IMG/VR virus record: IMGVR_UViG_3300008107_005855
Coordinates: 1 to 64,000 of that record
Source of the DNA: a virus
DNA: 64,000 bases
Strand: one strand, 5' to 3'
The notes under the pieces were generated by a model that made no database searches, was not told where the DNA came from, and saw nothing but the letters and a program-made list of their open reading frames with translations. The stretch's first letter is position 1. Each line of letters begins with the position of its first letter. Positions 1 to 64,000 of the stretch are shown here, piece by piece. The translations under genes were made by a program, and so were the position numbers.

Positions 1-93
1 AAACCAATTGATGTTAAATGTGACAATTGCACACACGAATTCAAAGTTGATTTAACTTTTGATTATGCTAGTTTTTTCGACAACGGCTCTTGA
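1..93 (+). CDS. 26: Baseplate hub protein, gp26-like (C-terminal end only)
   Basis: The window opens inside a gene; only the last 30 codons are present, ending at TGA 91-93. The visible tail has a CxxC pair (residues 7 and 10 of the fragment) followed by an LTFDYASFF-type ending. I associate this with the C-terminus of the T4 gp26-like baseplate hub family of marine T4-type phages. The family assignment rests on recall of that ending and on the downstream neighbour, because most of the protein lies outside the window. The next gene starts at TTG 90, overlapping this stop codon, so the two are probably translationally coupled. In T4, gene 26 is likewise followed by 51. Confidence 0.55.
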   Translation, partial: KPIDVKCDNCTHEFKVDLTFDYASFFDNGS

Positions 94-308
94 CACTAGA
101 CAACGAAGACATCATCGAATTAATCAAACAATACGATAAAGAGTCAAGAGCCATAAAAGAAGAAGCACTACGTAATTGTTGGTACATGCGTGGCGGAATC
201 ACATATGATATTGCCATGGAACTAGGTCCAGAAGAACGAAAGATAATTTCTGAAATTATCAAAGAGAATTTAGAAACTACTAAGAAGTCTGGGCTTAACT
301 TCTTTTAA
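90..308 (+). CDS. Small conserved protein in the gp51 (baseplate hub assembly) position
   Basis: A 72-residue, highly charged, helical-looking protein with a TTG start overlapping the stop of the gp26-like gene. It has no signal peptide or membrane segment. The stretch around WYMRGG and the ending KKSGLNFF look conserved from other marine myophages, but I cannot name a domain. In T4 the gene after 26 is 51, a hub assembly factor of 249 residues, so this would be a much shorter functional replacement if it is one. It is the last + strand gene before a terminator-like region, so it closes the hub operon. The function is inferred from position only. Confidence 0.5.
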   Translation: MTLDNEDIIELIKQYDKESRAIKEEALRNCWYMRGGITYDIAMELGPEERKIISEIIKENLETTKKSGLNFF

Positions 309-318
309 CTTCTTTTAA

Positions 319-370
319 AGACTTGCTACGCAAGTCTGTTGTTTTCGCTATCGCTCAACAACATTTTTTT
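319..370 (+). terminator. Double hairpin terminator after the hub genes
   Basis: Two consecutive hairpins follow the stop codon at 308. The first pairs AGACTTGC (319-326) with GCAAGTCT (330-337) around a 3-nt loop. The second pairs GTTGTT (338-343) with AACAAC (357-362) and runs into seven T residues (364-370). The second has the form of a Rho-independent terminator for the + strand operon. A direct repeat of AACTTCTTTT lies just upstream. Confidence 0.7.
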
Positions 371-409
371 AACTTTCTTTTTTAAGTATCATCTAGATTA
401 ATTGGTCAT

Positions 410-432
410 AATTCACCCTCTACGGGTGAATT
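410..432. terminator. Perfect 9-bp hairpin, terminator-like
   Basis: AATTCACCC (410-418) pairs perfectly with GGGTGAATT (424-432) around a 5-nt loop. No T-run follows on either strand, so it may be a transcript-stabilising or weak terminating hairpin between the convergent operons rather than a classical terminator. Confidence 0.5.
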
Positions 433-461
433 AACAATGCATCATCTGAGTAGCACAGTCA

Positions 462-617
462 TCTATTCTAAAGAGATTCGTCTTACGACAGCGGAGGCGG
501 TTGACCGGTACCCCCTACTCTAGCTTCACATGTCAACGGAACCCTAGTAATCCGGAATAGACCCAAATTCTATAAGCTGAGGTTGTATCTTTTTCACATT
601 GCCTCGACCTTTTCAGC
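462..617 (+). ncRNA. Candidate structured RNA in the gene-free stretch 433-729
   Basis: About 300 nt between the convergent operons have no convincing gene. Nested complementary segments are visible: TCTATTC (462-468) with GAATAGA (555-561), GATT (475-478) with AATC (549-552), a small TCGT/ACGA hairpin at about 478-488, GTTGAC (500-505) with GTCAAC (532-537), then GCTGA (576-580) with TCAGC (613-617). A further GTCG...CGAC hairpin lies at 689-704. The stretch looks less AT-rich than its neighbours. I could not match it to tRNA, tmRNA or a known riboswitch. The strand is uncertain; + is chosen because a T-run (about 630-636) follows the last stem. An open frame at 636-917 runs into the next gene and looks like chance. 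Confidence 0.35.
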
Positions 618-729
618 CTGAAGTTAGCTTTTTTCTTGCAACGCACTAGATCTAACGGCACAGCCCTACCTGTACAGTCTCAAAGTGAGTCGAGGTACCC
701 CGACCAAACAAAGTTGCTATGTGATGTAA

Positions 730-1515
730 TTAATTTAAGATTTGAAAGTGATTGCCGGAGAGTGCCAAAAGACAGTAGCGTTCGATTCGATTTAGAGAAG
801 TGTCGTGGTAGTTGTAGTCTTGGGTGCCAATGTAGTATCTGTATTTTGGTGATGAGATGTAGTTTGTGTTTTGATCAAGCCATGATGTGTAGTAGAGTTT
901 GCATTGATCTCGAATAGTAAATCCAAGATCTGATAGTTTATATTTTAAACTGATCCAATTTAATAATAAAGTATCCACAAGTAGATAATTTGGACTGCGA
1001 GCCTGTTCAATATTTTTTAAATGTTGCACAGCCACACAGTAAGTTTCGTAATCCAACGACTCTTGTTGATACTTATCATTGTGTCTGAGGTGAATATGTA
1101 AATCGTTAACTCCGTCGTTTTCCGATCTAAATGCTCGCTTTGCCATGTGAGATTGTATTATAAAGCTAAAATAAGTTTTGGTTGGTTTTATATCAATTAT
1201 ATCAAATTTTTCAAATTCTGGAATAAAGCCATGACATCTAAAAATGTAGTCTGTTTTTTCAGTGGATAGTTTTTTTAAAGTTTCGATTATACGATTTAAT
1301 GTTTCTCGGTCTTCATAATCGGACATTCGCCCGCTTAAATTGGCCAATTCTGGATACTGTGTAACTAATTCTGTGAACTCAGTTGTAGTACGCCCGGACT
1401 CTGTTAATTCTTTAAATTTTATATTAGATTGCAATTCTGGATTGCTGTCTAACAGTATTTTTAAAACAGTGTCCCCACCGCTACCACTGGGCCATCGCAA
1501 TAGTTGCACAGTCAT
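730..1515 (-). CDS. Sulfotransferase-like P-loop protein (uncertain)
   Basis: A 261-residue protein beginning with a strand and a glycine/serine-rich loop (PSGSGGDT, about residues 9-16) that could be the 5'-phosphosulfate-binding loop of a sulfotransferase-type fold. No other diagnostic motif is clear, so the catalytic assignment is tentative. The rest is rich in aromatic and charged residues, ending in Tyr-rich helices typical of marine-phage accessory transferases. It is the last gene of the minus-strand operon and overlaps the resolvase-like gene by 4 nt. Two further possible sulfotransferases lie in the same operon (5673-6554 and 8563-9534). Confidence 0.4.
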   Translation of the reverse strand: MTVQLLRWPSGSGGDTVLKILLDSNPELQSNIKFKELTESGRTTTEFTELVTQYPELANLSGRMSDYEDRETLNRIIETLKKLSTEKTDYIFRCHGFIPEFEKFDIIDIKPTKTYFSFIIQSHMAKRAFRSENDGVNDLHIHLRHNDKYQQESLDYETYCVAVQHLKNIEQARSPNYLLVDTLLLNWISLKYKLSDLGFTIRDQCKLYYTSWLDQNTNYISSPKYRYYIGTQDYNYHDTSLNRIERYCLLALSGNHFQILN

Positions 1516-2018
1516 GCACAGCGCCCTTTAACAGCTTCTTTGTTGTGTAACCAAAAAAGATCATATTCTAAAATCCACCAGCGACCATGTTTTGTACTAT
1601 TATACACACTATATCCTTGATCGGCGCCTATTACGGGATCTTGAACCGCAACAAATTTTCCCTTGCGATTAAATTTCATTATCAAAATACTATAATCGCC
1701 GGAGTCTGCAACTTCTAACAGTTGCCCTAACCAAGCATCAAGAATTTTAACTTCTCCTGAGTACAGCTGATGGAATGGAAAATCTTTATAACTTTTACAT
1801 TCTGTATTGAATCGCGGAAAACTCTGACCGGGTATAATATCGCCTTTAAAACTGCGTATTTGACCTTCGTGTAAAAATTCTTTACGGGCAGAGTTAGTGC
1901 CGCCAATGTAGGCACCACTGTGCGGCACACGAATAAATCTTTCGCCGTATAGATTGGTTAAATGTTCGGCAACTTGGCGCTCCCAGGCGTTGCCCTTGGC
2001 TTTTTGTGGACTAGTCAT
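1512..2018 (-). CDS. Holliday-junction-resolvase-like PD-(D/E)XK nuclease
   Basis: 168 residues. The N-terminus has KGNAWERQ (residues 8-15), the conserved basic/Glu start of Hjc-like resolvases. PHSGA follows, then GDI (about residues 59-61) and TECKSYKD (about 72-79), which together give the E...GD...ExK metal-binding pattern of the PD-(D/E)XK nuclease fold. The length fits archaeal-type Hjc resolvases. It probably cleaves branched DNA made during replication or packaging, in the role filled by endonuclease VII in T4. It overlaps radical SAM and sulfotransferase-like genes and shares an operon with gp46/gp47, which fits a recombination role. The exact substrate is inferred. Confidence 0.65.
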   Translation of the reverse strand: MTSPQKAKGNAWERQVAEHLTNLYGERFIRVPHSGAYIGGTNSARKEFLHEGQIRSFKGDIIPGQSFPRFNTECKSYKDFPFHQLYSGEVKILDAWLGQLLEVADSGDYSILIMKFNRKGKFVAVQDPVIGADQGYSVYNSTKHGRWWILEYDLFWLHNKEAVKGRCA

Positions 2019-2889
2019 ACTTGTAATTAGTTAATTCAATTTCCTGTTGCCACTGATTTGAAAAACTAGTTTGCCCATATCTAGTACCGCAGTTTGTTTT
2101 GCAAATTGGATCAGGGCTGGTAGTCCATGTTTCTTTTAACTGTGAAAACCAACTTACTACATTATTATTTGGCTGTGAAAGGCCATGCCAACAACAAGGA
2201 AACCAATCCCCTTGTGCATTTACATATACACTCTGTTCTTTAAGTACATGACAATCGATATCAACTGATTCTATCACAGGATCAATCCAATTACGTGGAG
2301 GCCGCAAAAATGCTACAGGAACTTCGTTGTGTCGTTTGCTGACCTTGGCTCGGAACCAACTAAAACCTAAATCTTTGGCTAACTTGGCACAGTCACTGAC
2401 TTGATGCTCGTTGTGTTCAAATATCAGCATGTCCCAATGTGCGCTACCACCAGAGTCAATAAAAGTTTTAGCATTATTGATTACATGATGCCAGGCAACA
2501 TTTTTTCGATATATGTGATTGGTGTCTTCTAATCCGTCAATGCTGAATACCACATAGTCTAATGGGTTTGAAAATAATCGACCCAATTCAGTCCAAAATT
2601 TTCTATTACGTAATCCACCATTGGTATTCATTCCTAACACAATGTTTGGATTGTGCTGTCTAAAGTATCTGTAAATTTCCACAGCATCTTCAGCTGCCGC
2701 AGGGTCGCCTAAATTGCCGCACATGAACATTTTGTCCAGCGATTGAATAAATTCAACAGAAAATATTTCTTTAGCTTTTGATGCTGACATAGAGACTATC
2801 TCGTAACCAGTTTGGTATGTACGAGGGCACTGCGGACATTCGGCCTGACAGATAGTAGTGGGTTCTAGGTGCAGTACTTTTGCAGTCAT
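2011..2889 (-). CDS. Radical SAM enzyme with C-terminal SPASM-like cysteines
   Basis: A 292-residue protein from the ATG at 2889, chosen because it gives a 4-nt ATGA overlap with the upstream gene; a start at 2928 would add 13 residues and a deep overlap. The [4Fe-4S]-binding CxxxCxxC motif is at residues 14-21 (CQAECPQC). The MCGNLGDPA stretch replaces the usual GGEP strand, and CCWHG and CKTNCG near the C-terminus look like auxiliary cluster ligands of a SPASM-type domain. It should use S-adenosylmethionine to start a radical reaction; the substrate is unknown. It is paired with the next radical SAM gene. Confidence 0.75.
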   Translation of the reverse strand: MTAKVLHLEPTTICQAECPQCPRTYQTGYEIVSMSASKAKEIFSVEFIQSLDKMFMCGNLGDPAAAEDAVEIYRYFRQHNPNIVLGMNTNGGLRNRKFWTELGRLFSNPLDYVVFSIDGLEDTNHIYRKNVAWHHVINNAKTFIDSGGSAHWDMLIFEHNEHQVSDCAKLAKDLGFSWFRAKVSKRHNEVPVAFLRPPRNWIDPVIESVDIDCHVLKEQSVYVNAQGDWFPCCWHGLSQPNNNVVSWFSQLKETWTTSPDPICKTNCGTRYGQTSFSNQWQQEIELTNYKYD

Positions 2890-3920
2890 TGGTATTTCGG
2901 AATCCGTATATCTGTCACATGCATACAACGATTAAGTCTGCAGGTGACTGGCTTTGTGGGCCAAACTACAGTGTCTTTATAAAGATTGCCTAGATAATCT
3001 TGATTACATAATGCAATGTAAGTATCGCCATCGGGCCTTATATGCAAACCATTTATGCCAGCAAAGCAGGTCCAGTCTTTGAAATTTGTATAGCCGTTGT
3101 TAACTAATTCGGTGCAGTGATTTTTACTAACAGAACCGTCAGACCAGATACTGGTTACGTCTTTGTCTGTGGCTTTAAAATTGGTATTGTCTCTAACAAA
3201 CTTTAATTCTTCTTCGGTGTAGTATTGATTGATATAAAAATCATAATTGGCCAACAATAGATCTTTACTGCTGTACAATCCAACTTGGCTGGCTTTTTCG
3301 TTAGGTCTTACTACTGTAATTGTGTCTGTTTTAATTTGCGGATTGACAATTTTGTATATGGTGTTTACACCAGCATCAGCCAATCGTTGTCCGGTTTGTT
3401 TTACTAGATCTAACTCGCCAGCTTCAATCATTAAATTTGCTTTGACACGCTCTGGCCCGTATGCTTGATGCATTTCAATTATCTTTTCTACTTTTTCGTT
3501 AACTGTACTATGATTGTTTTCAAAATGAATACTAAAATTTAAATCATTTAAAAAGTTCATGGCACGATGATATACCTTGACTGGTGCGCTGGTATTGGTC
3601 ATAACGCTAACACTAGCTGTTGTAGGTAATGTAGACAGGTATTCAAAAAAATCAGGCAGATTTTTTACAATAAAAGGCTCTCCGCCGGTGAAATCGTAGT
3701 ATATTTGTTTGTTTATACTGTGTGCATAAGCATCAAGTTTATTGGCCTGCGTAATCAAATGTTCTACCGTGGGTATTTCGCTGGTAGTATCGTGATACTC
3801 ACTGCTACAATAACTGCAATCGTAATTGCATCTGATCAACAATCGCCAAAGTATCTCAATGTAACTTGATCTTGGGCGAATCATGTTAGCCATTGTGCCG
3901 CTAACCGCTTTTAGTTTCAT
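2886..3920 (-). CDS. Radical SAM enzyme
   Basis: 344 residues. CxxxCxxC lies at residues 31-38 (CNYDCSYC), followed by a GGEPF strand that binds SAM. The C-terminal part has separated cysteines (CTELV, CFAG, CNQDY, CRLNRC) that could bind an auxiliary cluster, and a stretch typical of SPASM proteins, with a glycine-rich turn and LGNLY. It overlaps gp46 upstream and the second radical SAM gene downstream by ATGA junctions, so the three are coupled. Unlike the array at 42.5-50.7 kb, here the radical SAM core is at the N-terminus. The substrate is unknown. Confidence 0.75.
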   Translation of the reverse strand: MKLKAVSGTMANMIRPRSSYIEILWRLLIRCNYDCSYCSSEYHDTTSEIPTVEHLITQANKLDAYAHSINKQIYYDFTGGEPFIVKNLPDFFEYLSTLPTTASVSVMTNTSAPVKVYHRAMNFLNDLNFSIHFENNHSTVNEKVEKIIEMHQAYGPERVKANLMIEAGELDLVKQTGQRLADAGVNTIYKIVNPQIKTDTITVVRPNEKASQVGLYSSKDLLLANYDFYINQYYTEEELKFVRDNTNFKATDKDVTSIWSDGSVSKNHCTELVNNGYTNFKDWTCFAGINGLHIRPDGDTYIALCNQDYLGNLYKDTVVWPTKPVTCRLNRCMHVTDIRIPKYQ

Positions 3921-5686
3921 ATTATTTCAACGTCGGTGTTATAGCTGGTAAAGCCATTTTCTTTTACTACATGCAACGTGTTATTAACTCGTCCTGCCAA
4001 TTCATCTTTGTGACTGACTAACCAAATACTCTTGTTATGGTCACGACTCATCTTTTTCAGAATAGCAAGACTATTTTCTACACCACTTGCATCCATACCG
4101 GAGTCAATTAATTCGTCAATGAACAACAAATTGATTGGTTGGTATAGACTTTCCCACACATCTCTAAAACTCCAGCTCAATGAAAGTATAAGCCTATTAC
4201 GCTCACCTCTACTTAAATTATCAAAGTCAAGGTCTCTACCAAGTTCAGTGATTTCTACACTTAAATCATTTAAAAATTTAACTGTGTGTGGCAAGCCGAT
4301 GCGATCCAGATACTGCCCTAGTCGCAGATTTAAATAACTTAAATTTTGATCAATGATTCGTTTTCTTATAAAACTGTCTTTGTTGGTTAACAGTTTAAGT
4401 AGAAATTCTTGATGTTCTCTAACAGTAGTCAATTCATTTATTAAATCAAAGCTGACTTCGGACAAGGCTTGTTCGCTCATTTCTTTAATTTGTTCCCCAT
4501 AAGGATCATGCTCGTCGCTCTTTGCATTCAATTGACTCAAAATATTACCAAGACTGGCACGATGTTCAAATGCATCAGACTCGTTGTCGTAAAACGTTTT
4601 TGGGATTGGGCCCAACTCGCCCAACTCTTTTAGTTTGTCGGTGTGCTCAAACAATTGTGTATTAGTTGCTAGTGCTTGTAGTGCGGCTTCCTGTAATGCC
4701 TTGCGTTTTTCCTCTAGCAAATTTTCTTGTTTACTGTCGTGAAATGCTTGACCACAAGAATGACACGTATGATTTTCTAGACTGGCAATTTCTGTCCTAA
4801 GCTGGTCGATTAATTTTTGTTCTCGTCTTTCATCGAGCTCACAGCGTCGAACCCAACTGTTAAGATCGTTTATTTGTTTTTGTTTTTCGTTGTAGCTAGC
4901 CAGCAATTGATGAGCGGCCAATTCAGCTTCGATGTCAATTTGACTCAACTGATCATATGCTTTTTGCAAATCATCAATGTCTTGATTGTGTTTATTCAGC
5001 CAAAGAGTTTGTCTACGTTTTAAACTTTCAATTTGTTCTTGTATTCGTTTGTTTGCATCAGTGACTGCTTTAATTCTAAAATCTTCTTGTACTATTGCAT
5101 CTTTAGTTGACTTGATTGATTCTTTAAGTATTTCTGCTTTTTCGCTTAATAAAGTAATGCCAAGTAATTGTTCAATGATAGTGCGCTGATCATTGGCTTT
5201 TAAAGACAAGAAAGGCTCGGTGTAGGTATTCAAAGCCAATATATGCTTAAACATATCATGGCTCATGCCTAACATGCGTTCAATTTCTGATTGTGTTTCT
5301 CTGCTGTCGCCTTGTGCTTCGTCTGTGATTTCTTTTTCAACATCCCCAACAAAAAATTTCATAACGTTGGGCTTTCTTCCTCGCTCAATCTTGTAGTTTA
5401 TGCCATTTTTTTCAAAGTTAACAGTTACAAGCATTCCTTTACTGTTTGTTTTATTAATTAAATTGTCTTTTTTGATATTAGTTAATGCCTGCCCGTATAG
5501 TCCATAACTTAATGCATTAATAATGGTTGTTTTACCAGTTCCGTTCCTGGCGCCAGAATCGTCACCACCAAGGTCAAGATTTTCTCCTAGTACCAGTGTT
5601 AAATCTTTTCTATTAAAATTAATAGCTTGAGTAGCGTTTCCTACGCTCATAAAATTCTTTACAGTTAAGTCACTAATTTGAATCAT
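3917..5686 (-). CDS. 46: Recombination endonuclease large subunit, gp46 (SbcC/Rad50-like ATPase)
   Basis: 589 residues. The Walker A loop is GARNGTGKTT (about residues 45-54), with an insertion between the GEN strand and the loop. Long coiled-coil arms flank a CxxC zinc hook (CHSC, about residue 308). The ABC signature LSRGERN is near 492 and the Walker B strand LLFIDEL near 518. Rad50/SbcC proteins pair with an Mre11/SbcD nuclease (gp47, 7519-8538) to resect double-strand ends, feeding recombination-dependent replication in T4. The length is close to T4 gp46 (560). gp47 lies upstream in the same operon but three accessory genes separate the two. Confidence 0.95.
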   Translation of the reverse strand: MIQISDLTVKNFMSVGNATQAINFNRKDLTLVLGENLDLGGDDSGARNGTGKTTIINALSYGLYGQALTNIKKDNLINKTNSKGMLVTVNFEKNGINYKIERGRKPNVMKFFVGDVEKEITDEAQGDSRETQSEIERMLGMSHDMFKHILALNTYTEPFLSLKANDQRTIIEQLLGITLLSEKAEILKESIKSTKDAIVQEDFRIKAVTDANKRIQEQIESLKRRQTLWLNKHNQDIDDLQKAYDQLSQIDIEAELAAHQLLASYNEKQKQINDLNSWVRRCELDERREQKLIDQLRTEIASLENHTCHSCGQAFHDSKQENLLEEKRKALQEAALQALATNTQLFEHTDKLKELGELGPIPKTFYDNESDAFEHRASLGNILSQLNAKSDEHDPYGEQIKEMSEQALSEVSFDLINELTTVREHQEFLLKLLTNKDSFIRKRIIDQNLSYLNLRLGQYLDRIGLPHTVKFLNDLSVEITELGRDLDFDNLSRGERNRLILSLSWSFRDVWESLYQPINLLFIDELIDSGMDASGVENSLAILKKMSRDHNKSIWLVSHKDELAGRVNNTLHVVKENGFTSYNTDVEII

Positions 5687-6554
5687 AAAGGTTCCGCTTA
5701 ATTTTTATATAGTATACTACATCTTTTGTACTTTTAAAATAGTACTCTTGCTCAAATGGCATTTCCACTTCGAAGACATTTTCTAAAACACCGTTGATAT
5801 AGCTTTCTTGAAACAATGATAGATCGGGTATGTCTCTGAACTTTTTGTTTATAATATCATCTACGATAGCATCGCAAATTGTTTTGTCATGAAGATACGG
5901 AATCGAAGATAAAAATTGTTCATGTAAATGTTTCAGTGAAGCAGTATCCATTGGTAAATTAAAAAACAAACTTAACTCATCGATTGATTTTTTGAAAAAC
6001 TCCCAAGAATAAAAATTTTTTAGATCCCATGTAAAAACTTTTGCATTTGTTGGATAATGCATAGATTTTTGTTTAAGCCAATAGCCATTTATGTTTGGGT
6101 TTTTAAAACTAAACTTAAAAAATTCTCTAAGTATGTGTCTTGGTATACTGCTGTCGTTTCTATTTAAAAATGGATAGCTGGTATATATTTCTTCTAATAA
6201 CAAAGAATAAAATTTATTGTTTAATTTTTTAACAGTATCGACACTCAATTGATTGTTGTCAATACCAAAGTCTCCGGCTCTGAGTAAACTTAGACTGCTT
6301 ACCAGCAACAGATCATCTTGACTAAAATTTATTGATATTATTTTATCAAATTGAGAAAGTTCTTTTATGTATAACTCAAACCAATGTTCTGCATAAAATA
6401 ATTTCTTGCTATTATATTCATTGCTTTTTTGATGACTGGTACCTAAATTGCCAAATGGATTAAAATTAACCACAGAACTGCCAGAAGCATGATTTAAACA
6501 TACCTCTAAGAAATTTCCATGTGTGCCGGCAACAAAATCAATTGGTATTTTCAT
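5673..6554 (-). CDS. Sulfotransferase-like accessory protein
   Basis: 293 residues. The N-terminus (IDFVAGTHGNFLE, about residues 5-17) is a strand followed by a Gly-x-x-Gly-x-Phe loop and a helix, as in the phosphosulfate-binding start of a group of marine-phage sulfotransferase-like proteins. The remainder has many Phe, Tyr, Lys and Asn residues and no other motif I can name. It lies between gp47 and gp46 and overlaps gp46 by 14 nt. This gene and the two upstream look more AT-rich than gp46/gp47, which suggests an inserted cassette. It could also be a kinase-like P-loop protein; the assignment is weak. Confidence 0.4.
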   Translation of the reverse strand: MKIPIDFVAGTHGNFLEVCLNHASGSSVVNFNPFGNLGTSHQKSNEYNSKKLFYAEHWFELYIKELSQFDKIISINFSQDDLLLVSSLSLLRAGDFGIDNNQLSVDTVKKLNNKFYSLLLEEIYTSYPFLNRNDSSIPRHILREFFKFSFKNPNINGYWLKQKSMHYPTNAKVFTWDLKNFYSWEFFKKSIDELSLFFNLPMDTASLKHLHEQFLSSIPYLHDKTICDAIVDDIINKKFRDIPDLSLFQESYINGVLENVFEVEMPFEQEYYFKSTKDVVYYIKIKRNLYDSN

Positions 6555-7086
6555 ACTCTATATATAAAAGGTCATTTTTAACATCGTATGAAAATTTTTC
6601 AATACGGTATCGATCTAATTCGAGTTGGCTTAAATTTTTAATTCTATTATCAAATCTATTGTCATCGATAAAAGTTAAATTTAAACGTAAAATTATTTTA
6701 GTTGGTGTGTACTTGTTTGATGTTTGTGTTAATATCTTGTGTAGGTCATCGACTGATCGATATTTTAATAAAGGACTACGATCAAAAATCAATACAGATT
6801 TATTTAATTTGACTTCGGGCCATCCAATATCTTGCTCTTTTTGATCGTCTATTAATCTATCAAAGTAATCTATGGGCAATTTAAAATTTTTTACTGATGT
6901 CAGGGTTTCTAATTTATAAACTTTTTTGTTAAAATGCTCTTCATAATGCTTGCCCAAACAATCAACCATTATTGGAAGGTCGTGCATTGAAATGTCAATT
7001 AACGGTGTAATATTATGACGACTTTGTTTATAAACTAAATTATAAAAGTCTTGCCGATTCTCATCCGTTATTGTTGTTTGTTGCAT
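6538..7086 (-). CDS. Unknown protein in the gp46-gp47 cassette
   Basis: A 182-residue protein with no recognised domain, no cysteine cluster and no membrane segment. It is rich in Asp, Asn, Lys and Ile and looks like an alternating alpha/beta protein, with strands such as SVLIFDRS and KIILRLNLTF. It overlaps both neighbours (17 nt with the sulfotransferase-like gene, 26 nt with the upstream unknown gene), so the three are probably co-translated. AT-rich codon use suggests it arrived with the cassette that separates gp47 from gp46. No function is proposed. Confidence 0.6.
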   Translation of the reverse strand: MQQTTITDENRQDFYNLVYKQSRHNITPLIDISMHDLPIMVDCLGKHYEEHFNKKVYKLETLTSVKNFKLPIDYFDRLIDDQKEQDIGWPEVKLNKSVLIFDRSPLLKYRSVDDLHKILTQTSNKYTPTKIILRLNLTFIDDNRFDNRIKNLSQLELDRYRIEKFSYDVKNDLLYIEYENTN

Positions 7087-7522
7087 ATATCCAAGTCAAT
7101 GGTTGTATAAAGTTAAACTTTTTTCCTTTATCATTATCGTCTGCTCCTTTGGATTTGACATCAAATCCTTTAGCAGACAATTGAGTCTCTGCTATATTAA
7201 TTAAGTTACTACCAACTTCTGAATTGCAACGATATGTGACTTTTATGTCATTGCCTAATAGATAATACCTATTAATTCCTAGGTAACAACTTTTAATATT
7301 TGGCAAGCAATATTTTTCAATCTTATTTAAAAGATCACTGATCCAGAAAGGTGAGTTTAAAATCAAAATTAAATTGTTTTGATCTCCGCTTTGATTTAAA
7401 TGAGATGCAAAATTGGAGTCATGTCCTATATACGAGACAGATTTACTTTTGAATAGATCTAAAATTATCTTGTCTTGAGCGCATAAATTATTACCTAGTT
7501 GAACTAATCTTGGTAATTTCAT
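7061..7522 (-). CDS. Unknown protein in the gp46-gp47 cassette
   Basis: A 153-residue protein with no domain I recognise. The start ATG at 7522 overlaps the gp47 stop by 4 nt, so it is coupled to gp47. The N-terminal half reads as alternating strands and helices around YIGHDSNFASHL and LILILNSPFWI, which could be a nucleotide- or SAM-binding fold, but there is no diagnostic motif. The C-terminus is rich in Lys, Asp and Asn. It forms a pair with 6538-7086. No function is proposed. Confidence 0.6.
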   Translation of the reverse strand: MKLPRLVQLGNNLCAQDKIILDLFKSKSVSYIGHDSNFASHLNQSGDQNNLILILNSPFWISDLLNKIEKYCLPNIKSCYLGINRYYLLGNDIKVTYRCNSEVGSNLINIAETQLSAKGFDVKSKGADDNDKGKKFNFIQPLTWIYATNNNNG

Positions 7523-8538
7523 AAAGTCTGATAAATTTGTAATAGTAAGTTAGGATCAAAAGATTCTGAATTAATATTCACAATTTGATCAGTGACAATT
7601 TGATCTACTGATTCAAATTTTATATCTCCGATATTAATATTTTCTTCTCCAAATTCAGATTTTTTACTAGGGACCAATACAATTTCTCTAAGGCCAAAAT
7701 TTGACACAAAGTTTTCTTTAATAAAAGTGGCTTCCTCGTAACTGATGTCTACATCCAAATTGACCCTAACATGCATGCCAGGTTGTAGCATGGCTTCTGT
7801 GTGTGTTAGCACATCTTTTAGCCCGTACACACGATATTTAGGTTGATCGGGCCATGCATGGAATGTGGGTTCTTTGCCCCACTCTAGTATCATCATACCG
7901 CGATCGTCGTCGCCAGCATCGGCATAGTTATGAGGAAAACAGTTGCCAATGTATGTGATATTTTTTTGTGTTTGTCGTTTGTGAAAGTGCCCGGTGTACA
8001 CATGTTCAAAGTTATAAAAGTGTTCTCTACGCAAGTCACCGTGTTCGGGCATGGCTACCATAGCATTCATTAAGTATCCGGGCAACTCAAAATGCCCAAA
8101 CATATAACGACCTTTTAATTTAGGTATGCGTTTATGGTCTTCGGCAACAAGCCAAGGAGCAATAACAACATCGCCGTCGCTGAACCAATCATTACAAATT
8201 TGTACGTTTGGTAAATGTTTGGCCCACTCAACTGATTGTATATCGCGCTTGTCACGATAATACAAGTCATGATTACCGGGTATAAAGTACACCTTGTCAA
8301 AATTTGCATTCAGATGTTCGAGTGCTTGCAGGCTATAATTTAGCGTAATAATATTTATTGACGCTCGATTATTGTGCCAGTCGCCTAGGAAGAAAGCAGT
8401 TTCACACCCGTTTTCTTTGGCAGTAGCAGTGGCCCATTTAATAAAATTTAAACAGTCCTCGTTATGGACTTGGCTGTTAGATTTAAGACCAAAATGTATG
8501 TCAGTGAAGACTGCGGCTTTTTTAAAAAGATTACTCAT
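7519..8538 (-). CDS. 47: Recombination endonuclease small subunit, gp47 (SbcD/Mre11-like)
   Basis: 339 residues, the same length as T4 gp47. The metallophosphoesterase motifs appear in order: DIHFG (about 12-16), GDWHN (about 51-55), GNHD (about 92-95), and GHFHK near 182, which carries the dimetal His ligands. It should act as the Mre11-type nuclease in complex with gp46. The C-terminal region would form the capping domain. It is the first of the recombination genes transcribed after the 8563-9534 gene and leads into the three-gene cassette that precedes gp46. Confidence 0.95.
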   Translation of the reverse strand: MSNLFKKAAVFTDIHFGLKSNSQVHNEDCLNFIKWATATAKENGCETAFFLGDWHNNRASINIITLNYSLQALEHLNANFDKVYFIPGNHDLYYRDKRDIQSVEWAKHLPNVQICNDWFSDGDVVIAPWLVAEDHKRIPKLKGRYMFGHFELPGYLMNAMVAMPEHGDLRREHFYNFEHVYTGHFHKRQTQKNITYIGNCFPHNYADAGDDDRGMMILEWGKEPTFHAWPDQPKYRVYGLKDVLTHTEAMLQPGMHVRVNLDVDISYEEATFIKENFVSNFGLREIVLVPSKKSEFGEENINIGDIKFESVDQIVTDQIVNINSESFDPNLLLQIYQTL

Positions 8539-8562
8539 AGAGCTCTTATTATAGACACTTAC

Positions 8563-9534
8563 TTACAAAATTGCAAGGCCCACTACCCGGCCAATTTGCC
8601 CAAGTGCGTGTTGATAGATTGGATTGTATTGAATGTTAATTATAGGCTCAACAACATTGATATTTGATGCATAATCTCTTGCATGATATGGATTTTTCTT
8701 ATGCGGTATTTTGTCGTAATACGGATGTAGGTCTTCGTAACATGTAAATTTTACATTTGGGTTCACAAACATTTTTACAAATAATAGATAATCAACAAAA
8801 CTAATTAAAAAATTTAATGTCTCTGTCAGAGTGTTGGGGGTTATCGCTGCCGCCTCTAAATTTTTAATTAGAGTCTGATTTTCTGTTAGATTAAAATCTA
8901 AAGTCCGCATACGAAATCCCAATAGATCTGTCATATGGTGACTTAGTACCTGGCTTAAAAAACTTCTTCGAAGAATACTATATATTTCTTTTGACGCTGA
9001 CAGCGTTACCCAATTTTTGTTGTTAAACAAATCACTGTCGTGGTGGAAATATGGCTCAATACCAGTTACGCCTTTAAGTACATGAGAACCAGACCGTCCG
9101 GGAGTGAATATCACAGGCTCTTGATTTTTAGGAACTGTCAACTCATCAAATGCTATTTCGTCAAATTTGATAATTTCGTTGTATAACCAAAGACCATAGC
9201 AAATATTGCGCTTCCATTGTAGTTGATCGTACTGCGACCAGACTGGTTCTAAATTTTCTAAATCGTTTTCAAAACTAGTAAGAACTTTAACAACTTTGAC
9301 CTTTTGTTGAATTTGATAAAGATCCTGATATGATAAATTATCAGCCGGAGTTACATCAGTGACGTAGTTTGTATTCGAACAGAGAAAATATAATTTTTCT
9401 TCTAGAGTGGAGTAGACCAAATCGTCTATGTGCCAATCTGCTGTAATACATGGTAAAATTTTTAAGTTAAGTCTTTCTGCCACAGTAGACTTAACCCGAC
9501 TATTACCATTATGTATTAAAAATATATTATTCAT
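8563..9534 (-). CDS. Sulfotransferase-like protein
   Basis: 323 residues from the ATG at 9534, which overlaps the gp55 stop by 8 nt; a start at 9552 would add six residues and a 26-nt overlap. In the middle, IFTPGRSGSHVL (about residues 141-152) is a strand plus a G-R-S-G-S/T loop, as in the 5'-phosphosulfate-binding loop of sulfotransferases. An N-terminal domain of about 140 residues precedes it and is unassigned. The C-terminal part has aromatic helices and a basic segment (PHKKNPYH). If it is a sulfotransferase it would need PAPS, which links it to the APS-kinase-like gene at 55187-55981. Confidence 0.5.
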   Translation of the reverse strand: MNNIFLIHNGNSRVKSTVAERLNLKILPCITADWHIDDLVYSTLEEKLYFLCSNTNYVTDVTPADNLSYQDLYQIQQKVKVVKVLTSFENDLENLEPVWSQYDQLQWKRNICYGLWLYNEIIKFDEIAFDELTVPKNQEPVIFTPGRSGSHVLKGVTGIEPYFHHDSDLFNNKNWVTLSASKEIYSILRRSFLSQVLSHHMTDLLGFRMRTLDFNLTENQTLIKNLEAAAITPNTLTETLNFLISFVDYLLFVKMFVNPNVKFTCYEDLHPYYDKIPHKKNPYHARDYASNINVVEPIINIQYNPIYQHALGQIGRVVGLAIL

Positions 9535-10417
9535 CACCGTGATGCTCGCCACCGCCCGAATAACCGGACATGCCTTGTCTGGTATAGCTAGGAGTTAGCC
9601 CATTCATTTCCATGATATCATCACGCAAGTTTTGATTGCGTTTTTCAATATTCAACACACGAGTAAAGCTGTTAGTGATAGCGGCAGTATAATACGCAAA
9701 AGGGTTCTGCGATTTTGACTCGTCAAATTGCAATCCGATTTGGCTGAGTTGTAGCAGGGCTTGGCTTCGCATTTCGTCATTGTAGGTGTATCCTCTCCAG
9801 TTTGATCTTGTGGCATAACGCTCGCACAGTTTCATAAACATGTGCGCTAGCTTTTTAGTCATTGTTCCGTGATCTTTGGAAAACTCTCCAGAGTCTAAAC
9901 TACCAAGCCAATGACTTTTTCCAACGCAAACCGGTGTTCCTTCGTCGTTTATTTTATAATGCTGAAAAGGAGGAAAATTGCACTTGTTGTACTTGGGATT
10001 GTTTTTTGCAATGTCTTCTTCGTCGTCGTATTCTGTAAACGTAGCATCTTCATCTTCTGCCTGAAGAGCTGCCTGCTTTGCCGCATACTTTTTAGTTTTG
10101 ACTTCGTCAATTGGGATATGTTCCCAAGACATTACTCTAAAAATAACATCTGTCTCTGGAATTTTAGTGTACTTAATTTCAAATTCTTCAAGTTTTCTTT
10201 TTTCGCCTTTGGCTACTGCTTCTTCTAATGCCAATTTAGCCAATCGCTCTGCACGATTTTTGCGACCCTGCAATATATTCTTTTTGTTAAGGCTTTTGAA
10301 ATCTGGAAGAATCATATCATAATCTGCATACTGTGCATCAGTGAAAGTGCAGTAAGTTGTTTTGCTTTTATGAATTTCTTTCAGAATATCTTTGTTGTTT
10401 AAGTAGTTGTGTTTCAT
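9527..10417 (-). CDS. 55: Late-transcription sigma factor, gp55
   Basis: 296 residues. The first 15 residues (HNYLNNKDILKEI) match the start of T4 gp55, and the C-terminal half (about 190-280) matches its sigma-2-like core: a Y/F-x-GYT segment, then FDESKSQNPFAY and a conserved INIEKR-type helix (here LNIEKRNQN). gp55 directs host RNA polymerase to TATAAATA-type late promoters. T4 gp55 has 185 residues; here about 100 extra charged residues sit between the N-terminal segment and the core, plus a glycine-rich tail. It is the first gene of the minus-strand operon, with a possible late promoter at 10495-10502. Confidence 0.9.
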   Translation of the reverse strand: MKHNYLNNKDILKEIHKSKTTYCTFTDAQYADYDMILPDFKSLNKKNILQGRKNRAERLAKLALEEAVAKGEKRKLEEFEIKYTKIPETDVIFRVMSWEHIPIDEVKTKKYAAKQAALQAEDEDATFTEYDDEEDIAKNNPKYNKCNFPPFQHYKINDEGTPVCVGKSHWLGSLDSGEFSKDHGTMTKKLAHMFMKLCERYATRSNWRGYTYNDEMRSQALLQLSQIGLQFDESKSQNPFAYYTAAITNSFTRVLNIEKRNQNLRDDIMEMNGLTPSYTRQGMSGYSGGGEHHGDE

Positions 10418-10453
10418 AATATTCCTCTAATAATACTACCACATTTTACGGGC

Positions 10454-10461
10454 AATAAATA
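10454..10461 (+). promoter_or_regulatory. Late promoter octamer AATAAATA
   Basis: AATAAATA matches the NATAAATA late promoter core of T4-type phages and lies about 80 nt before the first baseplate gene (start 10542), which has an AGGG ribosome-binding site. It is the only late-type octamer on this strand between the divergent operons, so it probably drives the tail module. Confidence 0.55.
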
Positions 10462-10494
10462 TAAAAAGCAAGAGATGGATGGAGTTATATTTAA

Positions 10495-10502
10495 TATTTA
10501 TA
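10495..10502 (-). promoter_or_regulatory. Late promoter octamer TATAAATA (minus strand)
   Basis: The minus strand reads TATAAATA, the exact T4 late consensus, about 78 nt upstream of the gp55 start at 10417. It could make gp55 and the recombination operon partly self-sustaining late in infection. In an AT-rich intergenic region a chance match is possible. Confidence 0.4.
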
Positions 10503-10541
10503 GCACATTCACCCCAGATTGTTAATTTTTAGGGAACATAC

Positions 10542-11873
10542 ATGGCGACCCGCGAAGAACTTGAAGCAGAATTAGCTGAAATCGAAAGTAACCAAGAGAT
10601 ACTTCGAGCTCGGGCGGATCAGTCTGAACAGGCTTATAATGAAGCTGTATCCAGGCTGTCCACAGCTAGAGATACCTTGGACCAGTTTCCTGATGATCCA
10701 GAGGTCATGCAGGAAATTGAAGACGCTGCCGCAGAACTTGAAAGTGCTCAGGCAGAATTTGAATCTGACAAAGAAGCATTAGTTACAGCAGAATTTGATC
10801 GCGCAGACATTGATGGGCAACTGGCCGATTTAGAAGACGCCGGATCCGAAGAGCAGTTACAAGAAGATATCGACGGTCAGGAAGCCAGACAAGGATTGGC
10901 ATACGACGACGATGGCAATTTAATGCCCGGTTATGCAGTTAACGACGAAACTGGCGAAGCGTATTACATTGGCGACAAAGCAGACGATGCGGCCAATGGT
11001 GATTATAATTGGACTGCCGAAGGCGACTCTGGGCCCGACGTCACCAACGATGATCCCTGGGGCGACCTCGAAGGAGCACAGAAAAAATACGGCGGATACG
11101 ATCCCAGCGAGGCACGATTAGAAAATGCAGGATTACCGTTAAACGGAGAGTTTCGAGGATTTGATACCAAAACAAATGTGGGATTTTCTAGAGGTATAAA
11201 TGAACCTGCAGGAGACAACGAAGATTGGCGAGTAAAAATATCGTTGGCACCGGGTGCAGACTACTTCTACAACGACACTAACAATGCTGGAATTGTGGCA
11301 CCTTTGGCGGCAATGGGCGGACTGGTGTTTCCCTATTTGCCACAAGTTACCATGAGTTATGTGGCACGATACAGCGAGCAAAAATTAACACATAGCAACT
11401 ATGCTAGTTATTTTTATGACGGCAGCGAAGTGCAGGCTATACAACTGCAAGGCGAGTTTACAGTGCAAAATAGAAAAGAAGGCCAGTACTTGTTAGCGGC
11501 AATTTATTTTTTACGTGCCTGTACCAAAATGTGGTTTGGTAAAGATCAGCGAGCAGGAACACCGCCGCCGATGGTTTTCTTGGATGGATTTGGCACACAC
11601 TATTTCCCGCATGTGCCATGTGTAGTAACACAGTTTCAGCATACCCTTTCTCCTGACGTTGACTATCTTTATGTTCCTTACACAGAGTATGGAGTTAATG
11701 GTAAACCAGTCAGCATGTCAAATTCAACACTAGGCACAAGGGTTCCTACCAGTAGTACTATTTCTGTCACACTCCAACCTGTGTACAGCAGGTCCGCAAC
11801 CACAGGATTCAGTCTTGATGATTTTGCCGCTGGTAGATTATTACGCACTAATATGCGCGGAGGGTTCCTATAA
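10542..11873 (+). CDS. Baseplate tail-tube initiator/cap-like protein (gp48/gp54 type)
   Basis: 443 residues in two parts. Residues 1-150 are an acidic coiled-coil extension (EELEAELAEIES and following), then a linker containing DPWGDLE. Residues from about 225 form a beta-rich domain with GGLVFPYLP, then EFTVQNRKEG, a helix (YLLAAIYFLRACTKM), GTPPPMVFL and VPTSSTISVTLQPVY. This is the tail-tube-like fold of proteins that cap the baseplate and start tube growth in marine T4-type phages (gp48/gp54 group). It is the first gene of the structural operon, next to gp53. The coiled-coil extension and the PWGDLE motif are shared with the hub protein at 12175-15096. Which of gp48 or gp54 it replaces is uncertain. 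Confidence 0.7.
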   Translation: MATREELEAELAEIESNQEILRARADQSEQAYNEAVSRLSTARDTLDQFPDDPEVMQEIEDAAAELESAQAEFESDKEALVTAEFDRADIDGQLADLEDAGSEEQLQEDIDGQEARQGLAYDDDGNLMPGYAVNDETGEAYYIGDKADDAANGDYNWTAEGDSGPDVTNDDPWGDLEGAQKKYGGYDPSEARLENAGLPLNGEFRGFDTKTNVGFSRGINEPAGDNEDWRVKISLAPGADYFYNDTNNAGIVAPLAAMGGLVFPYLPQVTMSYVARYSEQKLTHSNYASYFYDGSEVQAIQLQGEFTVQNRKEGQYLLAAIYFLRACTKMWFGKDQRAGTPPPMVFLDGFGTHYFPHVPCVVTQFQHTLSPDVDYLYVPYTEYGVNGKPVSMSNSTLGTRVPTSSTISVTLQPVYSRSATTGFSLDDFAAGRLLRTNMRGGFL

Positions 11874-12175
11874 TGGCAACTACATTTTCAAAAACAAGTC
11901 CTTACTATCAAACTGGAACTTATTCTCAGTTTCTTGATGTAATGGTAAATCGCAGTATCCCGGCATTGGTAACTGACATATCGTTTAAAATTACTAAATC
12001 ATATGAGTACAGACCCGACATGCTGGCCTATGACTTATACAAAGACGCTAGTCTTTGGTGGGTGTTTGCACAACGCAATCCAAATGTTATTAAAGATCCA
12101 GTGTTTGATTTTAAACCAGGCGTTACAATTAAAATTCCAAAAAAAGTAACCATTGACAAGGCGCTAGGACTATAA
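11873..12175 (+). CDS. 53: Baseplate wedge protein gp53
   Basis: A 100-residue protein matching the short form of the T4 gp53 baseplate wedge family. Recognisable features are SPYYQTG near the N-terminus, a segment around residues 45-60 (YEYRPDMLAYDLY), WWVFAQRNPN at about 62-71, and a LysM-like ending with PGVTIKIP. gp53 connects wedges to each other in the T4 baseplate. The start ATG overlaps the previous stop, and its own stop overlaps the next start (TAATG), so the three genes are coupled. Confidence 0.85.
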   Translation: MATTFSKTSPYYQTGTYSQFLDVMVNRSIPALVTDISFKITKSYEYRPDMLAYDLYKDASLWWVFAQRNPNVIKDPVFDFKPGVTIKIPKKVTIDKALGL

Positions 12176-15096
12176 TGACAACTTTCGTCGAAAGCGAAAT
12201 TGCTAGACTAAAGCTAGACAATGCTGGACATCAGGAAGCCATTGAGCAAGCCCAGCAACAGCTCAACAACCCTGGTTTAACCGGGCTTAGACAAGCATCC
12301 TTGCGAAGTAGAATTACTACATTACAAAACAGTATTAGCCAAAACGATGCTCAGTTGGCAACATACGAAGCAAAGATCTCGGGTACTGCAACTGACGGCG
12401 CATTAGATACCAATGGTAATCCTGCGGCAGGTGCCGGAATTGATGACCCAACAATTGATCAAGCAGAAAATTCAAAACTTGAAATAGAAGTATCGGCGGT
12501 CAATGGAATTCAAGACCCGAATGCTGACCCTGAGGCTCTTGATGCTATACAACAAGAAGCCGAAGATGAACTAGCAGATGCTGAAACTAGTAAAAATACC
12601 CTGGCCGACGACGAAGAAACAAATTTAAACGAAGATCCAGCTGAACAACAAGAAAACGAAGATAACACAGATAACACAGGCGACCAGTATAAAGAAGAAA
12701 TAGACGAGCCTGCTGTGCGATCCTTTAAACCAGTTGAAGTATCGAAGCAAAAAGTTCCTGTATTTGAAACTACAGAAAATCCTTTGCTTTCGTATGCCAG
12801 TAGTACTTACAACATAAGACTTTCGGCATTAACACCAACGGACTACAATAATATTATCAAGGATCCAACAACTCCTATTAGGCCAAAGGTAGTTATAATC
12901 AGCGCCGGGCGACGAAGCAAGGATTTGCCTAGAAGCCAGCATTTCTACGAAGACTTTTATTTTGATTATTTAAAATTTAACACTATTGTGGGAATGAATG
13001 CCAGAACACGCGGCACAAACACAATTGATTTAAATTTTAAAATCTTAGAACCATATGGGTTTACTTTACACAATAGAATGATTAAATTAGCACAGGAGAC
13101 TGGCGCTAAAAGTCTATTAGAACAACCATATCTTTTAAGCATTGATTTTTTTGGTATTAACGATCGTGGAGAACCTAGCATGATTGAAAATCAAACAAAA
13201 CATATACCAATCAAAATCACCGGAATGAAAGCCAAAGTAAGTCAACGCGGCGGAGAATATGAATGCACAGCTATTCCATATAATCATGCGGCATTCCAGG
13301 AAACCAATGTGTCAACTCCGGTTAATTTAAACGTAACTGCTGGTACGGTGTTTGAATTTTTTGATCCAACCGAAGGAACAACCATTGTCAGTGAAAGTGA
13401 TCAAAGAGAGTCGGCTGTCAACGATGCCGAAAACGAGGAAGTGTACGATGCTAGAGATGCTCAGGCCAAAAAAGGTAGAGTTAACAATCTAAAACAAACG
13501 CAGGTAAAACAACCGTATTATGTAAGCAGTTATGCAGGGGCAATCAACGATTGGTTTGCTAATTTGAAGAAACGAGGAAATGCACAAACTACCACATCAA
13601 TTGATTTTGTCATTGATGAAAAAATCAAAGACAGCAAAATTGTATTTCCTAAAGTAAACAATCCTCGAAACACTCCTTTAAGTAATCCTGCAGACCCAAA
13701 ACAGGCCACAGCACTTGCTCGTACTGCCGCCGGGCAAAAAGGGGCCGGCAATGTTCCGTTCGACAAAGAAAACTTTCCAATTAATGCCGGTACCAGTGTA
13801 ATTGAAGTAATTAATGCAGTCATTAGAAATAGTGAATTTATTAGGAAACAGGTAATAGATCCCAGTGACGAAAAACTAGACCCGCAAAAATTAGCAGACA
13901 AACAGAATACCCCAATAGAGTGGTTTAAAGTAATACCGGTGATAAAATTAACTGAGTTTGATGCTAAATTAAACAAATGGGCTAAAAAAATCACGTACTA
14001 TATAAAAACTTATACAGTATACAATCAAAAAAATCCAAACGCACCCAAGTCACAGCCCAATGGGTGGTCTAAGAGATATGATTATATCTATACTGGACAA
14101 AATACAAAAATAATTGATTTTAGTTTAGATTTTGACATGTTGTTTTATACTGCACTCACAGCCGAGCGCGGCAAAATGGAAGCATTAAATTCTGCTCCTG
14201 AGGCAGATGAATCCAAGTTAGCAGGCACAATACCAACTACATCGCCAAATACCGGGCATCCGCAACCAATGCATTTTGTGTCGGGCGACCAGCAGGCCAG
14301 TGCAATTGGTAATGCCAACAGAGATAGCAGAACTATTGCGGCAACGGATTTAGTAAAAAGCATCTACAGTAGTGCTCGCGGTGATATGATCAATGCCAAA
14401 TTAAAAATAGTTGGCGACCCAGAATTAATTAAACAAGATGATATTTTCTTTAATCCTAGTAACCAAGGTTACGACGACGACGATTACCAATTTACTACAA
14501 ACTATAGCTTAAAATTTGATCGAGGTGAGTTATTTGCACTAATTACTTGGGTAACTCCAGTTGACTTAGACGACAGCGATGGCACCATTAGATTTTATGA
14601 CGATGACCCTATTACTAGCACGTTCAGCGGAGTGTATAAATTTATTACAGTTGAAAATGAATTTAGACAAGGTGTTTTTACACAAAGTTTGGATTTAATC
14701 AGACAACCAAACCAGCCAGAATTTGATGTTGTCGGACCTGCTAGAAAGAAAAAAGTTGATGTGGATGGAAAAGCCACACGAAGCATTGGCAAAGCAGGTA
14801 CACCATTGCCTGGTGCATTGCCAGGATTTGACCCAGACTTTGATCCTTGGGGCGACCTTGAAGATTCTCAAGAGGACATTGATGAAGAAAATGTCGACGA
14901 AGAAAGTGAATTTGAAGAAGATGAAGATAACGGTGACCTAGATGATACTGGCACCGATGATGAAGAAACAGGTGACGAAGAAGCAGCCGAGGACGAAGGC
15001 GATATAGAACTAGAAGAAGAATCAGAAGACTGGGAAGAAGTCGACATAAGCGATTGGGAAGAAGAAGAAAGTACAGATCCCGAAGGATCTATTTAA
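12175..15096 (+). CDS. Baseplate hub/structural protein between gp53 and gp5
   Basis: 973 residues. Residues 1-190 are coiled coil (to about 75) followed by a very acidic Asp/Glu/Asn-rich linker. Residues about 200-860 are a beta-rich structural region with segments such as VVIISAGRR and YYIKTYTVYNQ. The last 90 residues are again extremely acidic, with DPWGDLE near residue 890, the same motif as in the 10542 protein. Its place directly before the gp5-like spike suggests a gp27-like hub role, but I see no clear gp27 signature. The acidic tails may serve assembly or ion binding. Ends with TAA 15 nt before the next start. Confidence 0.6.
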   Translation: MTTFVESEIARLKLDNAGHQEAIEQAQQQLNNPGLTGLRQASLRSRITTLQNSISQNDAQLATYEAKISGTATDGALDTNGNPAAGAGIDDPTIDQAENSKLEIEVSAVNGIQDPNADPEALDAIQQEAEDELADAETSKNTLADDEETNLNEDPAEQQENEDNTDNTGDQYKEEIDEPAVRSFKPVEVSKQKVPVFETTENPLLSYASSTYNIRLSALTPTDYNNIIKDPTTPIRPKVVIISAGRRSKDLPRSQHFYEDFYFDYLKFNTIVGMNARTRGTNTIDLNFKILEPYGFTLHNRMIKLAQETGAKSLLEQPYLLSIDFFGINDRGEPSMIENQTKHIPIKITGMKAKVSQRGGEYECTAIPYNHAAFQETNVSTPVNLNVTAGTVFEFFDPTEGTTIVSESDQRESAVNDAENEEVYDARDAQAKKGRVNNLKQTQVKQPYYVSSYAGAINDWFANLKKRGNAQTTTSIDFVIDEKIKDSKIVFPKVNNPRNTPLSNPADPKQATALARTAAGQKGAGNVPFDKENFPINAGTSVIEVINAVIRNSEFIRKQVIDPSDEKLDPQKLADKQNTPIEWFKVIPVIKLTEFDAKLNKWAKKITYYIKTYTVYNQKNPNAPKSQPNGWSKRYDYIYTGQNTKIIDFSLDFDMLFYTALTAERGKMEALNSAPEADESKLAGTIPTTSPNTGHPQPMHFVSGDQQASAIGNANRDSRTIAATDLVKSIYSSARGDMINAKLKIVGDPELIKQDDIFFNPSNQGYDDDDYQFTTNYSLKFDRGELFALITWVTPVDLDDSDGTIRFYDDDPITSTFSGVYKFITVENEFRQGVFTQSLDLIRQPNQPEFDVVGPARKKKVDVDGKATRSIGKAGTPLPGALPGFDPDFDPWGDLEDSQEDIDEENVDEESEFEEDEDNGDLDDTGTDDEETGDEEAAEDEGDIELEEESEDWEEVDISDWEEEESTDPEGSI

Positions 15097-15111
15097 ATTT
15101 AAGAAATTAAT

Positions 15112-17358
15112 ATGAGCGACAGAATAAAATCAAAAAAAATACCAGATTGGGCCAATCGTGCAAATACATCTGCCGCCAGACTAGACCCGGGGCCATACAT
15201 TGGAATTGTAAAAAATAACTTTGACAACACAAGGTCTGGTAGATTACAGGTTTGGATTCCAGACCTAGGCGGTGACGAAAACAATCCTAGATTTTGGTAT
15301 GCAGTGAGTTATGTTAGCCCATACATGGGATTGACTTTTCAGCCTGATTCTAGCAAAAACAATAAATTTACACAAGTACAACATTCTTATGGAATGTGGG
15401 CAATGTCACCAGATATTGGCAACGAAGTTATAGTTACATTTGTAGGAGGCTACGCCGATAGAGGATATTGGTTTGGGGTTACCTCTAGTAATTTGAGCAG
15501 ATACATGATACCTGGCATTGGGTCAGGGCCTGATGTTGATAAAGAAAATGCATCAGACGATTTGAAAAAAACATTTACCGACGGGCAAGTATACCCATTG
15601 GCAGAATTCAATGAAAACGATCCCAACAAAGTTGTACCAAATTTTATTGACAATAAAAAACCCATCCACGAAGTACAATTTTTAAAACTTTTAAAACAAG
15701 GACTAGATAGAGATCCAGTTCGCGGTGCAGTTACTAGTAGCAGTCAAAGAGAAAGTCCTAGTCGTGTGTTTGGTATTAGCACACCCGGGCGACCACTTAA
15801 AGAACCCTCTCAAAGCGCAGACTTTGAGAAAAAGTTGCAAGACGGAAATATCAAAGAAGATGACATTGCAGTGCGTGGTCGCAAAGGTGGTCACACATTT
15901 ATAATGGACGACGGCGACTTCAATGATGTTAATAGAATACTCAGATTGCGTAGCAGTGACGGCCATCAAATATTAATGAATGATACCGAAGGCATTATGT
16001 ATATTGCCAACGAAGCTGGTAGCGTCTGGATAGAATTGGCACGTAATGGCGGCCTACACATTTATTCTGCAGGTGGAATTAATATTAGAACCCAAGGCGA
16101 CTTTAATGTCTACAGCGATAAAAATATTAATTTACATGCAAACAAATCAGTCAACTTGTACAGCAAAGATAAATTGTCAGCTGAAGCTCCTAATATAACA
16201 TTGAATGCTGTAGAAAATGCTACAATATATGCTGGTACCAAATTGGGACTTGGTTCGGCTGGAGCATTAAACATCAGCAACGATGGATCAGGTTCTTGGA
16301 CATCGGGCGGAACATTGAACTTGACTGGATCTCCTGTTAATTTAAACTCCGGCAGTGGAGAAACTGTCGAAAAGCCAGCGGCAATGACATTGTATGAATC
16401 CCCAGATGCAAATTATGACAGCGGCACAAAACTTTGGAAAAATGAAGGCCCAAAGATTAGTGCAATAATGGCAATTGTGCCAACACATGAGCCATGGGAC
16501 AGAAAAATAGGCAAGCCCAAAGGAACACCAATACAAAAATATAATGCCGCACAAGATAGCCAAGCGGCAAGCCAAGCGGCAGACACACCAGTTAACAAAG
16601 GTGAGGCTCCAGAATCTACTGCCAAAGTTGAGGACTGTTCTCCACTGACACAACCAGTGACGTCGGGTAGCGGAGCACCTGTGACTACCGGGTCGGGTAG
16701 CTATCTTACAAGTAGTCGTTATCTAGATGCCGGACTAGAAGCCGCACGAGGTAAACCAGTTAGCAACCCATGTCCTAAGAATTGGTTAGATACTGCATTT
16801 GCACCAAATCCTCCTGGCGGTGTAGGCCCATTGGATCAAACTCAAGTCAAGTCTTTGATGGCACAAATAGCGTTTAACGAAAGCCGCTGGCAATATGCAA
16901 TTAAAAATCAACTTAATTACATTGGACGTTACCAATTTGGTGCCGCGGCCTGCACCGACGCTGGCTACATCAAGTTAGATTTTTTCAAACAATATGGAAA
17001 TAGAGCCTTCAATTATCCAGATGCCTGGACAGGAAAAAACGGGTGTACCAGTATAGAGTCATGGTTTAATTCCAAAGGTGTGCAAGAAACAGAAATGTAT
17101 AAATTGTTACTGTCAAATTACAAAACATTGGTTAGAATCGGCGGCATAAAAGGCGGCGATACAGCCTGTGAAGTTGGCGGAATGTTGCAAGTAGCACACC
17201 TATTAGGTGCTGGCGGTGCTAAAAGTTGGCGCAATAGTGCTAGCGGAGCAGATGCCAATGGTACAACAGGTGAAATGTATTTCAATAGGGGAAGGTATGC
17301 AATTGAAGTTTTAGCCAAAGGTGGCGGCACTACTTCTGCACCTCCTACTATAGCATAA
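15112..17358 (+). CDS. 5: Baseplate central spike protein, gp5-like, with C-terminal muralytic domain
   Basis: 748 residues. The N-terminal OB-fold region (about 24-135) has GPYIGIVKNN, GRLQVWIPDLGG and a GYADRGYWFG turn, as in gp5/VgrG spike proteins. Residues about 250-420 hold short beta repeats (DGHQILMNDTEG, SAGGINIRTQGDF, then NxxLxA/S repeats) that should form the triple-stranded beta-helix needle. The last 170 residues look like a lysozyme/transglycosylase-type domain: FNESRW with a candidate catalytic Glu (about 589), then IGRYQFGA. In T4 gp5 the lysozyme sits between the OB fold and the needle; here it comes after. It probably punctures and locally digests the host wall. Confidence 0.8.
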   Translation: MSDRIKSKKIPDWANRANTSAARLDPGPYIGIVKNNFDNTRSGRLQVWIPDLGGDENNPRFWYAVSYVSPYMGLTFQPDSSKNNKFTQVQHSYGMWAMSPDIGNEVIVTFVGGYADRGYWFGVTSSNLSRYMIPGIGSGPDVDKENASDDLKKTFTDGQVYPLAEFNENDPNKVVPNFIDNKKPIHEVQFLKLLKQGLDRDPVRGAVTSSSQRESPSRVFGISTPGRPLKEPSQSADFEKKLQDGNIKEDDIAVRGRKGGHTFIMDDGDFNDVNRILRLRSSDGHQILMNDTEGIMYIANEAGSVWIELARNGGLHIYSAGGINIRTQGDFNVYSDKNINLHANKSVNLYSKDKLSAEAPNITLNAVENATIYAGTKLGLGSAGALNISNDGSGSWTSGGTLNLTGSPVNLNSGSGETVEKPAAMTLYESPDANYDSGTKLWKNEGPKISAIMAIVPTHEPWDRKIGKPKGTPIQKYNAAQDSQAASQAADTPVNKGEAPESTAKVEDCSPLTQPVTSGSGAPVTTGSGSYLTSSRYLDAGLEAARGKPVSNPCPKNWLDTAFAPNPPGGVGPLDQTQVKSLMAQIAFNESRWQYAIKNQLNYIGRYQFGAAACTDAGYIKLDFFKQYGNRAFNYPDAWTGKNGCTSIESWFNSKGVQETEMYKLLLSNYKTLVRIGGIKGGDTACEVGGMLQVAHLLGAGGAKSWRNSASGADANGTTGEMYFNRGRYAIEVLAKGGGTTSAPPTIA

Positions 17359-17361
17359 ATA
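17354..17361 (+). promoter_or_regulatory. Late-promoter-like octamer CATAAATA
   Basis: CATAAATA fits NATAAATA and overlaps the gp5 stop codon. Transcription would begin only a few bases before the gp25 ATG at 17370, leaving almost no leader and no ribosome-binding site, so it may be a chance match or give a nearly leaderless transcript. Confidence 0.25.
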
Positions 17362-17369
17362 TTTAAACT

Positions 17370-17744
17370 ATGCCCATCTACAAAGGTTTCAGTACATACA
17401 ATAGATTAAAAAAGTTCCGTATTGTTGACAACGAGTTAATTAAACAGAATATTTTTAATCATTTCCATATTCGCAAAGGCGAGAAGCTCATGCGACCGGA
17501 CTTTGGCACTATCATTTGGAGCACATTGTTTGATCCATTGACAGCAGACACCAAGGCAGCAATAATTGACGATATTACAAACATTGTTAACAGCGACCCT
17601 AGGGTGGCAGTTAAAAATGTTTTAGTAAGTCAATTTGATCACGGACTTCAGGTGGAAATCGAGTTACGCTACGTAACAACCAATCAAGTCGAAAGTATGA
17701 AATTGCAGTTTGATCGCGAAAGTAATAGAATCGCTGTGGTTTAA
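17370..17744 (+). CDS. 25: Baseplate wedge protein gp25
   Basis: 124 residues matching the T4 gp25 / gpW-like wedge family (132 residues in T4). Diagnostic parts are the KQNIFNHFHIRKGE segment (residues about 26-39), MRPDFGT (41-47) with the conserved R-P-x-F-G-T, and a strand-helix pattern ending in a basic tail. gp25 anchors the sheath to the baseplate and has structural similarity to lysozyme without needing that activity. It lies between gp5 and gp6 and is followed by a regulatory inverted repeat. Confidence 0.92.
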   Translation: MPIYKGFSTYNRLKKFRIVDNELIKQNIFNHFHIRKGEKLMRPDFGTIIWSTLFDPLTADTKAAIIDDITNIVNSDPRVAVKNVLVSQFDHGLQVEIELRYVTTNQVESMKLQFDRESNRIAVV

Positions 17745-17755
17745 AACTGAGCCGT

Positions 17756-17790
17756 TTTTTACCTAAATAAATATAAGATATAGGTAAAAA
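17756..17790 (+). promoter_or_regulatory. Inverted repeat enclosing a late promoter and covering the gp6 ribosome-binding site
   Basis: TTTTTACCTA (17756-17765) is a perfect 10-bp inverted repeat of TAGGTAAAAA (17781-17790). The 15-nt loop holds AATAAATA (17766-17773), a late promoter octamer. The 3' arm contains AGGT, the only Shine-Dalgarno-like sequence before the gp6 ATG (17794). A read-through transcript could hide this site in a hairpin, while a transcript starting inside the loop would lack the 5' arm and leave it free. T4 uses this arrangement at gene e and others. Confidence 0.6.
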
Positions 17791-17793
17791 TCC

Positions 17794-20700
17794 ATGGCTA
17801 TAACCACACGTCAAACAAGTTTACTAGTACAGCAGGACTGGAAAAAACTATACCAGACATTTAAAGATGCTGACTTTCAGAGTTACGATTTTGAAACTCT
17901 GAGAAAAAGCATGATCGATTACTTACGATTATATTACCCCGAAGACTTTAATGATTACATCGAAAGCAGTGAATTTATTGCTCTGTTGGATCTTATAGCA
18001 TTTTTAGGGCAAAGTTTAGCGTTCAGAACAGATCTAAACGCTAGAGAAAACTTTTTAGACACAGCTGAGCGAAGAGACAGCATACTAAAATTAGCTCGAT
18101 TAATTAGTTATAACCCAAAACGTAATATACCTTCCAGCGGTCTACTTAAATTTGATAGTGTCAGTACTACTGAATCAGTTACTGACAGTAACGGCTTAAA
18201 TTTATCTAACCTTGTAGTTTCATGGAATGACAGTGCCAACGATAATTGGCAAGAGCAATTTAGTGCTATCCTAAATTCGGCGTTAATTAGTAGCCAGTCA
18301 GTTGGTGCACCAGGCAACAGTCAAATACTTAATTCTATCAAGACCGACGAGTATGCTGTTAATTTAATTCCTAATATTATACCAGTTTATAAATTTGAAA
18401 CAGTAGTCGATGGTTCAACCATGAAGTTCGAAGCAGTTGGCGCAACATCTGCTTACAAAACATTTATCTACGAAACAGATCCAAAGCCCACAGGCAAGTT
18501 TAACATTTTATATCGCAATGACAACTTGGGAAATAACAGTGTCAACACTGGATTTTTTGTTTATTTTAAACAAGGAGAATTGTCCTCAAGTGATTTTACG
18601 TTGACAGACAGCTTACCTAATAGGATTGTTAATATCAAAACTGAAAACATCAACAACTCTGATGTTTGGCTATACGAAGTTAATCCAACAGGGTCCACCG
18701 GATCGTTATGGAACCAAGTGCCTGCTATTGCCGGTATCAATCTGGTGTATAACAACATTGAAGATAAAAAGATCTATCAAGTAAACACCAAAGCAGGTGA
18801 TCAAATTGATTTAATTTTTGGAGACGGTGCATTTGCTACTATTCCGCAAGGCAATTATAGGTTATTCACTCGTGTGAGCAATGGCTTGTCGTACAAAATT
18901 ACTCCTGCAGAAATGCAAAGCATTGTAATTCCGTTGAGCTATGTTAGCCGTACAGGACGTATCGAAACGCTGACCATCAAGGCCAGTTTAAATTACACTG
19001 TGGCAAATGCAACTACAAGAGAATCATTGGAAGACATTCGTACTAAAGCACCACAACAGTACTATACACAAAATAGAATGATTACTGGCGAAGATTATAA
19101 TACTTTGCCTTACACAAATTATTCAAATGTTTTAAAAGTTAAAGCAGTTAACAGAACCAGCTCTGGCGTTAGTAGGTTTCTTGATGTATTAGACGCCACA
19201 GGAAAATATTCCAGTACCAATGTATTCTGTCAAGATGGCATACTGTACAAAAATAATGTAAGCGGCATCAATTATTTTAATTTTGCCACTGCTAACGATA
19301 TTAGAAAAGTGGTATTTGACACAGTAATACCAATATTAAACACAAAAGAAATGACGCATTTCTTTTATGACAAGTACCCTAGATTCCAATTATTGGCCGC
19401 AGGACTTCCTTATGTTAAATGGTACAAATACCCAGTTGGCAACGTATTGTTTGACGACTCAGGACTGAGTGGAGTATTTGCCAACATTGACACAGGTGAA
19501 CCTTACACAGTAGGCCCAGGAGTCAGTCCAAATTTAAGCTATTTGATCGAAGGAGCAATTGTTAAATTTGTTGCACCCAGTGGTCAATTCTTTGATACTC
19601 GCGGTCAATTGAGAACTGGAACCCCGGTGTACGACACAGAAACAACCGAGCTGTATGCATCCATAGTAATTCAAAACGGCCAAGACATTACTCTCAGTAG
19701 GATAATTCCAGCTGGCGCAATTGTTGATAATATTATTCCGGTATTTGAAAACAGTTTATCAGCTGACATTGTTGCCGAAACTGTTGATAATATCGGTCGT
19801 CTACAAAATTTTGGCATTGGATACAGTGTTACTCAAAATTCATATTACATTATCAGCAGAGAAAATTTAGATACAACTTCAGATTTTGATTTAACCTATG
19901 CAGGAAATACCAGTGGCACAGCTAAAGATGCCAGCTGGTTGATTAGTTTTATATACAGCAATCAACAGTATCAAATTAATTACCGAGGGTTAGAGTACAT
20001 TTTTGAAAGCAAAAAAGAAACTAAATTTTATTTTGATCCAGCAGTCAAAGTATTCGATGCTAAAACTGGATCAACAATCGTTGATCAAATTAATGTGTTA
20101 AAAGTAAACAGTGTTCCTGACTCAGCAAACCCATTGGGAATTGACATACGTTTTAACGTCTACGATAATATTGTAGAAAGCGACGGTTATGTTAACAATA
20201 ACAAAATAAAAATTACATTCACTGATTTAAATTTTGACGGAGTTCCGGACAACCCAGATATTTTTAATAAAATAGTTGCGCCCACTGTAAACCCTACTCG
20301 AAAATATGTATTTTTTAAACAGTTACTTGAGTATGGTAGTTTTATTCGACTGCAAGCAATTGATGCTAACAGCGTTGAAATTGCATTTACTACATTAGCA
20401 CAAATTCAATTGAATAAAAGTTTATATCCAGTTGGACAAATTTTCTATGCATCAATCGACGACAAGTTTTATGAATTGCAAACAGTCAATAACGATCGAG
20501 TAGCAGTCGAAGCATCAGGTTATATATACAAAACTGGACGAAGCGATTTGTATTTCCAGTATAGACATAATAGCCCAAGCTCAAGACGAATAGATCCTAG
20601 TCCAAATAATATCATGGACTTGTACTTGTTGACCACACAGTATGCCACAGATTACCAAGCCTGGATTCAAGATTCTACAAATACTGTGGCTGAACCGGCC

Positions 20701-21180
20701 ACGCCCACTAACGAAGAATTGAATCAAGAATTTAATGGACTAGAAAGTTTTAAACCATTGAGCGACACACTCATTTATAACAGTGCCAAATTCAAACCAA
20801 TCATTGGCAGTAGAAGCGATCCAGTTTTACAAGCAACATTTAAAGTTATCAAGAACCCATCTGTGGTTATCAGCGACAACGATATTAAAGTTGCAGTGAT
20901 ATCGGCAGTTAACAATTACTTTGACATTGCCAATTGGGATTTTGGCGAAGCATTTTATTTCAGTGAACTAAGTGCATATTTGCATAAACAGCTGACCCCA
21001 AATATCAGTTCTATTATCATAGTTCCAAAAAATAGTAGTCAGAAATTTGGTTCTCTCTATCAAATCAATGCAGAGCCCAACGAAATTATTGTTAGTTCTG
21101 CTACCGTAGCCGACGTTGAGATTATCAGCGCCATTACAGCAACACAAATCAACCAAGATTTACTAGGCTTAAATACATAA
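17794..21180 (+). CDS. 6: Baseplate wedge protein gp6
   Basis: 1128 residues. The N-terminus has the gp6/gpJ-like start: QQDWKKLYQTFKDADFQSYD, then DYLRLYYPEDFNDYIESSEF (about residues 47-66), LIAFLGQSLAFRTDLNARE and a helix with TAERRDSILKLARLISY. This is highly conserved in T4-type baseplate wedges. GEDYNTLPYTNYSNVLKVKAVNR (gpJ-like core) lies near residue 430, with the segment split by strands. T4 gp6 has 660 residues, so about 450 extra, beta-rich residues have been added in the middle and C-terminal parts. It is the dimer that joins wedges into the baseplate ring. Confidence 0.9.
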   Translation: MAITTRQTSLLVQQDWKKLYQTFKDADFQSYDFETLRKSMIDYLRLYYPEDFNDYIESSEFIALLDLIAFLGQSLAFRTDLNARENFLDTAERRDSILKLARLISYNPKRNIPSSGLLKFDSVSTTESVTDSNGLNLSNLVVSWNDSANDNWQEQFSAILNSALISSQSVGAPGNSQILNSIKTDEYAVNLIPNIIPVYKFETVVDGSTMKFEAVGATSAYKTFIYETDPKPTGKFNILYRNDNLGNNSVNTGFFVYFKQGELSSSDFTLTDSLPNRIVNIKTENINNSDVWLYEVNPTGSTGSLWNQVPAIAGINLVYNNIEDKKIYQVNTKAGDQIDLIFGDGAFATIPQGNYRLFTRVSNGLSYKITPAEMQSIVIPLSYVSRTGRIETLTIKASLNYTVANATTRESLEDIRTKAPQQYYTQNRMITGEDYNTLPYTNYSNVLKVKAVNRTSSGVSRFLDVLDATGKYSSTNVFCQDGILYKNNVSGINYFNFATANDIRKVVFDTVIPILNTKEMTHFFYDKYPRFQLLAAGLPYVKWYKYPVGNVLFDDSGLSGVFANIDTGEPYTVGPGVSPNLSYLIEGAIVKFVAPSGQFFDTRGQLRTGTPVYDTETTELYASIVIQNGQDITLSRIIPAGAIVDNIIPVFENSLSADIVAETVDNIGRLQNFGIGYSVTQNSYYIISRENLDTTSDFDLTYAGNTSGTAKDASWLISFIYSNQQYQINYRGLEYIFESKKETKFYFDPAVKVFDAKTGSTIVDQINVLKVNSVPDSANPLGIDIRFNVYDNIVESDGYVNNNKIKITFTDLNFDGVPDNPDIFNKIVAPTVNPTRKYVFFKQLLEYGSFIRLQAIDANSVEIAFTTLAQIQLNKSLYPVGQIFYASIDDKFYELQTVNNDRVAVEASGYIYKTGRSDLYFQYRHNSPSSRRIDPSPNNIMDLYLLTTQYATDYQAWIQDSTNTVAEPATPTNEELNQEFNGLESFKPLSDTLIYNSAKFKPIIGSRSDPVLQATFKVIKNPSVVISDNDIKVAVISAVNNYFDIANWDFGEAFYFSELSAYLHKQLTPNISSIIIVPKNSSQKFGSLYQINAEPNEIIVSSATVADVEIISAITATQINQDLLGLNT

Positions 21181-21204
21181 TAATGTTTAAAACAGGATCA
21201 AACA

Positions 21205-24200
21205 ATGGCCGCAGTTAAGACGATTAATTTTCTACCTGAGGTTTTCCGCAGTAACGCAAATAAAAAATTTCTTACGGCTACCCTTGACCAGTTAGTTTCA
21301 GAACCTAACTTACAAAAAATCAATGGCTATGTTGGACGCCAGTTTGCGCCAACATATAAAAATACAGACAATTATATTATTGAACCTACTGCGGAACGTC
21401 AAGTCTATCAACTTGAACCCAGTCTGGTAGTTAAAGATAAATTAAACAATGTAAAATTTGTCGGCACTTACATTGATCTTTTACAAAAATTAAAATATCA
21501 TGGCGCCTTAACAGATAACCAAGACCGATTGTTTTCGGCTGAAAATTACAGTTTTAATCCGTCAATTGAATTTGATAAATTTATTAATTTTTCTCAATAT
21601 TATTGGTTGCCCAATGGACCGAATGCTGTCAGTGTTTCGGCCTTGCCAAAAAATACTTTAGTAACTGGTGTAGTTACAAGTACAGATTTATATTTCCGTA
21701 GACAAGAAAATCATTTTCAAGTTGAATACGAAGGGTCGACTACACAGCCCAACCCTACAATATATTTGCAAAGAGGGATAACTTATACATTATCCTTTGA
21801 ACAATCGGGCGGCAGTGCGTTTTGGATACAAACCGAACCGGGCCTCAGCGGGTATAAAAAACTTGAACCTACTGTCTCTAGTAGAAATGTATTGGGTGTT
21901 GCAAATAACGGGTCAACAGTATTACCAATATCGTTTACTCCTCCACTAATTGACGCACAAGACCAATATAATACCATGGAATTGGTACAACCAGTTGCTG
22001 GCAGAAATGTTGACTATGCTACTGAATTGGCATATAATCAGATTCACAATCGTACATTGGCCGAATTGTCTGTCATTGGTGGTATTGCAGGTGCTGATAC
22101 CAATCTAAATGGAAAATTTTTAATATTTTTGCCACCAACGCAGGATTTTGTTTCTGCATATTCTGACAACGGCCTGTTTGACTACGACCCCGAAGGGTTT
22201 GATGGATTTAAATTTGATGGCGGTCGCTTAGTACCACGCACTGTATTAGCAAATTATCAACCATTCAATCCATGGGAATCGGTTGGTTTGTATGATGCAT
22301 ATAATTATGAACAAAGCGGATATGGATTCGATGAAGGATTTCAGCCCGACCTAGCTGTTGGAAGTGGTGTTGAAGTACCTCTTGCACAAAGAGGCGGAAT
22401 GTGGCGAATCAATTTAGTTACCGCAGACGATGGCCAAAGCACCATAGTAAAGTTAAGTCCAGCCGGCGATGTACCGTACAGAAATAAAGTTTACATAACT
22501 TCGGGTAGCCAGACTGGAAAAAGTTATTTTAAAAACACTGCGGGTGTATTTGAAAAAATCCCCGACATTACCGCAACATTAGATACATTATATTATCAAG
22601 ATGGATCCAATTCAAGACGTGTTGGTGTAATCAAATTAATAGATCCTTTAGACATTAGTTTAAACATTGAAGAACAAATAATTGGGTTAAAAAGCTATAC
22701 TAGTCCCAATGGAGTTGAGTTCACCAATGGGCTAATGCTTCAATTTGATGATACAGTGACTCCTGCAATTTATCAAGATGGGTACTGGATTGTTGAAGGT
22801 GTTGGGCAGTCTATTAAATTAGTTAGATTTGCCAACTTAACTACTCCAGAAGAAAACATTGGAAATACAAATACAGCATTTGATTCTAATCCGTACGATA
22901 GCACCGATTTTGATGTTGATTCTGGTACCCCCGGAACACCAGATTATATTACCATTAATAGATCTAGTATCGACGGCAACGCCTGGAGTCGTAGCAATCG
23001 TTGGTTCCACATTGACGTAATTAAGAAGATAGCCGAGTACACAAATTCAATACCTTTGTTTAATCAGTTGTCTAGAGCCAACCGTCCTATTATAGAGTTT
23101 AATGCCGACATTGATCTGATCAATCATGGCAAAGTTTTTAAAGCACCGATTGACACAATTAACTTTAGCGTAACAGATATTTTTAATCAAATTGAAAATA
23201 AACCAATTGGGTACGAGTTAGATGGTGTTGTGCTTGATGGTGGCATACGTATAATTTTTGCCAACAGCGCCGACGCTTTGTATAAAAATAAAATTTATAC
23301 TATAACGGTAAAAGAAATAGCTGGATTAAAAAATATACACCTTGAACTGGCAGACGACTATCAAATTGAAAGTGGACATCAGATTATTGTCACCAATGGT
23401 ACTTACAAAGGCAACAGTTACTACTTCGACGGCAGCACTTGGCAACGTAGCCAAGAAAAAACAAAAGTCAATCAACCACCTTTGTTTGATATGTTTGACA
23501 CCAACGGAATAAGTTTTGCAGACAATGAACGGTATTACGGAACTACGTTTGCAGGAACAAAATTGTTTTCTTATTCTATTGGCACCGGTAGCAACGATGC
23601 TTACCTAGGGTTCCCTTTAAAATATCAAAATTTTAACCAAATTGGTGATATTGTATTTGAAAACAATTTTGATACTGATACCTTTACTTACTTGGAAGGC
23701 AGTGCCACCGTGCCAGTGCCAGTCAACCGAGGTTATGTTGGATTTAATGTTGGATTAACTGACAAAATTTATAAAAACAATTGGACTACTAACGAACACG
23801 AAAGTAGACAATATCAAGTCATTACATATTTTTACAATGATACTCGATATTTTGAAATTGACATTAGTCCAATGGAAGGCGCTCATAACAAAGTTTTTGT
23901 AAACAACAAGTACATAAACCAAAATAATTATACTATCTCTAAAGTTAACAATATCAAGGTACTAATATTAAACAATTCTGTTAACCTGGCGGTAGGAGAC
24001 AAAATTGATATTTTAATTCACAGTGATAGTGTAAGTGATATTGGATATTTTCAAGTCCCTGACAACTTGGATCTTAATGCTGAAAATAAAGACTTTTCAA
24101 CATTGACATTGGGACAGTTGCGAAACCACGTGGCAGTAAAAGCAACAAACAATACTGACATCGTAGGAACTGTTCCGGGGGTAAGTAACCTCAGAGATCT

Positions 24201-27200
24201 GGACGTTGCCAATACCAGCGGCAGTATCTTACAACATTCAAGCAGTCTACTATATCCGTCGTTGTTTGTAACAAATAACGAAATGAATTTTTTCCAAGGC
24301 ATTGAATATGCAGAAAAAGAATACACTAAATTTAAAAATAAATTTTTAGAGTTAGCGGTTAAAAATTCATATGATGTGTCTGATGTTCCAGGAACAGTTG
24401 ATAAAATTTTAACTGAGATTAACAAATATAAAACTAATGCCTTTCCTTGGTACTATAGCGACATGGTGCCATATACTGCAAACCAAAGAACTGTTTTACC
24501 AACTTATACCATACTTGACACTCAAATCAAAGAGTATGAAATTACCAGTATATTCAATGACAAAGAACTTGGCAACAAATCAGTATTGGTGTACTATACT
24601 CCCACAACACTTACTACATTTTCAACAATAACTACAGGATCAAATGTAATTTTAGTTGATATTGACACTATCAGCGCAGGGCTAGTAAACATCAGTATAC
24701 CAACAGCGTACCAGCGTACCTACATTGGGCAAGGTTTGTCGGGCCCGGGTATTCAACCTGGTACTAAAATTGTAGCAGTTGATTTTACAAGTTTGACTAT
24801 TACTATGGATAAGCCAGCAACATTAACTGGCAAGTTTCAATTAAGTACAGTTCCTACAACAAAACTATTAGTTAAAGATTATGACTACAGTTTTAATCCT
24901 ATTAGACCTACTATTACACTAGATCCTGCATTTTATACATTTCCTAATGATCAATTGACTATAATTGAATACAATAATACTGATGGCAACTTTGTTCCAG
25001 AGACACCAACCAAACTAGGTCTATATCCCAAGTTCAGACCCAGCATTTATACAGATAATACCTATCAAACTCCTATAGCAGTGATTCAAGGGCACGACGG
25101 TAGTATTACTCCTGCGTTCGATGATTACCGAGATGATTTGTTATTAGAACTTGAAATAAGAATTTATAACAATATAAAAGTCAATTACAATCCAGAAATT
25201 TTTAACATTAAAGAAATTATTCCAGGAAAATCTAGAACAACTGATTATTCATTGAAAGAATTTAATCAAGTATTGGGCAGATCCTTTTTGCGCTGGGCCG
25301 GAGATCAACAGGTTGATTTTACCAATAACACTACGTTTGACATTGGCAATCCTTGGACCTGGAATTATAAAAAATTCAGAGATGTAATTGATGGCGAGCG
25401 TGCTCCGGGGTTCTGGAGAGGAATATTCAAGTATCTTTACGACACAGACAGACCCCACACCAACCCATGGGAAATGTTTGGATTTAGTATAGAGCCAATT
25501 TGGTGGTCTACTAGATATGGATCGGCTCCGTACACAGGAAAAAATGCACAGCTATGGGAAGATGTAAGAACTGGTTATATAGCCGAACCAGGAAATGAAA
25601 GAAACGATGTTTTATATGCAAGACCAAACATTAAGAAAATTATTCCAATTGACGAATATGGTTTACTAAGAAGCCCTGATCAATTTTTGTCAGCTGACAT
25701 CGACTCCACCAAAGTCGGCGGCTCCTTTGCAATTGGAGACCTTGGGCCAGTAGAAGCCGCTTGGCACAGAAGCAGTAATTATCCGTTTGCTGTGCAACAG
25801 GCAATGGCTTTGTTGAAACCTGGAGTTTACTTTAGCAAACTAATTAATACCAACAATTATAATAACAATAATGTTGTCCAACAGTTTGCAATGTCAGATA
25901 CACAAAGAAGATTGACTCCAAAGACAGTTGTTTTAAATGGCGAAGAAGTCAACGGAGCTATTTCAAGAGCGTCTGGATATGCCGGATACATAACAAATTA
26001 TTTAAAATACAAAGGTATAGATCCGTTCCTGGCCGACGGAACAGGTTTTAGTGTTAGAAACTATTTGAATAACATTGGTATACAGCTTGGTTATAAGGTC
26101 GGCGGCTACACAGATAAAAAGTTGTTGAAAGTTCTAGCTGAACACAGTAGCCCGGGTAGCACCAACGAAAGTGTCATTATACCAGATGAAAACTATCAGG
26201 TTATATTGAATAAATCGTCGCCAACTAAACGTCTTGTTTATAGTGCAGTGTTAGTTCAAAGAACAACCAGTGGATATTCTGTATCTGGGTACAATTTAAA
26301 TTATCCTTTTTTTACAATTATTCCTAGTTTACAAAATGGCAACAAGTATACAGTTTCGCAACTACAAGAAACTGCAACTATCTATAGAGATTATCAAAAT
26401 GTAAAGCTGACAGTTCCATACGGGTACGAATTTAATACCAGACAAGAGCTTGTGGATTTCTTAGTAAGCTACGGAAGATTTTTAACAAGCCAGGGTTTAT
26501 TGTTCGACGAATTTGATACAGAACTAAAAGAGCGTCCAGATTTTGTATTGAGTGCAAAAGAATTTTTAGCATGGAGTCAACAAGGTTGGAAAGCAAATAA
26601 TATTATTGTGCTGAACCCAATTGTAAACAGTTTAACTGTGTTGACCAGAGACAGTGTGGTTGACCAAATTGAAAATGCTATGTCGGGCACTAAACTGCTT
26701 GATCAAGAATTTAATATTATCAAAACAAGTCAATTGACGGTACTCAGAGAAGAAGACAGGTTCTCGGTTAAAACTATAAACAATGTACCGATTGCACTGG
26801 CTGAACTGAACTTGGTTCAATACGAACACGTATTATTGTTTGACAATAGCACTGTTTTTAACGATGTTATATATGCTCCTGAATTGGGAAATAGACAGTC
26901 ACGATTAAAACTAATTGGATCTAAGACATCAAATTGGACAGGAAAATTAAATCCACCGGGATTCATTTATAACTCTGCAGACATTGCCAGCTGGCAACCT
27001 GGCGCAGATTATAGAAAAGGTTCGCTAATTGAATTTAAGAACAACTATTATGTAGCACTAGATAATCTAGATGCTGTTGATAAATTTGATTCGTCAAAAT
27101 GGCAATTCATTGATAAAGAACAAATTAAAACAGGGTTGTTGCCAAACTTTGCCACAAATGCCAAACAGTTTGAGAACTTTTACGACTCCGACGACCGTCC

Positions 27201-30200
27201 ATCAAATGAAGATATTGATAAGTTTGGAGCCGGGTTAATTGGATTCAGAGAAAGAAGTTACCTCAGCGATTTAAATGTCGACTCTGGAACTCAATTGAAG
27301 TTTTATCAAGGGTTGTTAAAACAAAAAGGCACGTTAAATTCTATACAGGCGTTGACTACAGCAACATTTAGCAACCTTGGCGGAAATCTTGATTTATACG
27401 AAGAGTGGGCAATCAGAGTTGGTGAATATGGAGCATTGGACATTAATCAATTCTTTGAAATTGATGTTACTCCAGATGTAGCCAAACTGACCACATTGTT
27501 GTCCAACGACAATACCACTATCAAAGACACTGTGGTAGTTGGTGAAACTGAATTATACAAAAAATCAAATCAATTCCAAACTGATTTTGCAAGAATACGA
27601 GATAGAAAATCCTTTTATGATGATGACATTGCCACTGCTGGATTTGTAAATCTTGACGACATTGATACTACTATTTTTGATATGACATCGTACAATGATC
27701 TTGAAGATGTACTTTCCGAGATGGGCAGTGGATATAAAATTTGGGTGGCAAAAGACTTTGATAAAAACTGGAACGTGTATAGAGTATCCGAGACTGGTAA
27801 CTTTGTATCAACGATAAGTTACAGTCTTGACAATCTTATCAAGATTGAAACAGTAGCACCGCATAATTTTGTCGGCGGGGAAGTAGTTGCTATAAAAAAT
27901 CTTGATCCAAGATTCAATGGTGTGTATCGAGTGTTGAGTGTAATAGACTTAAACAATTTTATTACAGTGGCTTATAAAAATGTTGAAGCAATCATTGACG
28001 CTCCGGTAACAGGTAATGGTACTCTGTTAAAGTTAGAATCAATGCGCTTTACATCAATAACAGATGCAAAAGAATTTGCTCCGTTAAATGGCTGGAAAGA
28101 CAAAGATAAATTATTTGTTGAAGTAGCCAGCGAGGATGGCAAATGGGGCGTGTACGATAAAACAGAACCATTTACATTTAAAGAAACAATAACTAAACTT
28201 CGTCCTGACTATCTAGCCGGTGGTGGCGAAGAGTTTGGTCACTCTATTGCATTAAACAACATTAATAGTTTGATGTTTGTTGGCGAGCCAGGCAACCTAT
28301 TAGGGGCAGTACGTGTCTACACTAAAGATCCGCTGGGCAATTTTAATTTCACAACGTCATTGTTCCCGTCAATAGTTGGTGCAGGAAGATTTGGACATAG
28401 TGTAGCATTGGGTAATAGAATTGGTGTGGTTGGCGCACCCGGTACTAGCAGTAACACCGGTGCTGTTGTAATATATGAACAAATTGCAGGAAACGTGCTT
28501 TCGTTGAAGCAAACATTAACACCGCCAAATCAACGACCTTCAACCACAGAAGCAGAATTTGGATATAGCGTAGCCATCAGTGACGATGATCGATGGGTCT
28601 ATATTGGCGCCCCGGGCGATAACTCTGTACATGCATACGGCTTGAGATATGCTGAAGAAATCATTGACAATTTTACAACCACAGCCGGAGTAACACAATA
28701 TTTCTTACCATTCACTCCGGTCGACCCTGATAGTGTAACTCTTATTAGTAGCCAACGGGCACTGATATTAAACATAGACTACACTATCTCTGCTGGAAAT
28801 CAAGTTGACTTTTTAACTACTGTCTTTAATGACACAATAGTTGCAATACAAACTTCTTATTTTACCTATAGTTATACATTAAAAATTGACAACTTCATGT
28901 ACGAAACTCAAGATGTTGATAGATTTGGACATAGTGTAAAATGCAATTCTGTTGGTAATGAAATATTAGTCACTGCTCCTAAACGTGCAATATATGCAGC
29001 CACCAAAGACTCGTTACGCACTGGCCAATCATTGACCGGTGATAGTGTCATTGATGCAGGACAAGCATATATTTTTAGTCGCTCAACCGAAGTATTTAAT
29101 ACAGTAACAGAAACCAGAGTAGTTACACCACGCAGAAATATTCCTGCCACACACTCAGTTAGAGTTAACGGAGTGTTGTTGGTCGAAGGCCTGCAAAATG
29201 ACTATAACATTGGTAGCAATTCAATATTCTTTTCATCACCAATTCCTAGCGGATATAGAGTAGAAGTAGACACAAACGTTTTTAACTTGGAATCTGCTAT
29301 AACAGCAGATACTCCGACTATATATGCACAGTTTGGTTATAGCGGACAAATTACAAAGAATAGCACACGTATAGCAATCGGAGAACCGTACTATGCTCAA
29401 GGATCATATAGAAGCGGGCGTGTACACGATTTCTTGGCGACCAAGGTTAAAAAATATGTAATGGGACGAGTGCCCGATCCAGTTGTGCATGATGCCAGTG
29501 GTGCGTTAATTATCAATGATGTTTATGTACCAATTGGCAGTTACTTGACCACACCGCAGGGCATTGTAAATCAAATTAATTCTGCCAGAATTCCAGGCGT
29601 TACAGCCGAATTGGTTACAAGAGCTAAAGAATCTTCTGATTATACACTGACAGATCTTGGTTATGCAACAATGTCAGGTGACAATGTATGGGCAAAAACA
29701 GCAATTGCAGAAACCGAAATTGGCAATTCTGCACAATTCGTCAAAATTAATTCCATAGGAGAACTAACAATCAATGTTGATTCTGGTTATCCAATACTAT
29801 GGCTTGGCTTGAATCAATTTGACAACGAGGATACATTGCTAAAACCATATGAAAGCACTGATCAAGAGTATTTTGGAACATCAGTGGCCATTGTTGAAGA
29901 GACTAATCAGATTTTAGTAGGAAGCCAAAGCGGCACCACAGTCAATGAATTAATGTTTGAAACTAATTTCACTGTTGATAAAGGAATTACAACATTCTAC
30001 GATTCAATAATCGACAGTGGCTCGGTGTATGCATACGACTATCTTGTAGACTATCTGACTAACAAAAACGTTTATGTATTCGGGCAACAATTGTCTCCAG
30101 CAAACATTAATAGCAATGAAGATTTTGGCAGATCGATTGCAGTAAACTTAGGAGAAATTTTAATTGGTTCTCCTGTTGATAGCACTATAGTAGCAGCCGG

Positions 30201-33200
30201 CGGAGTTATCAGTAAGTTTGAGAACTTGGAAGGAAAGTCTGGTTGGGATCTGATTAGGTCCGAAGAAGACAAAGTTGATGTAAGTAATATTCTAAAACTA
30301 TTCTTATACAATAAAGAAACTAAAAAAATTAGTTCTTACCTAGATTTTATCAATCCAATTGCTGGAAGAATTTTAGGAATAGCAGACCAAGACTTGGATT
30401 ATAAAACAGTATACGATCCAGCATCTTATAACAAAGTATCAAGGACAACTGTTTCAAATAACAGTGATTATTATTGGACCGAAAACTATGTTGGAAAACT
30501 TTGGTGGAATTTAGACCTGGTCAAATACATAGACTATGAGCAAGGCGAACTATTATATAGAGCAAAAAATTGGTCTAGAGTATTCCCTGGCTCAACAATA
30601 CAAGTCAATGAATGGATAGAAAGTTCAGTGTTACCAAGTCAATATGTTGCCAATGGTGGCGATGGTACTCCTGTGTACCCGGACAATTCTGCCTACGTTG
30701 AAGATACCTACGTTGATTCCAGAACTGGAATAATTAAAACAAAATATTTTTACTGGGTAAGTGGCCGTAAAGGAATTAACACTAACAGTTCTAAAACAAG
30801 TAGCGCCGCTACTATACAAAACTTGATTGAGTTCCCAGAAGAGCAGGGAATAACTTATGCGGCAGTTATTAAAAATAATGCATTTAAATTATTTGGACTA
30901 GGAAACATTGGTACAGATCTGGTATTGCATGTAGACTATGAGATTGAAGCCAACAGCAATAATACCATACATGCAGAATATCAGCTGGTTAAACAAGGAA
31001 GTCCTGACAGCGAAATTCCGGCTAGCTTGTATGATAAAATGATCGACAGTCTAACAGGATTTGATAAGCTAGGACAAACTGTTCCAGATCCAAAACTACT
31101 AGACGCTGACAAAATTGGCCCAAGTATCAGACCAAGACAAACATTGGTACTAGACAAAATCAGCGCCATACGAAACTTAGTTGGGTATGTTAATAACATA
31201 TTAATTAAGAATCCGATAGTTGAAAGATTTGATATATCAAAACTTTTAAGTGCTGAACCTAAGCCTAATGCACCTCGGCGCACATATGATGCTGTATTAC
31301 AAAAAATGGTAGTATCTGGCGAGTGGCATAAAACTGTAAATGCAATTGAAGAACTTGAATATCTTGACATAGATGAATTAACATCTTCAATTCCTGCATC
31401 AGAGACACCTCGCGTTTTAATTAACAGTGTTCCGACTTTAGATGGCTTATGGGCTATATATCAATACGATGCTGTAACACAAGGGTGGAATCTATATAGA
31501 ATACAATCTTATAACACTCCAGAAACATGGGAATACACCGACTGGTATGCTAGCGATTATGACCCAACACAAGCTACAACCTATGTTGTGGAGCAGTACA
31601 AAGATGTTAAGGCTATAAAATTTGCTATAGGCGAGACAGTTAAAGTCAACGATGGCGGCCAAGGAAAATTTGTAATTTATCGGGTCAATGGCAAACTTAG
31701 ATTAGACCCAGTCGGTTACGAAAACGGCACACTACAGTTAAATTCTTCTTTTTATGATGTTGCCAGCAGTGGCACAGCATTTGATGGTGGAAACTTTGAT
31801 ACATTCCGATTTGATCAGAATAACAGCACTGAATTGCGTTATGTAATGGAAAGTATCAGAGATCAGTTGTTCACTGGTTATCTGTCAGATGAATTTAGTA
31901 ATTTGTTCTTTGTGTTAATTAATTACATACTAAGCGAACAAGTTAGTGTTGACTGGATTTTCAAATCTAGTTTTATTAGTGTGGTACACAAATTAAGAAA
32001 ACTTGCACAGTATCCTAGTTATATCAGTGATAATCAAAATTACTATGAAGATTACATCAATGAAGTCAAACCATACAGAACTAAAATTAGAGATTATCTA
32101 ATTTCATATGATGGTTTAGATGTGGTGCCAAATGACGTAACGGATTTTGACGCGGCACCAGTGTATAATTTTACCACTGGCAAATATTACAAACCGGCAT
32201 TGTCGGCCGCACTACAATCATTATCTAAGTTTAGTGTAGAATCTTTGATAGTTGGCGCAGGCGGCAGCGGATTTAGTTCAGAACCAATTATAACTATTAG
32301 TGCGCCCGATGACGCAACTGGTACTCGTGCCAGAGCTCGAGCTTTGATTGACCAGGTTACAGGTAGCATCATTGATGTTATTTTGTTGGACGGAGGATCT
32401 GGGTATTCGTCTACTCCGACCGTTACAATAAATGGAGATGGCACCGGAGCAATTGTTTATGCACAATTGGGTAACAGTCCAATTCGTAGTATGAAAACTG
32501 AAATAAAGTTTGACAGGGTTTCGTATACCAGTGATGTTAAAAGATGGCCTGCTCCTTTCCGCCCAGGTAACACAGACTACAGCGGACCAAATCCTCAATT
32601 TGCAAATATAACTTATTCACCGGGTGATATTGTTGGCGCTGATGGTGTAGCATATCAACGGAGCGTGACCAATGGCAACATTACGTTATTTCCAATAGTA
32701 GACAAATTTACTCCTGGCGAATTTAACGTATATAGTGCCGAGAACTTTACAACAGCTGGGGACAGAATATCTGCATACTATGTCACTGGACACGAGAACA
32801 GTGAATACGATCCTGCAAACCCAACTTCATATATACAAAAAGTTGACTTGGCCGCAGTTGTCCCAGGAGTTGAATATCCAGGAAATAAAATACAAGGTCT
32901 ACGTTTCCAGACAGACAGAGCTGAAGTTGTAATACCAATTTCGACACAGACAACATACTATGGGAATGGAGTAGTGTCTGGCACTACCACTATACCATTT
33001 ACTTGGTGGAGTTCTAATTCTACAATCACATCAACGGTACCGGTCAGCGGCACTGGTTCTATTTTCTATCATGCACCCGGATTGCCAGAAGAATTATATC
33101 CAAGTGTCGATAACCCTAAAGCTAAAAAAGTAGCTTCCGGGGACTTTACACTAACTGCAATACCAAATTCGGGTTATCGAGGTTTAACAGTTTGGCAGTC

Positions 33201-34293
33201 AGGCCGATCTTACGCCAATGCTGCCGTGGTGTCAGTGGGCGGAAACTTTTACGAAGCATTGGCGTCAAACAGTGTAGCCACTGTTCCTACTACAGTATTT
33301 TCATTGGCAGAATTCCAGGAAATTGATTTATATCCTGATGCTGGAGAATATGTTGTTGAAGCAATTGATGATGATGGTATTCATTTAAACGTAGCAGTCA
33401 ATGGAGCATTTTCGTCAAATGCTTATGTAATGTCGTTGTCATATAACGTTGACCCGCCATACTTAAAGGCACTGGATACTTTAATTTCCAGCTCATTTAC
33501 AGAAGATCCTGCAGAAAGTCAAGCGTCATTGATAATAGAAGGCGGTGCATTTGTTGACACTTACAGTAGTCATGCTCCTGAAGAGTTAATACCGGGCAGA
33601 ATCTTTGACAGTGTCATAATCAGAGTATTCACTGCTATGACTACTACACCATTCCGCGTTGTAACTTCAGACGACGAATTGGCCATTGGATCTGTATTAG
33701 CATACGCACAGTTGATAAAATTTGATGGTACTCGAGAATTCCGTAGATTGTCAAAGGATAACACAACTACATTGTCACAGCCATTAAACTACACAGATGC
33801 AAATGTGCATTTGACTAGCACATCATTCTTGCCAATTCCAAGTCCAGCATTTAATGTGCCGGGTTCAATTTATATCAACGGCGAAAAAATTAATTTTTAC
33901 ACCATCGATTATACCAACAATGTAATTGGACAAATTACTCGCGGCGCAGATGGAACATTAAAACAAAATTATGTTGCATCAGGCGCCATTGTTAACAACG
34001 GTAGTAAAACTGAAGAAATTGATAATGCCGAATTTATTGTTTGGCAAAATCGTGTAGTCGGCGGAACAAGCAGTGGTCTAGTGCAAATTGCCACACCACA
34101 GCTGACAGCCAATGGTACTCCGGGCAAATTCAATGAACCAGTAATTTACTATGCGGCATCTTCTAATGTGTCTGTAACAGCAGGCGACGTGGTAGATGGC
34201 ACAGGATTTGCCGGAGCAGAAACATCACATGTGTTGTTCTTAAAAGAAAAAATATATGGTAATTTAACATTGCCATATCCGTGGCAAACTTAA
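21205..34293 (+). CDS. Giant baseplate/tail structural protein (4362 residues) with a seven-bladed FG-GAP propeller
   Basis: A single open frame of 13 kb directly after gp6, where T4 has gp7, so it may be a greatly expanded wedge or peripheral baseplate protein. The N-terminal 150 residues (INFLPEVFRS and following) look like an anchoring segment. Two WxxxxxYxxG modules (about 1929 and 3996) resemble carbohydrate-binding modules. Seven FG-GAP-like blades (FGHS/FGYS...IGAPG) begin near residues 2339, 2392, 2450, 2571, 2707, 2888 and 2971. A Gly-rich pair with GGSGYSSTPTVTI is near 3681-3760. It has no membrane segment. ATG at 21205 follows a GGATC site. It probably contacts the host surface, but this is inferred. 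Confidence 0.75.
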   Translation: MAAVKTINFLPEVFRSNANKKFLTATLDQLVSEPNLQKINGYVGRQFAPTYKNTDNYIIEPTAERQVYQLEPSLVVKDKLNNVKFVGTYIDLLQKLKYHGALTDNQDRLFSAENYSFNPSIEFDKFINFSQYYWLPNGPNAVSVSALPKNTLVTGVVTSTDLYFRRQENHFQVEYEGSTTQPNPTIYLQRGITYTLSFEQSGGSAFWIQTEPGLSGYKKLEPTVSSRNVLGVANNGSTVLPISFTPPLIDAQDQYNTMELVQPVAGRNVDYATELAYNQIHNRTLAELSVIGGIAGADTNLNGKFLIFLPPTQDFVSAYSDNGLFDYDPEGFDGFKFDGGRLVPRTVLANYQPFNPWESVGLYDAYNYEQSGYGFDEGFQPDLAVGSGVEVPLAQRGGMWRINLVTADDGQSTIVKLSPAGDVPYRNKVYITSGSQTGKSYFKNTAGVFEKIPDITATLDTLYYQDGSNSRRVGVIKLIDPLDISLNIEEQIIGLKSYTSPNGVEFTNGLMLQFDDTVTPAIYQDGYWIVEGVGQSIKLVRFANLTTPEENIGNTNTAFDSNPYDSTDFDVDSGTPGTPDYITINRSSIDGNAWSRSNRWFHIDVIKKIAEYTNSIPLFNQLSRANRPIIEFNADIDLINHGKVFKAPIDTINFSVTDIFNQIENKPIGYELDGVVLDGGIRIIFANSADALYKNKIYTITVKEIAGLKNIHLELADDYQIESGHQIIVTNGTYKGNSYYFDGSTWQRSQEKTKVNQPPLFDMFDTNGISFADNERYYGTTFAGTKLFSYSIGTGSNDAYLGFPLKYQNFNQIGDIVFENNFDTDTFTYLEGSATVPVPVNRGYVGFNVGLTDKIYKNNWTTNEHESRQYQVITYFYNDTRYFEIDISPMEGAHNKVFVNNKYINQNNYTISKVNNIKVLILNNSVNLAVGDKIDILIHSDSVSDIGYFQVPDNLDLNAENKDFSTLTLGQLRNHVAVKATNNTDIVGTVPGVSNLRDLDVANTSGSILQHSSSLLYPSLFVTNNEMNFFQGIEYAEKEYTKFKNKFLELAVKNSYDVSDVPGTVDKILTEINKYKTNAFPWYYSDMVPYTANQRTVLPTYTILDTQIKEYEITSIFNDKELGNKSVLVYYTPTTLTTFSTITTGSNVILVDIDTISAGLVNISIPTAYQRTYIGQGLSGPGIQPGTKIVAVDFTSLTITMDKPATLTGKFQLSTVPTTKLLVKDYDYSFNPIRPTITLDPAFYTFPNDQLTIIEYNNTDGNFVPETPTKLGLYPKFRPSIYTDNTYQTPIAVIQGHDGSITPAFDDYRDDLLLELEIRIYNNIKVNYNPEIFNIKEIIPGKSRTTDYSLKEFNQVLGRSFLRWAGDQQVDFTNNTTFDIGNPWTWNYKKFRDVIDGERAPGFWRGIFKYLYDTDRPHTNPWEMFGFSIEPIWWSTRYGSAPYTGKNAQLWEDVRTGYIAEPGNERNDVLYARPNIKKIIPIDEYGLLRSPDQFLSADIDSTKVGGSFAIGDLGPVEAAWHRSSNYPFAVQQAMALLKPGVYFSKLINTNNYNNNNVVQQFAMSDTQRRLTPKTVVLNGEEVNGAISRASGYAGYITNYLKYKGIDPFLADGTGFSVRNYLNNIGIQLGYKVGGYTDKKLLKVLAEHSSPGSTNESVIIPDENYQVILNKSSPTKRLVYSAVLVQRTTSGYSVSGYNLNYPFFTIIPSLQNGNKYTVSQLQETATIYRDYQNVKLTVPYGYEFNTRQELVDFLVSYGRFLTSQGLLFDEFDTELKERPDFVLSAKEFLAWSQQGWKANNIIVLNPIVNSLTVLTRDSVVDQIENAMSGTKLLDQEFNIIKTSQLTVLREEDRFSVKTINNVPIALAELNLVQYEHVLLFDNSTVFNDVIYAPELGNRQSRLKLIGSKTSNWTGKLNPPGFIYNSADIASWQPGADYRKGSLIEFKNNYYVALDNLDAVDKFDSSKWQFIDKEQIKTGLLPNFATNAKQFENFYDSDDRPSNEDIDKFGAGLIGFRERSYLSDLNVDSGTQLKFYQGLLKQKGTLNSIQALTTATFSNLGGNLDLYEEWAIRVGEYGALDINQFFEIDVTPDVAKLTTLLSNDNTTIKDTVVVGETELYKKSNQFQTDFARIRDRKSFYDDDIATAGFVNLDDIDTTIFDMTSYNDLEDVLSEMGSGYKIWVAKDFDKNWNVYRVSETGNFVSTISYSLDNLIKIETVAPHNFVGGEVVAIKNLDPRFNGVYRVLSVIDLNNFITVAYKNVEAIIDAPVTGNGTLLKLESMRFTSITDAKEFAPLNGWKDKDKLFVEVASEDGKWGVYDKTEPFTFKETITKLRPDYLAGGGEEFGHSIALNNINSLMFVGEPGNLLGAVRVYTKDPLGNFNFTTSLFPSIVGAGRFGHSVALGNRIGVVGAPGTSSNTGAVVIYEQIAGNVLSLKQTLTPPNQRPSTTEAEFGYSVAISDDDRWVYIGAPGDNSVHAYGLRYAEEIIDNFTTTAGVTQYFLPFTPVDPDSVTLISSQRALILNIDYTISAGNQVDFLTTVFNDTIVAIQTSYFTYSYTLKIDNFMYETQDVDRFGHSVKCNSVGNEILVTAPKRAIYAATKDSLRTGQSLTGDSVIDAGQAYIFSRSTEVFNTVTETRVVTPRRNIPATHSVRVNGVLLVEGLQNDYNIGSNSIFFSSPIPSGYRVEVDTNVFNLESAITADTPTIYAQFGYSGQITKNSTRIAIGEPYYAQGSYRSGRVHDFLATKVKKYVMGRVPDPVVHDASGALIINDVYVPIGSYLTTPQGIVNQINSARIPGVTAELVTRAKESSDYTLTDLGYATMSGDNVWAKTAIAETEIGNSAQFVKINSIGELTINVDSGYPILWLGLNQFDNEDTLLKPYESTDQEYFGTSVAIVEETNQILVGSQSGTTVNELMFETNFTVDKGITTFYDSIIDSGSVYAYDYLVDYLTNKNVYVFGQQLSPANINSNEDFGRSIAVNLGEILIGSPVDSTIVAAGGVISKFENLEGKSGWDLIRSEEDKVDVSNILKLFLYNKETKKISSYLDFINPIAGRILGIADQDLDYKTVYDPASYNKVSRTTVSNNSDYYWTENYVGKLWWNLDLVKYIDYEQGELLYRAKNWSRVFPGSTIQVNEWIESSVLPSQYVANGGDGTPVYPDNSAYVEDTYVDSRTGIIKTKYFYWVSGRKGINTNSSKTSSAATIQNLIEFPEEQGITYAAVIKNNAFKLFGLGNIGTDLVLHVDYEIEANSNNTIHAEYQLVKQGSPDSEIPASLYDKMIDSLTGFDKLGQTVPDPKLLDADKIGPSIRPRQTLVLDKISAIRNLVGYVNNILIKNPIVERFDISKLLSAEPKPNAPRRTYDAVLQKMVVSGEWHKTVNAIEELEYLDIDELTSSIPASETPRVLINSVPTLDGLWAIYQYDAVTQGWNLYRIQSYNTPETWEYTDWYASDYDPTQATTYVVEQYKDVKAIKFAIGETVKVNDGGQGKFVIYRVNGKLRLDPVGYENGTLQLNSSFYDVASSGTAFDGGNFDTFRFDQNNSTELRYVMESIRDQLFTGYLSDEFSNLFFVLINYILSEQVSVDWIFKSSFISVVHKLRKLAQYPSYISDNQNYYEDYINEVKPYRTKIRDYLISYDGLDVVPNDVTDFDAAPVYNFTTGKYYKPALSAALQSLSKFSVESLIVGAGGSGFSSEPIITISAPDDATGTRARARALIDQVTGSIIDVILLDGGSGYSSTPTVTINGDGTGAIVYAQLGNSPIRSMKTEIKFDRVSYTSDVKRWPAPFRPGNTDYSGPNPQFANITYSPGDIVGADGVAYQRSVTNGNITLFPIVDKFTPGEFNVYSAENFTTAGDRISAYYVTGHENSEYDPANPTSYIQKVDLAAVVPGVEYPGNKIQGLRFQTDRAEVVIPISTQTTYYGNGVVSGTTTIPFTWWSSNSTITSTVPVSGTGSIFYHAPGLPEELYPSVDNPKAKKVASGDFTLTAIPNSGYRGLTVWQSGRSYANAAVVSVGGNFYEALASNSVATVPTTVFSLAEFQEIDLYPDAGEYVVEAIDDDGIHLNVAVNGAFSSNAYVMSLSYNVDPPYLKALDTLISSSFTEDPAESQASLIIEGGAFVDTYSSHAPEELIPGRIFDSVIIRVFTAMTTTPFRVVTSDDELAIGSVLAYAQLIKFDGTREFRRLSKDNTTTLSQPLNYTDANVHLTSTSFLPIPSPAFNVPGSIYINGEKINFYTIDYTNNVIGQITRGADGTLKQNYVASGAIVNNGSKTEEIDNAEFIVWQNRVVGGTSSGLVQIATPQLTANGTPGKFNEPVIYYAASSNVSVTAGDVVDGTGFAGAETSHVLFLKEKIYGNLTLPYPWQT

Positions 34294-34315
34294 CTAAAAT
34301 TTTAAGGAAAAAATC

Positions 34316-34480
34316 GTGATAAATAACCATATAGATAAAAATCAATTGGAATTGGCAGAATCTGGGGAAAGCGGTGTGGTAGATAAGAAACCCGACGAAA
34401 AACCCAGTTTGGTAGTACAAGGATTTTTTAAAATTTATGATCCAGAATCTGGAGAAGTAATGGTGCAAGGTCGCGCATAA
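34316..34480 (+). CDS. Short protein sharing a KIYDPESG segment with the next gene
   Basis: A 54-residue frame starting at GTG 34316, with AAGGA about 7 nt upstream, ending at TAA 34478-34480, one base before the next ATG. The N-terminal 35 residues are charged and Glu/Asp/Lys-rich. The last 20 contain GFFKIYDPESGEV, nearly the same as GFLKIYDPESGQM at residues 11-23 of the 34482 protein, so it looks like a partial duplication of that gene's start. A late promoter octamer overlaps its start codon, so it would be translated only from read-through transcripts. It may be a real small virion protein or a relic. Confidence 0.55.
   Translation: MINNHIDKNQLELAESGESGVVDKKPDEKPSLVVQGFFKIYDPESGEVMVQGRA
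34318..34325 (+). promoter_or_regulatory. Late promoter octamer GATAAATA
   Basis: GATAAATA, identical to the octamer at 36702-36709, begins at the third base of the GTG start of the 54-residue gene. A transcript from it would start inside that gene and provide an mRNA for the 34482 virion protein and those after it. Confidence 0.5.
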
Positions 34481-34481
34481 T

Positions 34482-35123
34482 ATGAAAACAGAAATAAACT
34501 TTAAAATTGACGGATTTCTAAAAATTTATGACCCAGAGTCTGGGCAAATGTTTGTAGATAAGAAAAACGCCATTCACTATGAAAACATGAGTGAAGCAAT
34601 CGCACAAAATTTAGGAAATAAAGGCGTAGAATTTATTACGGAAATGCATTTTGGAAATGGTGGCACAAACGTTGACCCTACTGGAGTTATCAACTATTTG
34701 CCAACAAATACCACAACACAAAACGCAAACTTGTATAGCCCTACATTTTATAAAAACGTTGATAATACTAGTAGTGCCAATCTTGATCCAACTAGAAATA
34801 AAATAACCATAAGCCACGTTCCTGGATTATTATACACAGACATCATTGTCAGTTGTTTACTGGACTACGGAGAACCTAACGCCAACAGCCCAGGCAACCT
34901 ACTAGGGTCAAATCAAGCCGCATTTGATAACAGTACAGATCTAAACGGTGGCTTTGTGTTTGATGAACTTGGATTAAAAGGCTTTAGTGTGTCCGGCGCT
35001 GGCACAGGAAAATTGCTGACTCACGTGGTTTTTCACCCAGTACAAAAATCTTTAAATCGTTTAATTCAAATTGATTATACAGTTAGAATTCAAACCTTAA
35101 CCAACCTAAGTGCTATAGGATAA
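34482..35123 (+). CDS. Virion structural protein of unknown type
   Basis: 213 residues, beta-rich, with no signal peptide or membrane segment. It begins with a short strand region holding KIYDPESG, then a helix (NMSEAIAQNLGNKG), FITEMHFGNGGT and a long beta region ending in YTVRIQTL. Position between the giant baseplate protein and the fibre-like genes suggests a baseplate or fibre attachment protein. I cannot assign it to a T4 gene product; gp8, gp9 or gp10 equivalents would lie in this area. The first 25 residues are echoed in the small upstream gene. Confidence 0.55.
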   Translation: MKTEINFKIDGFLKIYDPESGQMFVDKKNAIHYENMSEAIAQNLGNKGVEFITEMHFGNGGTNVDPTGVINYLPTNTTTQNANLYSPTFYKNVDNTSSANLDPTRNKITISHVPGLLYTDIIVSCLLDYGEPNANSPGNLLGSNQAAFDNSTDLNGGFVFDELGLKGFSVSGAGTGKLLTHVVFHPVQKSLNRLIQIDYTVRIQTLTNLSAIG

Positions 35124-35127
35124 AATA

Positions 35128-36678
35128 ATGTCTGTTTCTATTAATAAAACCAACGGAGATGTGTTAGCTATAATTCCTGACAGCACAGCCAACGGACCTG
35201 GCCTGGCACAAACTAACTCCTCGCTGTTTCTAATAGGCAGAAATTATACCAATTACGGCGAATTAGTAAATGAAAATTTTGTAAGACTGTTAGAAAATTT
35301 TGCAAATGCAAACCCGCCTGGCTTATCAGCTAGTCTTTTAACAGGGCAGTTGTGGTACGATACAGATCAAAGTTTGTTAAAAGTTTGGCAAACCAATGGC
35401 TGGAAATCGTTGGCCACAATGGAAATATCAAATTCAACTCCAGTGACCCCGGCACCACAAGACGGACATCTTTGGTATGACACTGTCACTGAACAGCTAA
35501 AAATTTATGGCCGCTTGGCAGAAACCAGCGGAGGTCTCAAAGGTTGGAAAATTGTAGGCCCAGCATATTCTTATACACAAAGCCAAACTGGATCTTTTCC
35601 AGAGTCAATTATAGACTCAAACGGCAACGAAAGAACTTGTATTGTTTTCAGAGTTGGCAATACTCCTATAGCAATTTTTACCAAATTGGCTTTTACAATT
35701 AATACCACATTGGTATCTACATATAGCGGTCTTGGTCCAGCATTAAGTCCTGGACTTAATTTTGTAACAGATGCAACCATTCCTGGTTTTACTCTAAAGA
35801 CTGATAACTTAACATCAACAACCCTTGACGCACAGTTAGATGGAAATTTTGTCAAGTCTGATGAAAATGGTACCATTGATGGCACCTTGACATTAAATTC
35901 TAATTCGGGTCTTTATGTTGGTACAAATGGAAATGTCAGATTGCTGAGGTCTGGCACAACTTTACAATTAAACAATTTGACTGCTAATGGTTCAACACAA
36001 TTGAGTGTCACTAGCGGCACAGGAACATTAATGCCGTTTGTGGTTCTCGACCCAGCGACTGTTAAAGTTCGAATAAATGCAATTACAGAAGGACAAGTGT
36101 TCACCGGTACCACGTTTACTGGCACTAATTTTAACGGAAATTTCATTGGAAATTTAACCGCAACAAATATTAGCACATCTAGTATTACAAAATCTGGCAC
36201 AAACGGCACCGGTGACATTGGACAAATTAATAACAGATACAACACTGTGTATGCAGGGACGTTTTCAGGACAATCGGTACAGGCTCAGTACGCCGACTTG
36301 GCTGAAAGGTTCGAAGCAGACAATGAATATTTGGCCGGCACAGTAGTCGAGCTTGGTGGCGAAAAAGAAATTACCAAAGTTAAAGACGCTTTAAGTAACA
36401 AAGTGTTTGGTGTTGTTAGTAGCAAGGCCGCATACTTAATGAATGCAACAGCAGGATCAAATAAAACTCATCCTCCTGTGGCAGTTAGCGGACGAGTTCC
36501 AGTGAATGTTATTGGAAAAGTTAAAAAAGGGGATCGACTAGTGAGCGCAGGTAACGGGCTAGCCAGAGCCGGAAATGACAGCGAATTGACCCCTTGGAAT
36601 GTAATTGGGCGAGCATTGATAGATAAAAATACAGAAAATGAAGGTGTTATTGAAGCAATAGTGAAACTAAACTCTTAA
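35128..36678 (+). CDS. Tail-fibre-like structural protein, copy 1
   Basis: 516 residues. The N-terminus (about 30-160) has NYxxYGELVNENFVRLLENF, then GQLWYDT and a second GHLWYDT unit with W-K-x-V-G-P, a virion attachment pattern seen in marine myophage fibre proteins. The middle is low-complexity beta repeats (FTGTTFTGTNFNGNF). The C-terminal domain from about 388 (YADLAERFEAD, then GVVS, PPVAVSGRVPV and GKVKKGDRLVSAG) is a conserved phage fibre end that may act as a trimerisation or self-cleaving chaperone. The next gene is a paralogue with the same N- and C-termini but a different middle, fitting diversified host-binding fibres. Confidence 0.75.
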   Translation: MSVSINKTNGDVLAIIPDSTANGPGLAQTNSSLFLIGRNYTNYGELVNENFVRLLENFANANPPGLSASLLTGQLWYDTDQSLLKVWQTNGWKSLATMEISNSTPVTPAPQDGHLWYDTVTEQLKIYGRLAETSGGLKGWKIVGPAYSYTQSQTGSFPESIIDSNGNERTCIVFRVGNTPIAIFTKLAFTINTTLVSTYSGLGPALSPGLNFVTDATIPGFTLKTDNLTSTTLDAQLDGNFVKSDENGTIDGTLTLNSNSGLYVGTNGNVRLLRSGTTLQLNNLTANGSTQLSVTSGTGTLMPFVVLDPATVKVRINAITEGQVFTGTTFTGTNFNGNFIGNLTATNISTSSITKSGTNGTGDIGQINNRYNTVYAGTFSGQSVQAQYADLAERFEADNEYLAGTVVELGGEKEITKVKDALSNKVFGVVSSKAAYLMNATAGSNKTHPPVAVSGRVPVNVIGKVKKGDRLVSAGNGLARAGNDSELTPWNVIGRALIDKNTENEGVIEAIVKLNS

Positions 36679-36701
36679 GATTATAAGTAGTTTTAAATTG
36701 T

Positions 36702-36709
36702 GATAAATA
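36702..36709 (+). promoter_or_regulatory. Late promoter octamer GATAAATA
   Basis: GATAAATA lies 22 nt before the ATG of the second fibre-like gene (36731), with a GGAG ribosome-binding site (36719-36722) between them. Spacing and site order fit a functional T4-type late promoter. Confidence 0.65.
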
Positions 36710-36730
36710 AAAACATACGGAGTTAAAAGA

Positions 36731-38233
36731 ATGGCATATAATTTAGTTACTTCTAGCGGTACAGCACTAGTTACTCTAGCAGACGGTACCACTAATACTA
36801 CAAGAACAAGTCTTACCTTAATTGGTAAAAACTTTGCTGGTTACGGGGCTTTCCTGAACGAGAACTTTGTCAAGTTACTTGAAAATTTCTCAAACAGCAC
36901 CGCACCATCAAACCCAATTGAGGGACAGCTTTGGTGGAACAACACCACTAAAGTGTTACAAGTTCGGTCTGGAACTATTTGGAAAACTGTTTCAAGCAGT
37001 AGCGTTGGTCCTACCAGTGCTCCTCCAAGCAATCCAGTTATCGGAGACCTATGGTGGGATACCACATTAGGACAACTAAAAGTGTACCCAGGCGGCGTAG
37101 GCGCAAGTTGGACTACCGTAGGTCCAGCATTTAGCGTAGCAACTGGACAATCGGGTGCTTTAGCAGAAACAGTAACAGACTCGTCTGCAATTGATCATAC
37201 AGTAATTAAATTTTACATTGCCAACACTCTAGTAGGCATTTTTAGTAAAGATGCAACGTTTACACCAAATCCTGCAATTTCAGGATTTAGCACAGTTAAG
37301 CCTGGTATAAACTTATCGTCTGCCCTAAGCCCAACATTGGCATACTACGGCGATGCCAATAACGCACTCAACTTGGGTGGCATTGCAGCCGCTAACTTCT
37401 TGAGAAGCGACACCAACGATACAATGGATGGAACACTAACCATCACTCAAGATACATCGTTACTATTAGGTAGCTCCGGACAAATTAAAGTTGGTGTAGT
37501 CAGTGGCGCAGTGCAGATGGAAAACGCAGCCACCGGTACTAACACAGAATTTTATACAACTGTTGCTGGTGTTAAAACTAAAGTAATGACGCTGTCTGGC
37601 GTTGACGGATTGATTACCATTAAAGGTACTCCGACAGCAAACTTACATATTGCAACAAAACAATACGTTGACGATCAGTTAAGTGGCTCTGTTACCTCAG
37701 TGGCATTACGCCGAGACGGAACAAACACCGTTACAGGTAACCTACTACCCGACGGTAACAACACACGAGCACTTGGCTCTGTTAGTGCCAAGTTTAATGC
37801 AATACATGCAACCACATTCTTTGGAACTGCTGTAACTGCACAATACGCTGACTTGGCAGAACGATTCGAAGCAGATCAGCCGTATACTCCAGGTACAGTT
37901 GTTGAACTCGGTGGCGTAAAAGAAATTACTGCCGCCGCAGAAGACCTGTCAGAAAATGTATTTGGAGTCATAAGTACTAATGCTGCCTTCTTAATGAACG
38001 GTGGCGCCGGTGATAACGTAACACACCCACCAGTAGCCGTACAAGGAAGAGTTCCTGTTCGTACAATTGGTAAAGTGAAAAAAGGCGATCGTTTAGTAAG
38101 TGCTGGTAATGGCCTGGCTAGGTCAGCTTCACGCAGTGAGATTACTCCTTGGAATGTGATTGGCAGAGCACTAGAAAGCAAAACTGACACTGGCATTGGC
38201 GAAGTCGAAGCAATCGTCAAATTAAATTCTTAA
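36731..38233 (+). CDS. Tail-fibre-like structural protein, copy 2
   Basis: 500 residues, paralogous to the 35128 gene. It has the same N-terminal block (GAFLNENFVKLLENF, GQLWWNN, GDLWWDT with a W-T-T-V-G-P ending) and the same C-terminal domain from about residue 370 (YADLAERFEAD, GVIST, PPVAVQGRVPV, GKVKKGDRLVSAGNGLA), with a different middle. The middle contains a phage-fibre ATKQYVDD segment near residue 315, typical of fibres that carry a coiled-coil before the tip. It has its own late promoter and a GGAG site. The pair may form hetero- or homo-trimers or offer alternative receptors. Confidence 0.75.
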   Translation: MAYNLVTSSGTALVTLADGTTNTTRTSLTLIGKNFAGYGAFLNENFVKLLENFSNSTAPSNPIEGQLWWNNTTKVLQVRSGTIWKTVSSSSVGPTSAPPSNPVIGDLWWDTTLGQLKVYPGGVGASWTTVGPAFSVATGQSGALAETVTDSSAIDHTVIKFYIANTLVGIFSKDATFTPNPAISGFSTVKPGINLSSALSPTLAYYGDANNALNLGGIAAANFLRSDTNDTMDGTLTITQDTSLLLGSSGQIKVGVVSGAVQMENAATGTNTEFYTTVAGVKTKVMTLSGVDGLITIKGTPTANLHIATKQYVDDQLSGSVTSVALRRDGTNTVTGNLLPDGNNTRALGSVSAKFNAIHATTFFGTAVTAQYADLAERFEADQPYTPGTVVELGGVKEITAAAEDLSENVFGVISTNAAFLMNGGAGDNVTHPPVAVQGRVPVRTIGKVKKGDRLVSAGNGLARSASRSEITPWNVIGRALESKTDTGIGEVEAIVKLNS

Positions 38234-38250
38234 AATTGGAATAATAAACT

Positions 38251-39249
38251 ATGTCATATGCACAACTAGGACTAATTGAAGCAGTAGATTACAATACGTT
38301 TGCCCAAGGTGGTGCAGCCGTTAACCACAATGTGGCAAACATCAACACTGTATGGGGTGTTGGCACAGGACAAAAGGGCTACGGTCAATCAACTACACTG
38401 GCCGCAGTAACCGCAGGTTCTGGCACAGTTACAGCCACACAATGGTCAAATTTAATTGCAAGATTAAACAGTATCTTGACACACCAGGCAGGCAGTGGGT
38501 CTGGCATCAGTGCGCCAACTGCTGGATCAACTATTTCCTTCTTAAGCACATTGTCATCAAGTATTACTACTGCGTTTAATAATAGATTAAATGCCTCAAC
38601 CAACGGCACTGATATTACCAACACTGGACAAACCACAGCATGGAATACCGGAACACCAACTACTCAAACTATCGTTAGAACTGCTACATTTGCGGGCGGT
38701 GCTGATGCAGTTAGATATTTCTTCAACGCCGGCGGTAAAATAATTTTAAATTTAAGCGCAACTGATGCACTGGGAAATAGTAAAGGTTCGGACTGGGTAA
38801 GTCTAACCAATACAAAATTTGCTACATTGGTATTTGGTGCAACCACAAACGGGCGCACCGGAACAGGCGGAACAATCAGTGCTAGTAATACCAGCCTTGG
38901 CTACTGGAATTTAACCACATCCGACCAAAGTATTCTTACATTGACTTCCACATCTGGTACAGCGGATTATGGCTCTAACAGCATTCTGATACAGGTAAAA
39001 TCCAACGGAGTACAAGGCGCAAACGGTGATGTGGGCACAGTACTTACATTTACAATTACTTTAACTGATGCGGCCGCTGATACAAATACAGCACCCTCTG
39101 GTATTCCAGCCTACACACCAGCTGGTACTGCGCCAACACAGGGTAATTTTAACGATTCGTTAAATTTAACATTTACATCGTCGATTACTGTAAGACCTCC
39201 AGAAACAAATAACTTATCTAATACGTGGAGTACTGTAACACAAGGTTAA
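38251..39249 (+). CDS. Virion structural protein, Thr/Ser/Gly-rich
   Basis: 332 residues rich in Thr, Ser, Gly and Asn, predicted almost wholly beta. The N-terminal third (YAQLGLIEAVDYNTF, then VWGVGTGQKGYGQ and a helix WSNLIARLNSILTHQ) resembles proteins found in T4-type marine phages beside tail fibres. It has no membrane segment or catalytic motif. It is the last gene of the structural operon and is followed by a long hairpin that also covers the next start codon. Probably a fibre- or neck-associated virion protein; precise role unknown. Confidence 0.55.
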   Translation: MSYAQLGLIEAVDYNTFAQGGAAVNHNVANINTVWGVGTGQKGYGQSTTLAAVTAGSGTVTATQWSNLIARLNSILTHQAGSGSGISAPTAGSTISFLSTLSSSITTAFNNRLNASTNGTDITNTGQTTAWNTGTPTTQTIVRTATFAGGADAVRYFFNAGGKIILNLSATDALGNSKGSDWVSLTNTKFATLVFGATTNGRTGTGGTISASNTSLGYWNLTTSDQSILTLTSTSGTADYGSNSILIQVKSNGVQGANGDVGTVLTFTITLTDAAADTNTAPSGIPAYTPAGTAPTQGNFNDSLNLTFTSSITVRPPETNNLSNTWSTVTQG

Positions 39250-39272
39250 TACTTTGGTTACTTTTATCTGAC

Positions 39273-39318
39273 ATCGCTTGCTAGACATATATATACTGCT
39301 ATGTCTACAGCAAGCGAT
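39273..39318 (+). promoter_or_regulatory. 17-bp hairpin covering the start codon of the accessory operon
   Basis: ATCGCTTGC TAGACATA (39273-39289) pairs with TATGTCTA (39300-39307) and GCAAGCGAT (39310-39318), with a 2-nt bulge (39308-39309) and a 10-nt loop. The ATG at 39301 lies inside the 3' arm, and no ribosome-binding site is visible. In a transcript from the tail operon the start codon would be paired. The loop contains TATATACT, which could be a -10 element, so a transcript beginning there would escape the hairpin but be nearly leaderless. It may also attenuate read-through. Confidence 0.55.
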
Positions 39319-39615
39319 ATTGTCAATCAAATTAAGTTATCAACTGACTTCCAAACAAACAAAAAACAGTTAAGAGAAAAAATCTTAACTGATATGCATT
39401 TGCCCTATAATAATGGGCTTTTTAAAATAACACCCGAACTTCTGGCTTTTGTGTCTACTTGGCCAATGGATACACTGTATCTTGAAGATGTTTATCAAAA
39501 TCCCATAGAAGTTGATAAACAAACGTTTTTGACAAAAGCACAAGAACATTACCATTCAATTATGAACTCCTGGCATCAACAGTATGAAGAATTACGAAAA
39601 ATTAGAAAAGTCTAA
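39301..39615 (+). CDS. Conserved small phage protein opening the accessory operon
   Basis: A 104-residue helical protein with no membrane segment. The pattern TDFQTNKKQLREKI (about 15-28), NGLFKITPELLAFV (38-51), a W-x-x-D-x-LYLED segment and HYHSIMNSWH near 83-92 looks like a conserved small protein of marine T4-type phages, function unknown to me. Its start codon sits in the arm of a strong hairpin, and its end overlaps the first glycosyltransferase-like gene by 32 nt. It could be the last virion-type gene or the first of the accessory operon. Confidence 0.6.
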   Translation: MSTASDIVNQIKLSTDFQTNKKQLREKILTDMHLPYNNGLFKITPELLAFVSTWPMDTLYLEDVYQNPIEVDKQTFLTKAQEHYHSIMNSWHQQYEELRKIRKV

Positions 39616-40414
39616 AGGTGTATTGTATTTTGTTTTTGACACAGATCAATTTTTATATAGTAAGATTGCAGAGCAAAGCGCAAAGCTAGTAAAAAAGTTC
39701 TTGGGTTTGCCAATAACAATTATAACAGATCAGCAAACCAACATTGACTTTGACGTCGATAACATTATTAGAGTTAACACAGACAACGAAATAACCAACA
39801 CCAGGTATTCATCCAGTGTTGGGCATAACACCAGCTGGAGAAATGGCTACAGATATCTGGCATACGCCCTATCTCCATACGATGAAACTTTTGTGTTAGA
39901 TATTGATTATTTGGTACTAAATAACAATTTATTAAAGTTGTCAGAAACATCACTGGATTATTGTCTGTATAAAAATAATCAATACATTGACCTAGAAACC
40001 AATCATGTGGAAACCATGGGGATTTTTAGTTTACCGTATCTCTGGGCCACTGCTATATTTTTTAGAAAAACAAAAGCCAGTGAACTGTTATTTGATTTAG
40101 TTAAAAGAGTACAGTTCAATTATTCTTATTACCGAGCATTGTATAATATATCTGCCGGCAACTATAGAAACGATTATGCATTTACCATTGCCGACAATGT
40201 GTTAAAAGGATATCAGCTGACAGCACATATTCCTTGGAATTTAAAAACAGTAACTAAAAATATAAAAAATTTAACCTATCGAGATAATAAAGTATTTGTT
40301 AGTTACCAGGACACTGCATTGGTTCTACCAATGGATGATTTACATATACTAGATAAAATATTTTTGCAGTCAGAAAATTTTAAATTGTTTACTACAGAGG
40401 TAATTAGTGCGTAA
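39584..40414 (+). CDS. Glycosyltransferase-like protein (GT-A type)
   Basis: 276 residues. It begins with a strand (GVLYFVFDTDQFLY), a helix with an S/A-K pattern and PITIITD, as in GT-A sugar-nucleotide-binding folds. VLDIDYLVL (about residues 105-113) gives a D-x-D metal/sugar-nucleotide motif. The later part has a W-x-x-A-IFFRKT segment. The related 40407 gene has the same general layout, so the two are probably paralogues. It would act in the cytoplasm and transfer a sugar to an unknown acceptor. It overlaps both neighbours (32 and 8 nt). Confidence 0.55.
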   Translation: MKNYEKLEKSKGVLYFVFDTDQFLYSKIAEQSAKLVKKFLGLPITIITDQQTNIDFDVDNIIRVNTDNEITNTRYSSSVGHNTSWRNGYRYLAYALSPYDETFVLDIDYLVLNNNLLKLSETSLDYCLYKNNQYIDLETNHVETMGIFSLPYLWATAIFFRKTKASELLFDLVKRVQFNYSYYRALYNISAGNYRNDYAFTIADNVLKGYQLTAHIPWNLKTVTKNIKNLTYRDNKVFVSYQDTALVLPMDDLHILDKIFLQSENFKLFTTEVISA

Positions 40415-41282
40415 AGTACCACATCAAGACCAATTTGGGTTTTTTACATTTGTGCAAAATAACTCAACTGTTGATTATCTTAACTTGGCTTATGTGCAGG
40501 CACTGAGTATCAAGATATCTATGCCTAATGCAAAATATGCGGTTGCAGTTGATAACAATACATTTGAGTTGTTAGAAGACAACCATAAAAAAGTGTTTGA
40601 TTACATTGTAAAGATTGAAAATGATTATTCAGCTGACGATGAATGGAAATTAAAAAATGAATGGCAGGCATTTTGGTTAACGCCTTTTAAAGAAACAATT
40701 AAACTTGAAGCAGATCTATTATTCACAAACGATATAACTCATTGGCTACCTGCTCTGCGATTAAAAGATGTAGTGTTAAGCACCAATTGTAAAAATTATC
40801 TTCAAGAAAACATTGTTGATGCCAAGTATCATAGAAAAATATTTTTAGACAATGATTTACCAAATGTATACAATGGATTAATGTATTTTAGATTTAGTCG
40901 AGTCGCTAACGAGTTTTTTAAGATTGCCATGTCTGTTTATCAAAATTGGGATCAGGTGGTGGACAATTTAAAAAATATAGAAAATACATACCCATCTACA
41001 GATTTAGTATATGCTATTGCCGCAAAAATTATAGGAACTGAATTAGTAACAGTGCCAACATTGGATTTTATTAATTTCACGCATATGAAACCATTGCTCC
41101 AAGGATGGGGGCAACATGAAAATTGGCCAGACGCTGTAAACGTTGAGTTTGACTTACCGATGATTCGAGTTAATAACCAAAATCAATACCATCCAATTCA
41201 CTATCACCAAAAAAATTTTATTACAGAGGAGATAATAAATGAGTACGAATACCACGCCCGCAGACTATCCATCATTGATTGA
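40407..41282 (+). CDS. Glycosyltransferase-like protein (GT-A type)
   Basis: 291 residues from a GTG start that overlaps the preceding stop codon. The start (FGFFTFVQNN, then a helix with LNLAYVQALSIK) and KYAVAVDN fit a nucleotide-sugar-binding fold, and KLEADLLFTND (about 92-102) aligns with the D-x-D strand of the gene before. VYNGLMYFRFS and the HYHQKNF end resemble GT-8-like glycosyltransferases in general form. No ribosome-binding site is clear, so it is likely to be translated by coupling. The acceptor is unknown. Confidence 0.5.
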   Translation: MRKVPHQDQFGFFTFVQNNSTVDYLNLAYVQALSIKISMPNAKYAVAVDNNTFELLEDNHKKVFDYIVKIENDYSADDEWKLKNEWQAFWLTPFKETIKLEADLLFTNDITHWLPALRLKDVVLSTNCKNYLQENIVDAKYHRKIFLDNDLPNVYNGLMYFRFSRVANEFFKIAMSVYQNWDQVVDNLKNIENTYPSTDLVYAIAAKIIGTELVTVPTLDFINFTHMKPLLQGWGQHENWPDAVNVEFDLPMIRVNNQNQYHPIHYHQKNFITEEIINEYEYHARRLSIID

Positions 41283-41619
41283 AGCATTTAACAATTTTAG
41301 TTCTGCACCAACAACACAAATTGAATATCGTTTGTATTACGAAACAGGATCTGGTAAACCAATTGCAATGAGTTCTAGCGGAAACATTGATGCGCCTTAT
41401 GTTGTTATTACCAAAGATGTTTATGATCGGGCCGCATATAATAATCTTAAAGTAGTCGATGGAAAGTTAGTAACCATTGACAACCAGTACACTTCTATGC
41501 TACAATTGAAAAAATCGAGTACTGGCGAGTATGCAACGGCAAAAAACAATGCCAGTGTACTAATAATCGAAACTGAAGAAATAGATCAAACGGATCATTA
41601 TGAGCGAAAGTATAATTGA
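41239..41619 (+). CDS. Small unknown protein ahead of the radical SAM array
   Basis: 126 residues with the strongest ribosome-binding site in this operon (GAGGAG, 7 nt before the ATG), although it starts 44 nt inside the preceding gene. It has no cysteines, no signal peptide and no membrane segment. It contains a beta-rich middle (IEYRLYYETGSGKPI, about 28-42, then PYVVITKDVYD) and a C-terminus with Thr, Asn and Lys. I do not recognise it. Strong expression and a position two genes before the first radical SAM gene make it one of the candidates for a substrate or scaffold, but this is inference. Confidence 0.6.
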   Translation: MSTNTTPADYPSLIEAFNNFSSAPTTQIEYRLYYETGSGKPIAMSSSGNIDAPYVVITKDVYDRAAYNNLKVVDGKLVTIDNQYTSMLQLKKSSTGEYATAKNNASVLIIETEEIDQTDHYERKYN

Positions 41620-42508
41620 TATTGCAGACCTGGACTGCATTTTTTTAACCTATGATGAACCAAAGAAAGAAGAATTTTGGATCAAAATTAGGAATATGGT
41701 TCCGTGGGCTAAACGTGTAGACGGAGTCAAAGGAAGCGATGCGGCACACAAGGCCGCGGCACAGGCCAGCGACACAGATAGATTTATATTAATCGACGGA
41801 GATAATATTCCGGACCAAGATTTTTTCAATCAACAATTAATAATCAATGAGTCTAATAAAAATTGTGTTTTTCGATGGCGAGCAAGAAATGCTATCAATG
41901 GCTTGATGTATGGCAATGGCGGACTTAGTTGTTGGACTCGTGACTTTGTTTTAAACATGCAGACACATGAGTCAAGCAACGGTCAGGATGAAAATAATGT
42001 TGAGTTTTGCTTTCATCCTGACTATTGGGCAATGAATGACTGTTATAGTACCACGTATCCTAATGCCACGCCATTTCAAGCCTGGCGAGCAGGATTCAGG
42101 GAAGGTGTCAAGATGTGCCTGGATCGAGGTTCGAGACCAAGTCTTGGAGAATTTGAATCTCGTATACACAATAGAAATTATGACAATCTATGCATTTGGC
42201 AAAGTGTTGGTGCCGATGTTGACAATGGATTTTGGTCTATATATGGCTCAAGATTGGGCACATATAAAACTATGTTAACTGACTGGGATTATAATAATGT
42301 TCAATGGTTTGATAGTCTTGCAGAAATTTGGGAAAACGAAGTAATCAAAACCGCCGGCGGCGAAATTGATCAAACAAAAGAGCTCGGTGATGCGTTGCGT
42401 ATAAAACTAGGATTGAACATAGTAGACCTAGACCCAGACCAAAGTAAATTTTTTAAGCATCACTACATGAGCCAATTTAAAAATAAAGGAATAATGGTTC
42501 GTGAATAA
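41600..42508 (+). CDS. Glycosyltransferase-like protein with DGDN motif
   Basis: 302 residues. The start (LDCIFLTYDEPKKEEFW) and a glycine turn (VKGSDAAHKAAAQAS) are followed by RFILIDGDN (about 62-70), a D-x-D metal motif of GT-A glycosyltransferases. A later block has RNAINGLMYGNGG (about 95-107) and AWRAGFREGVKM. The same blocks occur in the C-terminal domain of the 744-residue protein at 57508-59742, though that copy lost the DGDN. I therefore call it the intact member of a phage glycosyltransferase-like family. It overlaps both neighbours and precedes the radical SAM array. Confidence 0.6.
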   Translation: MSESIIDIADLDCIFLTYDEPKKEEFWIKIRNMVPWAKRVDGVKGSDAAHKAAAQASDTDRFILIDGDNIPDQDFFNQQLIINESNKNCVFRWRARNAINGLMYGNGGLSCWTRDFVLNMQTHESSNGQDENNVEFCFHPDYWAMNDCYSTTYPNATPFQAWRAGFREGVKMCLDRGSRPSLGEFESRIHNRNYDNLCIWQSVGADVDNGFWSIYGSRLGTYKTMLTDWDYNNVQWFDSLAEIWENEVIKTAGGEIDQTKELGDALRIKLGLNIVDLDPDQSKFFKHHYMSQFKNKGIMVRE

Positions 42509-43886
42509 AAGTAATTTTATGTCGTCGGCTGAGGAAATGAAGGATCAATTGGGTCCAGCATTGTGTTTGGCTAAATGGCAGCAGGTTAGTTTGCATCTTC
42601 CCACCGGACTAACTAATAGTTGTTACCATCCGCCCTTGCACCGAATAGATGTAGAACCACTTGAAAGTAACCCAGGTGCATTACACAATACAGCATATAA
42701 AAAAGAACAGCGTAAAATTATGCTACGCAATGAAAAACCTGCAGAGTGTAGTTATTGCTGGAATATTGAAAAACACGATCAATTAAGCGATCGTCATTAT
42801 CGATCAGGTGAACCCTGGGCCGCCGCGAATTTTGAAAAAATTAAAAACATGACAGGCGACGAAGATATTGTTCCTAGTTATGTTGAAGTAAATTTTAATC
42901 ATGCCTGCAATTTAAAATGCAGTTATTGCAGTCCACAATTTTCAAGTTCCTGGATGGCAGAAATAGATAAGTTTGGAGCCTACCCGACTAGTGTTCCGCA
43001 CAACGATCCTAGTCATTTTGCAGGACGCCGACGTCCAATTCCGCACAGTCAAGAGAATCCGTATGTTGAAGCTTTTTGGAAGTGGTGGACAACTTTATAT
43101 CCCAAACTAAAACACTTTCGCATGACCGGTGGCGAGCCGTTGATGGATAAGAACACGTATCGGGTTTTTGATTATGTGTTGGCATTACCCAATCCTGAAT
43201 TGCATTTGAATGTTACTAGTAATTTTAGTGTTGAAGAAAAATTGTTTGATGAGTACCTAAGTTACGTTAAACGATTGTGTAACACACAAATTGAACATTT
43301 CATGCAGTATGTTAGTTTAGATACTGGCAATTGGGAACATGCAGAATATATTCGTGGCGGCCTAGATAAAAATCGTGTACACAAGTATGTGCATAGATAC
43401 TTGGATGAAATACCATATAAAAATAGCTTAACATTTATTATCACTATGAATAATCTGAGTGTACTTGGCATACAGCAATTGTTACAATGGATTCTAGATC
43501 TAAGAGAACAGTATAGTTCAACTTATCAACGTGTTTGGTTTGATACACCTTTGCTCAGAAGTCCTAGCTGGCAAAGTCTACAAATACTACCACCCATGTA
43601 CGCAGATCGATTAGAACAAGTGGCCAATTGGATGGAACATTATAAAGAAACTCCCGAAGCACCATTCAAAGGGTTTAAAGATTACGAAATCCAACGTATG
43701 CGTAGAGATATTGATTGGATGCGAGAAGGTAGCAATTTGGATGCAGACTATGTTAAAATGCAACGTGCAGATTTTTATAGATTTTTTAACGAGTACGACA
43801 AAAGACGCCAATCAAATTTTTTAGAGACCTTTCCTCAAATGAAAGAATTTTGGAACGAATGTAGATACCATGCCCAGACTAACTAA
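42501..43886 (+). CDS. N-terminal-twitch radical SAM enzyme, copy 1
   Basis: 461 residues from a GTG overlapping the previous stop. The auxiliary-cluster (twitch/SPASM-like) domain comes first, with Cys 22, 41, 83 and 86 (ECSYCW). The radical SAM core follows: CNLKCSYC at 136-143 and TGGEPLM near 211. The order is the reverse of ordinary SPASM enzymes and matches the family named N-terminal twitch radical SAM. The enzyme should bind two Fe-S clusters and modify an unknown substrate, by analogy a peptide or small metabolite. It is first of six related genes, coupled by 17-nt or smaller overlaps to its neighbours. Confidence 0.85.
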   Translation: MNKSNFMSSAEEMKDQLGPALCLAKWQQVSLHLPTGLTNSCYHPPLHRIDVEPLESNPGALHNTAYKKEQRKIMLRNEKPAECSYCWNIEKHDQLSDRHYRSGEPWAAANFEKIKNMTGDEDIVPSYVEVNFNHACNLKCSYCSPQFSSSWMAEIDKFGAYPTSVPHNDPSHFAGRRRPIPHSQENPYVEAFWKWWTTLYPKLKHFRMTGGEPLMDKNTYRVFDYVLALPNPELHLNVTSNFSVEEKLFDEYLSYVKRLCNTQIEHFMQYVSLDTGNWEHAEYIRGGLDKNRVHKYVHRYLDEIPYKNSLTFIITMNNLSVLGIQQLLQWILDLREQYSSTYQRVWFDTPLLRSPSWQSLQILPPMYADRLEQVANWMEHYKETPEAPFKGFKDYEIQRMRRDIDWMREGSNLDADYVKMQRADFYRFFNEYDKRRQSNFLETFPQMKEFWNECRYHAQTN

Positions 43887-45219
43887 CGAATCCGATGTAG
43901 AATACAAACGCAGAGTCATTGACATCAAGTCAGACAGTTTCTGCGGAGCCAAGTGGTACAACGCCACTATATGGTTAGGGTCAGGACAAACTACTAGTTG
44001 CCATCATCCATTACCGCATGCTATAGATGTCAGTGAGTTAAAGACAAATCCCAAAGCCTTACATAACACTACCAAGAAGAAAATGGAACGTGAGCAAATG
44101 CAAAAAGGCGAACGTCCTGCAGGTTGCGAATACTGTTGGAAAATTGAAGACATTGGGCGAGATAATATTAGCGATCGTGTTTATAAAACTGTAATTTATT
44201 CAGATGAGGATTTAGCCTATGCGTACCGTACTCCTGCAAGAGAAGACATTGATCTTCAAACATTGGAAATCGCCTTTGACCGTACTTGCCAGTTTGCTTG
44301 TAGTTACTGCAATCCTGCTTTTAGTAGCACATGGGTTAAAGATATTCGTACCAACGGCGCTTATACTGGATTGGTCAGTGACGGCCGCAACCATTTCACT
44401 CATGCTCATGATAGCAGTCAACTGTATAAATTCGGTGAAGTTAATCCTTACGTGGAAGCATTCCACAAGTGGTGGGAAAAAGACCTACACAGAACACTCA
44501 AGGAACTTAGAATAACCGGCGGTGAGCCATTGATGAGTGCAGAGACTTGGAAACTGATTGAATGGTTTAAAACTAACAAAGGCAAAAGCACCACACGACT
44601 TGCCATCAACAGCAATCTAGGCACAGATGTAGACATTGATCGGTTACTTGCGGCCATTGACGGTGTTGAAGTGGATCTTTATACCAGCAACGAATCAATG
44701 AGTCTACAGGCAGAGTACATTCGCGATGGATTGGTATTTGACGATTGGGCCAATAATGTAGAACGTTTACTAGATAGTGGTAAATTCCGCGGCCTACATG
44801 TAATGTGTACAATCAATGCATTGTGCTTGGATAGCTTAGATAGTTTCTTGGAAATGGTTTATAATTGGAAGATCGAGTACGGAAAAGACAGCATCAATTT
44901 TTCGCTAAATATTTTAAGATTTCCCAGTTTCCAAAGTCCGTTAATTTTACCGGACAACATTCGAAAACAATACCAACAAAAATTAATGGACTTTATGACC
45001 AATCATAAAGGTGACAGTATGTTCCACGAATTTGAATGGAATCAATTACAACGCCTAGTGGATTATCTTGATGTAGTCAAGACACCGCACACAGGCGCCG
45101 CCGAGCAAACTACATTACAAAAAGATTTTAAAACATTTTACACGCAATACGATCAACGAAGAAATAAAAACTTTGTTAACACATTTCCTGAATTAGCAGA
45201 TTGGTACAATACATTATGA
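43870..45219 (+). CDS. N-terminal-twitch radical SAM enzyme, copy 2
   Basis: 449 residues and closest to copy 1 in the array: both have a CxxKW segment, a CHHPLPHAID-type segment (CYHPPLHRID in copy 1) and a shared LHNT segment. Twitch cysteines are 25, 44, 86 and 89; the radical SAM motif CQFACSYC is at 140-147; GGEPLM follows near 217. The C-terminus ends FVNTFPELADWY, matching the FLETFPQMKEFW ending of copy 1. Copies 1 and 2 look like a recent pair. It starts 17 nt inside copy 1, and its stop overlaps copy 3 (ATGA). Confidence 0.85.
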   Translation: MPRLTNESDVEYKRRVIDIKSDSFCGAKWYNATIWLGSGQTTSCHHPLPHAIDVSELKTNPKALHNTTKKKMEREQMQKGERPAGCEYCWKIEDIGRDNISDRVYKTVIYSDEDLAYAYRTPAREDIDLQTLEIAFDRTCQFACSYCNPAFSSTWVKDIRTNGAYTGLVSDGRNHFTHAHDSSQLYKFGEVNPYVEAFHKWWEKDLHRTLKELRITGGEPLMSAETWKLIEWFKTNKGKSTTRLAINSNLGTDVDIDRLLAAIDGVEVDLYTSNESMSLQAEYIRDGLVFDDWANNVERLLDSGKFRGLHVMCTINALCLDSLDSFLEMVYNWKIEYGKDSINFSLNILRFPSFQSPLILPDNIRKQYQQKLMDFMTNHKGDSMFHEFEWNQLQRLVDYLDVVKTPHTGAAEQTTLQKDFKTFYTQYDQRRNKNFVNTFPELADWYNTL

Positions 45220-46547
45220 CAGATAAATTAGAAAACTACTATCAAGGTTACGACTACGGAGCTCGTAAACCTGTTTATATCACCGAAGAAGAATTAAGAC
45301 CCGACCAAGCCGACAAATTAATTAAAAGCGATCGCTTTTGTATGCTTCCTTGGATTCATATGCATGCTTTCCCCGATGGCCGTGCCTACAGTTGTTGTCT
45401 GTCAGAGATTGATTATCCAATTGGCAACTTAAAACAAAACACTCTCAAAGAAATTTGGAACAGTGACGAGTATCGCAAGATGCGAGTTAACATGATGAAC
45501 GAAAATCCTAGCTCGGCCTGCGCCAGGTGTTACGAGCAAGAAGAAAATGGATTTTTTAGTATGCGTAACAGCGCCAACAAAAATTTTGGTCAGCATATCG
45601 GATTACTTGATCAAACTAAAGAAGATGGCACACTAGATGAATTTAAATTAAGATATTACGATATTCGTTTCAGTAATTTGTGTAATTTTAAATGTAGAAC
45701 CTGTGGCAGTATTTTTAGTAGCAATTGGTACAACGACGAAATTAAAGCAGGATGGAAACCAAAGAATCCGCAGATCATGTACGCTGGCAAAGACGAGGAT
45801 GACATGTGGGAACAGATGTTAGAACACATTCCGCACCTGGAACAAATTTACTTTGCCGGCGGCGAACCTCTAATTATGAAAGAGCACTGGAAAATCTTAG
45901 ATGAATTAGTAAAACGTGAAATGTTCCATGTACGATTAATTTACAATACTAACTTCAGTGAAATGAAATTTAAAGGGCGTGATGTATTTGAGATGTGGAA
46001 ACTGTTTGAGTGTGTAAGTATTGGAGCCAGTTTAGATGGTAGTCACGAACGTGGTGAATATATACGCAAAGGACAAGATTGGAAACAAACAGTCGAAAAT
46101 CGCGAACGTATGTTAAAGATATGTCCTAACGTAGACTTTTATGTTAGCACTACCCTAAGTCTATACAATGCTTTTCATGTAACCGATTTTCATAGAGAGT
46201 GGGTGGATCTTGGACTGATTAGACCAATGGACTGGAACATCAATATTTTACAAGACCCTCCACGAGATCGAATTGATGTATTGCCTCACAAACTTAAATT
46301 AAAAGCCAAAGAAAATTTTGAAAAACATATAGAATGGCTAGAACCGTTAGACTCATTGACGCGAGCAACACAAGGTTATAGAAGTGCAATCAATTTTATG
46401 ATGCAGTCTGACAACAGTCACGAGTTGCATAATTTTTTTAGAACCAACAATACATTGGATAGAATTAGAGAAGAAGATTTCTTTAAAATCTTCCCTGAGC
46501 TAATAGATCTACGCAGTAACTGGAAAGAACTGAATGCAAAATCATAA
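45216..46547 (+). CDS. N-terminal-twitch radical SAM enzyme, copy 3
   Basis: 443 residues from the ATG at 45216, which gives an ATGA overlap with copy 2; a start at 45201 would add five residues. The twitch domain is in the more typical form: FCMLPW (Cys 42), a CC pair (60/61), LGN-type turn (GNLKQNTLKEIW) and CARC (102/105). The radical SAM motif CNFKCRTC is at 156-163, with GGEPLI further on. The N-terminal 40 residues are a charged extension absent from copies 4-6. It ends IFPELIDL, like the array's other members. Confidence 0.85.
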   Translation: MTDKLENYYQGYDYGARKPVYITEEELRPDQADKLIKSDRFCMLPWIHMHAFPDGRAYSCCLSEIDYPIGNLKQNTLKEIWNSDEYRKMRVNMMNENPSSACARCYEQEENGFFSMRNSANKNFGQHIGLLDQTKEDGTLDEFKLRYYDIRFSNLCNFKCRTCGSIFSSNWYNDEIKAGWKPKNPQIMYAGKDEDDMWEQMLEHIPHLEQIYFAGGEPLIMKEHWKILDELVKREMFHVRLIYNTNFSEMKFKGRDVFEMWKLFECVSIGASLDGSHERGEYIRKGQDWKQTVENRERMLKICPNVDFYVSTTLSLYNAFHVTDFHREWVDLGLIRPMDWNINILQDPPRDRIDVLPHKLKLKAKENFEKHIEWLEPLDSLTRATQGYRSAINFMMQSDNSHELHNFFRTNNTLDRIREEDFFKIFPELIDLRSNWKELNAKS

Positions 46548-47388
46548 TGATACTTTTTGTTTAGTTCCTTGGGTTGGTGTAGAAATAAAACACAATAACT
46601 TGTGTTCTTTATGTTGTATGCATAAAGAAAATATAAAATTAGACAATGGCGAAGTTGCAGACTTATCAAAGCATAGCATCGATACCATACTGGATAGTAG
46701 TTTTGTTAAAACTATTAAAAATGATTTTGAGCAAGGACTGAAGCCAGAGATATGCAACGCTTGCTGGCACCAAGAAAGCAACAGTTTTATAAGTAAAAGG
46801 CAAGTCTATTTTAATTCTCTAAAATCAAAATCAACGGACACAAACAATATCCTATACCTTGACGTAAAAATGGGAAAAGCCAGATACAAGAAGTCTGTGC
46901 TATCGGGCGTTGATATTTCGTCAACTACACTGCCAAAAAACGATCAGTACTGGGAAAATATTTTTAAGATAATTCCAACAGTGCAAGAATTAGAATTCAC
47001 TGGCGAATGTTTTGAGTTACCCGAGCATAGTAAGTTAATTGATTTTATCATTGAATCAGGACATGCCCCTAACATGTTGCTACATTATAAAACCAATGGA
47101 TCAAAAGTCATAACTCATTTAAAAGATAAATGGAAACTTTTTAAAAGTATACGTGTTACACTATCACTATACGACATAGAAGAATGTTTTTTATCTGATT
47201 GGTACGAATGCACATGGACTGATTTGACAAAAAATCTCAATTCAACGTTTGAATTAATACAGGACTTACCAAATCTTAATTTAGGTTTAGTTTCAACCAT
47301 TGACAACGATAACAGACACAGAAAAGAAGTAATTTATAATTGGGCAAAGCAATATCCTTTTTCATCAATAATTTTCAATGAAAAATAA
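46534..47388 (+). CDS. Radical SAM pseudoenzyme, copy 4 (catalytic cysteines lost)
   Basis: 284 residues, homologous to the neighbouring copies but shorter. The twitch cysteines remain: Cys 9 (FCLVPW), CC 27/28, Cys 74 and 77 (CNACW). The radical SAM motif is destroyed. Aligned with copy 5 (CNLKCRIC), the sequence is RYKKSVLS: the three cluster cysteines are Arg 117, Ser 121 and Ser 124. GGEP also became TGEC. The protein stops before the C-terminal part present in the others. The frame is intact and overlaps both neighbours, so it is unlikely to be debris. It may be a scaffold, carrier or partner for the active copies. Confidence 0.8.
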   Translation: MQNHNDTFCLVPWVGVEIKHNNLCSLCCMHKENIKLDNGEVADLSKHSIDTILDSSFVKTIKNDFEQGLKPEICNACWHQESNSFISKRQVYFNSLKSKSTDTNNILYLDVKMGKARYKKSVLSGVDISSTTLPKNDQYWENIFKIIPTVQELEFTGECFELPEHSKLIDFIIESGHAPNMLLHYKTNGSKVITHLKDKWKLFKSIRVTLSLYDIEECFLSDWYECTWTDLTKNLNSTFELIQDLPNLNLGLVSTIDNDNRHRKEVIYNWAKQYPFSSIIFNEK

Positions 47389-48604
47389 TTTACCTACTAC
47401 TATTTGTATGCTGCCTTGGATCAGCATCGAATCCAGTCCAATGGGCACTGCACGGCCTTGTTGTCTTGCAAGAGAAGAGATCACCGACGACACTGGATCT
47501 GCGATTAAATTAAAAACTCATACGCTAGAGTACGCATATAAAAGTCAGTATATGCAGAATCTCAGAGAGTCGTTCCGCAATGGCGAAAAACCAGAAACAT
47601 GCAAATTGTGTTGGGAAGAAGAAGCCGCCGGCCGCACCAGTAAAAGATTAAACAGTCGAGTCAGGCTAAAAGAATTGTATAATCAAGTTGATTGGGAAAA
47701 CAATATTCCAGATCAACTGTGGTTCGTTGATCTTAAATTGGGCAATATCTGTAATCTTAAATGTCGGATTTGTGGCAGTTGGAGCAGTAGTAAGTGGGCC
47801 ACCGAAGAAATGGACTATCTACCCAAAGGCGAAGATAAGAAAAAACACATTGCATATACTTGGCTTAAAGAAGGAAGATGGATCGAAGAGTCGCCGTCTT
47901 TCTGGGAAAACTTAAAAACTCTATTGCCACAAATTAAGTATTTTGAGTTCACTGGTGGCGAGCCTTGGCTAATACAAGAACACTGGGACTTGTTAAAATA
48001 TGCTGTAGAGACAGGCAATAGTAAACACATTGACATACACTACAATACCAATGCCACAGTTAATTCATTGGGTGCAGAAAAATCTGAGTTATGGAATCAT
48101 TTTGGTCGTGTTGACATTGCCTTCAGCATAGATAACGTAGGAGATCGTTTTGAATATGAGCGTTATGGTGCAAAGTGGGACGAAGCAAATGAAATCATCG
48201 ATGGAATTCATTTTGCCAAGAATGTAGACACCCCAAATATAACCACACAACTTTGTTTTACAATTAATATACAAAATGTTTATTATTTAGATGAACTGTT
48301 AGATTGGGCAAATACAAAACCGTTTGGCAGTGTGTATTTTAATATGTTACACAGCCCTAATCACATGAGTGTGCAGTATATGACTCCAAATGCCAAGGAA
48401 CTAGTTTTAAACAAACTGAAAACAACATTTTGGAAAACAAAACAATATCAACAAGAAATTAATAATTTAATTAAATTCATTGAGAATGGTACTGGCAGCA
48501 ATGGATCTGAGTTTCTGGGTCAGATGAAACGCACAGATGAATATCGTAAACAATGCTTTACCGACACTCATCCAGAGATAGCACGGGCAATGGGGTATGA
48601 GTAA
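47378..48604 (+). CDS. N-terminal-twitch radical SAM enzyme, copy 5
   Basis: 408 residues. Twitch: Cys 10 (ICMLPW), CC 28/29 (RPCCLARE) and CKLCW at 75/78. The radical SAM motif CNLKCRIC is at 125-132, followed by SWSSSKW, a W-x-E strand and TGGEPW. It is the best template for reading the degenerate copy 4, which it follows with an 11-nt overlap. The C-terminus has FTDTHPEIARAMG, similar to the array's ending. The next gene begins within its last codons. Confidence 0.85.
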   Translation: MKNNLPTTICMLPWISIESSPMGTARPCCLAREEITDDTGSAIKLKTHTLEYAYKSQYMQNLRESFRNGEKPETCKLCWEEEAAGRTSKRLNSRVRLKELYNQVDWENNIPDQLWFVDLKLGNICNLKCRICGSWSSSKWATEEMDYLPKGEDKKKHIAYTWLKEGRWIEESPSFWENLKTLLPQIKYFEFTGGEPWLIQEHWDLLKYAVETGNSKHIDIHYNTNATVNSLGAEKSELWNHFGRVDIAFSIDNVGDRFEYERYGAKWDEANEIIDGIHFAKNVDTPNITTQLCFTINIQNVYYLDELLDWANTKPFGSVYFNMLHSPNHMSVQYMTPNAKELVLNKLKTTFWKTKQYQQEINNLIKFIENGTGSNGSEFLGQMKRTDEYRKQCFTDTHPEIARAMGYE

Positions 48605-49388
48605 TATAACTGTTACCTTTGTGGGACAGCCGAGTCTACATTTAGCAATAGATGATACTCCCATCGGATGTCGTTATATTGATTTAATAAAGATGGCCTA
48701 TGATTTTAGTAGACCAATTTACAGAGATACGTTAAAATACAACGAAGATTATATGAAAGATTTAGCCGAACAGGCTAAACAGGTATTCAATTGGGACTGG
48801 GACAGTGTCGGTGATTATACCACAGGCATTGCACCTGCGCTACATAAAAATCTTGAAATTTTATTGAAGAACGGATTTGACTCAATACCAGAGCAGTACG
48901 ACAATTTAGTACACGAGTTACATTATTGTTTACATCTGGTACAGCATAAGAAACTTGATACAGTCAGGAATTCTTGGCTACAAATAGAATGGTATAATGA
49001 CATGGGATTCGACTTACCATATGATTTTAACTTTGCAGACACATTAAATTTTGGAGATGTTAAGTTACAGAACCCGTTTGTAGGACACGGCCCATTGCAG
49101 ATATACCAAGAACAGGACCATATTAACATTAGCCAGACTTGTAAGTTTCACAACTTTGTTAAACCTGGTATCAATATAGCTGAACGGAACTATCCTACGT
49201 TCACGGAACACCAACAACTAATTGATTTTTTTGTTAAACACGATATTAACTTTGTTGAGAAACACGGAGTAGACAAAATATTACACTATACCGGATATCC
49301 GGTCATTGGGCGTGTAATAAACTTAGATGACTTGCAACAGGTGGTTGAGGCATCTGCACTAAAATTAGAGAGTATCAAGTTTGAATAA
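48597..49388 (+). CDS. Unknown protein between radical SAM copies 5 and 6
   Basis: 263 residues with no recognised domain. It has an N-terminal strand region, helices with aromatic residues (LHKNLEILLKNG, LVHELHYCLHLV, about 80-125) and a C-terminal HYTGYPVIGRV segment. The pattern L-H-N/K-x-x-E-x-L followed by an H-E-x-E/H helix and a W-x-Q-I segment also occurs in the 51076 protein, so the two may be distantly related. It overlaps copy 5 and copy 6, so it is an integral part of the array. It might be a partner or substrate of the radical SAM enzymes. Confidence 0.6.
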   Translation: MSNITVTFVGQPSLHLAIDDTPIGCRYIDLIKMAYDFSRPIYRDTLKYNEDYMKDLAEQAKQVFNWDWDSVGDYTTGIAPALHKNLEILLKNGFDSIPEQYDNLVHELHYCLHLVQHKKLDTVRNSWLQIEWYNDMGFDLPYDFNFADTLNFGDVKLQNPFVGHGPLQIYQEQDHINISQTCKFHNFVKPGINIAERNYPTFTEHQQLIDFFVKHDINFVEKHGVDKILHYTGYPVIGRVINLDDLQQVVEASALKLESIKFE

Positions 49389-50673
49389 GCCTGCAACATT
49401 ATGTATGGCGCCTTGGACGCACACATATCTAAGCCCACAGACTGAAAGACGTATGTGTTGTGCCAGTCGTGAGCCTGCACAAAATTTTCAACAATACATT
49501 GACACAGCAGCCGGAAGCGGCCAATACACACCAATTACACTAGACACTCATTGGAACAGCGAGCACATGAAGTCGGTGCGTAGACGAATGATGGCAGGAG
49601 AGACCCTGCCCGAGTGCGAAGTATGCAACGACAAATTGTTAAACACATCGGTGTACAGGTCGTACTTTAATAGTTTATTTGACCATAAGTATTTGCAAGC
49701 AATGCAGGAAACTGACGACACTGGTCATACAACAATGAAGCCGGTTAGTTGGGATTATCGATTTAGTAACTTGTGTAATTTTAAATGCCGCATGTGTGGC
49801 GACATGTTGTCAAGCGCATGGGAAAGTGAACAGCGACAACATAATATGATCGATTGGGCTAATCCCAAAAATACATGGATGCGGCCCGAGATAAAAAAAG
49901 AGATTGAAAATTTTCAATCAAACCAAATTGAAGAAGAGTTTTCTAACGCAGTTGAAGAACATCGTGTAGAAGAAGTATATTGGGTCGGTGGCGAACCATT
50001 GATGTATGAACAACATTGGCGTTATATGACTCGCATAATAGAACTAGGAGATGGCCCACATGTTTATGCCAGGTACAACACCAATCTTAGCCGAGTTGAT
50101 TATCAAGGGCGTAACCTTTATCGCGATGTTCTGGCTCATTTACGAGATTGGCAAATTTGCGCGAGCATTGACGGCACTGGAGAAATCGGTGAGTATATTA
50201 GGACAGGACTTAATTACGAAAGATGGCTCGAAAACTTCAAACAAGGACTTGCCATTGCCCGACACAGTCGACAAATGCGATTAGACTTTACGCTAACATT
50301 ACCGGGAATGTTTGAAGTTGAAAAAATTAATCAATTGGCAAAAGAATTAAATGTAGATGTCTTGGCCAAAGTAATTTTTAGTTTTAGCCCGGACATAGTT
50401 ATGTCACCGCTAGCACTACCCAGGAAACTATTAGAACCCTGGGTAGACGATATATTGCACTCCATTGATAAAGGAGCTCTACGTGATATACTTGTCCAGC
50501 TAAAAACTAGACCCACTTTTGAAGAACAATGGCCTGACACATACAAAGAATCTATTGTGCGTGGCAAACAACGTATATTAAAGTTAGAACAAATACGTGA
50601 TCAAAAAGTAACATACGCAGATATATTATCTGCCAGACCTGAGGTATTAACATGGTGGATGAACATCAATTAA
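49381..50673 (+). CDS. N-terminal-twitch radical SAM enzyme, copy 6
   Basis: 430 residues from a TTG that overlaps the preceding TAA; the first Met after it would cut off the conserved Cys 8. Twitch: Cys 8 (LCMAPW), CC 26/27, Cys 79/82 (CEVC). The radical SAM motif CNFKCRMC is at 132-139, with VGGEPLM near 204. Closest in motif detail to copy 3 (FSNLCNFKCRxC). The last gene of the array; the CxxCxxCC gene overlaps its end. Confidence 0.85.
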   Translation: MNKPATLCMAPWTHTYLSPQTERRMCCASREPAQNFQQYIDTAAGSGQYTPITLDTHWNSEHMKSVRRRMMAGETLPECEVCNDKLLNTSVYRSYFNSLFDHKYLQAMQETDDTGHTTMKPVSWDYRFSNLCNFKCRMCGDMLSSAWESEQRQHNMIDWANPKNTWMRPEIKKEIENFQSNQIEEEFSNAVEEHRVEEVYWVGGEPLMYEQHWRYMTRIIELGDGPHVYARYNTNLSRVDYQGRNLYRDVLAHLRDWQICASIDGTGEIGEYIRTGLNYERWLENFKQGLAIARHSRQMRLDFTLTLPGMFEVEKINQLAKELNVDVLAKVIFSFSPDIVMSPLALPRKLLEPWVDDILHSIDKGALRDILVQLKTRPTFEEQWPDTYKESIVRGKQRILKLEQIRDQKVTYADILSARPEVLTWWMNIN

Positions 50674-51074
50674 TCAATATGCGTGATCAAAGAAGTTGTA
50701 ACGGTTGCACTAAATGTTGCGACGGCTGGCTGTCTGGCAAAGTATACGACCATGCATTTTTTCCTGGACAGCCTTGTTTTTTCAAGTCGTCTGCTGGTTG
50801 TTCCATTTACTCAGAGCGTCCACAGGATCCTTGTAAAAACTTTGAATGTGTGTGGGTTGAAAATAATAGTCCGTTACCTAGCTGGATGAAACCCAGTGAA
50901 ATCAATTGTATGATTGTGCGAGAAACATTTGAGGGTGTTCCGCAGTTGACAGTCTATGAAGCTGGGTCTAAATTAGATAGTTCAGTGTTATCGTGGATAG
51001 TGACTTATTGTCTTAACAAAAAAATAAATTTAGTATATCAAGTTGGCGGTGGCTGGAACAGGATTAATTTCTAA
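50652..51074 (+). CDS. CxxCxxCC metal-binding protein (YkgJ-like)
   Basis: 140 residues with GAGGT 6 nt before the ATG. The N-terminus has CNGCTKCC (Cys 16, 19, 22, 23), followed by Cys 42, 50, 61 and 66. This is the pattern of the YkgJ-type CxxCxxCC zinc/iron-binding domain, here cut short to about 60 residues with an added C-terminal region of unknown fold (TVYEAG, then VYQVGGGW). It directly follows the radical SAM array. A role in metal or cluster supply, or as a target for modification, is possible but not shown. Confidence 0.7.
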   Translation: MVDEHQLINMRDQRSCNGCTKCCDGWLSGKVYDHAFFPGQPCFFKSSAGCSIYSERPQDPCKNFECVWVENNSPLPSWMKPSEINCMIVRETFEGVPQLTVYEAGSKLDSSVLSWIVTYCLNKKINLVYQVGGGWNRINF

Positions 51075-51075
51075 A

Positions 51076-52212
51076 ATGAAAAAAGTTAAAGTAGTATTAC
51101 GAAATCCTTTGGATAAAAAAGATATCATTGATTACAATATAGAAATCAATGATACAAAACTATCACAGGACTGGATCAGCGCACTCAAAGGAACCTTAGT
51201 TAACGGAAACCTATTAGAAAAGAATTTTTGTTTTATGGGATTTCCTCGTACTGCACGTAATCTGTCATTCTTGTGTAATGAATTAAATTCAAGCATTTAC
51301 AAAATAAATCTGTTTAATAGAACACAACAATGGCAACAGGCCGGACTTAAATCTTATGTGATTGAAGAATATTTCACACCCGATATGGTGCGATTCGGAG
51401 ACGAGTATCCATTGGGGTATGATGACAGCAACCTTGGGCTAGGACTTAAACACGGAGTAATGAATAGATTACACAATCATTTTGAAATATTACAAGGAAC
51501 AGTTTGGGGACTCAGTGACTATTATAAAATTGCCGACTATGAAACCAAGTATGCTATTAGACAATTGAATAATCTATGCCACGAAATAGAAAATCTTGTG
51601 CTTAGTCAACGCAAACAAAACATTGCACCAGAATGGATACGACCTAGTCAAATTACTACATTTTTACATGCCGAACGACATGAACTGACTTTGGAACACA
51701 GACAAGGATTTGCATCCAATGGATACGACAGAAAGTTTGGCCATGTGTACATGCACTGGACACAAATTGGAAAAACTTTGTATGAGGTTTATCGCGACGA
51801 AAGCGCACCAGAATTAACAGATACAGTATGCGAAGCAATTAGTGAACTTAAATTTTACAGCGGAGAATTTGATGTTGAGCTAGGCAGAGATTTAACACAC
51901 GGAGGCGATGACCAATGGTATACAGAAATGATGGATGGATTTTATACATGGTTAGAGCGTAATGGAAAAGATCGCAATGATCCTATGTTAAGTCTGGGGC
52001 ATTTGGAATTGGGTTCTATTCCGCTTAAAGAAAGTTTTGGTGCAATCGAGCACGATACAATATGGAACCTATTAGGTAACCACTTAGACATTTACTCAAT
52101 TGAAGTAGATGGTGTAAGCAATACATTTGAATATTGTTGGAGCGATCTTGATTACAAACAAAAACAAATCGATATGATGAGGCCAGGATATGATTATAGT
52201 AGCAGGAGGTGA
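51076..52212 (+). CDS. Unknown protein, distantly like the 48597 gene
   Basis: 378 residues from the ATG at 51076, one base after the previous stop; an upstream TTG at 51043 would add 11 residues and a 32-nt overlap. It has a strand-rich N-terminus, then a helical region with NRLHNHFEILQG (about 135-146), LCHEIENLVL and HAERHELTLEHRQGF, rich in His and Glu that could bind metal. Later segments, LSLGHLELG and LGNHLDIYSIEV, resemble GDVKLQNPFVGHG...IY in the 48597 protein. It has no membrane segment. I do not recognise a named family. It probably works with the array and the CxxCxxCC protein. Confidence 0.6.
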   Translation: MKKVKVVLRNPLDKKDIIDYNIEINDTKLSQDWISALKGTLVNGNLLEKNFCFMGFPRTARNLSFLCNELNSSIYKINLFNRTQQWQQAGLKSYVIEEYFTPDMVRFGDEYPLGYDDSNLGLGLKHGVMNRLHNHFEILQGTVWGLSDYYKIADYETKYAIRQLNNLCHEIENLVLSQRKQNIAPEWIRPSQITTFLHAERHELTLEHRQGFASNGYDRKFGHVYMHWTQIGKTLYEVYRDESAPELTDTVCEAISELKFYSGEFDVELGRDLTHGGDDQWYTEMMDGFYTWLERNGKDRNDPMLSLGHLELGSIPLKESFGAIEHDTIWNLLGNHLDIYSIEVDGVSNTFEYCWSDLDYKQKQIDMMRPGYDYSSRR

Positions 52213-53011
52213 TAGTTTTGTATTTGGCAGCGAACTTGCTGACCAAAAACTTGCAACACCAAGTAACAGTACAATACCAGCATTGCTGGCAAAATCAATT
52301 GGCGCTGAATATCAATGTACAGCGTGGCCGGGTAATGCCAACAGTGCCATTGCTAGGCAGGTTATGAATACATGTGAGGCTCATAAATCCAAGGAACTAT
52401 TTGTTTTTGTCTTATGGACATTTACCCATAGATATGAATTTAGATTTAACTACAATACTCAACGCCGTAACACTCCTTGGTATAGTATAAATTTATGGGA
52501 TATTGTTGACAATCCAGCTAAACTCAAAAAGGAATTTGCAAATTTTGATCCCGATGTATTTGATTCACATGTTAAAAATAAAGTTCTAATAGACAATGTT
52601 GGAATGACTGATTTTGTTAAAACTTTTTACAAACACGTTGGTAACAGTGAGTACTATGAAACATATAGTACACTAAAAGAAATTTTGTTTTTGCAACAGT
52701 ATCTTGATTTAAATAAAATACCTTACTTGTTTGCCCCTGCTGACATTTATCTTGAGAATCATGACAATTGTCTTAAGCATTCTCAGGATGCCACTATGTC
52801 TACAGTGTATAATCAAATTAATTGGGATAACTGGTACACATTTCCTCCGGGTGTAGGCAAACACGAAACTGAACACGACAGAGGGTTTTACCAATGGGCG
52901 ATTGAGAATAAATACCCAGTGGGCACTACACATCCGTTGGAACAAGCACACTCTGACGCGGCGCAATTAATGAAAGACAAATTCAATGAACTGGTTAAAA
53001 AATCTGTATAA
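52190..53011 (+). CDS. SGNH-type hydrolase 1
   Basis: 273 residues. The N-terminal GGDSF (Ser 9) is block I of the SGNH/GDSL esterase fold; HPLEQAHSDAA near the C-terminus (about 246-256) gives the D/H-x-x-H region with the catalytic His. The middle is longer than in the following paralogue and carries aromatic helices. Such enzymes remove or transfer acyl groups on glycans. It starts 23 nt inside the preceding gene with AGGAT just before the ATG. Confidence 0.7.
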   Translation: MIIVAGGDSFVFGSELADQKLATPSNSTIPALLAKSIGAEYQCTAWPGNANSAIARQVMNTCEAHKSKELFVFVLWTFTHRYEFRFNYNTQRRNTPWYSINLWDIVDNPAKLKKEFANFDPDVFDSHVKNKVLIDNVGMTDFVKTFYKHVGNSEYYETYSTLKEILFLQQYLDLNKIPYLFAPADIYLENHDNCLKHSQDATMSTVYNQINWDNWYTFPPGVGKHETEHDRGFYQWAIENKYPVGTTHPLEQAHSDAAQLMKDKFNELVKKSV

Positions 53012-53015
53012 TCGT

Positions 53016-53087
53016 ATGATGTTAGAAATACGTTATCGCAAGAAACTTAAAGAACTACGCAAACGCGATCCATTTATCTACAAATGA
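53016..53087 (+). CDS. Basic micro-protein between the two SGNH genes
   Basis: A 23-residue frame starting at a double ATG at 53016, five bases after the previous stop, and ending with an ATGA overlap with the next gene. The peptide is strongly basic (many Arg and Lys, ending DPFIYK). The perfect ATGA junction, the same type as other junctions here, is the main reason to list it; it may serve mainly to couple translation. Confidence 0.35.
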   Translation: MMLEIRYRKKLKELRKRDPFIYK

Positions 53088-53716
53088 TACTAGTACTAGG
53101 CGACAGTTTTACTTACGGTGAAGAATTAGCATCACCCGAGGAATCTGCTTGGCCTGTACTATTAGACATGGAAGCAAAAAACTATGGCCATCCTGGTGCC
53201 AGTAACGATTTAATGATGCGGTTACTGACAAACCACACTCGGTATGGTCACTATAGTCACGTTATTATTGCATGGACAACTCCTAATCGCATAGAACTGC
53301 CATCAACTCAATCGCCAGAAGCTGACGTTGGAAAATCAAAACCAAAAAAATGCAAGAACATTGGCGCCAACAGTTACAGGAAGTACGGAAAAATTGTAGA
53401 CGATATTTTCAGCGACTGGGATGAAACGTGGGCGTACACAAAATTTGAAACTCAGATGTGGATGGCAGATGCCTGGCTAACACAACAAAAGATACCGCAC
53501 TTGTTTGTCAGTACATTTGATATTCAACGAATAGTAAACAAAACAGGTTGGTCTAGTAGACCCGACTGTTATTATGGGTTTTATCCTGCAGAAGGATTAG
53601 TAGAATGGATGGGCGATTGTCCCAAAGGTCCAGGCGGACATCCGCTAGAGTTAGGGCATCAAAGAATAGCAAAGAAAATCAATGAACATATTAGGCATCT
53701 CGGCTGGATTTCATGA
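53084..53716 (+). CDS. SGNH-type hydrolase 2
   Basis: 210 residues. LGDSFTYGEEL at the N-terminus (nucleophile Ser 8) and GGHPLELGH near residue 188 (catalytic His region) mark the SGNH hydrolase fold. It is paralogous to the gene before: same block I, WPxxL motif, W-T-x-x-x-R segment and HPLE-x-x-H end, but 63 residues shorter. Its start overlaps the micro-protein stop by ATGA. It could deacetylate or esterify the same glycan that the carbamoyltransferase and glycosyltransferases handle. Confidence 0.7.
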   Translation: MILVLGDSFTYGEELASPEESAWPVLLDMEAKNYGHPGASNDLMMRLLTNHTRYGHYSHVIIAWTTPNRIELPSTQSPEADVGKSKPKKCKNIGANSYRKYGKIVDDIFSDWDETWAYTKFETQMWMADAWLTQQKIPHLFVSTFDIQRIVNKTGWSSRPDCYYGFYPAEGLVEWMGDCPKGPGGHPLELGHQRIAKKINEHIRHLGWIS

Positions 53717-55190
53717 CGCGGCTGTTACAGTAATCAAAGACGACGAAATAGTCTTTGCCGGACACGCAGAACGTTACAGTAAAATAAAAAACGATTCGCA
53801 TCTCAATGATAAATTAATTGGAGAGGCATTAGAATTTGGCGACCCAGATGTAGTGTCGTATTACGAACGTCCCTGGGCAAAAAAATTACAACAACTATAT
53901 TCCGGACAATACAATGAAGCGTTCAATTTTAGCAATTACACTTTGGGTCAGTATCTGCATCAACATATATCTAATCCTGTTTATCTTGAGTCATTACTAC
54001 GATGCCCTCGAAAATATATGTCCCATCATCATAGTCACGCCGCAGGAGGATTCCAGACCAGCCCCTTTGATCGAGCGACAGTGGTTGTAATTGATGCCAT
54101 TGGAGAACTAGACACCGTATCAATTTGGGGTGCAGAATATGTCAACGGACAGGCCAAGTACACAAAGCTATGGGGACAACGGTATCCGCACAGTATTGGA
54201 TTGTTCTATAGTGCAATGACCAAACGTGTAGGACTTAGGCCCTTAGACGAAGAATACATAATGATGGGCATGGCCGCATACGGTGACAAAAACCAATATC
54301 AGTTGTTAAAAGAAATGTCTAATAGCTTAATAAAATCGTATAAAGATATTACTTTCAAAGAGAATTTGCATATAGGTGTCTCTGATGATTTTGCAAAAGA
54401 TGCAAATGAGATGGACATCGCTACCAGTGCTCAATTGGTATGTGAGGAATTGGTTTATAGTGTAATGACCCGAGCCAGAGACTTTAACTGGTCCAACAAC
54501 TTAGTTTACATGGGTGGAGTTGCACTTAACTGTTTAGCCAATAGACGCTTAGGAGATTACTTTGAGAATATTTGGATTATGCCTAATCCCGGCGATGCTG
54601 GTAGTAGTCTCGGTGCTGCCGCTTTGGCTCATGGAGGTAGAGTTAACTGGACCAGTGCTAGTCTCGGGACTAATATTTCTGGGCCTTATCCCGTTGATGG
54701 CCTTTTGGATAGGCTACTTACTGAACAGATTGTGGGAGTTGCCTCGGGCAGAGCCGAGTTTGGTCCCCGCGCACTTGGAAACCGTAGCCTCCTTGCAGAC
54801 CCTAGAGGCAGCGAGATTAAGGAGAAAGTAAATGAAATCAAACGTAGACAACAATTCAGACCCTTTGCGCCCGTTATTTTGGAGGAGTTGGCTGATATGT
54901 ACTTTGATATGCCTAGGGGTTGGAGTGACAGTAGGTATATGCAACTCGTCGGTCGTTGTAGGGTTCCTGAGTTATTTCCTGCTATCGTTCACCATGATGG
55001 CACTAGTCGTATACAAACTGTTCCACAAGATGGAAGCGGAATACGAAAATTATTAGAAAAGTGGTACGCAACAACTGGATGTCCAATGTTACTCAATACC
55101 AGTTTAAATATCCGTGGCGAACCCATGGTCAATGACCGCACTGATGCGGATCGGTTCGAACAATTATATAACGTAAAGGTTTTATCATGA
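53682..55190 (+). CDS. Carbamoyltransferase (NodU/CmcH family)
   Basis: 502 residues. The N-terminus has ILGISAGFHDAAV, the start of the YrdC/Kae1-like domain of NodU-type O-carbamoyltransferases; HHHSHAAGGF (about 112-121) holds metal-binding His residues; MGGVALNC, PNPGDAGSSLGAA, EFGPRALGNRS and FRPFAPVILEE follow. Such enzymes transfer carbamoyl phosphate to hydroxyl groups on antibiotics, Nod factors or sugars. The length is slightly short for the family. It starts 35 nt inside SGNH 2 and ends overlapping the APS-kinase gene. From about 54580 to 54790 the third codon positions become poor in A (8 of 70 by my count, against 22 of 62 at the start of the gene), where membrane-type frames are nested. 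Confidence 0.85.
   Translation: MNILGISAGFHDAAVTVIKDDEIVFAGHAERYSKIKNDSHLNDKLIGEALEFGDPDVVSYYERPWAKKLQQLYSGQYNEAFNFSNYTLGQYLHQHISNPVYLESLLRCPRKYMSHHHSHAAGGFQTSPFDRATVVVIDAIGELDTVSIWGAEYVNGQAKYTKLWGQRYPHSIGLFYSAMTKRVGLRPLDEEYIMMGMAAYGDKNQYQLLKEMSNSLIKSYKDITFKENLHIGVSDDFAKDANEMDIATSAQLVCEELVYSVMTRARDFNWSNNLVYMGGVALNCLANRRLGDYFENIWIMPNPGDAGSSLGAAALAHGGRVNWTSASLGTNISGPYPVDGLLDRLLTEQIVGVASGRAEFGPRALGNRSLLADPRGSEIKEKVNEIKRRQQFRPFAPVILEELADMYFDMPRGWSDSRYMQLVGRCRVPELFPAIVHHDGTSRIQTVPQDGSGIRKLLEKWYATTGCPMLLNTSLNIRGEPMVNDRTDADRFEQLYNVKVLS
54595..54831 (+). CDS. Possible nested membrane ORF A (inside the carbamoyltransferase gene)
   Basis: A 78-codon frame in the +1 frame relative to the carbamoyltransferase, from ATG 54595 to TAA 54829-54831. 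The first 45 residues could form two short hydrophobic segments, followed by a polar tail with Arg/Lys at the end. It has no clear ribosome-binding site, so it would need coupling or leaky initiation. The stop is directly followed by the ATG of frame B. It might be a chance frame: other genes here also have hydrophobic +1 frames. Confidence 0.2.
   Translation: MLVVVSVLPLWLMEVELTGPVLVSGLIFLGLIPLMAFWIGYLLNRLWELPRAEPSLVPAHLETVASLQTLEAARLRRK
54832..55056 (+). CDS. Possible nested membrane ORF B (inside the carbamoyltransferase gene)
   Basis: A 74-codon frame, +1 relative to the carbamoyltransferase, beginning directly at the end of frame A. AAGGAG (54819-54824) lies 7 nt before its ATG, an ideal ribosome-binding site. 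The product has a polar start, two predicted membrane segments (about 20-37 and 42-62) and a charged end, a plausible small membrane protein such as a holin-like or ATP-synthase-I-like topology. No family match is claimed. It lies wholly inside a conserved part of the carbamoyltransferase. Confidence 0.3.
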   Translation: MKSNVDNNSDPLRPLFWRSWLICTLICLGVGVTVGICNSSVVVGFLSYFLLSFTMMALVVYKLFHKMEAEYENY

Positions 55191-55981
55191 CACAAAGAAT
55201 ATTAATAATGGGATTACCGGGCGCTGGAAAAACTTATCTAGCACAACATATCGTAGATCATCTACAAGCAGATAAAAAACGTGTGGGTTGGCTTAATGCC
55301 GACGATGTGCGTAAGAAGTACAATGATTGGGATTTTAGCGAAGCTGGACGTATACGTCAAAGTTTGCGTATGCGTGAACTAGCAGACGCAATGACCGAAT
55401 GCGACTATGTCATATGTGACTTTGTTGCTCCACTGGTTGAAATGCGTAACAACTTCAAAGCCGATTGGACCATCTGGGTTGATACCATAGACAAAGGTCG
55501 CTATGAAGATACCAACAAGGCATTCGTTCCTCCTGAAGTATATGACTTTAGAATCACAGAACAACGTGCCGAATGGTGGGGCGAGTTCGTTGCCGCACAC
55601 ATTGTAGACAATAGACGCAGGCCCGCCTTTGATTGGCAAAAAGAAACTGTACAGATGCTGGGCCGTTGGCAACCTTGGCACCCAGGGCATCGGGCATTGT
55701 TTGAAAGACTGATTGCACGTACCGGACAGGTGATCATACAAATTAGAGATGTGCAAGGATGGCAAGGTAGTAATCCTTTTAGCTTTGAGCAAGTGGCAGG
55801 ATTTATCAAGCGAGATCTCGATCCTCTGTTTCAAGGACAATATGAAATCATGTTAGTACCCAATATTGTACACATCGGTTGGGGTCGCGGAGTAGGCTAT
55901 ACATCAGGCGAAGAAACATTCGATGAATCAATTACACAGATTTCAGCCACAAAGATACGCAAAGAAATGGGACTCAAGTGA
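55187..55981 (+). CDS. Adenylylsulfate-kinase-like / nucleotidyltransferase fusion
   Basis: 264 residues with two domains. Residues 1-140: P-loop GLPGAGKT (about 9-16) and NADDVRKKYNDWDFS with SLRMRELADAM, the layout of adenylylsulfate (APS) kinase. Residues about 155-264: GRWQPWHPGHRALF with HxGH, and ISATKIRKEM, the two motifs of the HxGH nucleotidyltransferase superfamily. Either the second domain activates sulfate (ATP-sulfurylase role) to make PAPS within one chain, or it activates another alcohol or acid. It overlaps the carbamoyltransferase and the DUF2061 gene by 4 nt. It could supply the sulfotransferase-like proteins encoded near the window's left end. Confidence 0.7.
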   Translation: MTQRILIMGLPGAGKTYLAQHIVDHLQADKKRVGWLNADDVRKKYNDWDFSEAGRIRQSLRMRELADAMTECDYVICDFVAPLVEMRNNFKADWTIWVDTIDKGRYEDTNKAFVPPEVYDFRITEQRAEWWGEFVAAHIVDNRRRPAFDWQKETVQMLGRWQPWHPGHRALFERLIARTGQVIIQIRDVQGWQGSNPFSFEQVAGFIKRDLDPLFQGQYEIMLVPNIVHIGWGRGVGYTSGEETFDESITQISATKIRKEMGLK

Positions 55982-56187
55982 GCGAGAGCTCAACTCGTAG
56001 TGTAGTCAAAACAATCAGTTGGCGCATAACTGGTAGCGGTGCTACCTTTGCTATCAGTTATGCCATTAGTGGCGATCTAAGCATTGCAGGATCGATTGCG
56101 GTAATACAGATTGTTGCCAATACTTGTTTGTACTTTGTACACGAACGAATCTGGAATAAAATAAATTGGGGGAGAGACAGTGTCTAA
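55978..56187 (+). CDS. DUF2061 small membrane protein
   Basis: 69 residues from a GTG overlapping the preceding TGA. RSVVKTISWRITGSGATF, then two membrane helices and LYFVHERIWNKINWG match the DUF2061 family end to end. DUF2061 proteins are two-helix membrane proteins of unknown function that are often found beside sulfate-activation genes, and here one follows the APS-kinase-like gene directly. This supports a sulfate- or anion-related role. Confidence 0.8.
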   Translation: MSESSTRSVVKTISWRITGSGATFAISYAISGDLSIAGSIAVIQIVANTCLYFVHERIWNKINWGRDSV

Positions 56188-56404
56188 ATTTCTAATTAGA
56201 TTTAACACCGCAGGGTTTGGCCAAACTAAATTGTTGTGGAAAGTAATCGAAGGCGAAAAAGAGCATCTGGCAAAAGATGTTCTTATACATGCAACACCGG
56301 TATACAGTGAAGTTAGCTTTGAAGGCACTAATCCTAAATGGAATTTAGCAGTCGAGGGCTGGCTTGATTGGGAAGGTGAAGTTGCGGTGATACGCAATTT
56401 ATAA
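56180..56404 (+). CDS. Unknown small protein ending the accessory operon
   Basis: 74 residues from a GTG that overlaps the DUF2061 stop. It looks like a small beta-rich protein with several aromatic residues (WKVIEGEKEHLA, WNLAVEGWLDWEGE). It has no membrane segment or cysteine. Its last 71 nt overlap the 3' end of the opposite-strand gene at 56334-57509, so the two transcripts are antisense at their ends. I do not recognise it. Confidence 0.55.
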   Translation: MSKFLIRFNTAGFGQTKLLWKVIEGEKEHLAKDVLIHATPVYSEVSFEGTNPKWNLAVEGWLDWEGEVAVIRNL

Positions 56405-57509
56405 TATTTGTTTTTAGTTCATCCCAGCAGTGATCTAAAAACTCTGGGCTGTTGAACAACTCATAATTATGATTTAATATATCTTCCATGCTGTGTAACA
56501 TACCAGTTAACTCGTCGTTGCTTTTTTGACAAAGCAACTCAAGTTGACCAGCAACAGCTTCAAGTCGTTGATATGGATCGTTGATTGTGTCGTAGCTTTC
56601 GTCCCAATAGTCTCCAAATGTTTTAAATCCGTAACTGCGTAAATACTCCAGGTTATGAGCACAACCTAGCAACATAAAAGGTTGTCTTAGCAATATGGGT
56701 TTAAAAATCTTTTCTGTTAAATGTTTTTTGGTTTCCCAGAAACAAGTTTCTGTTACCACTTGCACAAAACTTTCTTGTGCTTCTATAATTGGTTCCAGAC
56801 TAAAACTTTGATTGGGAATTTGGTCGCTGTAATCGATTCTAAAGCTATGTGTGGTATTTTCAACATTGGCAACAGTTTGCTGTATTAGCCAATTTGGTAT
56901 ATTGCATTCTGTTGATTGATCCAATAGATTAGAATAAAGGTCACTGCCGTCGATACAATTTTTACTGTAGCTAATGTGCCCGTGGTCAACTAGTTTTCTT
57001 TTAATTAGTTCATTGACAAATAAACTTCGGTAAACACGACGACCGCTGGTGATACGATTGAATGTGATGAATTTTTTCTTTACGGATCTGTCTGCAGGCA
57101 TAGTATACGACGAATCATATTTGATTCCTCTATACCAATCCGAGGCTGCAAATGCATGATGAAAGTAATAGACCACAGGCCATCCATATTTTTTTTGTAT
57201 CTCTTTGACTGGCTCACTGTCTTTTTCTGTAGTAACTAAAATGTGTGGTCCGGCTAATTTATTAATGTGATCAAATAATTGGTGGTTAAATTTTCCATAG
57301 AACGGCTCTTGGTCATAAAATATAAAAAGCGGACCATCTTTTCCTGGCACCAAATTTTTGATGTCGTGTGCTGGTAGCAAGTCCATTATGGTTTCTACGT
57401 TTTCTGGACTACTAGCACCATATGGGTGTAGGTATAATACACGCCGATGTGTTACAATACCTTTTAGCATCTTAAAGATGTTTTGATAATGACTGTGAAT
57501 ATTATACAT
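56334..57509 (-). CDS. Glycosyltransferase-like protein (exostosin-type C-terminal segment)
   Basis: 391 residues from ATG 57509; a second ATG at 57470 would shorten it by 13 residues. LFIFYDQEPFYG in the first third and a C-terminal block, QVVTETCFWETKKHLTEK...KPILLRQPFMLLG, then EYLRSYGFKTFGDYWDESYD, resemble the C-terminal donor-binding part of GT47-like glycosyltransferases and related phage proteins. The enzyme family is inferred from this pattern. Its start codon shares CATG with the opposite gene at 57508, and its end overlaps the 56180 gene tail to tail. Confidence 0.5.
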   Translation of the reverse strand: MYNIHSHYQNIFKMLKGIVTHRRVLYLHPYGASSPENVETIMDLLPAHDIKNLVPGKDGPLFIFYDQEPFYGKFNHQLFDHINKLAGPHILVTTEKDSEPVKEIQKKYGWPVVYYFHHAFAASDWYRGIKYDSSYTMPADRSVKKKFITFNRITSGRRVYRSLFVNELIKRKLVDHGHISYSKNCIDGSDLYSNLLDQSTECNIPNWLIQQTVANVENTTHSFRIDYSDQIPNQSFSLEPIIEAQESFVQVVTETCFWETKKHLTEKIFKPILLRQPFMLLGCAHNLEYLRSYGFKTFGDYWDESYDTINDPYQRLEAVAGQLELLCQKSNDELTGMLHSMEDILNHNYELFNSPEFLDHCWDELKTNIINCVSPQLHLPNQASPRLLNSI

Positions 57510-59742
57510 GTTTGATGTTTTTTACTGGGGAGACAAACCAAATCTGTTTGCGTTTGAACAGCCGGCTGTTAATTTTGAAGAAGCGGTTGCGAAATGTAAA
57601 ACTGAGTTCTTTTGGTTTATTTATGGTGGCAATGATTACACAAACTTTGATTTTGGCTTTGTGCCACCGCCATGGGAAGCCCAGCATACGCATGTATGGC
57701 CGAGCCAATGGCAAAAAGATGGCGGAGTGTACCTGGCCAAAAAAGGTTCGTCTGAACGGTCATGGAACTTTCATAGTGAACAAAAAGTTCGTAGATTGCC
57801 CGATAAAGAAAACTGGTATATTCCCGATGATTACGACACAGAGTTTGATTTCAGCTGGCACCCTGACCCACACGAACCTCCTTATGAATATCATTTCAGC
57901 AGTCAATGGCAACGTAGCAGTGGCATCAAATACATAGTACCCAATAACCAAGGTGTTAAATTTGTAGACGATTTTAAAATATCTACTAACAGTAAAGTTG
58001 ATATATTTTTTATTGATTACGGAAACCCGTTGTCACAAGTTAGATTCGAACGCATAAAAGAAAAACATCCTCAAGTTCAACGAACTAGATTTTTCAACGA
58101 TTTATTTCAAACTGTAAAACGATGCGCTCAAAAAACAAAAACCGGAAGGTTCTGGATAATTAGCAGTCAAATTGATTACTCTGATTTTGACTTTGATTGG
58201 CACAGTGAAAGTTGGCAAACACAAATGATACATGTGTTTGGTAGTCAATGGCAAAAGTGGACTGATACTTTTTTAATTAGTACTCCGACATTTCTGCATC
58301 ATGCCAGCTGGTGTGATGATTTAACCAAGTACCCAGATTTAAATTTTGTCAGTGACCAATTGGTTAAAGTTGATCAAAGAGAAATATATCTAATTGATCA
58401 TTTGAATGGCAATGATGCTGTTGACGAAATACGTAAACAAGTACCAACAGTCAAAGTAACCAGGTTTGTGGAAAGTTATTTGGAAACACTCAAACGAATT
58501 GTTAACACAGTAGAATCGGAATATATCTGGGTTATCAGTAGTGTGTGCGATTACAGCAAATTTGATTTTAGTTGGCATCCCGAGCCTTGGCAAAAAGAAA
58601 TGATTCATGTGTTTCCAAATTCAATTGATATCAAATACGGAGATACCTTTTACATACACATAGAATCTTTTAAAAAACAGATGTACGAATTGGAACTGTT
58701 AGACTGGTTCAATGTTATTAATTATTGCCAAGATCAATCAGTGGAACGTCGATCAATTCCGGTGCATGTGTATGAATCGGACAACTTAGTTAACGAAATT
58801 AAAAATTATGATTTCACAGCGCCGTATGTTCTGTTCACTAATCAACCAGATTTACAAATACGCTCAGCATTGCCACTATGGTCACAAAAAGATCGTGTAG
58901 TAGAACGAATTAGTGCGTCGGGTGCCACTAGCATAGTACCCCGAGATGTTAAGGGGTTTTTGACACAGCAAATGTACGATTACCCCTACCTACAGACGTC
59001 AAAACATAAGATAAATGACTATTACCTGCACAAAAACTTTCCAGCTCTTGATATTGTGTACATAAGCAACGGCGAACCCGACGAAGAAAAATGGTACGAT
59101 CATTTATGTTATATGAGCAATAGTGACAGTAACAATATACCATGGATACGTGGCATAAATGGTAGAACAGCCGCATATCAGGCAGCGGCACGTGCCAGTA
59201 ACACGCCCTGGTTTTTTGCTGTGTTTGCCAAATTAGAAGTGGTTCCGGATTTTGATTGGCGTTGGATGCCTGACTACTGGCAAGAACCAAAACATTATAT
59301 CTTTAATTCTCGCAATCCGTTAAACGGACTAGAGTACGGACACCAAGGTGCTATTGCTTATAATAAAAGAATGGTTCTAGAAAACAATAACCCTGGAATT
59401 GACTTTACCATGTCCCAGGCGCACGAAGTAGTTCCACTGCTGTCGGGCATTGCACATTTCAATCAAAGTGCCTGGATGACTTGGCGCACTGCTTTTAGGG
59501 AAGTATTAAAACTTAAAATGTTTTTAACTTCCAATCCAACGGTTGAAACCGAACACAGGATCAACGTATGGCTTACCCGTGCCAATGGAAACTATGCTGA
59601 TTGGTGCATTCAAGGAGCACAAGATGCTGTTGAGTATTTTAATCTGGTTGACGGAAACGCAGATGAATTAAAAAAGAGTTATGAGTGGAATTGGTTGTCC
59701 AACTACGCACAAGTCAAACACAATCTAACAGTTGATCAATAA
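57508..59742 (+). CDS. Repeat protein with C-terminal glycosyltransferase-like domain
   Basis: 744 residues. The first 385 contain related units of about 125 residues. Each has a DxFxxD start, a V-x-x-T-R-F segment, then FWIISS..DYSxFDFxWHPExW and MIHVFxSQWQ...DTF-I; core parts lie near 33-78, 103-144 (short), 213-258 and 338-383. From about 525 a longer copy has the blocks of the DGDN family at 41600-42508 (AAYQAAARAS, then RNPLNGLEYGHQG and AWRTAFREVLK-type), but the metal motif is AKLE, so this domain may be inactive or use another site. It might bind or modify glycans. Its start shares CATG with the opposite gene. Confidence 0.55.
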   Translation: MFDVFYWGDKPNLFAFEQPAVNFEEAVAKCKTEFFWFIYGGNDYTNFDFGFVPPPWEAQHTHVWPSQWQKDGGVYLAKKGSSERSWNFHSEQKVRRLPDKENWYIPDDYDTEFDFSWHPDPHEPPYEYHFSSQWQRSSGIKYIVPNNQGVKFVDDFKISTNSKVDIFFIDYGNPLSQVRFERIKEKHPQVQRTRFFNDLFQTVKRCAQKTKTGRFWIISSQIDYSDFDFDWHSESWQTQMIHVFGSQWQKWTDTFLISTPTFLHHASWCDDLTKYPDLNFVSDQLVKVDQREIYLIDHLNGNDAVDEIRKQVPTVKVTRFVESYLETLKRIVNTVESEYIWVISSVCDYSKFDFSWHPEPWQKEMIHVFPNSIDIKYGDTFYIHIESFKKQMYELELLDWFNVINYCQDQSVERRSIPVHVYESDNLVNEIKNYDFTAPYVLFTNQPDLQIRSALPLWSQKDRVVERISASGATSIVPRDVKGFLTQQMYDYPYLQTSKHKINDYYLHKNFPALDIVYISNGEPDEEKWYDHLCYMSNSDSNNIPWIRGINGRTAAYQAAARASNTPWFFAVFAKLEVVPDFDWRWMPDYWQEPKHYIFNSRNPLNGLEYGHQGAIAYNKRMVLENNNPGIDFTMSQAHEVVPLLSGIAHFNQSAWMTWRTAFREVLKLKMFLTSNPTVETEHRINVWLTRANGNYADWCIQGAQDAVEYFNLVDGNADELKKSYEWNWLSNYAQVKHNLTVDQ

Positions 59743-60793
59743 TATATTCTACTTCGAGGTCTGACAGTTCAGGATATAATGGCAAAGATAGTACACGTCT
59801 ACTTAATGCACTAGCACAACTTAAAATATCTGGACCGGGCCAGGCTCTATAAATTCCAACTTCGTGCAAAGGTTGCACATAGTGAATCTTGGTTTCAATT
59901 TTTCTATTAGATAACTTTTTTTGTACTTGATCTCTATCGTCTATATCAATAACAAATTTATGATAACAGTGCTGTGAAAAGTTATCGCTATCAATAAGAC
60001 ATCTGGTTTTGGTATTTTTGATTCGTTCGGACCAATACTTGGCAATTGTTTTTCTGCGCGACTGCCATGTATCGATGTATTTTGTTTTTACCAACATATG
60101 AGCACAGTCAATTTCACTCATTCGGCTGTTGGTACCTGTGGCATGATGTGTATTGTTTTTGCCATTGTCTCTCCAGGATAAAACAAAATCAAAAATTGAT
60201 CTGTTATTGGTTACTACTGCACCACCGTTACCATAGCAGGGCAAGTTTTTCATTGGATCAAAACTTATAGCTGACGCTTCACCAATACGAGTGCAGTTGT
60301 CAGATAACCAATGTTGTGCGGCATCTTCAATAATAAATTTATTAGACAGTTCCCACTTTTTCCATTGTGATATGTCTGACAGATGTGAGATCGAAGATCC
60401 ATACAATCCAACTAAAACTACTGCCTGGTAATCAGTGCTACTGGAGATTTTTCTGTAATCAAATATGCCATTTTGATCAGTATCAACAAATTCTACATCC
60501 CATCCAGCTCTAATAAATGCATTTGCTGTGGCCGCATAAGTCAAACTAGGAACAAGTACAGTAGGAGTTGTAACAGAGTCTGATCTGTAGTACTCGGCAA
60601 TTGCTTCTAGTGCCGATGTACCTGAGTGTACGCATACTGCATATTTTGAATGGTTCTTTTTAGCTAGCCAATTTTCAAATTCGGCGGTGTTGTTGCCGTT
60701 CATGAGTTGACCACTGCGTAGCACTTCGTCAGTGGCATCTAAAATCTCTGTGCGGAGATTGTTATACTGTTTTCGGAGACCAGTAAACGGAAT
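59714..60793 (-). CDS. DegT/DnrJ/EryC1-type PLP aminotransferase
   Basis: 359 residues if it begins at ATT 60793; 336 if it begins at GTG 60724. The N-terminal segment typical of the family, IPFTGLRKQYNNLRTEIL and following, is encoded in frame before the GTG, with an in-frame TAG further up and no ATG, GTG or TTG between. PLP-binding features are HSGTSALE, EDAAQH, and the SFDPMKNLPCYGNGG segment with the Schiff-base Lys. These enzymes aminate keto-sugar nucleotides. It lies after the NAD-dependent epimerase gene, which it overlaps by 32 nt with the longer start, and overlaps the 57508 gene tail to tail by 29 nt. Confidence 0.85.
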   Translation of the reverse strand: MPFTGLRKQYNNLRTEILDATDEVLRSGQLMNGNNTAEFENWLAKKNHSKYAVCVHSGTSALEAIAEYYRSDSVTTPTVLVPSLTYAATANAFIRAGWDVEFVDTDQNGIFDYRKISSSTDYQAVVLVGLYGSSISHLSDISQWKKWELSNKFIIEDAAQHWLSDNCTRIGEASAISFDPMKNLPCYGNGGAVVTNNRSIFDFVLSWRDNGKNNTHHATGTNSRMSEIDCAHMLVKTKYIDTWQSRRKTIAKYWSERIKNTKTRCLIDSDNFSQHCYHKFVIDIDDRDQVQKKLSNRKIETKIHYVQPLHEVGIYRAWPGPDILSCASALSRRVLSLPLYPELSDLEVEYIIDQLLDCV

Positions 60794-61730
60794 TGTTAAG
60801 CCAGTTGAAGTAATTTTGAAATCCTTCTTCTACATCTACTTGGGGATCGTATCCTAGAACAGTTCTAGCACGATCGATATTTAATGCACCGCGACTTGGG
60901 AAGTCTGCATCTTTGTCTCTGCACTCAATAGAGCCCTTGCCCACAATCTTCACAATCATCTCTGCGGCTTGCAATAAACTAACACTATGACTCTTGGTAA
61001 TATTGAATGTTTGATTCGCAGATTCAGTAAGAGTAGCGGCAGACACAATACCATCTGCGGCATCATCTACGTAAGTGAAGTCTAACGTTTCCCCTGCCCC
61101 ATTAACCTTAAGAACGCCTCCTCGCATGGCGCCGAGCATAAACTTTGCAACGACTCGGTCCTCGACGTCAAGTGGACCGTAAACAGCACTAGGCCTAATA
61201 ATAGCGTAATCAAAAGCACCGCGCCTGTGATAGTCTTTGACAATGTCTTCTCCTGTTAGTTTCATGATACCGTATTGTCCAATAGGTTTGCAGTCGTAAT
61301 CTTCTACAACTTGATCTTCAAAGTCGCCATATACCATTGAACTTGAAATGTACACAACACGTTCTACTCCGTGCTTTTTGGCACTCTCACAAACATTGAT
61401 CAGGCCCTCCATCATAACTCGACTACCCCATGCAGGGTTAGCATTGACAACTTTCTGTCGGGGAAAACTTGCCATGTGTATAACGACTTCGGGCTTGTGT
61501 TTGTTTACTAACCAATCAAAGTTTTCGGCATTGGTAATGTCGATGTGATAGACATTCTTGCCCGATATCTTTTTTAATCGTTCTGCCATCAAGTAGTCAA
61601 GTTCTGCTTGTGGAATAATTCCGTAGTTGGTACGAGTGTCTGTGATGACAACTTCGTGCCCTTGTGCTTCTAGTCGTTGTACCACATTATGGCCAATAAG
61701 ACCTAGCCCGCCTGTTACTAATATTTTCAT
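60762..61730 (-). CDS. NAD-dependent sugar epimerase/dehydratase (SDR family)
   Basis: 322 residues. GGLGLIG (residues 7-13) binds NAD; the catalytic motif is a Ser-rich strand SSSMVYG (about 128-134) and YGIMK (Tyr/Lys, about 152-156). RPSAVYGP and a DFTYVDD segment follow, as in extended-SDR nucleotide-sugar epimerases and 4,6-dehydratases. It would make a sugar nucleotide used by the aminotransferase and glycosyltransferases. It overlaps the next gene upstream by 4 nt. Confidence 0.9.
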   Translation of the reverse strand: MKILVTGGLGLIGHNVVQRLEAQGHEVVITDTRTNYGIIPQAELDYLMAERLKKISGKNVYHIDITNAENFDWLVNKHKPEVVIHMASFPRQKVVNANPAWGSRVMMEGLINVCESAKKHGVERVVYISSSMVYGDFEDQVVEDYDCKPIGQYGIMKLTGEDIVKDYHRRGAFDYAIIRPSAVYGPLDVEDRVVAKFMLGAMRGGVLKVNGAGETLDFTYVDDAADGIVSAATLTESANQTFNITKSHSVSLLQAAEMIVKIVGKGSIECRDKDADFPSRGALNIDRARTVLGYDPQVDVEEGFQNYFNWLNNSVYWSPKTV

Positions 61731-61963
61731 TTAACGCCCCATTTTAGCAAAAAAAATGTTTGATCTTTTGGAGATAGTTTTCCTTTGATTATGCATCGAT
61801 ATCCGTAAGTTCTCGGATCAGCAAAAACATGAAACACTGGTTGCTCAATGGCATGTTCCATTATCCATTGACCTTTTTCTGTTGCCTGCCATTCACTGAT
61901 TGGAACAGCCGCATACAAAGTTGGATCCTCGACATCAGAGAGGAAAAATTCGTGTACTATCAT
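61727..61963 (-). CDS. Small conserved phage protein
   Basis: 78 residues, aromatic-rich, with no membrane segment. [14 protein letters not shown] and a segment with [11 protein letters not shown] suggest a small globular protein with an alpha/beta fold. It looks familiar from T4-type marine phages but has no known function. It is coupled to the thyA and epimerase genes by ATGA-type overlaps. Confidence 0.65.
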
Positions 61964-62874
61964 ACCGCCATTGGTGCTTTGATAGCGGCATGGTGTTGAT
62001 AGTTGTCTAAACGAATATCCGACATTGTAAATTTAGTAATATTATCAATGTCGGGATTCAACCAAAGAGTTGGTTCAGGTAATGGTTCACGAGTTAATTG
62101 TTCTTTTACCTGTTCAACATGATTTAGGTAGATGTGTGCATCGCCGAGTACATGAACGAACTCACCAACCGCTAGGCCGCACACTTGAGCTATCATCGCC
62201 GTTAGTAGGGAGTAGCTTGCGATATTAAAGGGGACACCCAAAAACATGTCACAACTTCTTTGATACATTTGACAACTTAATCGATTGTCATTGCTTACAT
62301 AAAACTGACTAAAGGTATGACACGGGGGCAAGGCCATGCTGTCTAACTCGCCTGGATTCCATGCAGATAATATATGTCGTCTTCCGTGTGGGTCCTTTTT
62401 AATACCGTCAATTAAATTTTGTAATTGGTCAACTTCTTTAAAATGCACATAACCAGCTCGTCTATAAAGACTACCAAAGCTGTCTTTAAATGTTTCTTCT
62501 TTGTGTTCAACTGGTGTACGCCATTTGCGCCATTGCACACCATACACACGACCTAGGTCGCCATCAAACTTTGCTCGATCGCGCCAATAAGGTGCTGTGG
62601 CATTGTCAGTCCAGATGGTGGTCTTTTCTGATTGTCTGCTACCATGTAATATCTCTCGCAGACGTTTTTCGTCCCCTGAACCTTCAATAAACCACAGCAA
62701 TTCACTTACAACACTTTTCCATGCAAGTTTCTTAGTAGTAACAGCAGGAAAGGTATGACTTAAATCATACCTTTGTTGCATGCCAAACAAACTGATAGTA
62801 CCAGTGCCTGTGCGATCTGTTTTTTCTTGTCCCTGTTCAAGGACTTGACGAAGAGCGTTTAAATATTGATTCAT
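61960..62874 (-). CDS. thyA: Thymidylate synthase (ThyA)
   Basis: 304 residues. [12 protein letters not shown] (about 20-31), the [11 protein letters not shown] segment with the catalytic Cys, [17 protein letters not shown] and HVLGDAHIY are all ThyA signatures, in order. It converts dUMP to dTMP using methylene-tetrahydrofolate. It overlaps the dihydrofolate reductase gene by 38 nt, a standard thyA-folA pairing in phages. The length is in the usual range of ThyA enzymes. Confidence 0.95.
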
Positions 62875-63346
62875 ATCTTATTATTGTACATTGTTCTGAT
62901 GAAGTTGCATACCTTTCAGCAAATCCGCCAAGAAAAGATCTTAAATTCATTCTTGTATCTATTCTATACGTTCCTTTGATATAAGTCAAATAAACCTTAT
63001 CCAATATGTTTTTACAATCTTCAAGTACTTGTTTTCCACCAATGATAAAAACATCTTTTCCAGGATTGGCATCGTGTATGCGAACAATTTGGTCAACATA
63101 ATCTTCACCACAAATGGCATGAGCATTGTATACACCAATGGGTCTGTTGGTAATTATGTAGTTTGTTCTGTCAAGTAACGGTTTGGGCATTTTGGGATCA
63201 TCCCAGGTACGTCGACCCATGACCACTATTTGATTTTTAGTGAGTTTTTGAAAATGTGCCATATCTTCTGGCACATGAGGCCATGGCAGTGAACCGTTAA
63301 AACCTATCCCTCCGGATAGGTCACAGGCAAAAATTGCATTAATCAT
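62837..63346 (-). CDS. frd: Dihydrofolate reductase
   Basis: 169 residues. It opens with [14 protein letters not shown] and [13 protein letters not shown], the folate/NADPH-binding start of [14 protein letters not shown] follows, then FIIGGKQV and YLTYI. It regenerates tetrahydrofolate for the thymidylate synthase encoded next to it. T4 calls the equivalent gene frd. The last residues (KRSSSS-type end) are polar and poorly conserved. Confidence 0.92.
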
Positions 63347-63347
63347 T

Positions 63348-63686
63348 TTATAAATTCTTTAACAACTCATCGGTAACTGGTTGTACAGTTTTAGCTACTT
63401 CGTCAATGTTGATGTAGAAATCAATATCTTCGATGTAATCGTCCAATGAGTCAAACCTTTCAGACAGTTCTTTTTGCAACTCTTCTGGGTCGGCTCCGTC
63501 TGCTAAGAATTGTTTTATGTCCAATTCAACTCGAGTATTGTCTTTGAGATGTACCACAATGCAGTTTAGTACTGATAATGGTACATCGTTTTTTTCAACA
63601 GACTTTAAAATTTTTTCCCATTGAGACCTAACACTAACGTTAAGCTTCTTGCTTCTTCGCGGTTTTTTTGGTTTTTGTTGTGACAT
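63348..63686 (-). CDS. Conserved unknown protein with basic N-terminus
   Basis: 112 residues. The first 15 residues are very basic (KPKKPRRSKK), which may bind DNA or RNA. The rest is acidic with strands and helices (CIVVHLKDNTRVELD, then a DYIEDIDFYIN helix). It lies two bases before the DHFR gene and overlaps the previous gene by 47 nt. I recall similar proteins near DHFR/ThyA in marine T4-type phages, without a known role. Confidence 0.65.
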   Translation of the reverse strand: MSQQKPKKPRRSKKLNVSVRSQWEKILKSVEKNDVPLSVLNCIVVHLKDNTRVELDIKQFLADGADPEELQKELSERFDSLDDYIEDIDFYINIDEVAKTVQPVTDELLKNL

Positions 63687-63993
63687 TCTTTGCGCCCGAG
63701 TCTAAATTTTTAGCTTCTTGTTCAAGTCGAGTTGCTTCCGCAATCAAACTTTCAGCTTGCTTTTTCATTTCTTTAGCCTGGGCTAGTCTAGAAATAGCCA
63801 AATCATTGTCTGTTAATACTTCTGCTACATAACTCTCGGCTGAAGTATTGCCGCGAACTTGTGAGTTGCTTCTACTATTTACCGGTGCGCCAACTTCTTT
63901 GGCGTCTGCGTTTCTTGGTCTTTTCTTGGTTTGCAAACCTTGATTGGCATCTAAGTCTGCTAATTTTTTAATGGCTTCTTCGCCTAAATCCAT
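63640..63993 (-). CDS. Unknown coiled-coil protein (may extend past the window)
   Basis: 117 residues from ATG 63993; the frame stays open through the last bases of the window, so the true start may lie outside it. The C-terminal half (about 65-100) is a predicted helix rich in Ala, Glu, Lys and Gln (LAQAKEMKKQAESLIAEA), followed by a basic Lys/Thr tail. No domain is recognised. It begins the four-gene set leading to DHFR and ThyA. Confidence 0.6.
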   Translation of the reverse strand: MDLGEEAIKKLADLDANQGLQTKKRPRNADAKEVGAPVNSRSNSQVRGNTSAESYVAEVLTDNDLAISRLAQAKEMKKQAESLIAEATRLEQEAKNLDSGAKNVTTKTKKTAKKQEA

Positions 63994-64000
63994 CTTGTCA

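Follow-up and report, generated by a model that had tools for sequence, protein, structure and literature searches.

The locus examined here raises the question of what a gene that has lost the catalytic centre of a radical SAM enzyme is doing between two paralogues that have kept it. The window, a stretch of 64,000 nucleotides from a virus record of 127 kb, carries between 42.5 and 50.7 kb five intact twitch-domain radical SAM genes, here called copies 1, 2, 3, 5 and 6, together with the gene under study, PS (46534..47388), which lies between copies 3 and 5. All of them are encoded on the plus strand. The intact genes are copy 1 (42501..43886, CNLKCSYC), copy 2 (43870..45219, CQFACSYC), copy 3 (45201..46547, CNFKCRTC; TTG at the listed start, with an in-frame ATG 15 nt on), copy 5 (47378..48604, CNLKCRIC) and copy 6 (49381..50673, CNFKCRMC), each with a GGEP motif. 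The same cassette contains a carbamoyltransferase gene (53682..55190, plus strand; Pfam PF02543/PF16861), whose downstream position is conserved in relatives, while no Fe-S carrier of the Fe-S_biosyn type was found in the virus record.

The PS frame is complete, running from an ATG through 284 amino acids to a stop codon with no internal stop, and the chance of 284 open codons at its base composition is small (P ~3e-11). Its start overlaps the stop of copy 3 by 14 nt (46534..46547, plus strand) and its stop overlaps the ATG of copy 5 by 11 nt (47378..47388, plus strand), which bears out an earlier note describing an intact frame overlapped by both neighbours. Most cassette genes overlap their neighbours, and in relatives two lengths of the copy 3/copy 5 overlap are common, 14 nt among them. 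Because the PS stop overlaps the start of copy 5, no decayed remnant of a PS C-terminus lies downstream.

Profile searches place PS in the N_Twi_rSAM family (NF033640, twitch domain-containing radical SAM proteins; E 3e-34), and judged by this match it is a true homologue along its full length. At 118.7 bits it falls short of the curated cut-off (170), while the five neighbouring copies reach 290-407 bits. The only other family match is a sub-threshold one of residues 9-78 to Pfam SPASM PF13186 (E 0.0025). Since the best matches of PS are copy-5 orthologues (about 133-140 bits, against 65 bits for the best other copy type), PS is assigned by similarity to a copy-5 origin, and copy 5 is also its closest paralogue within the window. 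Its place within the copy-5 family is not interpretable from trees, in which the terminal branch is saturated at 10 changes per column. At variable sites, PS leans weakly towards the copy 5s of three contigs, L116, L221 and L226 (22-24% identity, mean 14.5%). These three copy 5s (L116:7359-8939, L221:7122-8708 and L226:7125-8711) carry an additional N-terminal region of ~130 residues. We also considered whether PS is a displaced form of the "type 5B" copy found in L016, the nearest relative. That copy occupies the same slot behind copy 3 and is a top-ranking BLAST match of PS, but this origin was rejected, as the L016 copy is ordinary at variable sites (15%).

Alignment with copy 5 shows which parts of the enzyme are gone. 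The three cluster cysteines of copy 5 (C125, C129 and C132) correspond to R117, S121 and S124 in PS, as the earlier note had read them. The former cluster loop (residues 115-130, KARYKKSVLSGVDISS, 46876..46923, plus strand), which is modelled by AlphaFold2 at low confidence, has 12 of its 16 residues replaced and an adjacent deletion. The superfamily signature CxxxCxxC (PF04055) is absent, with no PF04055 match, and so is the GGE(P) SAM-binding motif of the same superfamily. The loss of GGEP was noticed before and stands, but its form was misread as a change to TGEC: FTGGEPW of copy 5 has become FT-GECF (residues 156-159, 46999..47010, plus strand), with one glycine deleted and the proline replaced by cysteine. 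In addition, PS lacks copy-5 residues ~139-169, a loop of ~28 residues after the cluster motif, as well as the ~86 residues beyond barrel strand 6, and the conserved D252, R257, E259 and R262 have become Y, C, L and W. All of these insertions and deletions are in frame. The N-terminal twitch segment (residues 9-78, 46558..46767, plus strand) retains all five cysteines (C9, C27, C28, C74 and C77) that are invariant across the copy-5 family, again in agreement with the earlier reading.

An AlphaFold2 model based on 75 aligned sequences (pLDDT 85.7, pTM 0.84) predicts the N-terminal twitch region and a partial (beta/alpha)6 barrel of the radical SAM type, with six strands and an end just after strand 6. 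The only segment below 50 is residues 125-130, inside the former cluster loop. As the alignment consists of copy-5 relatives, the model leans towards the copy-5 fold. Foldseek against the PDB returned mixed barrel matches, none with E <0.001; the radical SAM proteins viperin, CteB, SuiB and NifB were among the best folds, viperin near the top of the list (probability 1.00, TM 0.43).

Relatives were collected by scanning IMG/VR with the cassette proteins, which gave 301 loci with the copies usually in the order 1-2-3-5-6. The earlier note had called for a search for the same motif loss in related phages, and none was found: among 940 distinct homologous ORFs of at least 280 aa from large viral contigs, the sole one without the SAM-cluster motif is PS itself (1/940), a count that covers relatives with a readable site, four lying outside the alignment columns and reading CNxxCPxC and two being cut at a contig end. 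Among the relatives compared, the motif loss of PS is not shared. Nor was a PS orthologue found between copy 3 and copy 5, which relatives join directly. Within an earlier subset of the loci, 19 of 112 distinct copy 3-copy 5 junctions carry an insert, and none of the 19 is PS-like, the inserts being either genes of other kinds or additional intact radical SAM genes. A gene of ~333 residues with a CNxxCPxC radical SAM motif recurs in the PS slot of the junction in L050, L051, L043, L084 and L156. Searches of viral contigs with PS and of phages by tblastn found no close relative, and a search of genome contigs with a PS-based alignment gave one weak match, on a short Flavobacterium MAG contig. 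Within what was searched, PS is a singleton, known from one virus; that the relatives compared do without it means that the cassette can dispense with it.

Whether a gene without catalytic residues has simply drifted was approached by simulations from one sequence of one genome, with an approximated ancestor, for which either copy 5 or its L016 orthologue was taken. Sequences that had drifted neutrally to 27% protein identity contained ~20 stops on average (minimum 8-10) and 0/500 frames were open, against 0 stops in PS; at 60% identity there were already ~11 stops (minimum 2-4). When drift continued until the active site had changed as much as in PS, the sequences had on average gained 18 stops and kept 1.4 twitch cysteines; no run out of 500 stayed open, none kept all twitch cysteines and none matched PS. 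The earlier claim that PS is not the product of random decay is upheld by these frames, by twitch cysteines and structural residues kept above the stop-only expectation and by the confident fold, and simple decay is rejected by the tests available. Judged by simulation from a single sequence, PS appears to be a homologue without catalytic residues that is maintained by selection, although some of this signal may be a legacy of its enzyme past.

Selection on the reading frame alone might in principle produce such a gene. If PS served translational coupling only, ribosomes would cross it to reach the overlapping start of copy 5, so that stops and frameshifts would be counterselected and the amino acids free to change. 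Overlaps with both neighbours (14 and 11 nt), like those of most cassette genes, suit such a role, but coupling needs no ORF in this slot, as in relatives copy 5 follows copy 3 directly. Moreover, with stops forbidden and amino acids free, the simulated substitutions are less conservative than those of PS (mean BLOSUM62 at changed sites -0.88+-0.12, against -0.40), and 1.1-1.4 of the five twitch cysteines survive against five in PS, all five being kept in 0 of 300 runs from each of four starting sequences. PS also keeps 39 of 70 conserved non-active-site residues and ~14% of variable ones, which free amino acids would hardly yield, and we regard coupling alone as improbable. The losses are weakly concentrated in the active site: 6 of 20 conserved active-site columns are kept, against the 39 of 70 elsewhere (P 0.07), and retention in twitch and core differs with P 0.11, while among the cysteines 5/5 of the twitch and 0/3 of the cluster remain (P 0.018). 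This difference between the active site and the remaining conserved residues is no more than suggestive.

A less simple form of decay would have a duplicate diverge while still active and lose its centre shortly before now. The singleton state of PS, its saturated branch, its C-terminal truncation and its GC content of 0.318, the lowest among the six copies, are what such a history might leave. A plausible precursor state exists in L063/L064, one virus pair in which two intact copy-5-type genes (6641-7846 and 7821-9050) follow copy 3, the first of them fast-evolving (branch 0.8-1.0, against ~0.2); this tandem could picture the state before PS. The loop-divergence simulation nevertheless argues against recent inactivation, because replacement of 12/16 loop residues plus a deletion would neutrally leave ~18 stops and ~1.4 twitch cysteines, with 0/500 runs matching PS, and every indel of PS keeps the frame. 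We consider recent decay unlikely. Repurposing, in which PS would have acquired an activity of its own, independent of the active copies (for instance substrate or glycan binding, or new chemistry at Cys159/Cys24), is in our judgement also rather improbable. The site is strongly remodelled and not merely point-mutated, the partial barrel is predicted to be intact and a carbamoyltransferase is encoded nearby, all of which would fit, but PS shows no known alternative active-site signature and no family match beyond N_Twi_rSAM and the sub-threshold SPASM.

The reading we prefer, to which we give about an even chance, is that PS is a constrained pseudoenzyme with a retained auxiliary site and a long-lost SAM-cleaving centre, serving as a folded non-catalytic partner of copies 3 and/or 5. 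On this view its ancestor was a twitch radical SAM enzyme of the copy-5 type whose SAM-cleaving centre disappeared at an early date, while the folded protein persisted without catalytic function. With the ligand cysteines present, PS may bind one auxiliary [4Fe-4S] cluster and pair with copy 3 and/or copy 5, replacing an active subunit; these two are favoured as partners, since both lie next to PS and they occur fused to each other in 12 contigs. Its role would be that of a structural or regulatory subunit or of an auxiliary-cluster electron relay, and the two are equally compatible with what is seen. PS is thus probably a non-catalytic partner protein, the partnership and the electron-donor role being what we infer. 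The roles that the earlier note had suggested, those of a scaffold, substrate carrier or cluster donor for active paralogues, are candidates as well.

Inactive relatives exist by name in NCBIfam, namely TIGR04347 pseudo_SAM_Halo, "pseudo-SAM/SPASM". Pseudo-SAM/SPASM families derive from radical SAM proteins and lack the SAM-cluster motif while keeping an auxiliary-cluster domain, as PS does; PS, however, does not match TIGR04347, is encoded by a phage and belongs to the N-twitch type. Compared with N_Twi_rSAM proteins, with which it shares the N-terminal twitch cysteines, PS lacks CxxxCxxC, GGEP and the C-terminal extension. Our searches found no other phage-borne, N-twitch, auxiliary-cluster-only member, and our literature search on inactive radical SAM proteins returned nothing relevant. 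Radical SAM arrays have already been published for T4-like phages and pelagimyophages, one with 12 such genes (PMC5332604), and radical SAM cassettes have been reported in a phage hypervariable region (PMC7029224). These arrays resemble the present cassette in the number of radical SAM genes per phage and in their variable-region setting, but the excerpts of the two papers that we consulted mention no inactive copy (PMC5332604, PMC7029224).

What auxiliary clusters do in SPASM/twitch radical SAM enzymes has been termed largely enigmatic, and a PapB variant without the radical SAM cluster still activates QueE via intermolecular electron transfer (PMC10470005). That variant has auxiliary clusters and no SAM cluster (PMC10470005), as PS may, and by analogy it offers a concrete mode of action for PS; unlike PS, it is engineered, of the SPASM type and equipped with two auxiliary clusters, where PS would have one. 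A stronger proposal is that the virus reduced a radical SAM enzyme to a subunit with an auxiliary cluster only, dedicated to intermolecular electron relay to the active paralogues or to partnering them in assembly; it draws on this analogy and is improbable. If it were true, PS would be the natural equivalent of the engineered PapB deletion, and a selected protein with the auxiliary site and without the SAM site, beside active paralogues, would make the auxiliary-cluster role testable in isolation. Paired related Fe-S subunits that act jointly, as proposed for PS, are known from Dph1-Dph2 (PMC11048331) and LipS1/LipS2 (PMC9585515), although both partners in these pairs retain their Fe-S motifs and belong to other families.

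The copy 3-copy 5 fusions are single ORFs of ~850 residues, and their copy-5 halves belong to two distinct clades, a pattern that suggests recurrent fusion and a copy 3-copy 5 complex. Both active sites are intact in L035:9992-12541, L049:7405-10011, L127:13229-15787, L146:11299-13875, L097:7399-9990, L076:5599-8166, L095:6339-8933, L081:6984-9536, L205:6159-8726 and L308:12707-15307, as well as in L200:11335-13587 (751 aa), which reaches the contig end. A natural fusion was modelled poorly (pLDDT 60, pTM 0.44), with no readable interface. Together, PS and the recurrent fusions suggest that phage radical SAM arrays act as hetero-complexes and not as independent enzymes.

Some further features were seen at these loci. 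Another fused radical SAM pair, of 904 aa, occurs at L072:3738-6449. Copy 2 is split over two ORFs at L023:7885-9286, and so is the carbamoyltransferase gene at L030:16783-18279, in each case through a frameshift, a stop or an assembly error. The virus's own record also holds, near 78 kb (L008), a QueE-like radical SAM protein gene (1090-1962, minus strand) and a QueD-like gene (2619-3116, minus strand) close together, and this pair suggests, by its likeness to QueE and QueD, a 7-deazaguanine pathway in this phage.
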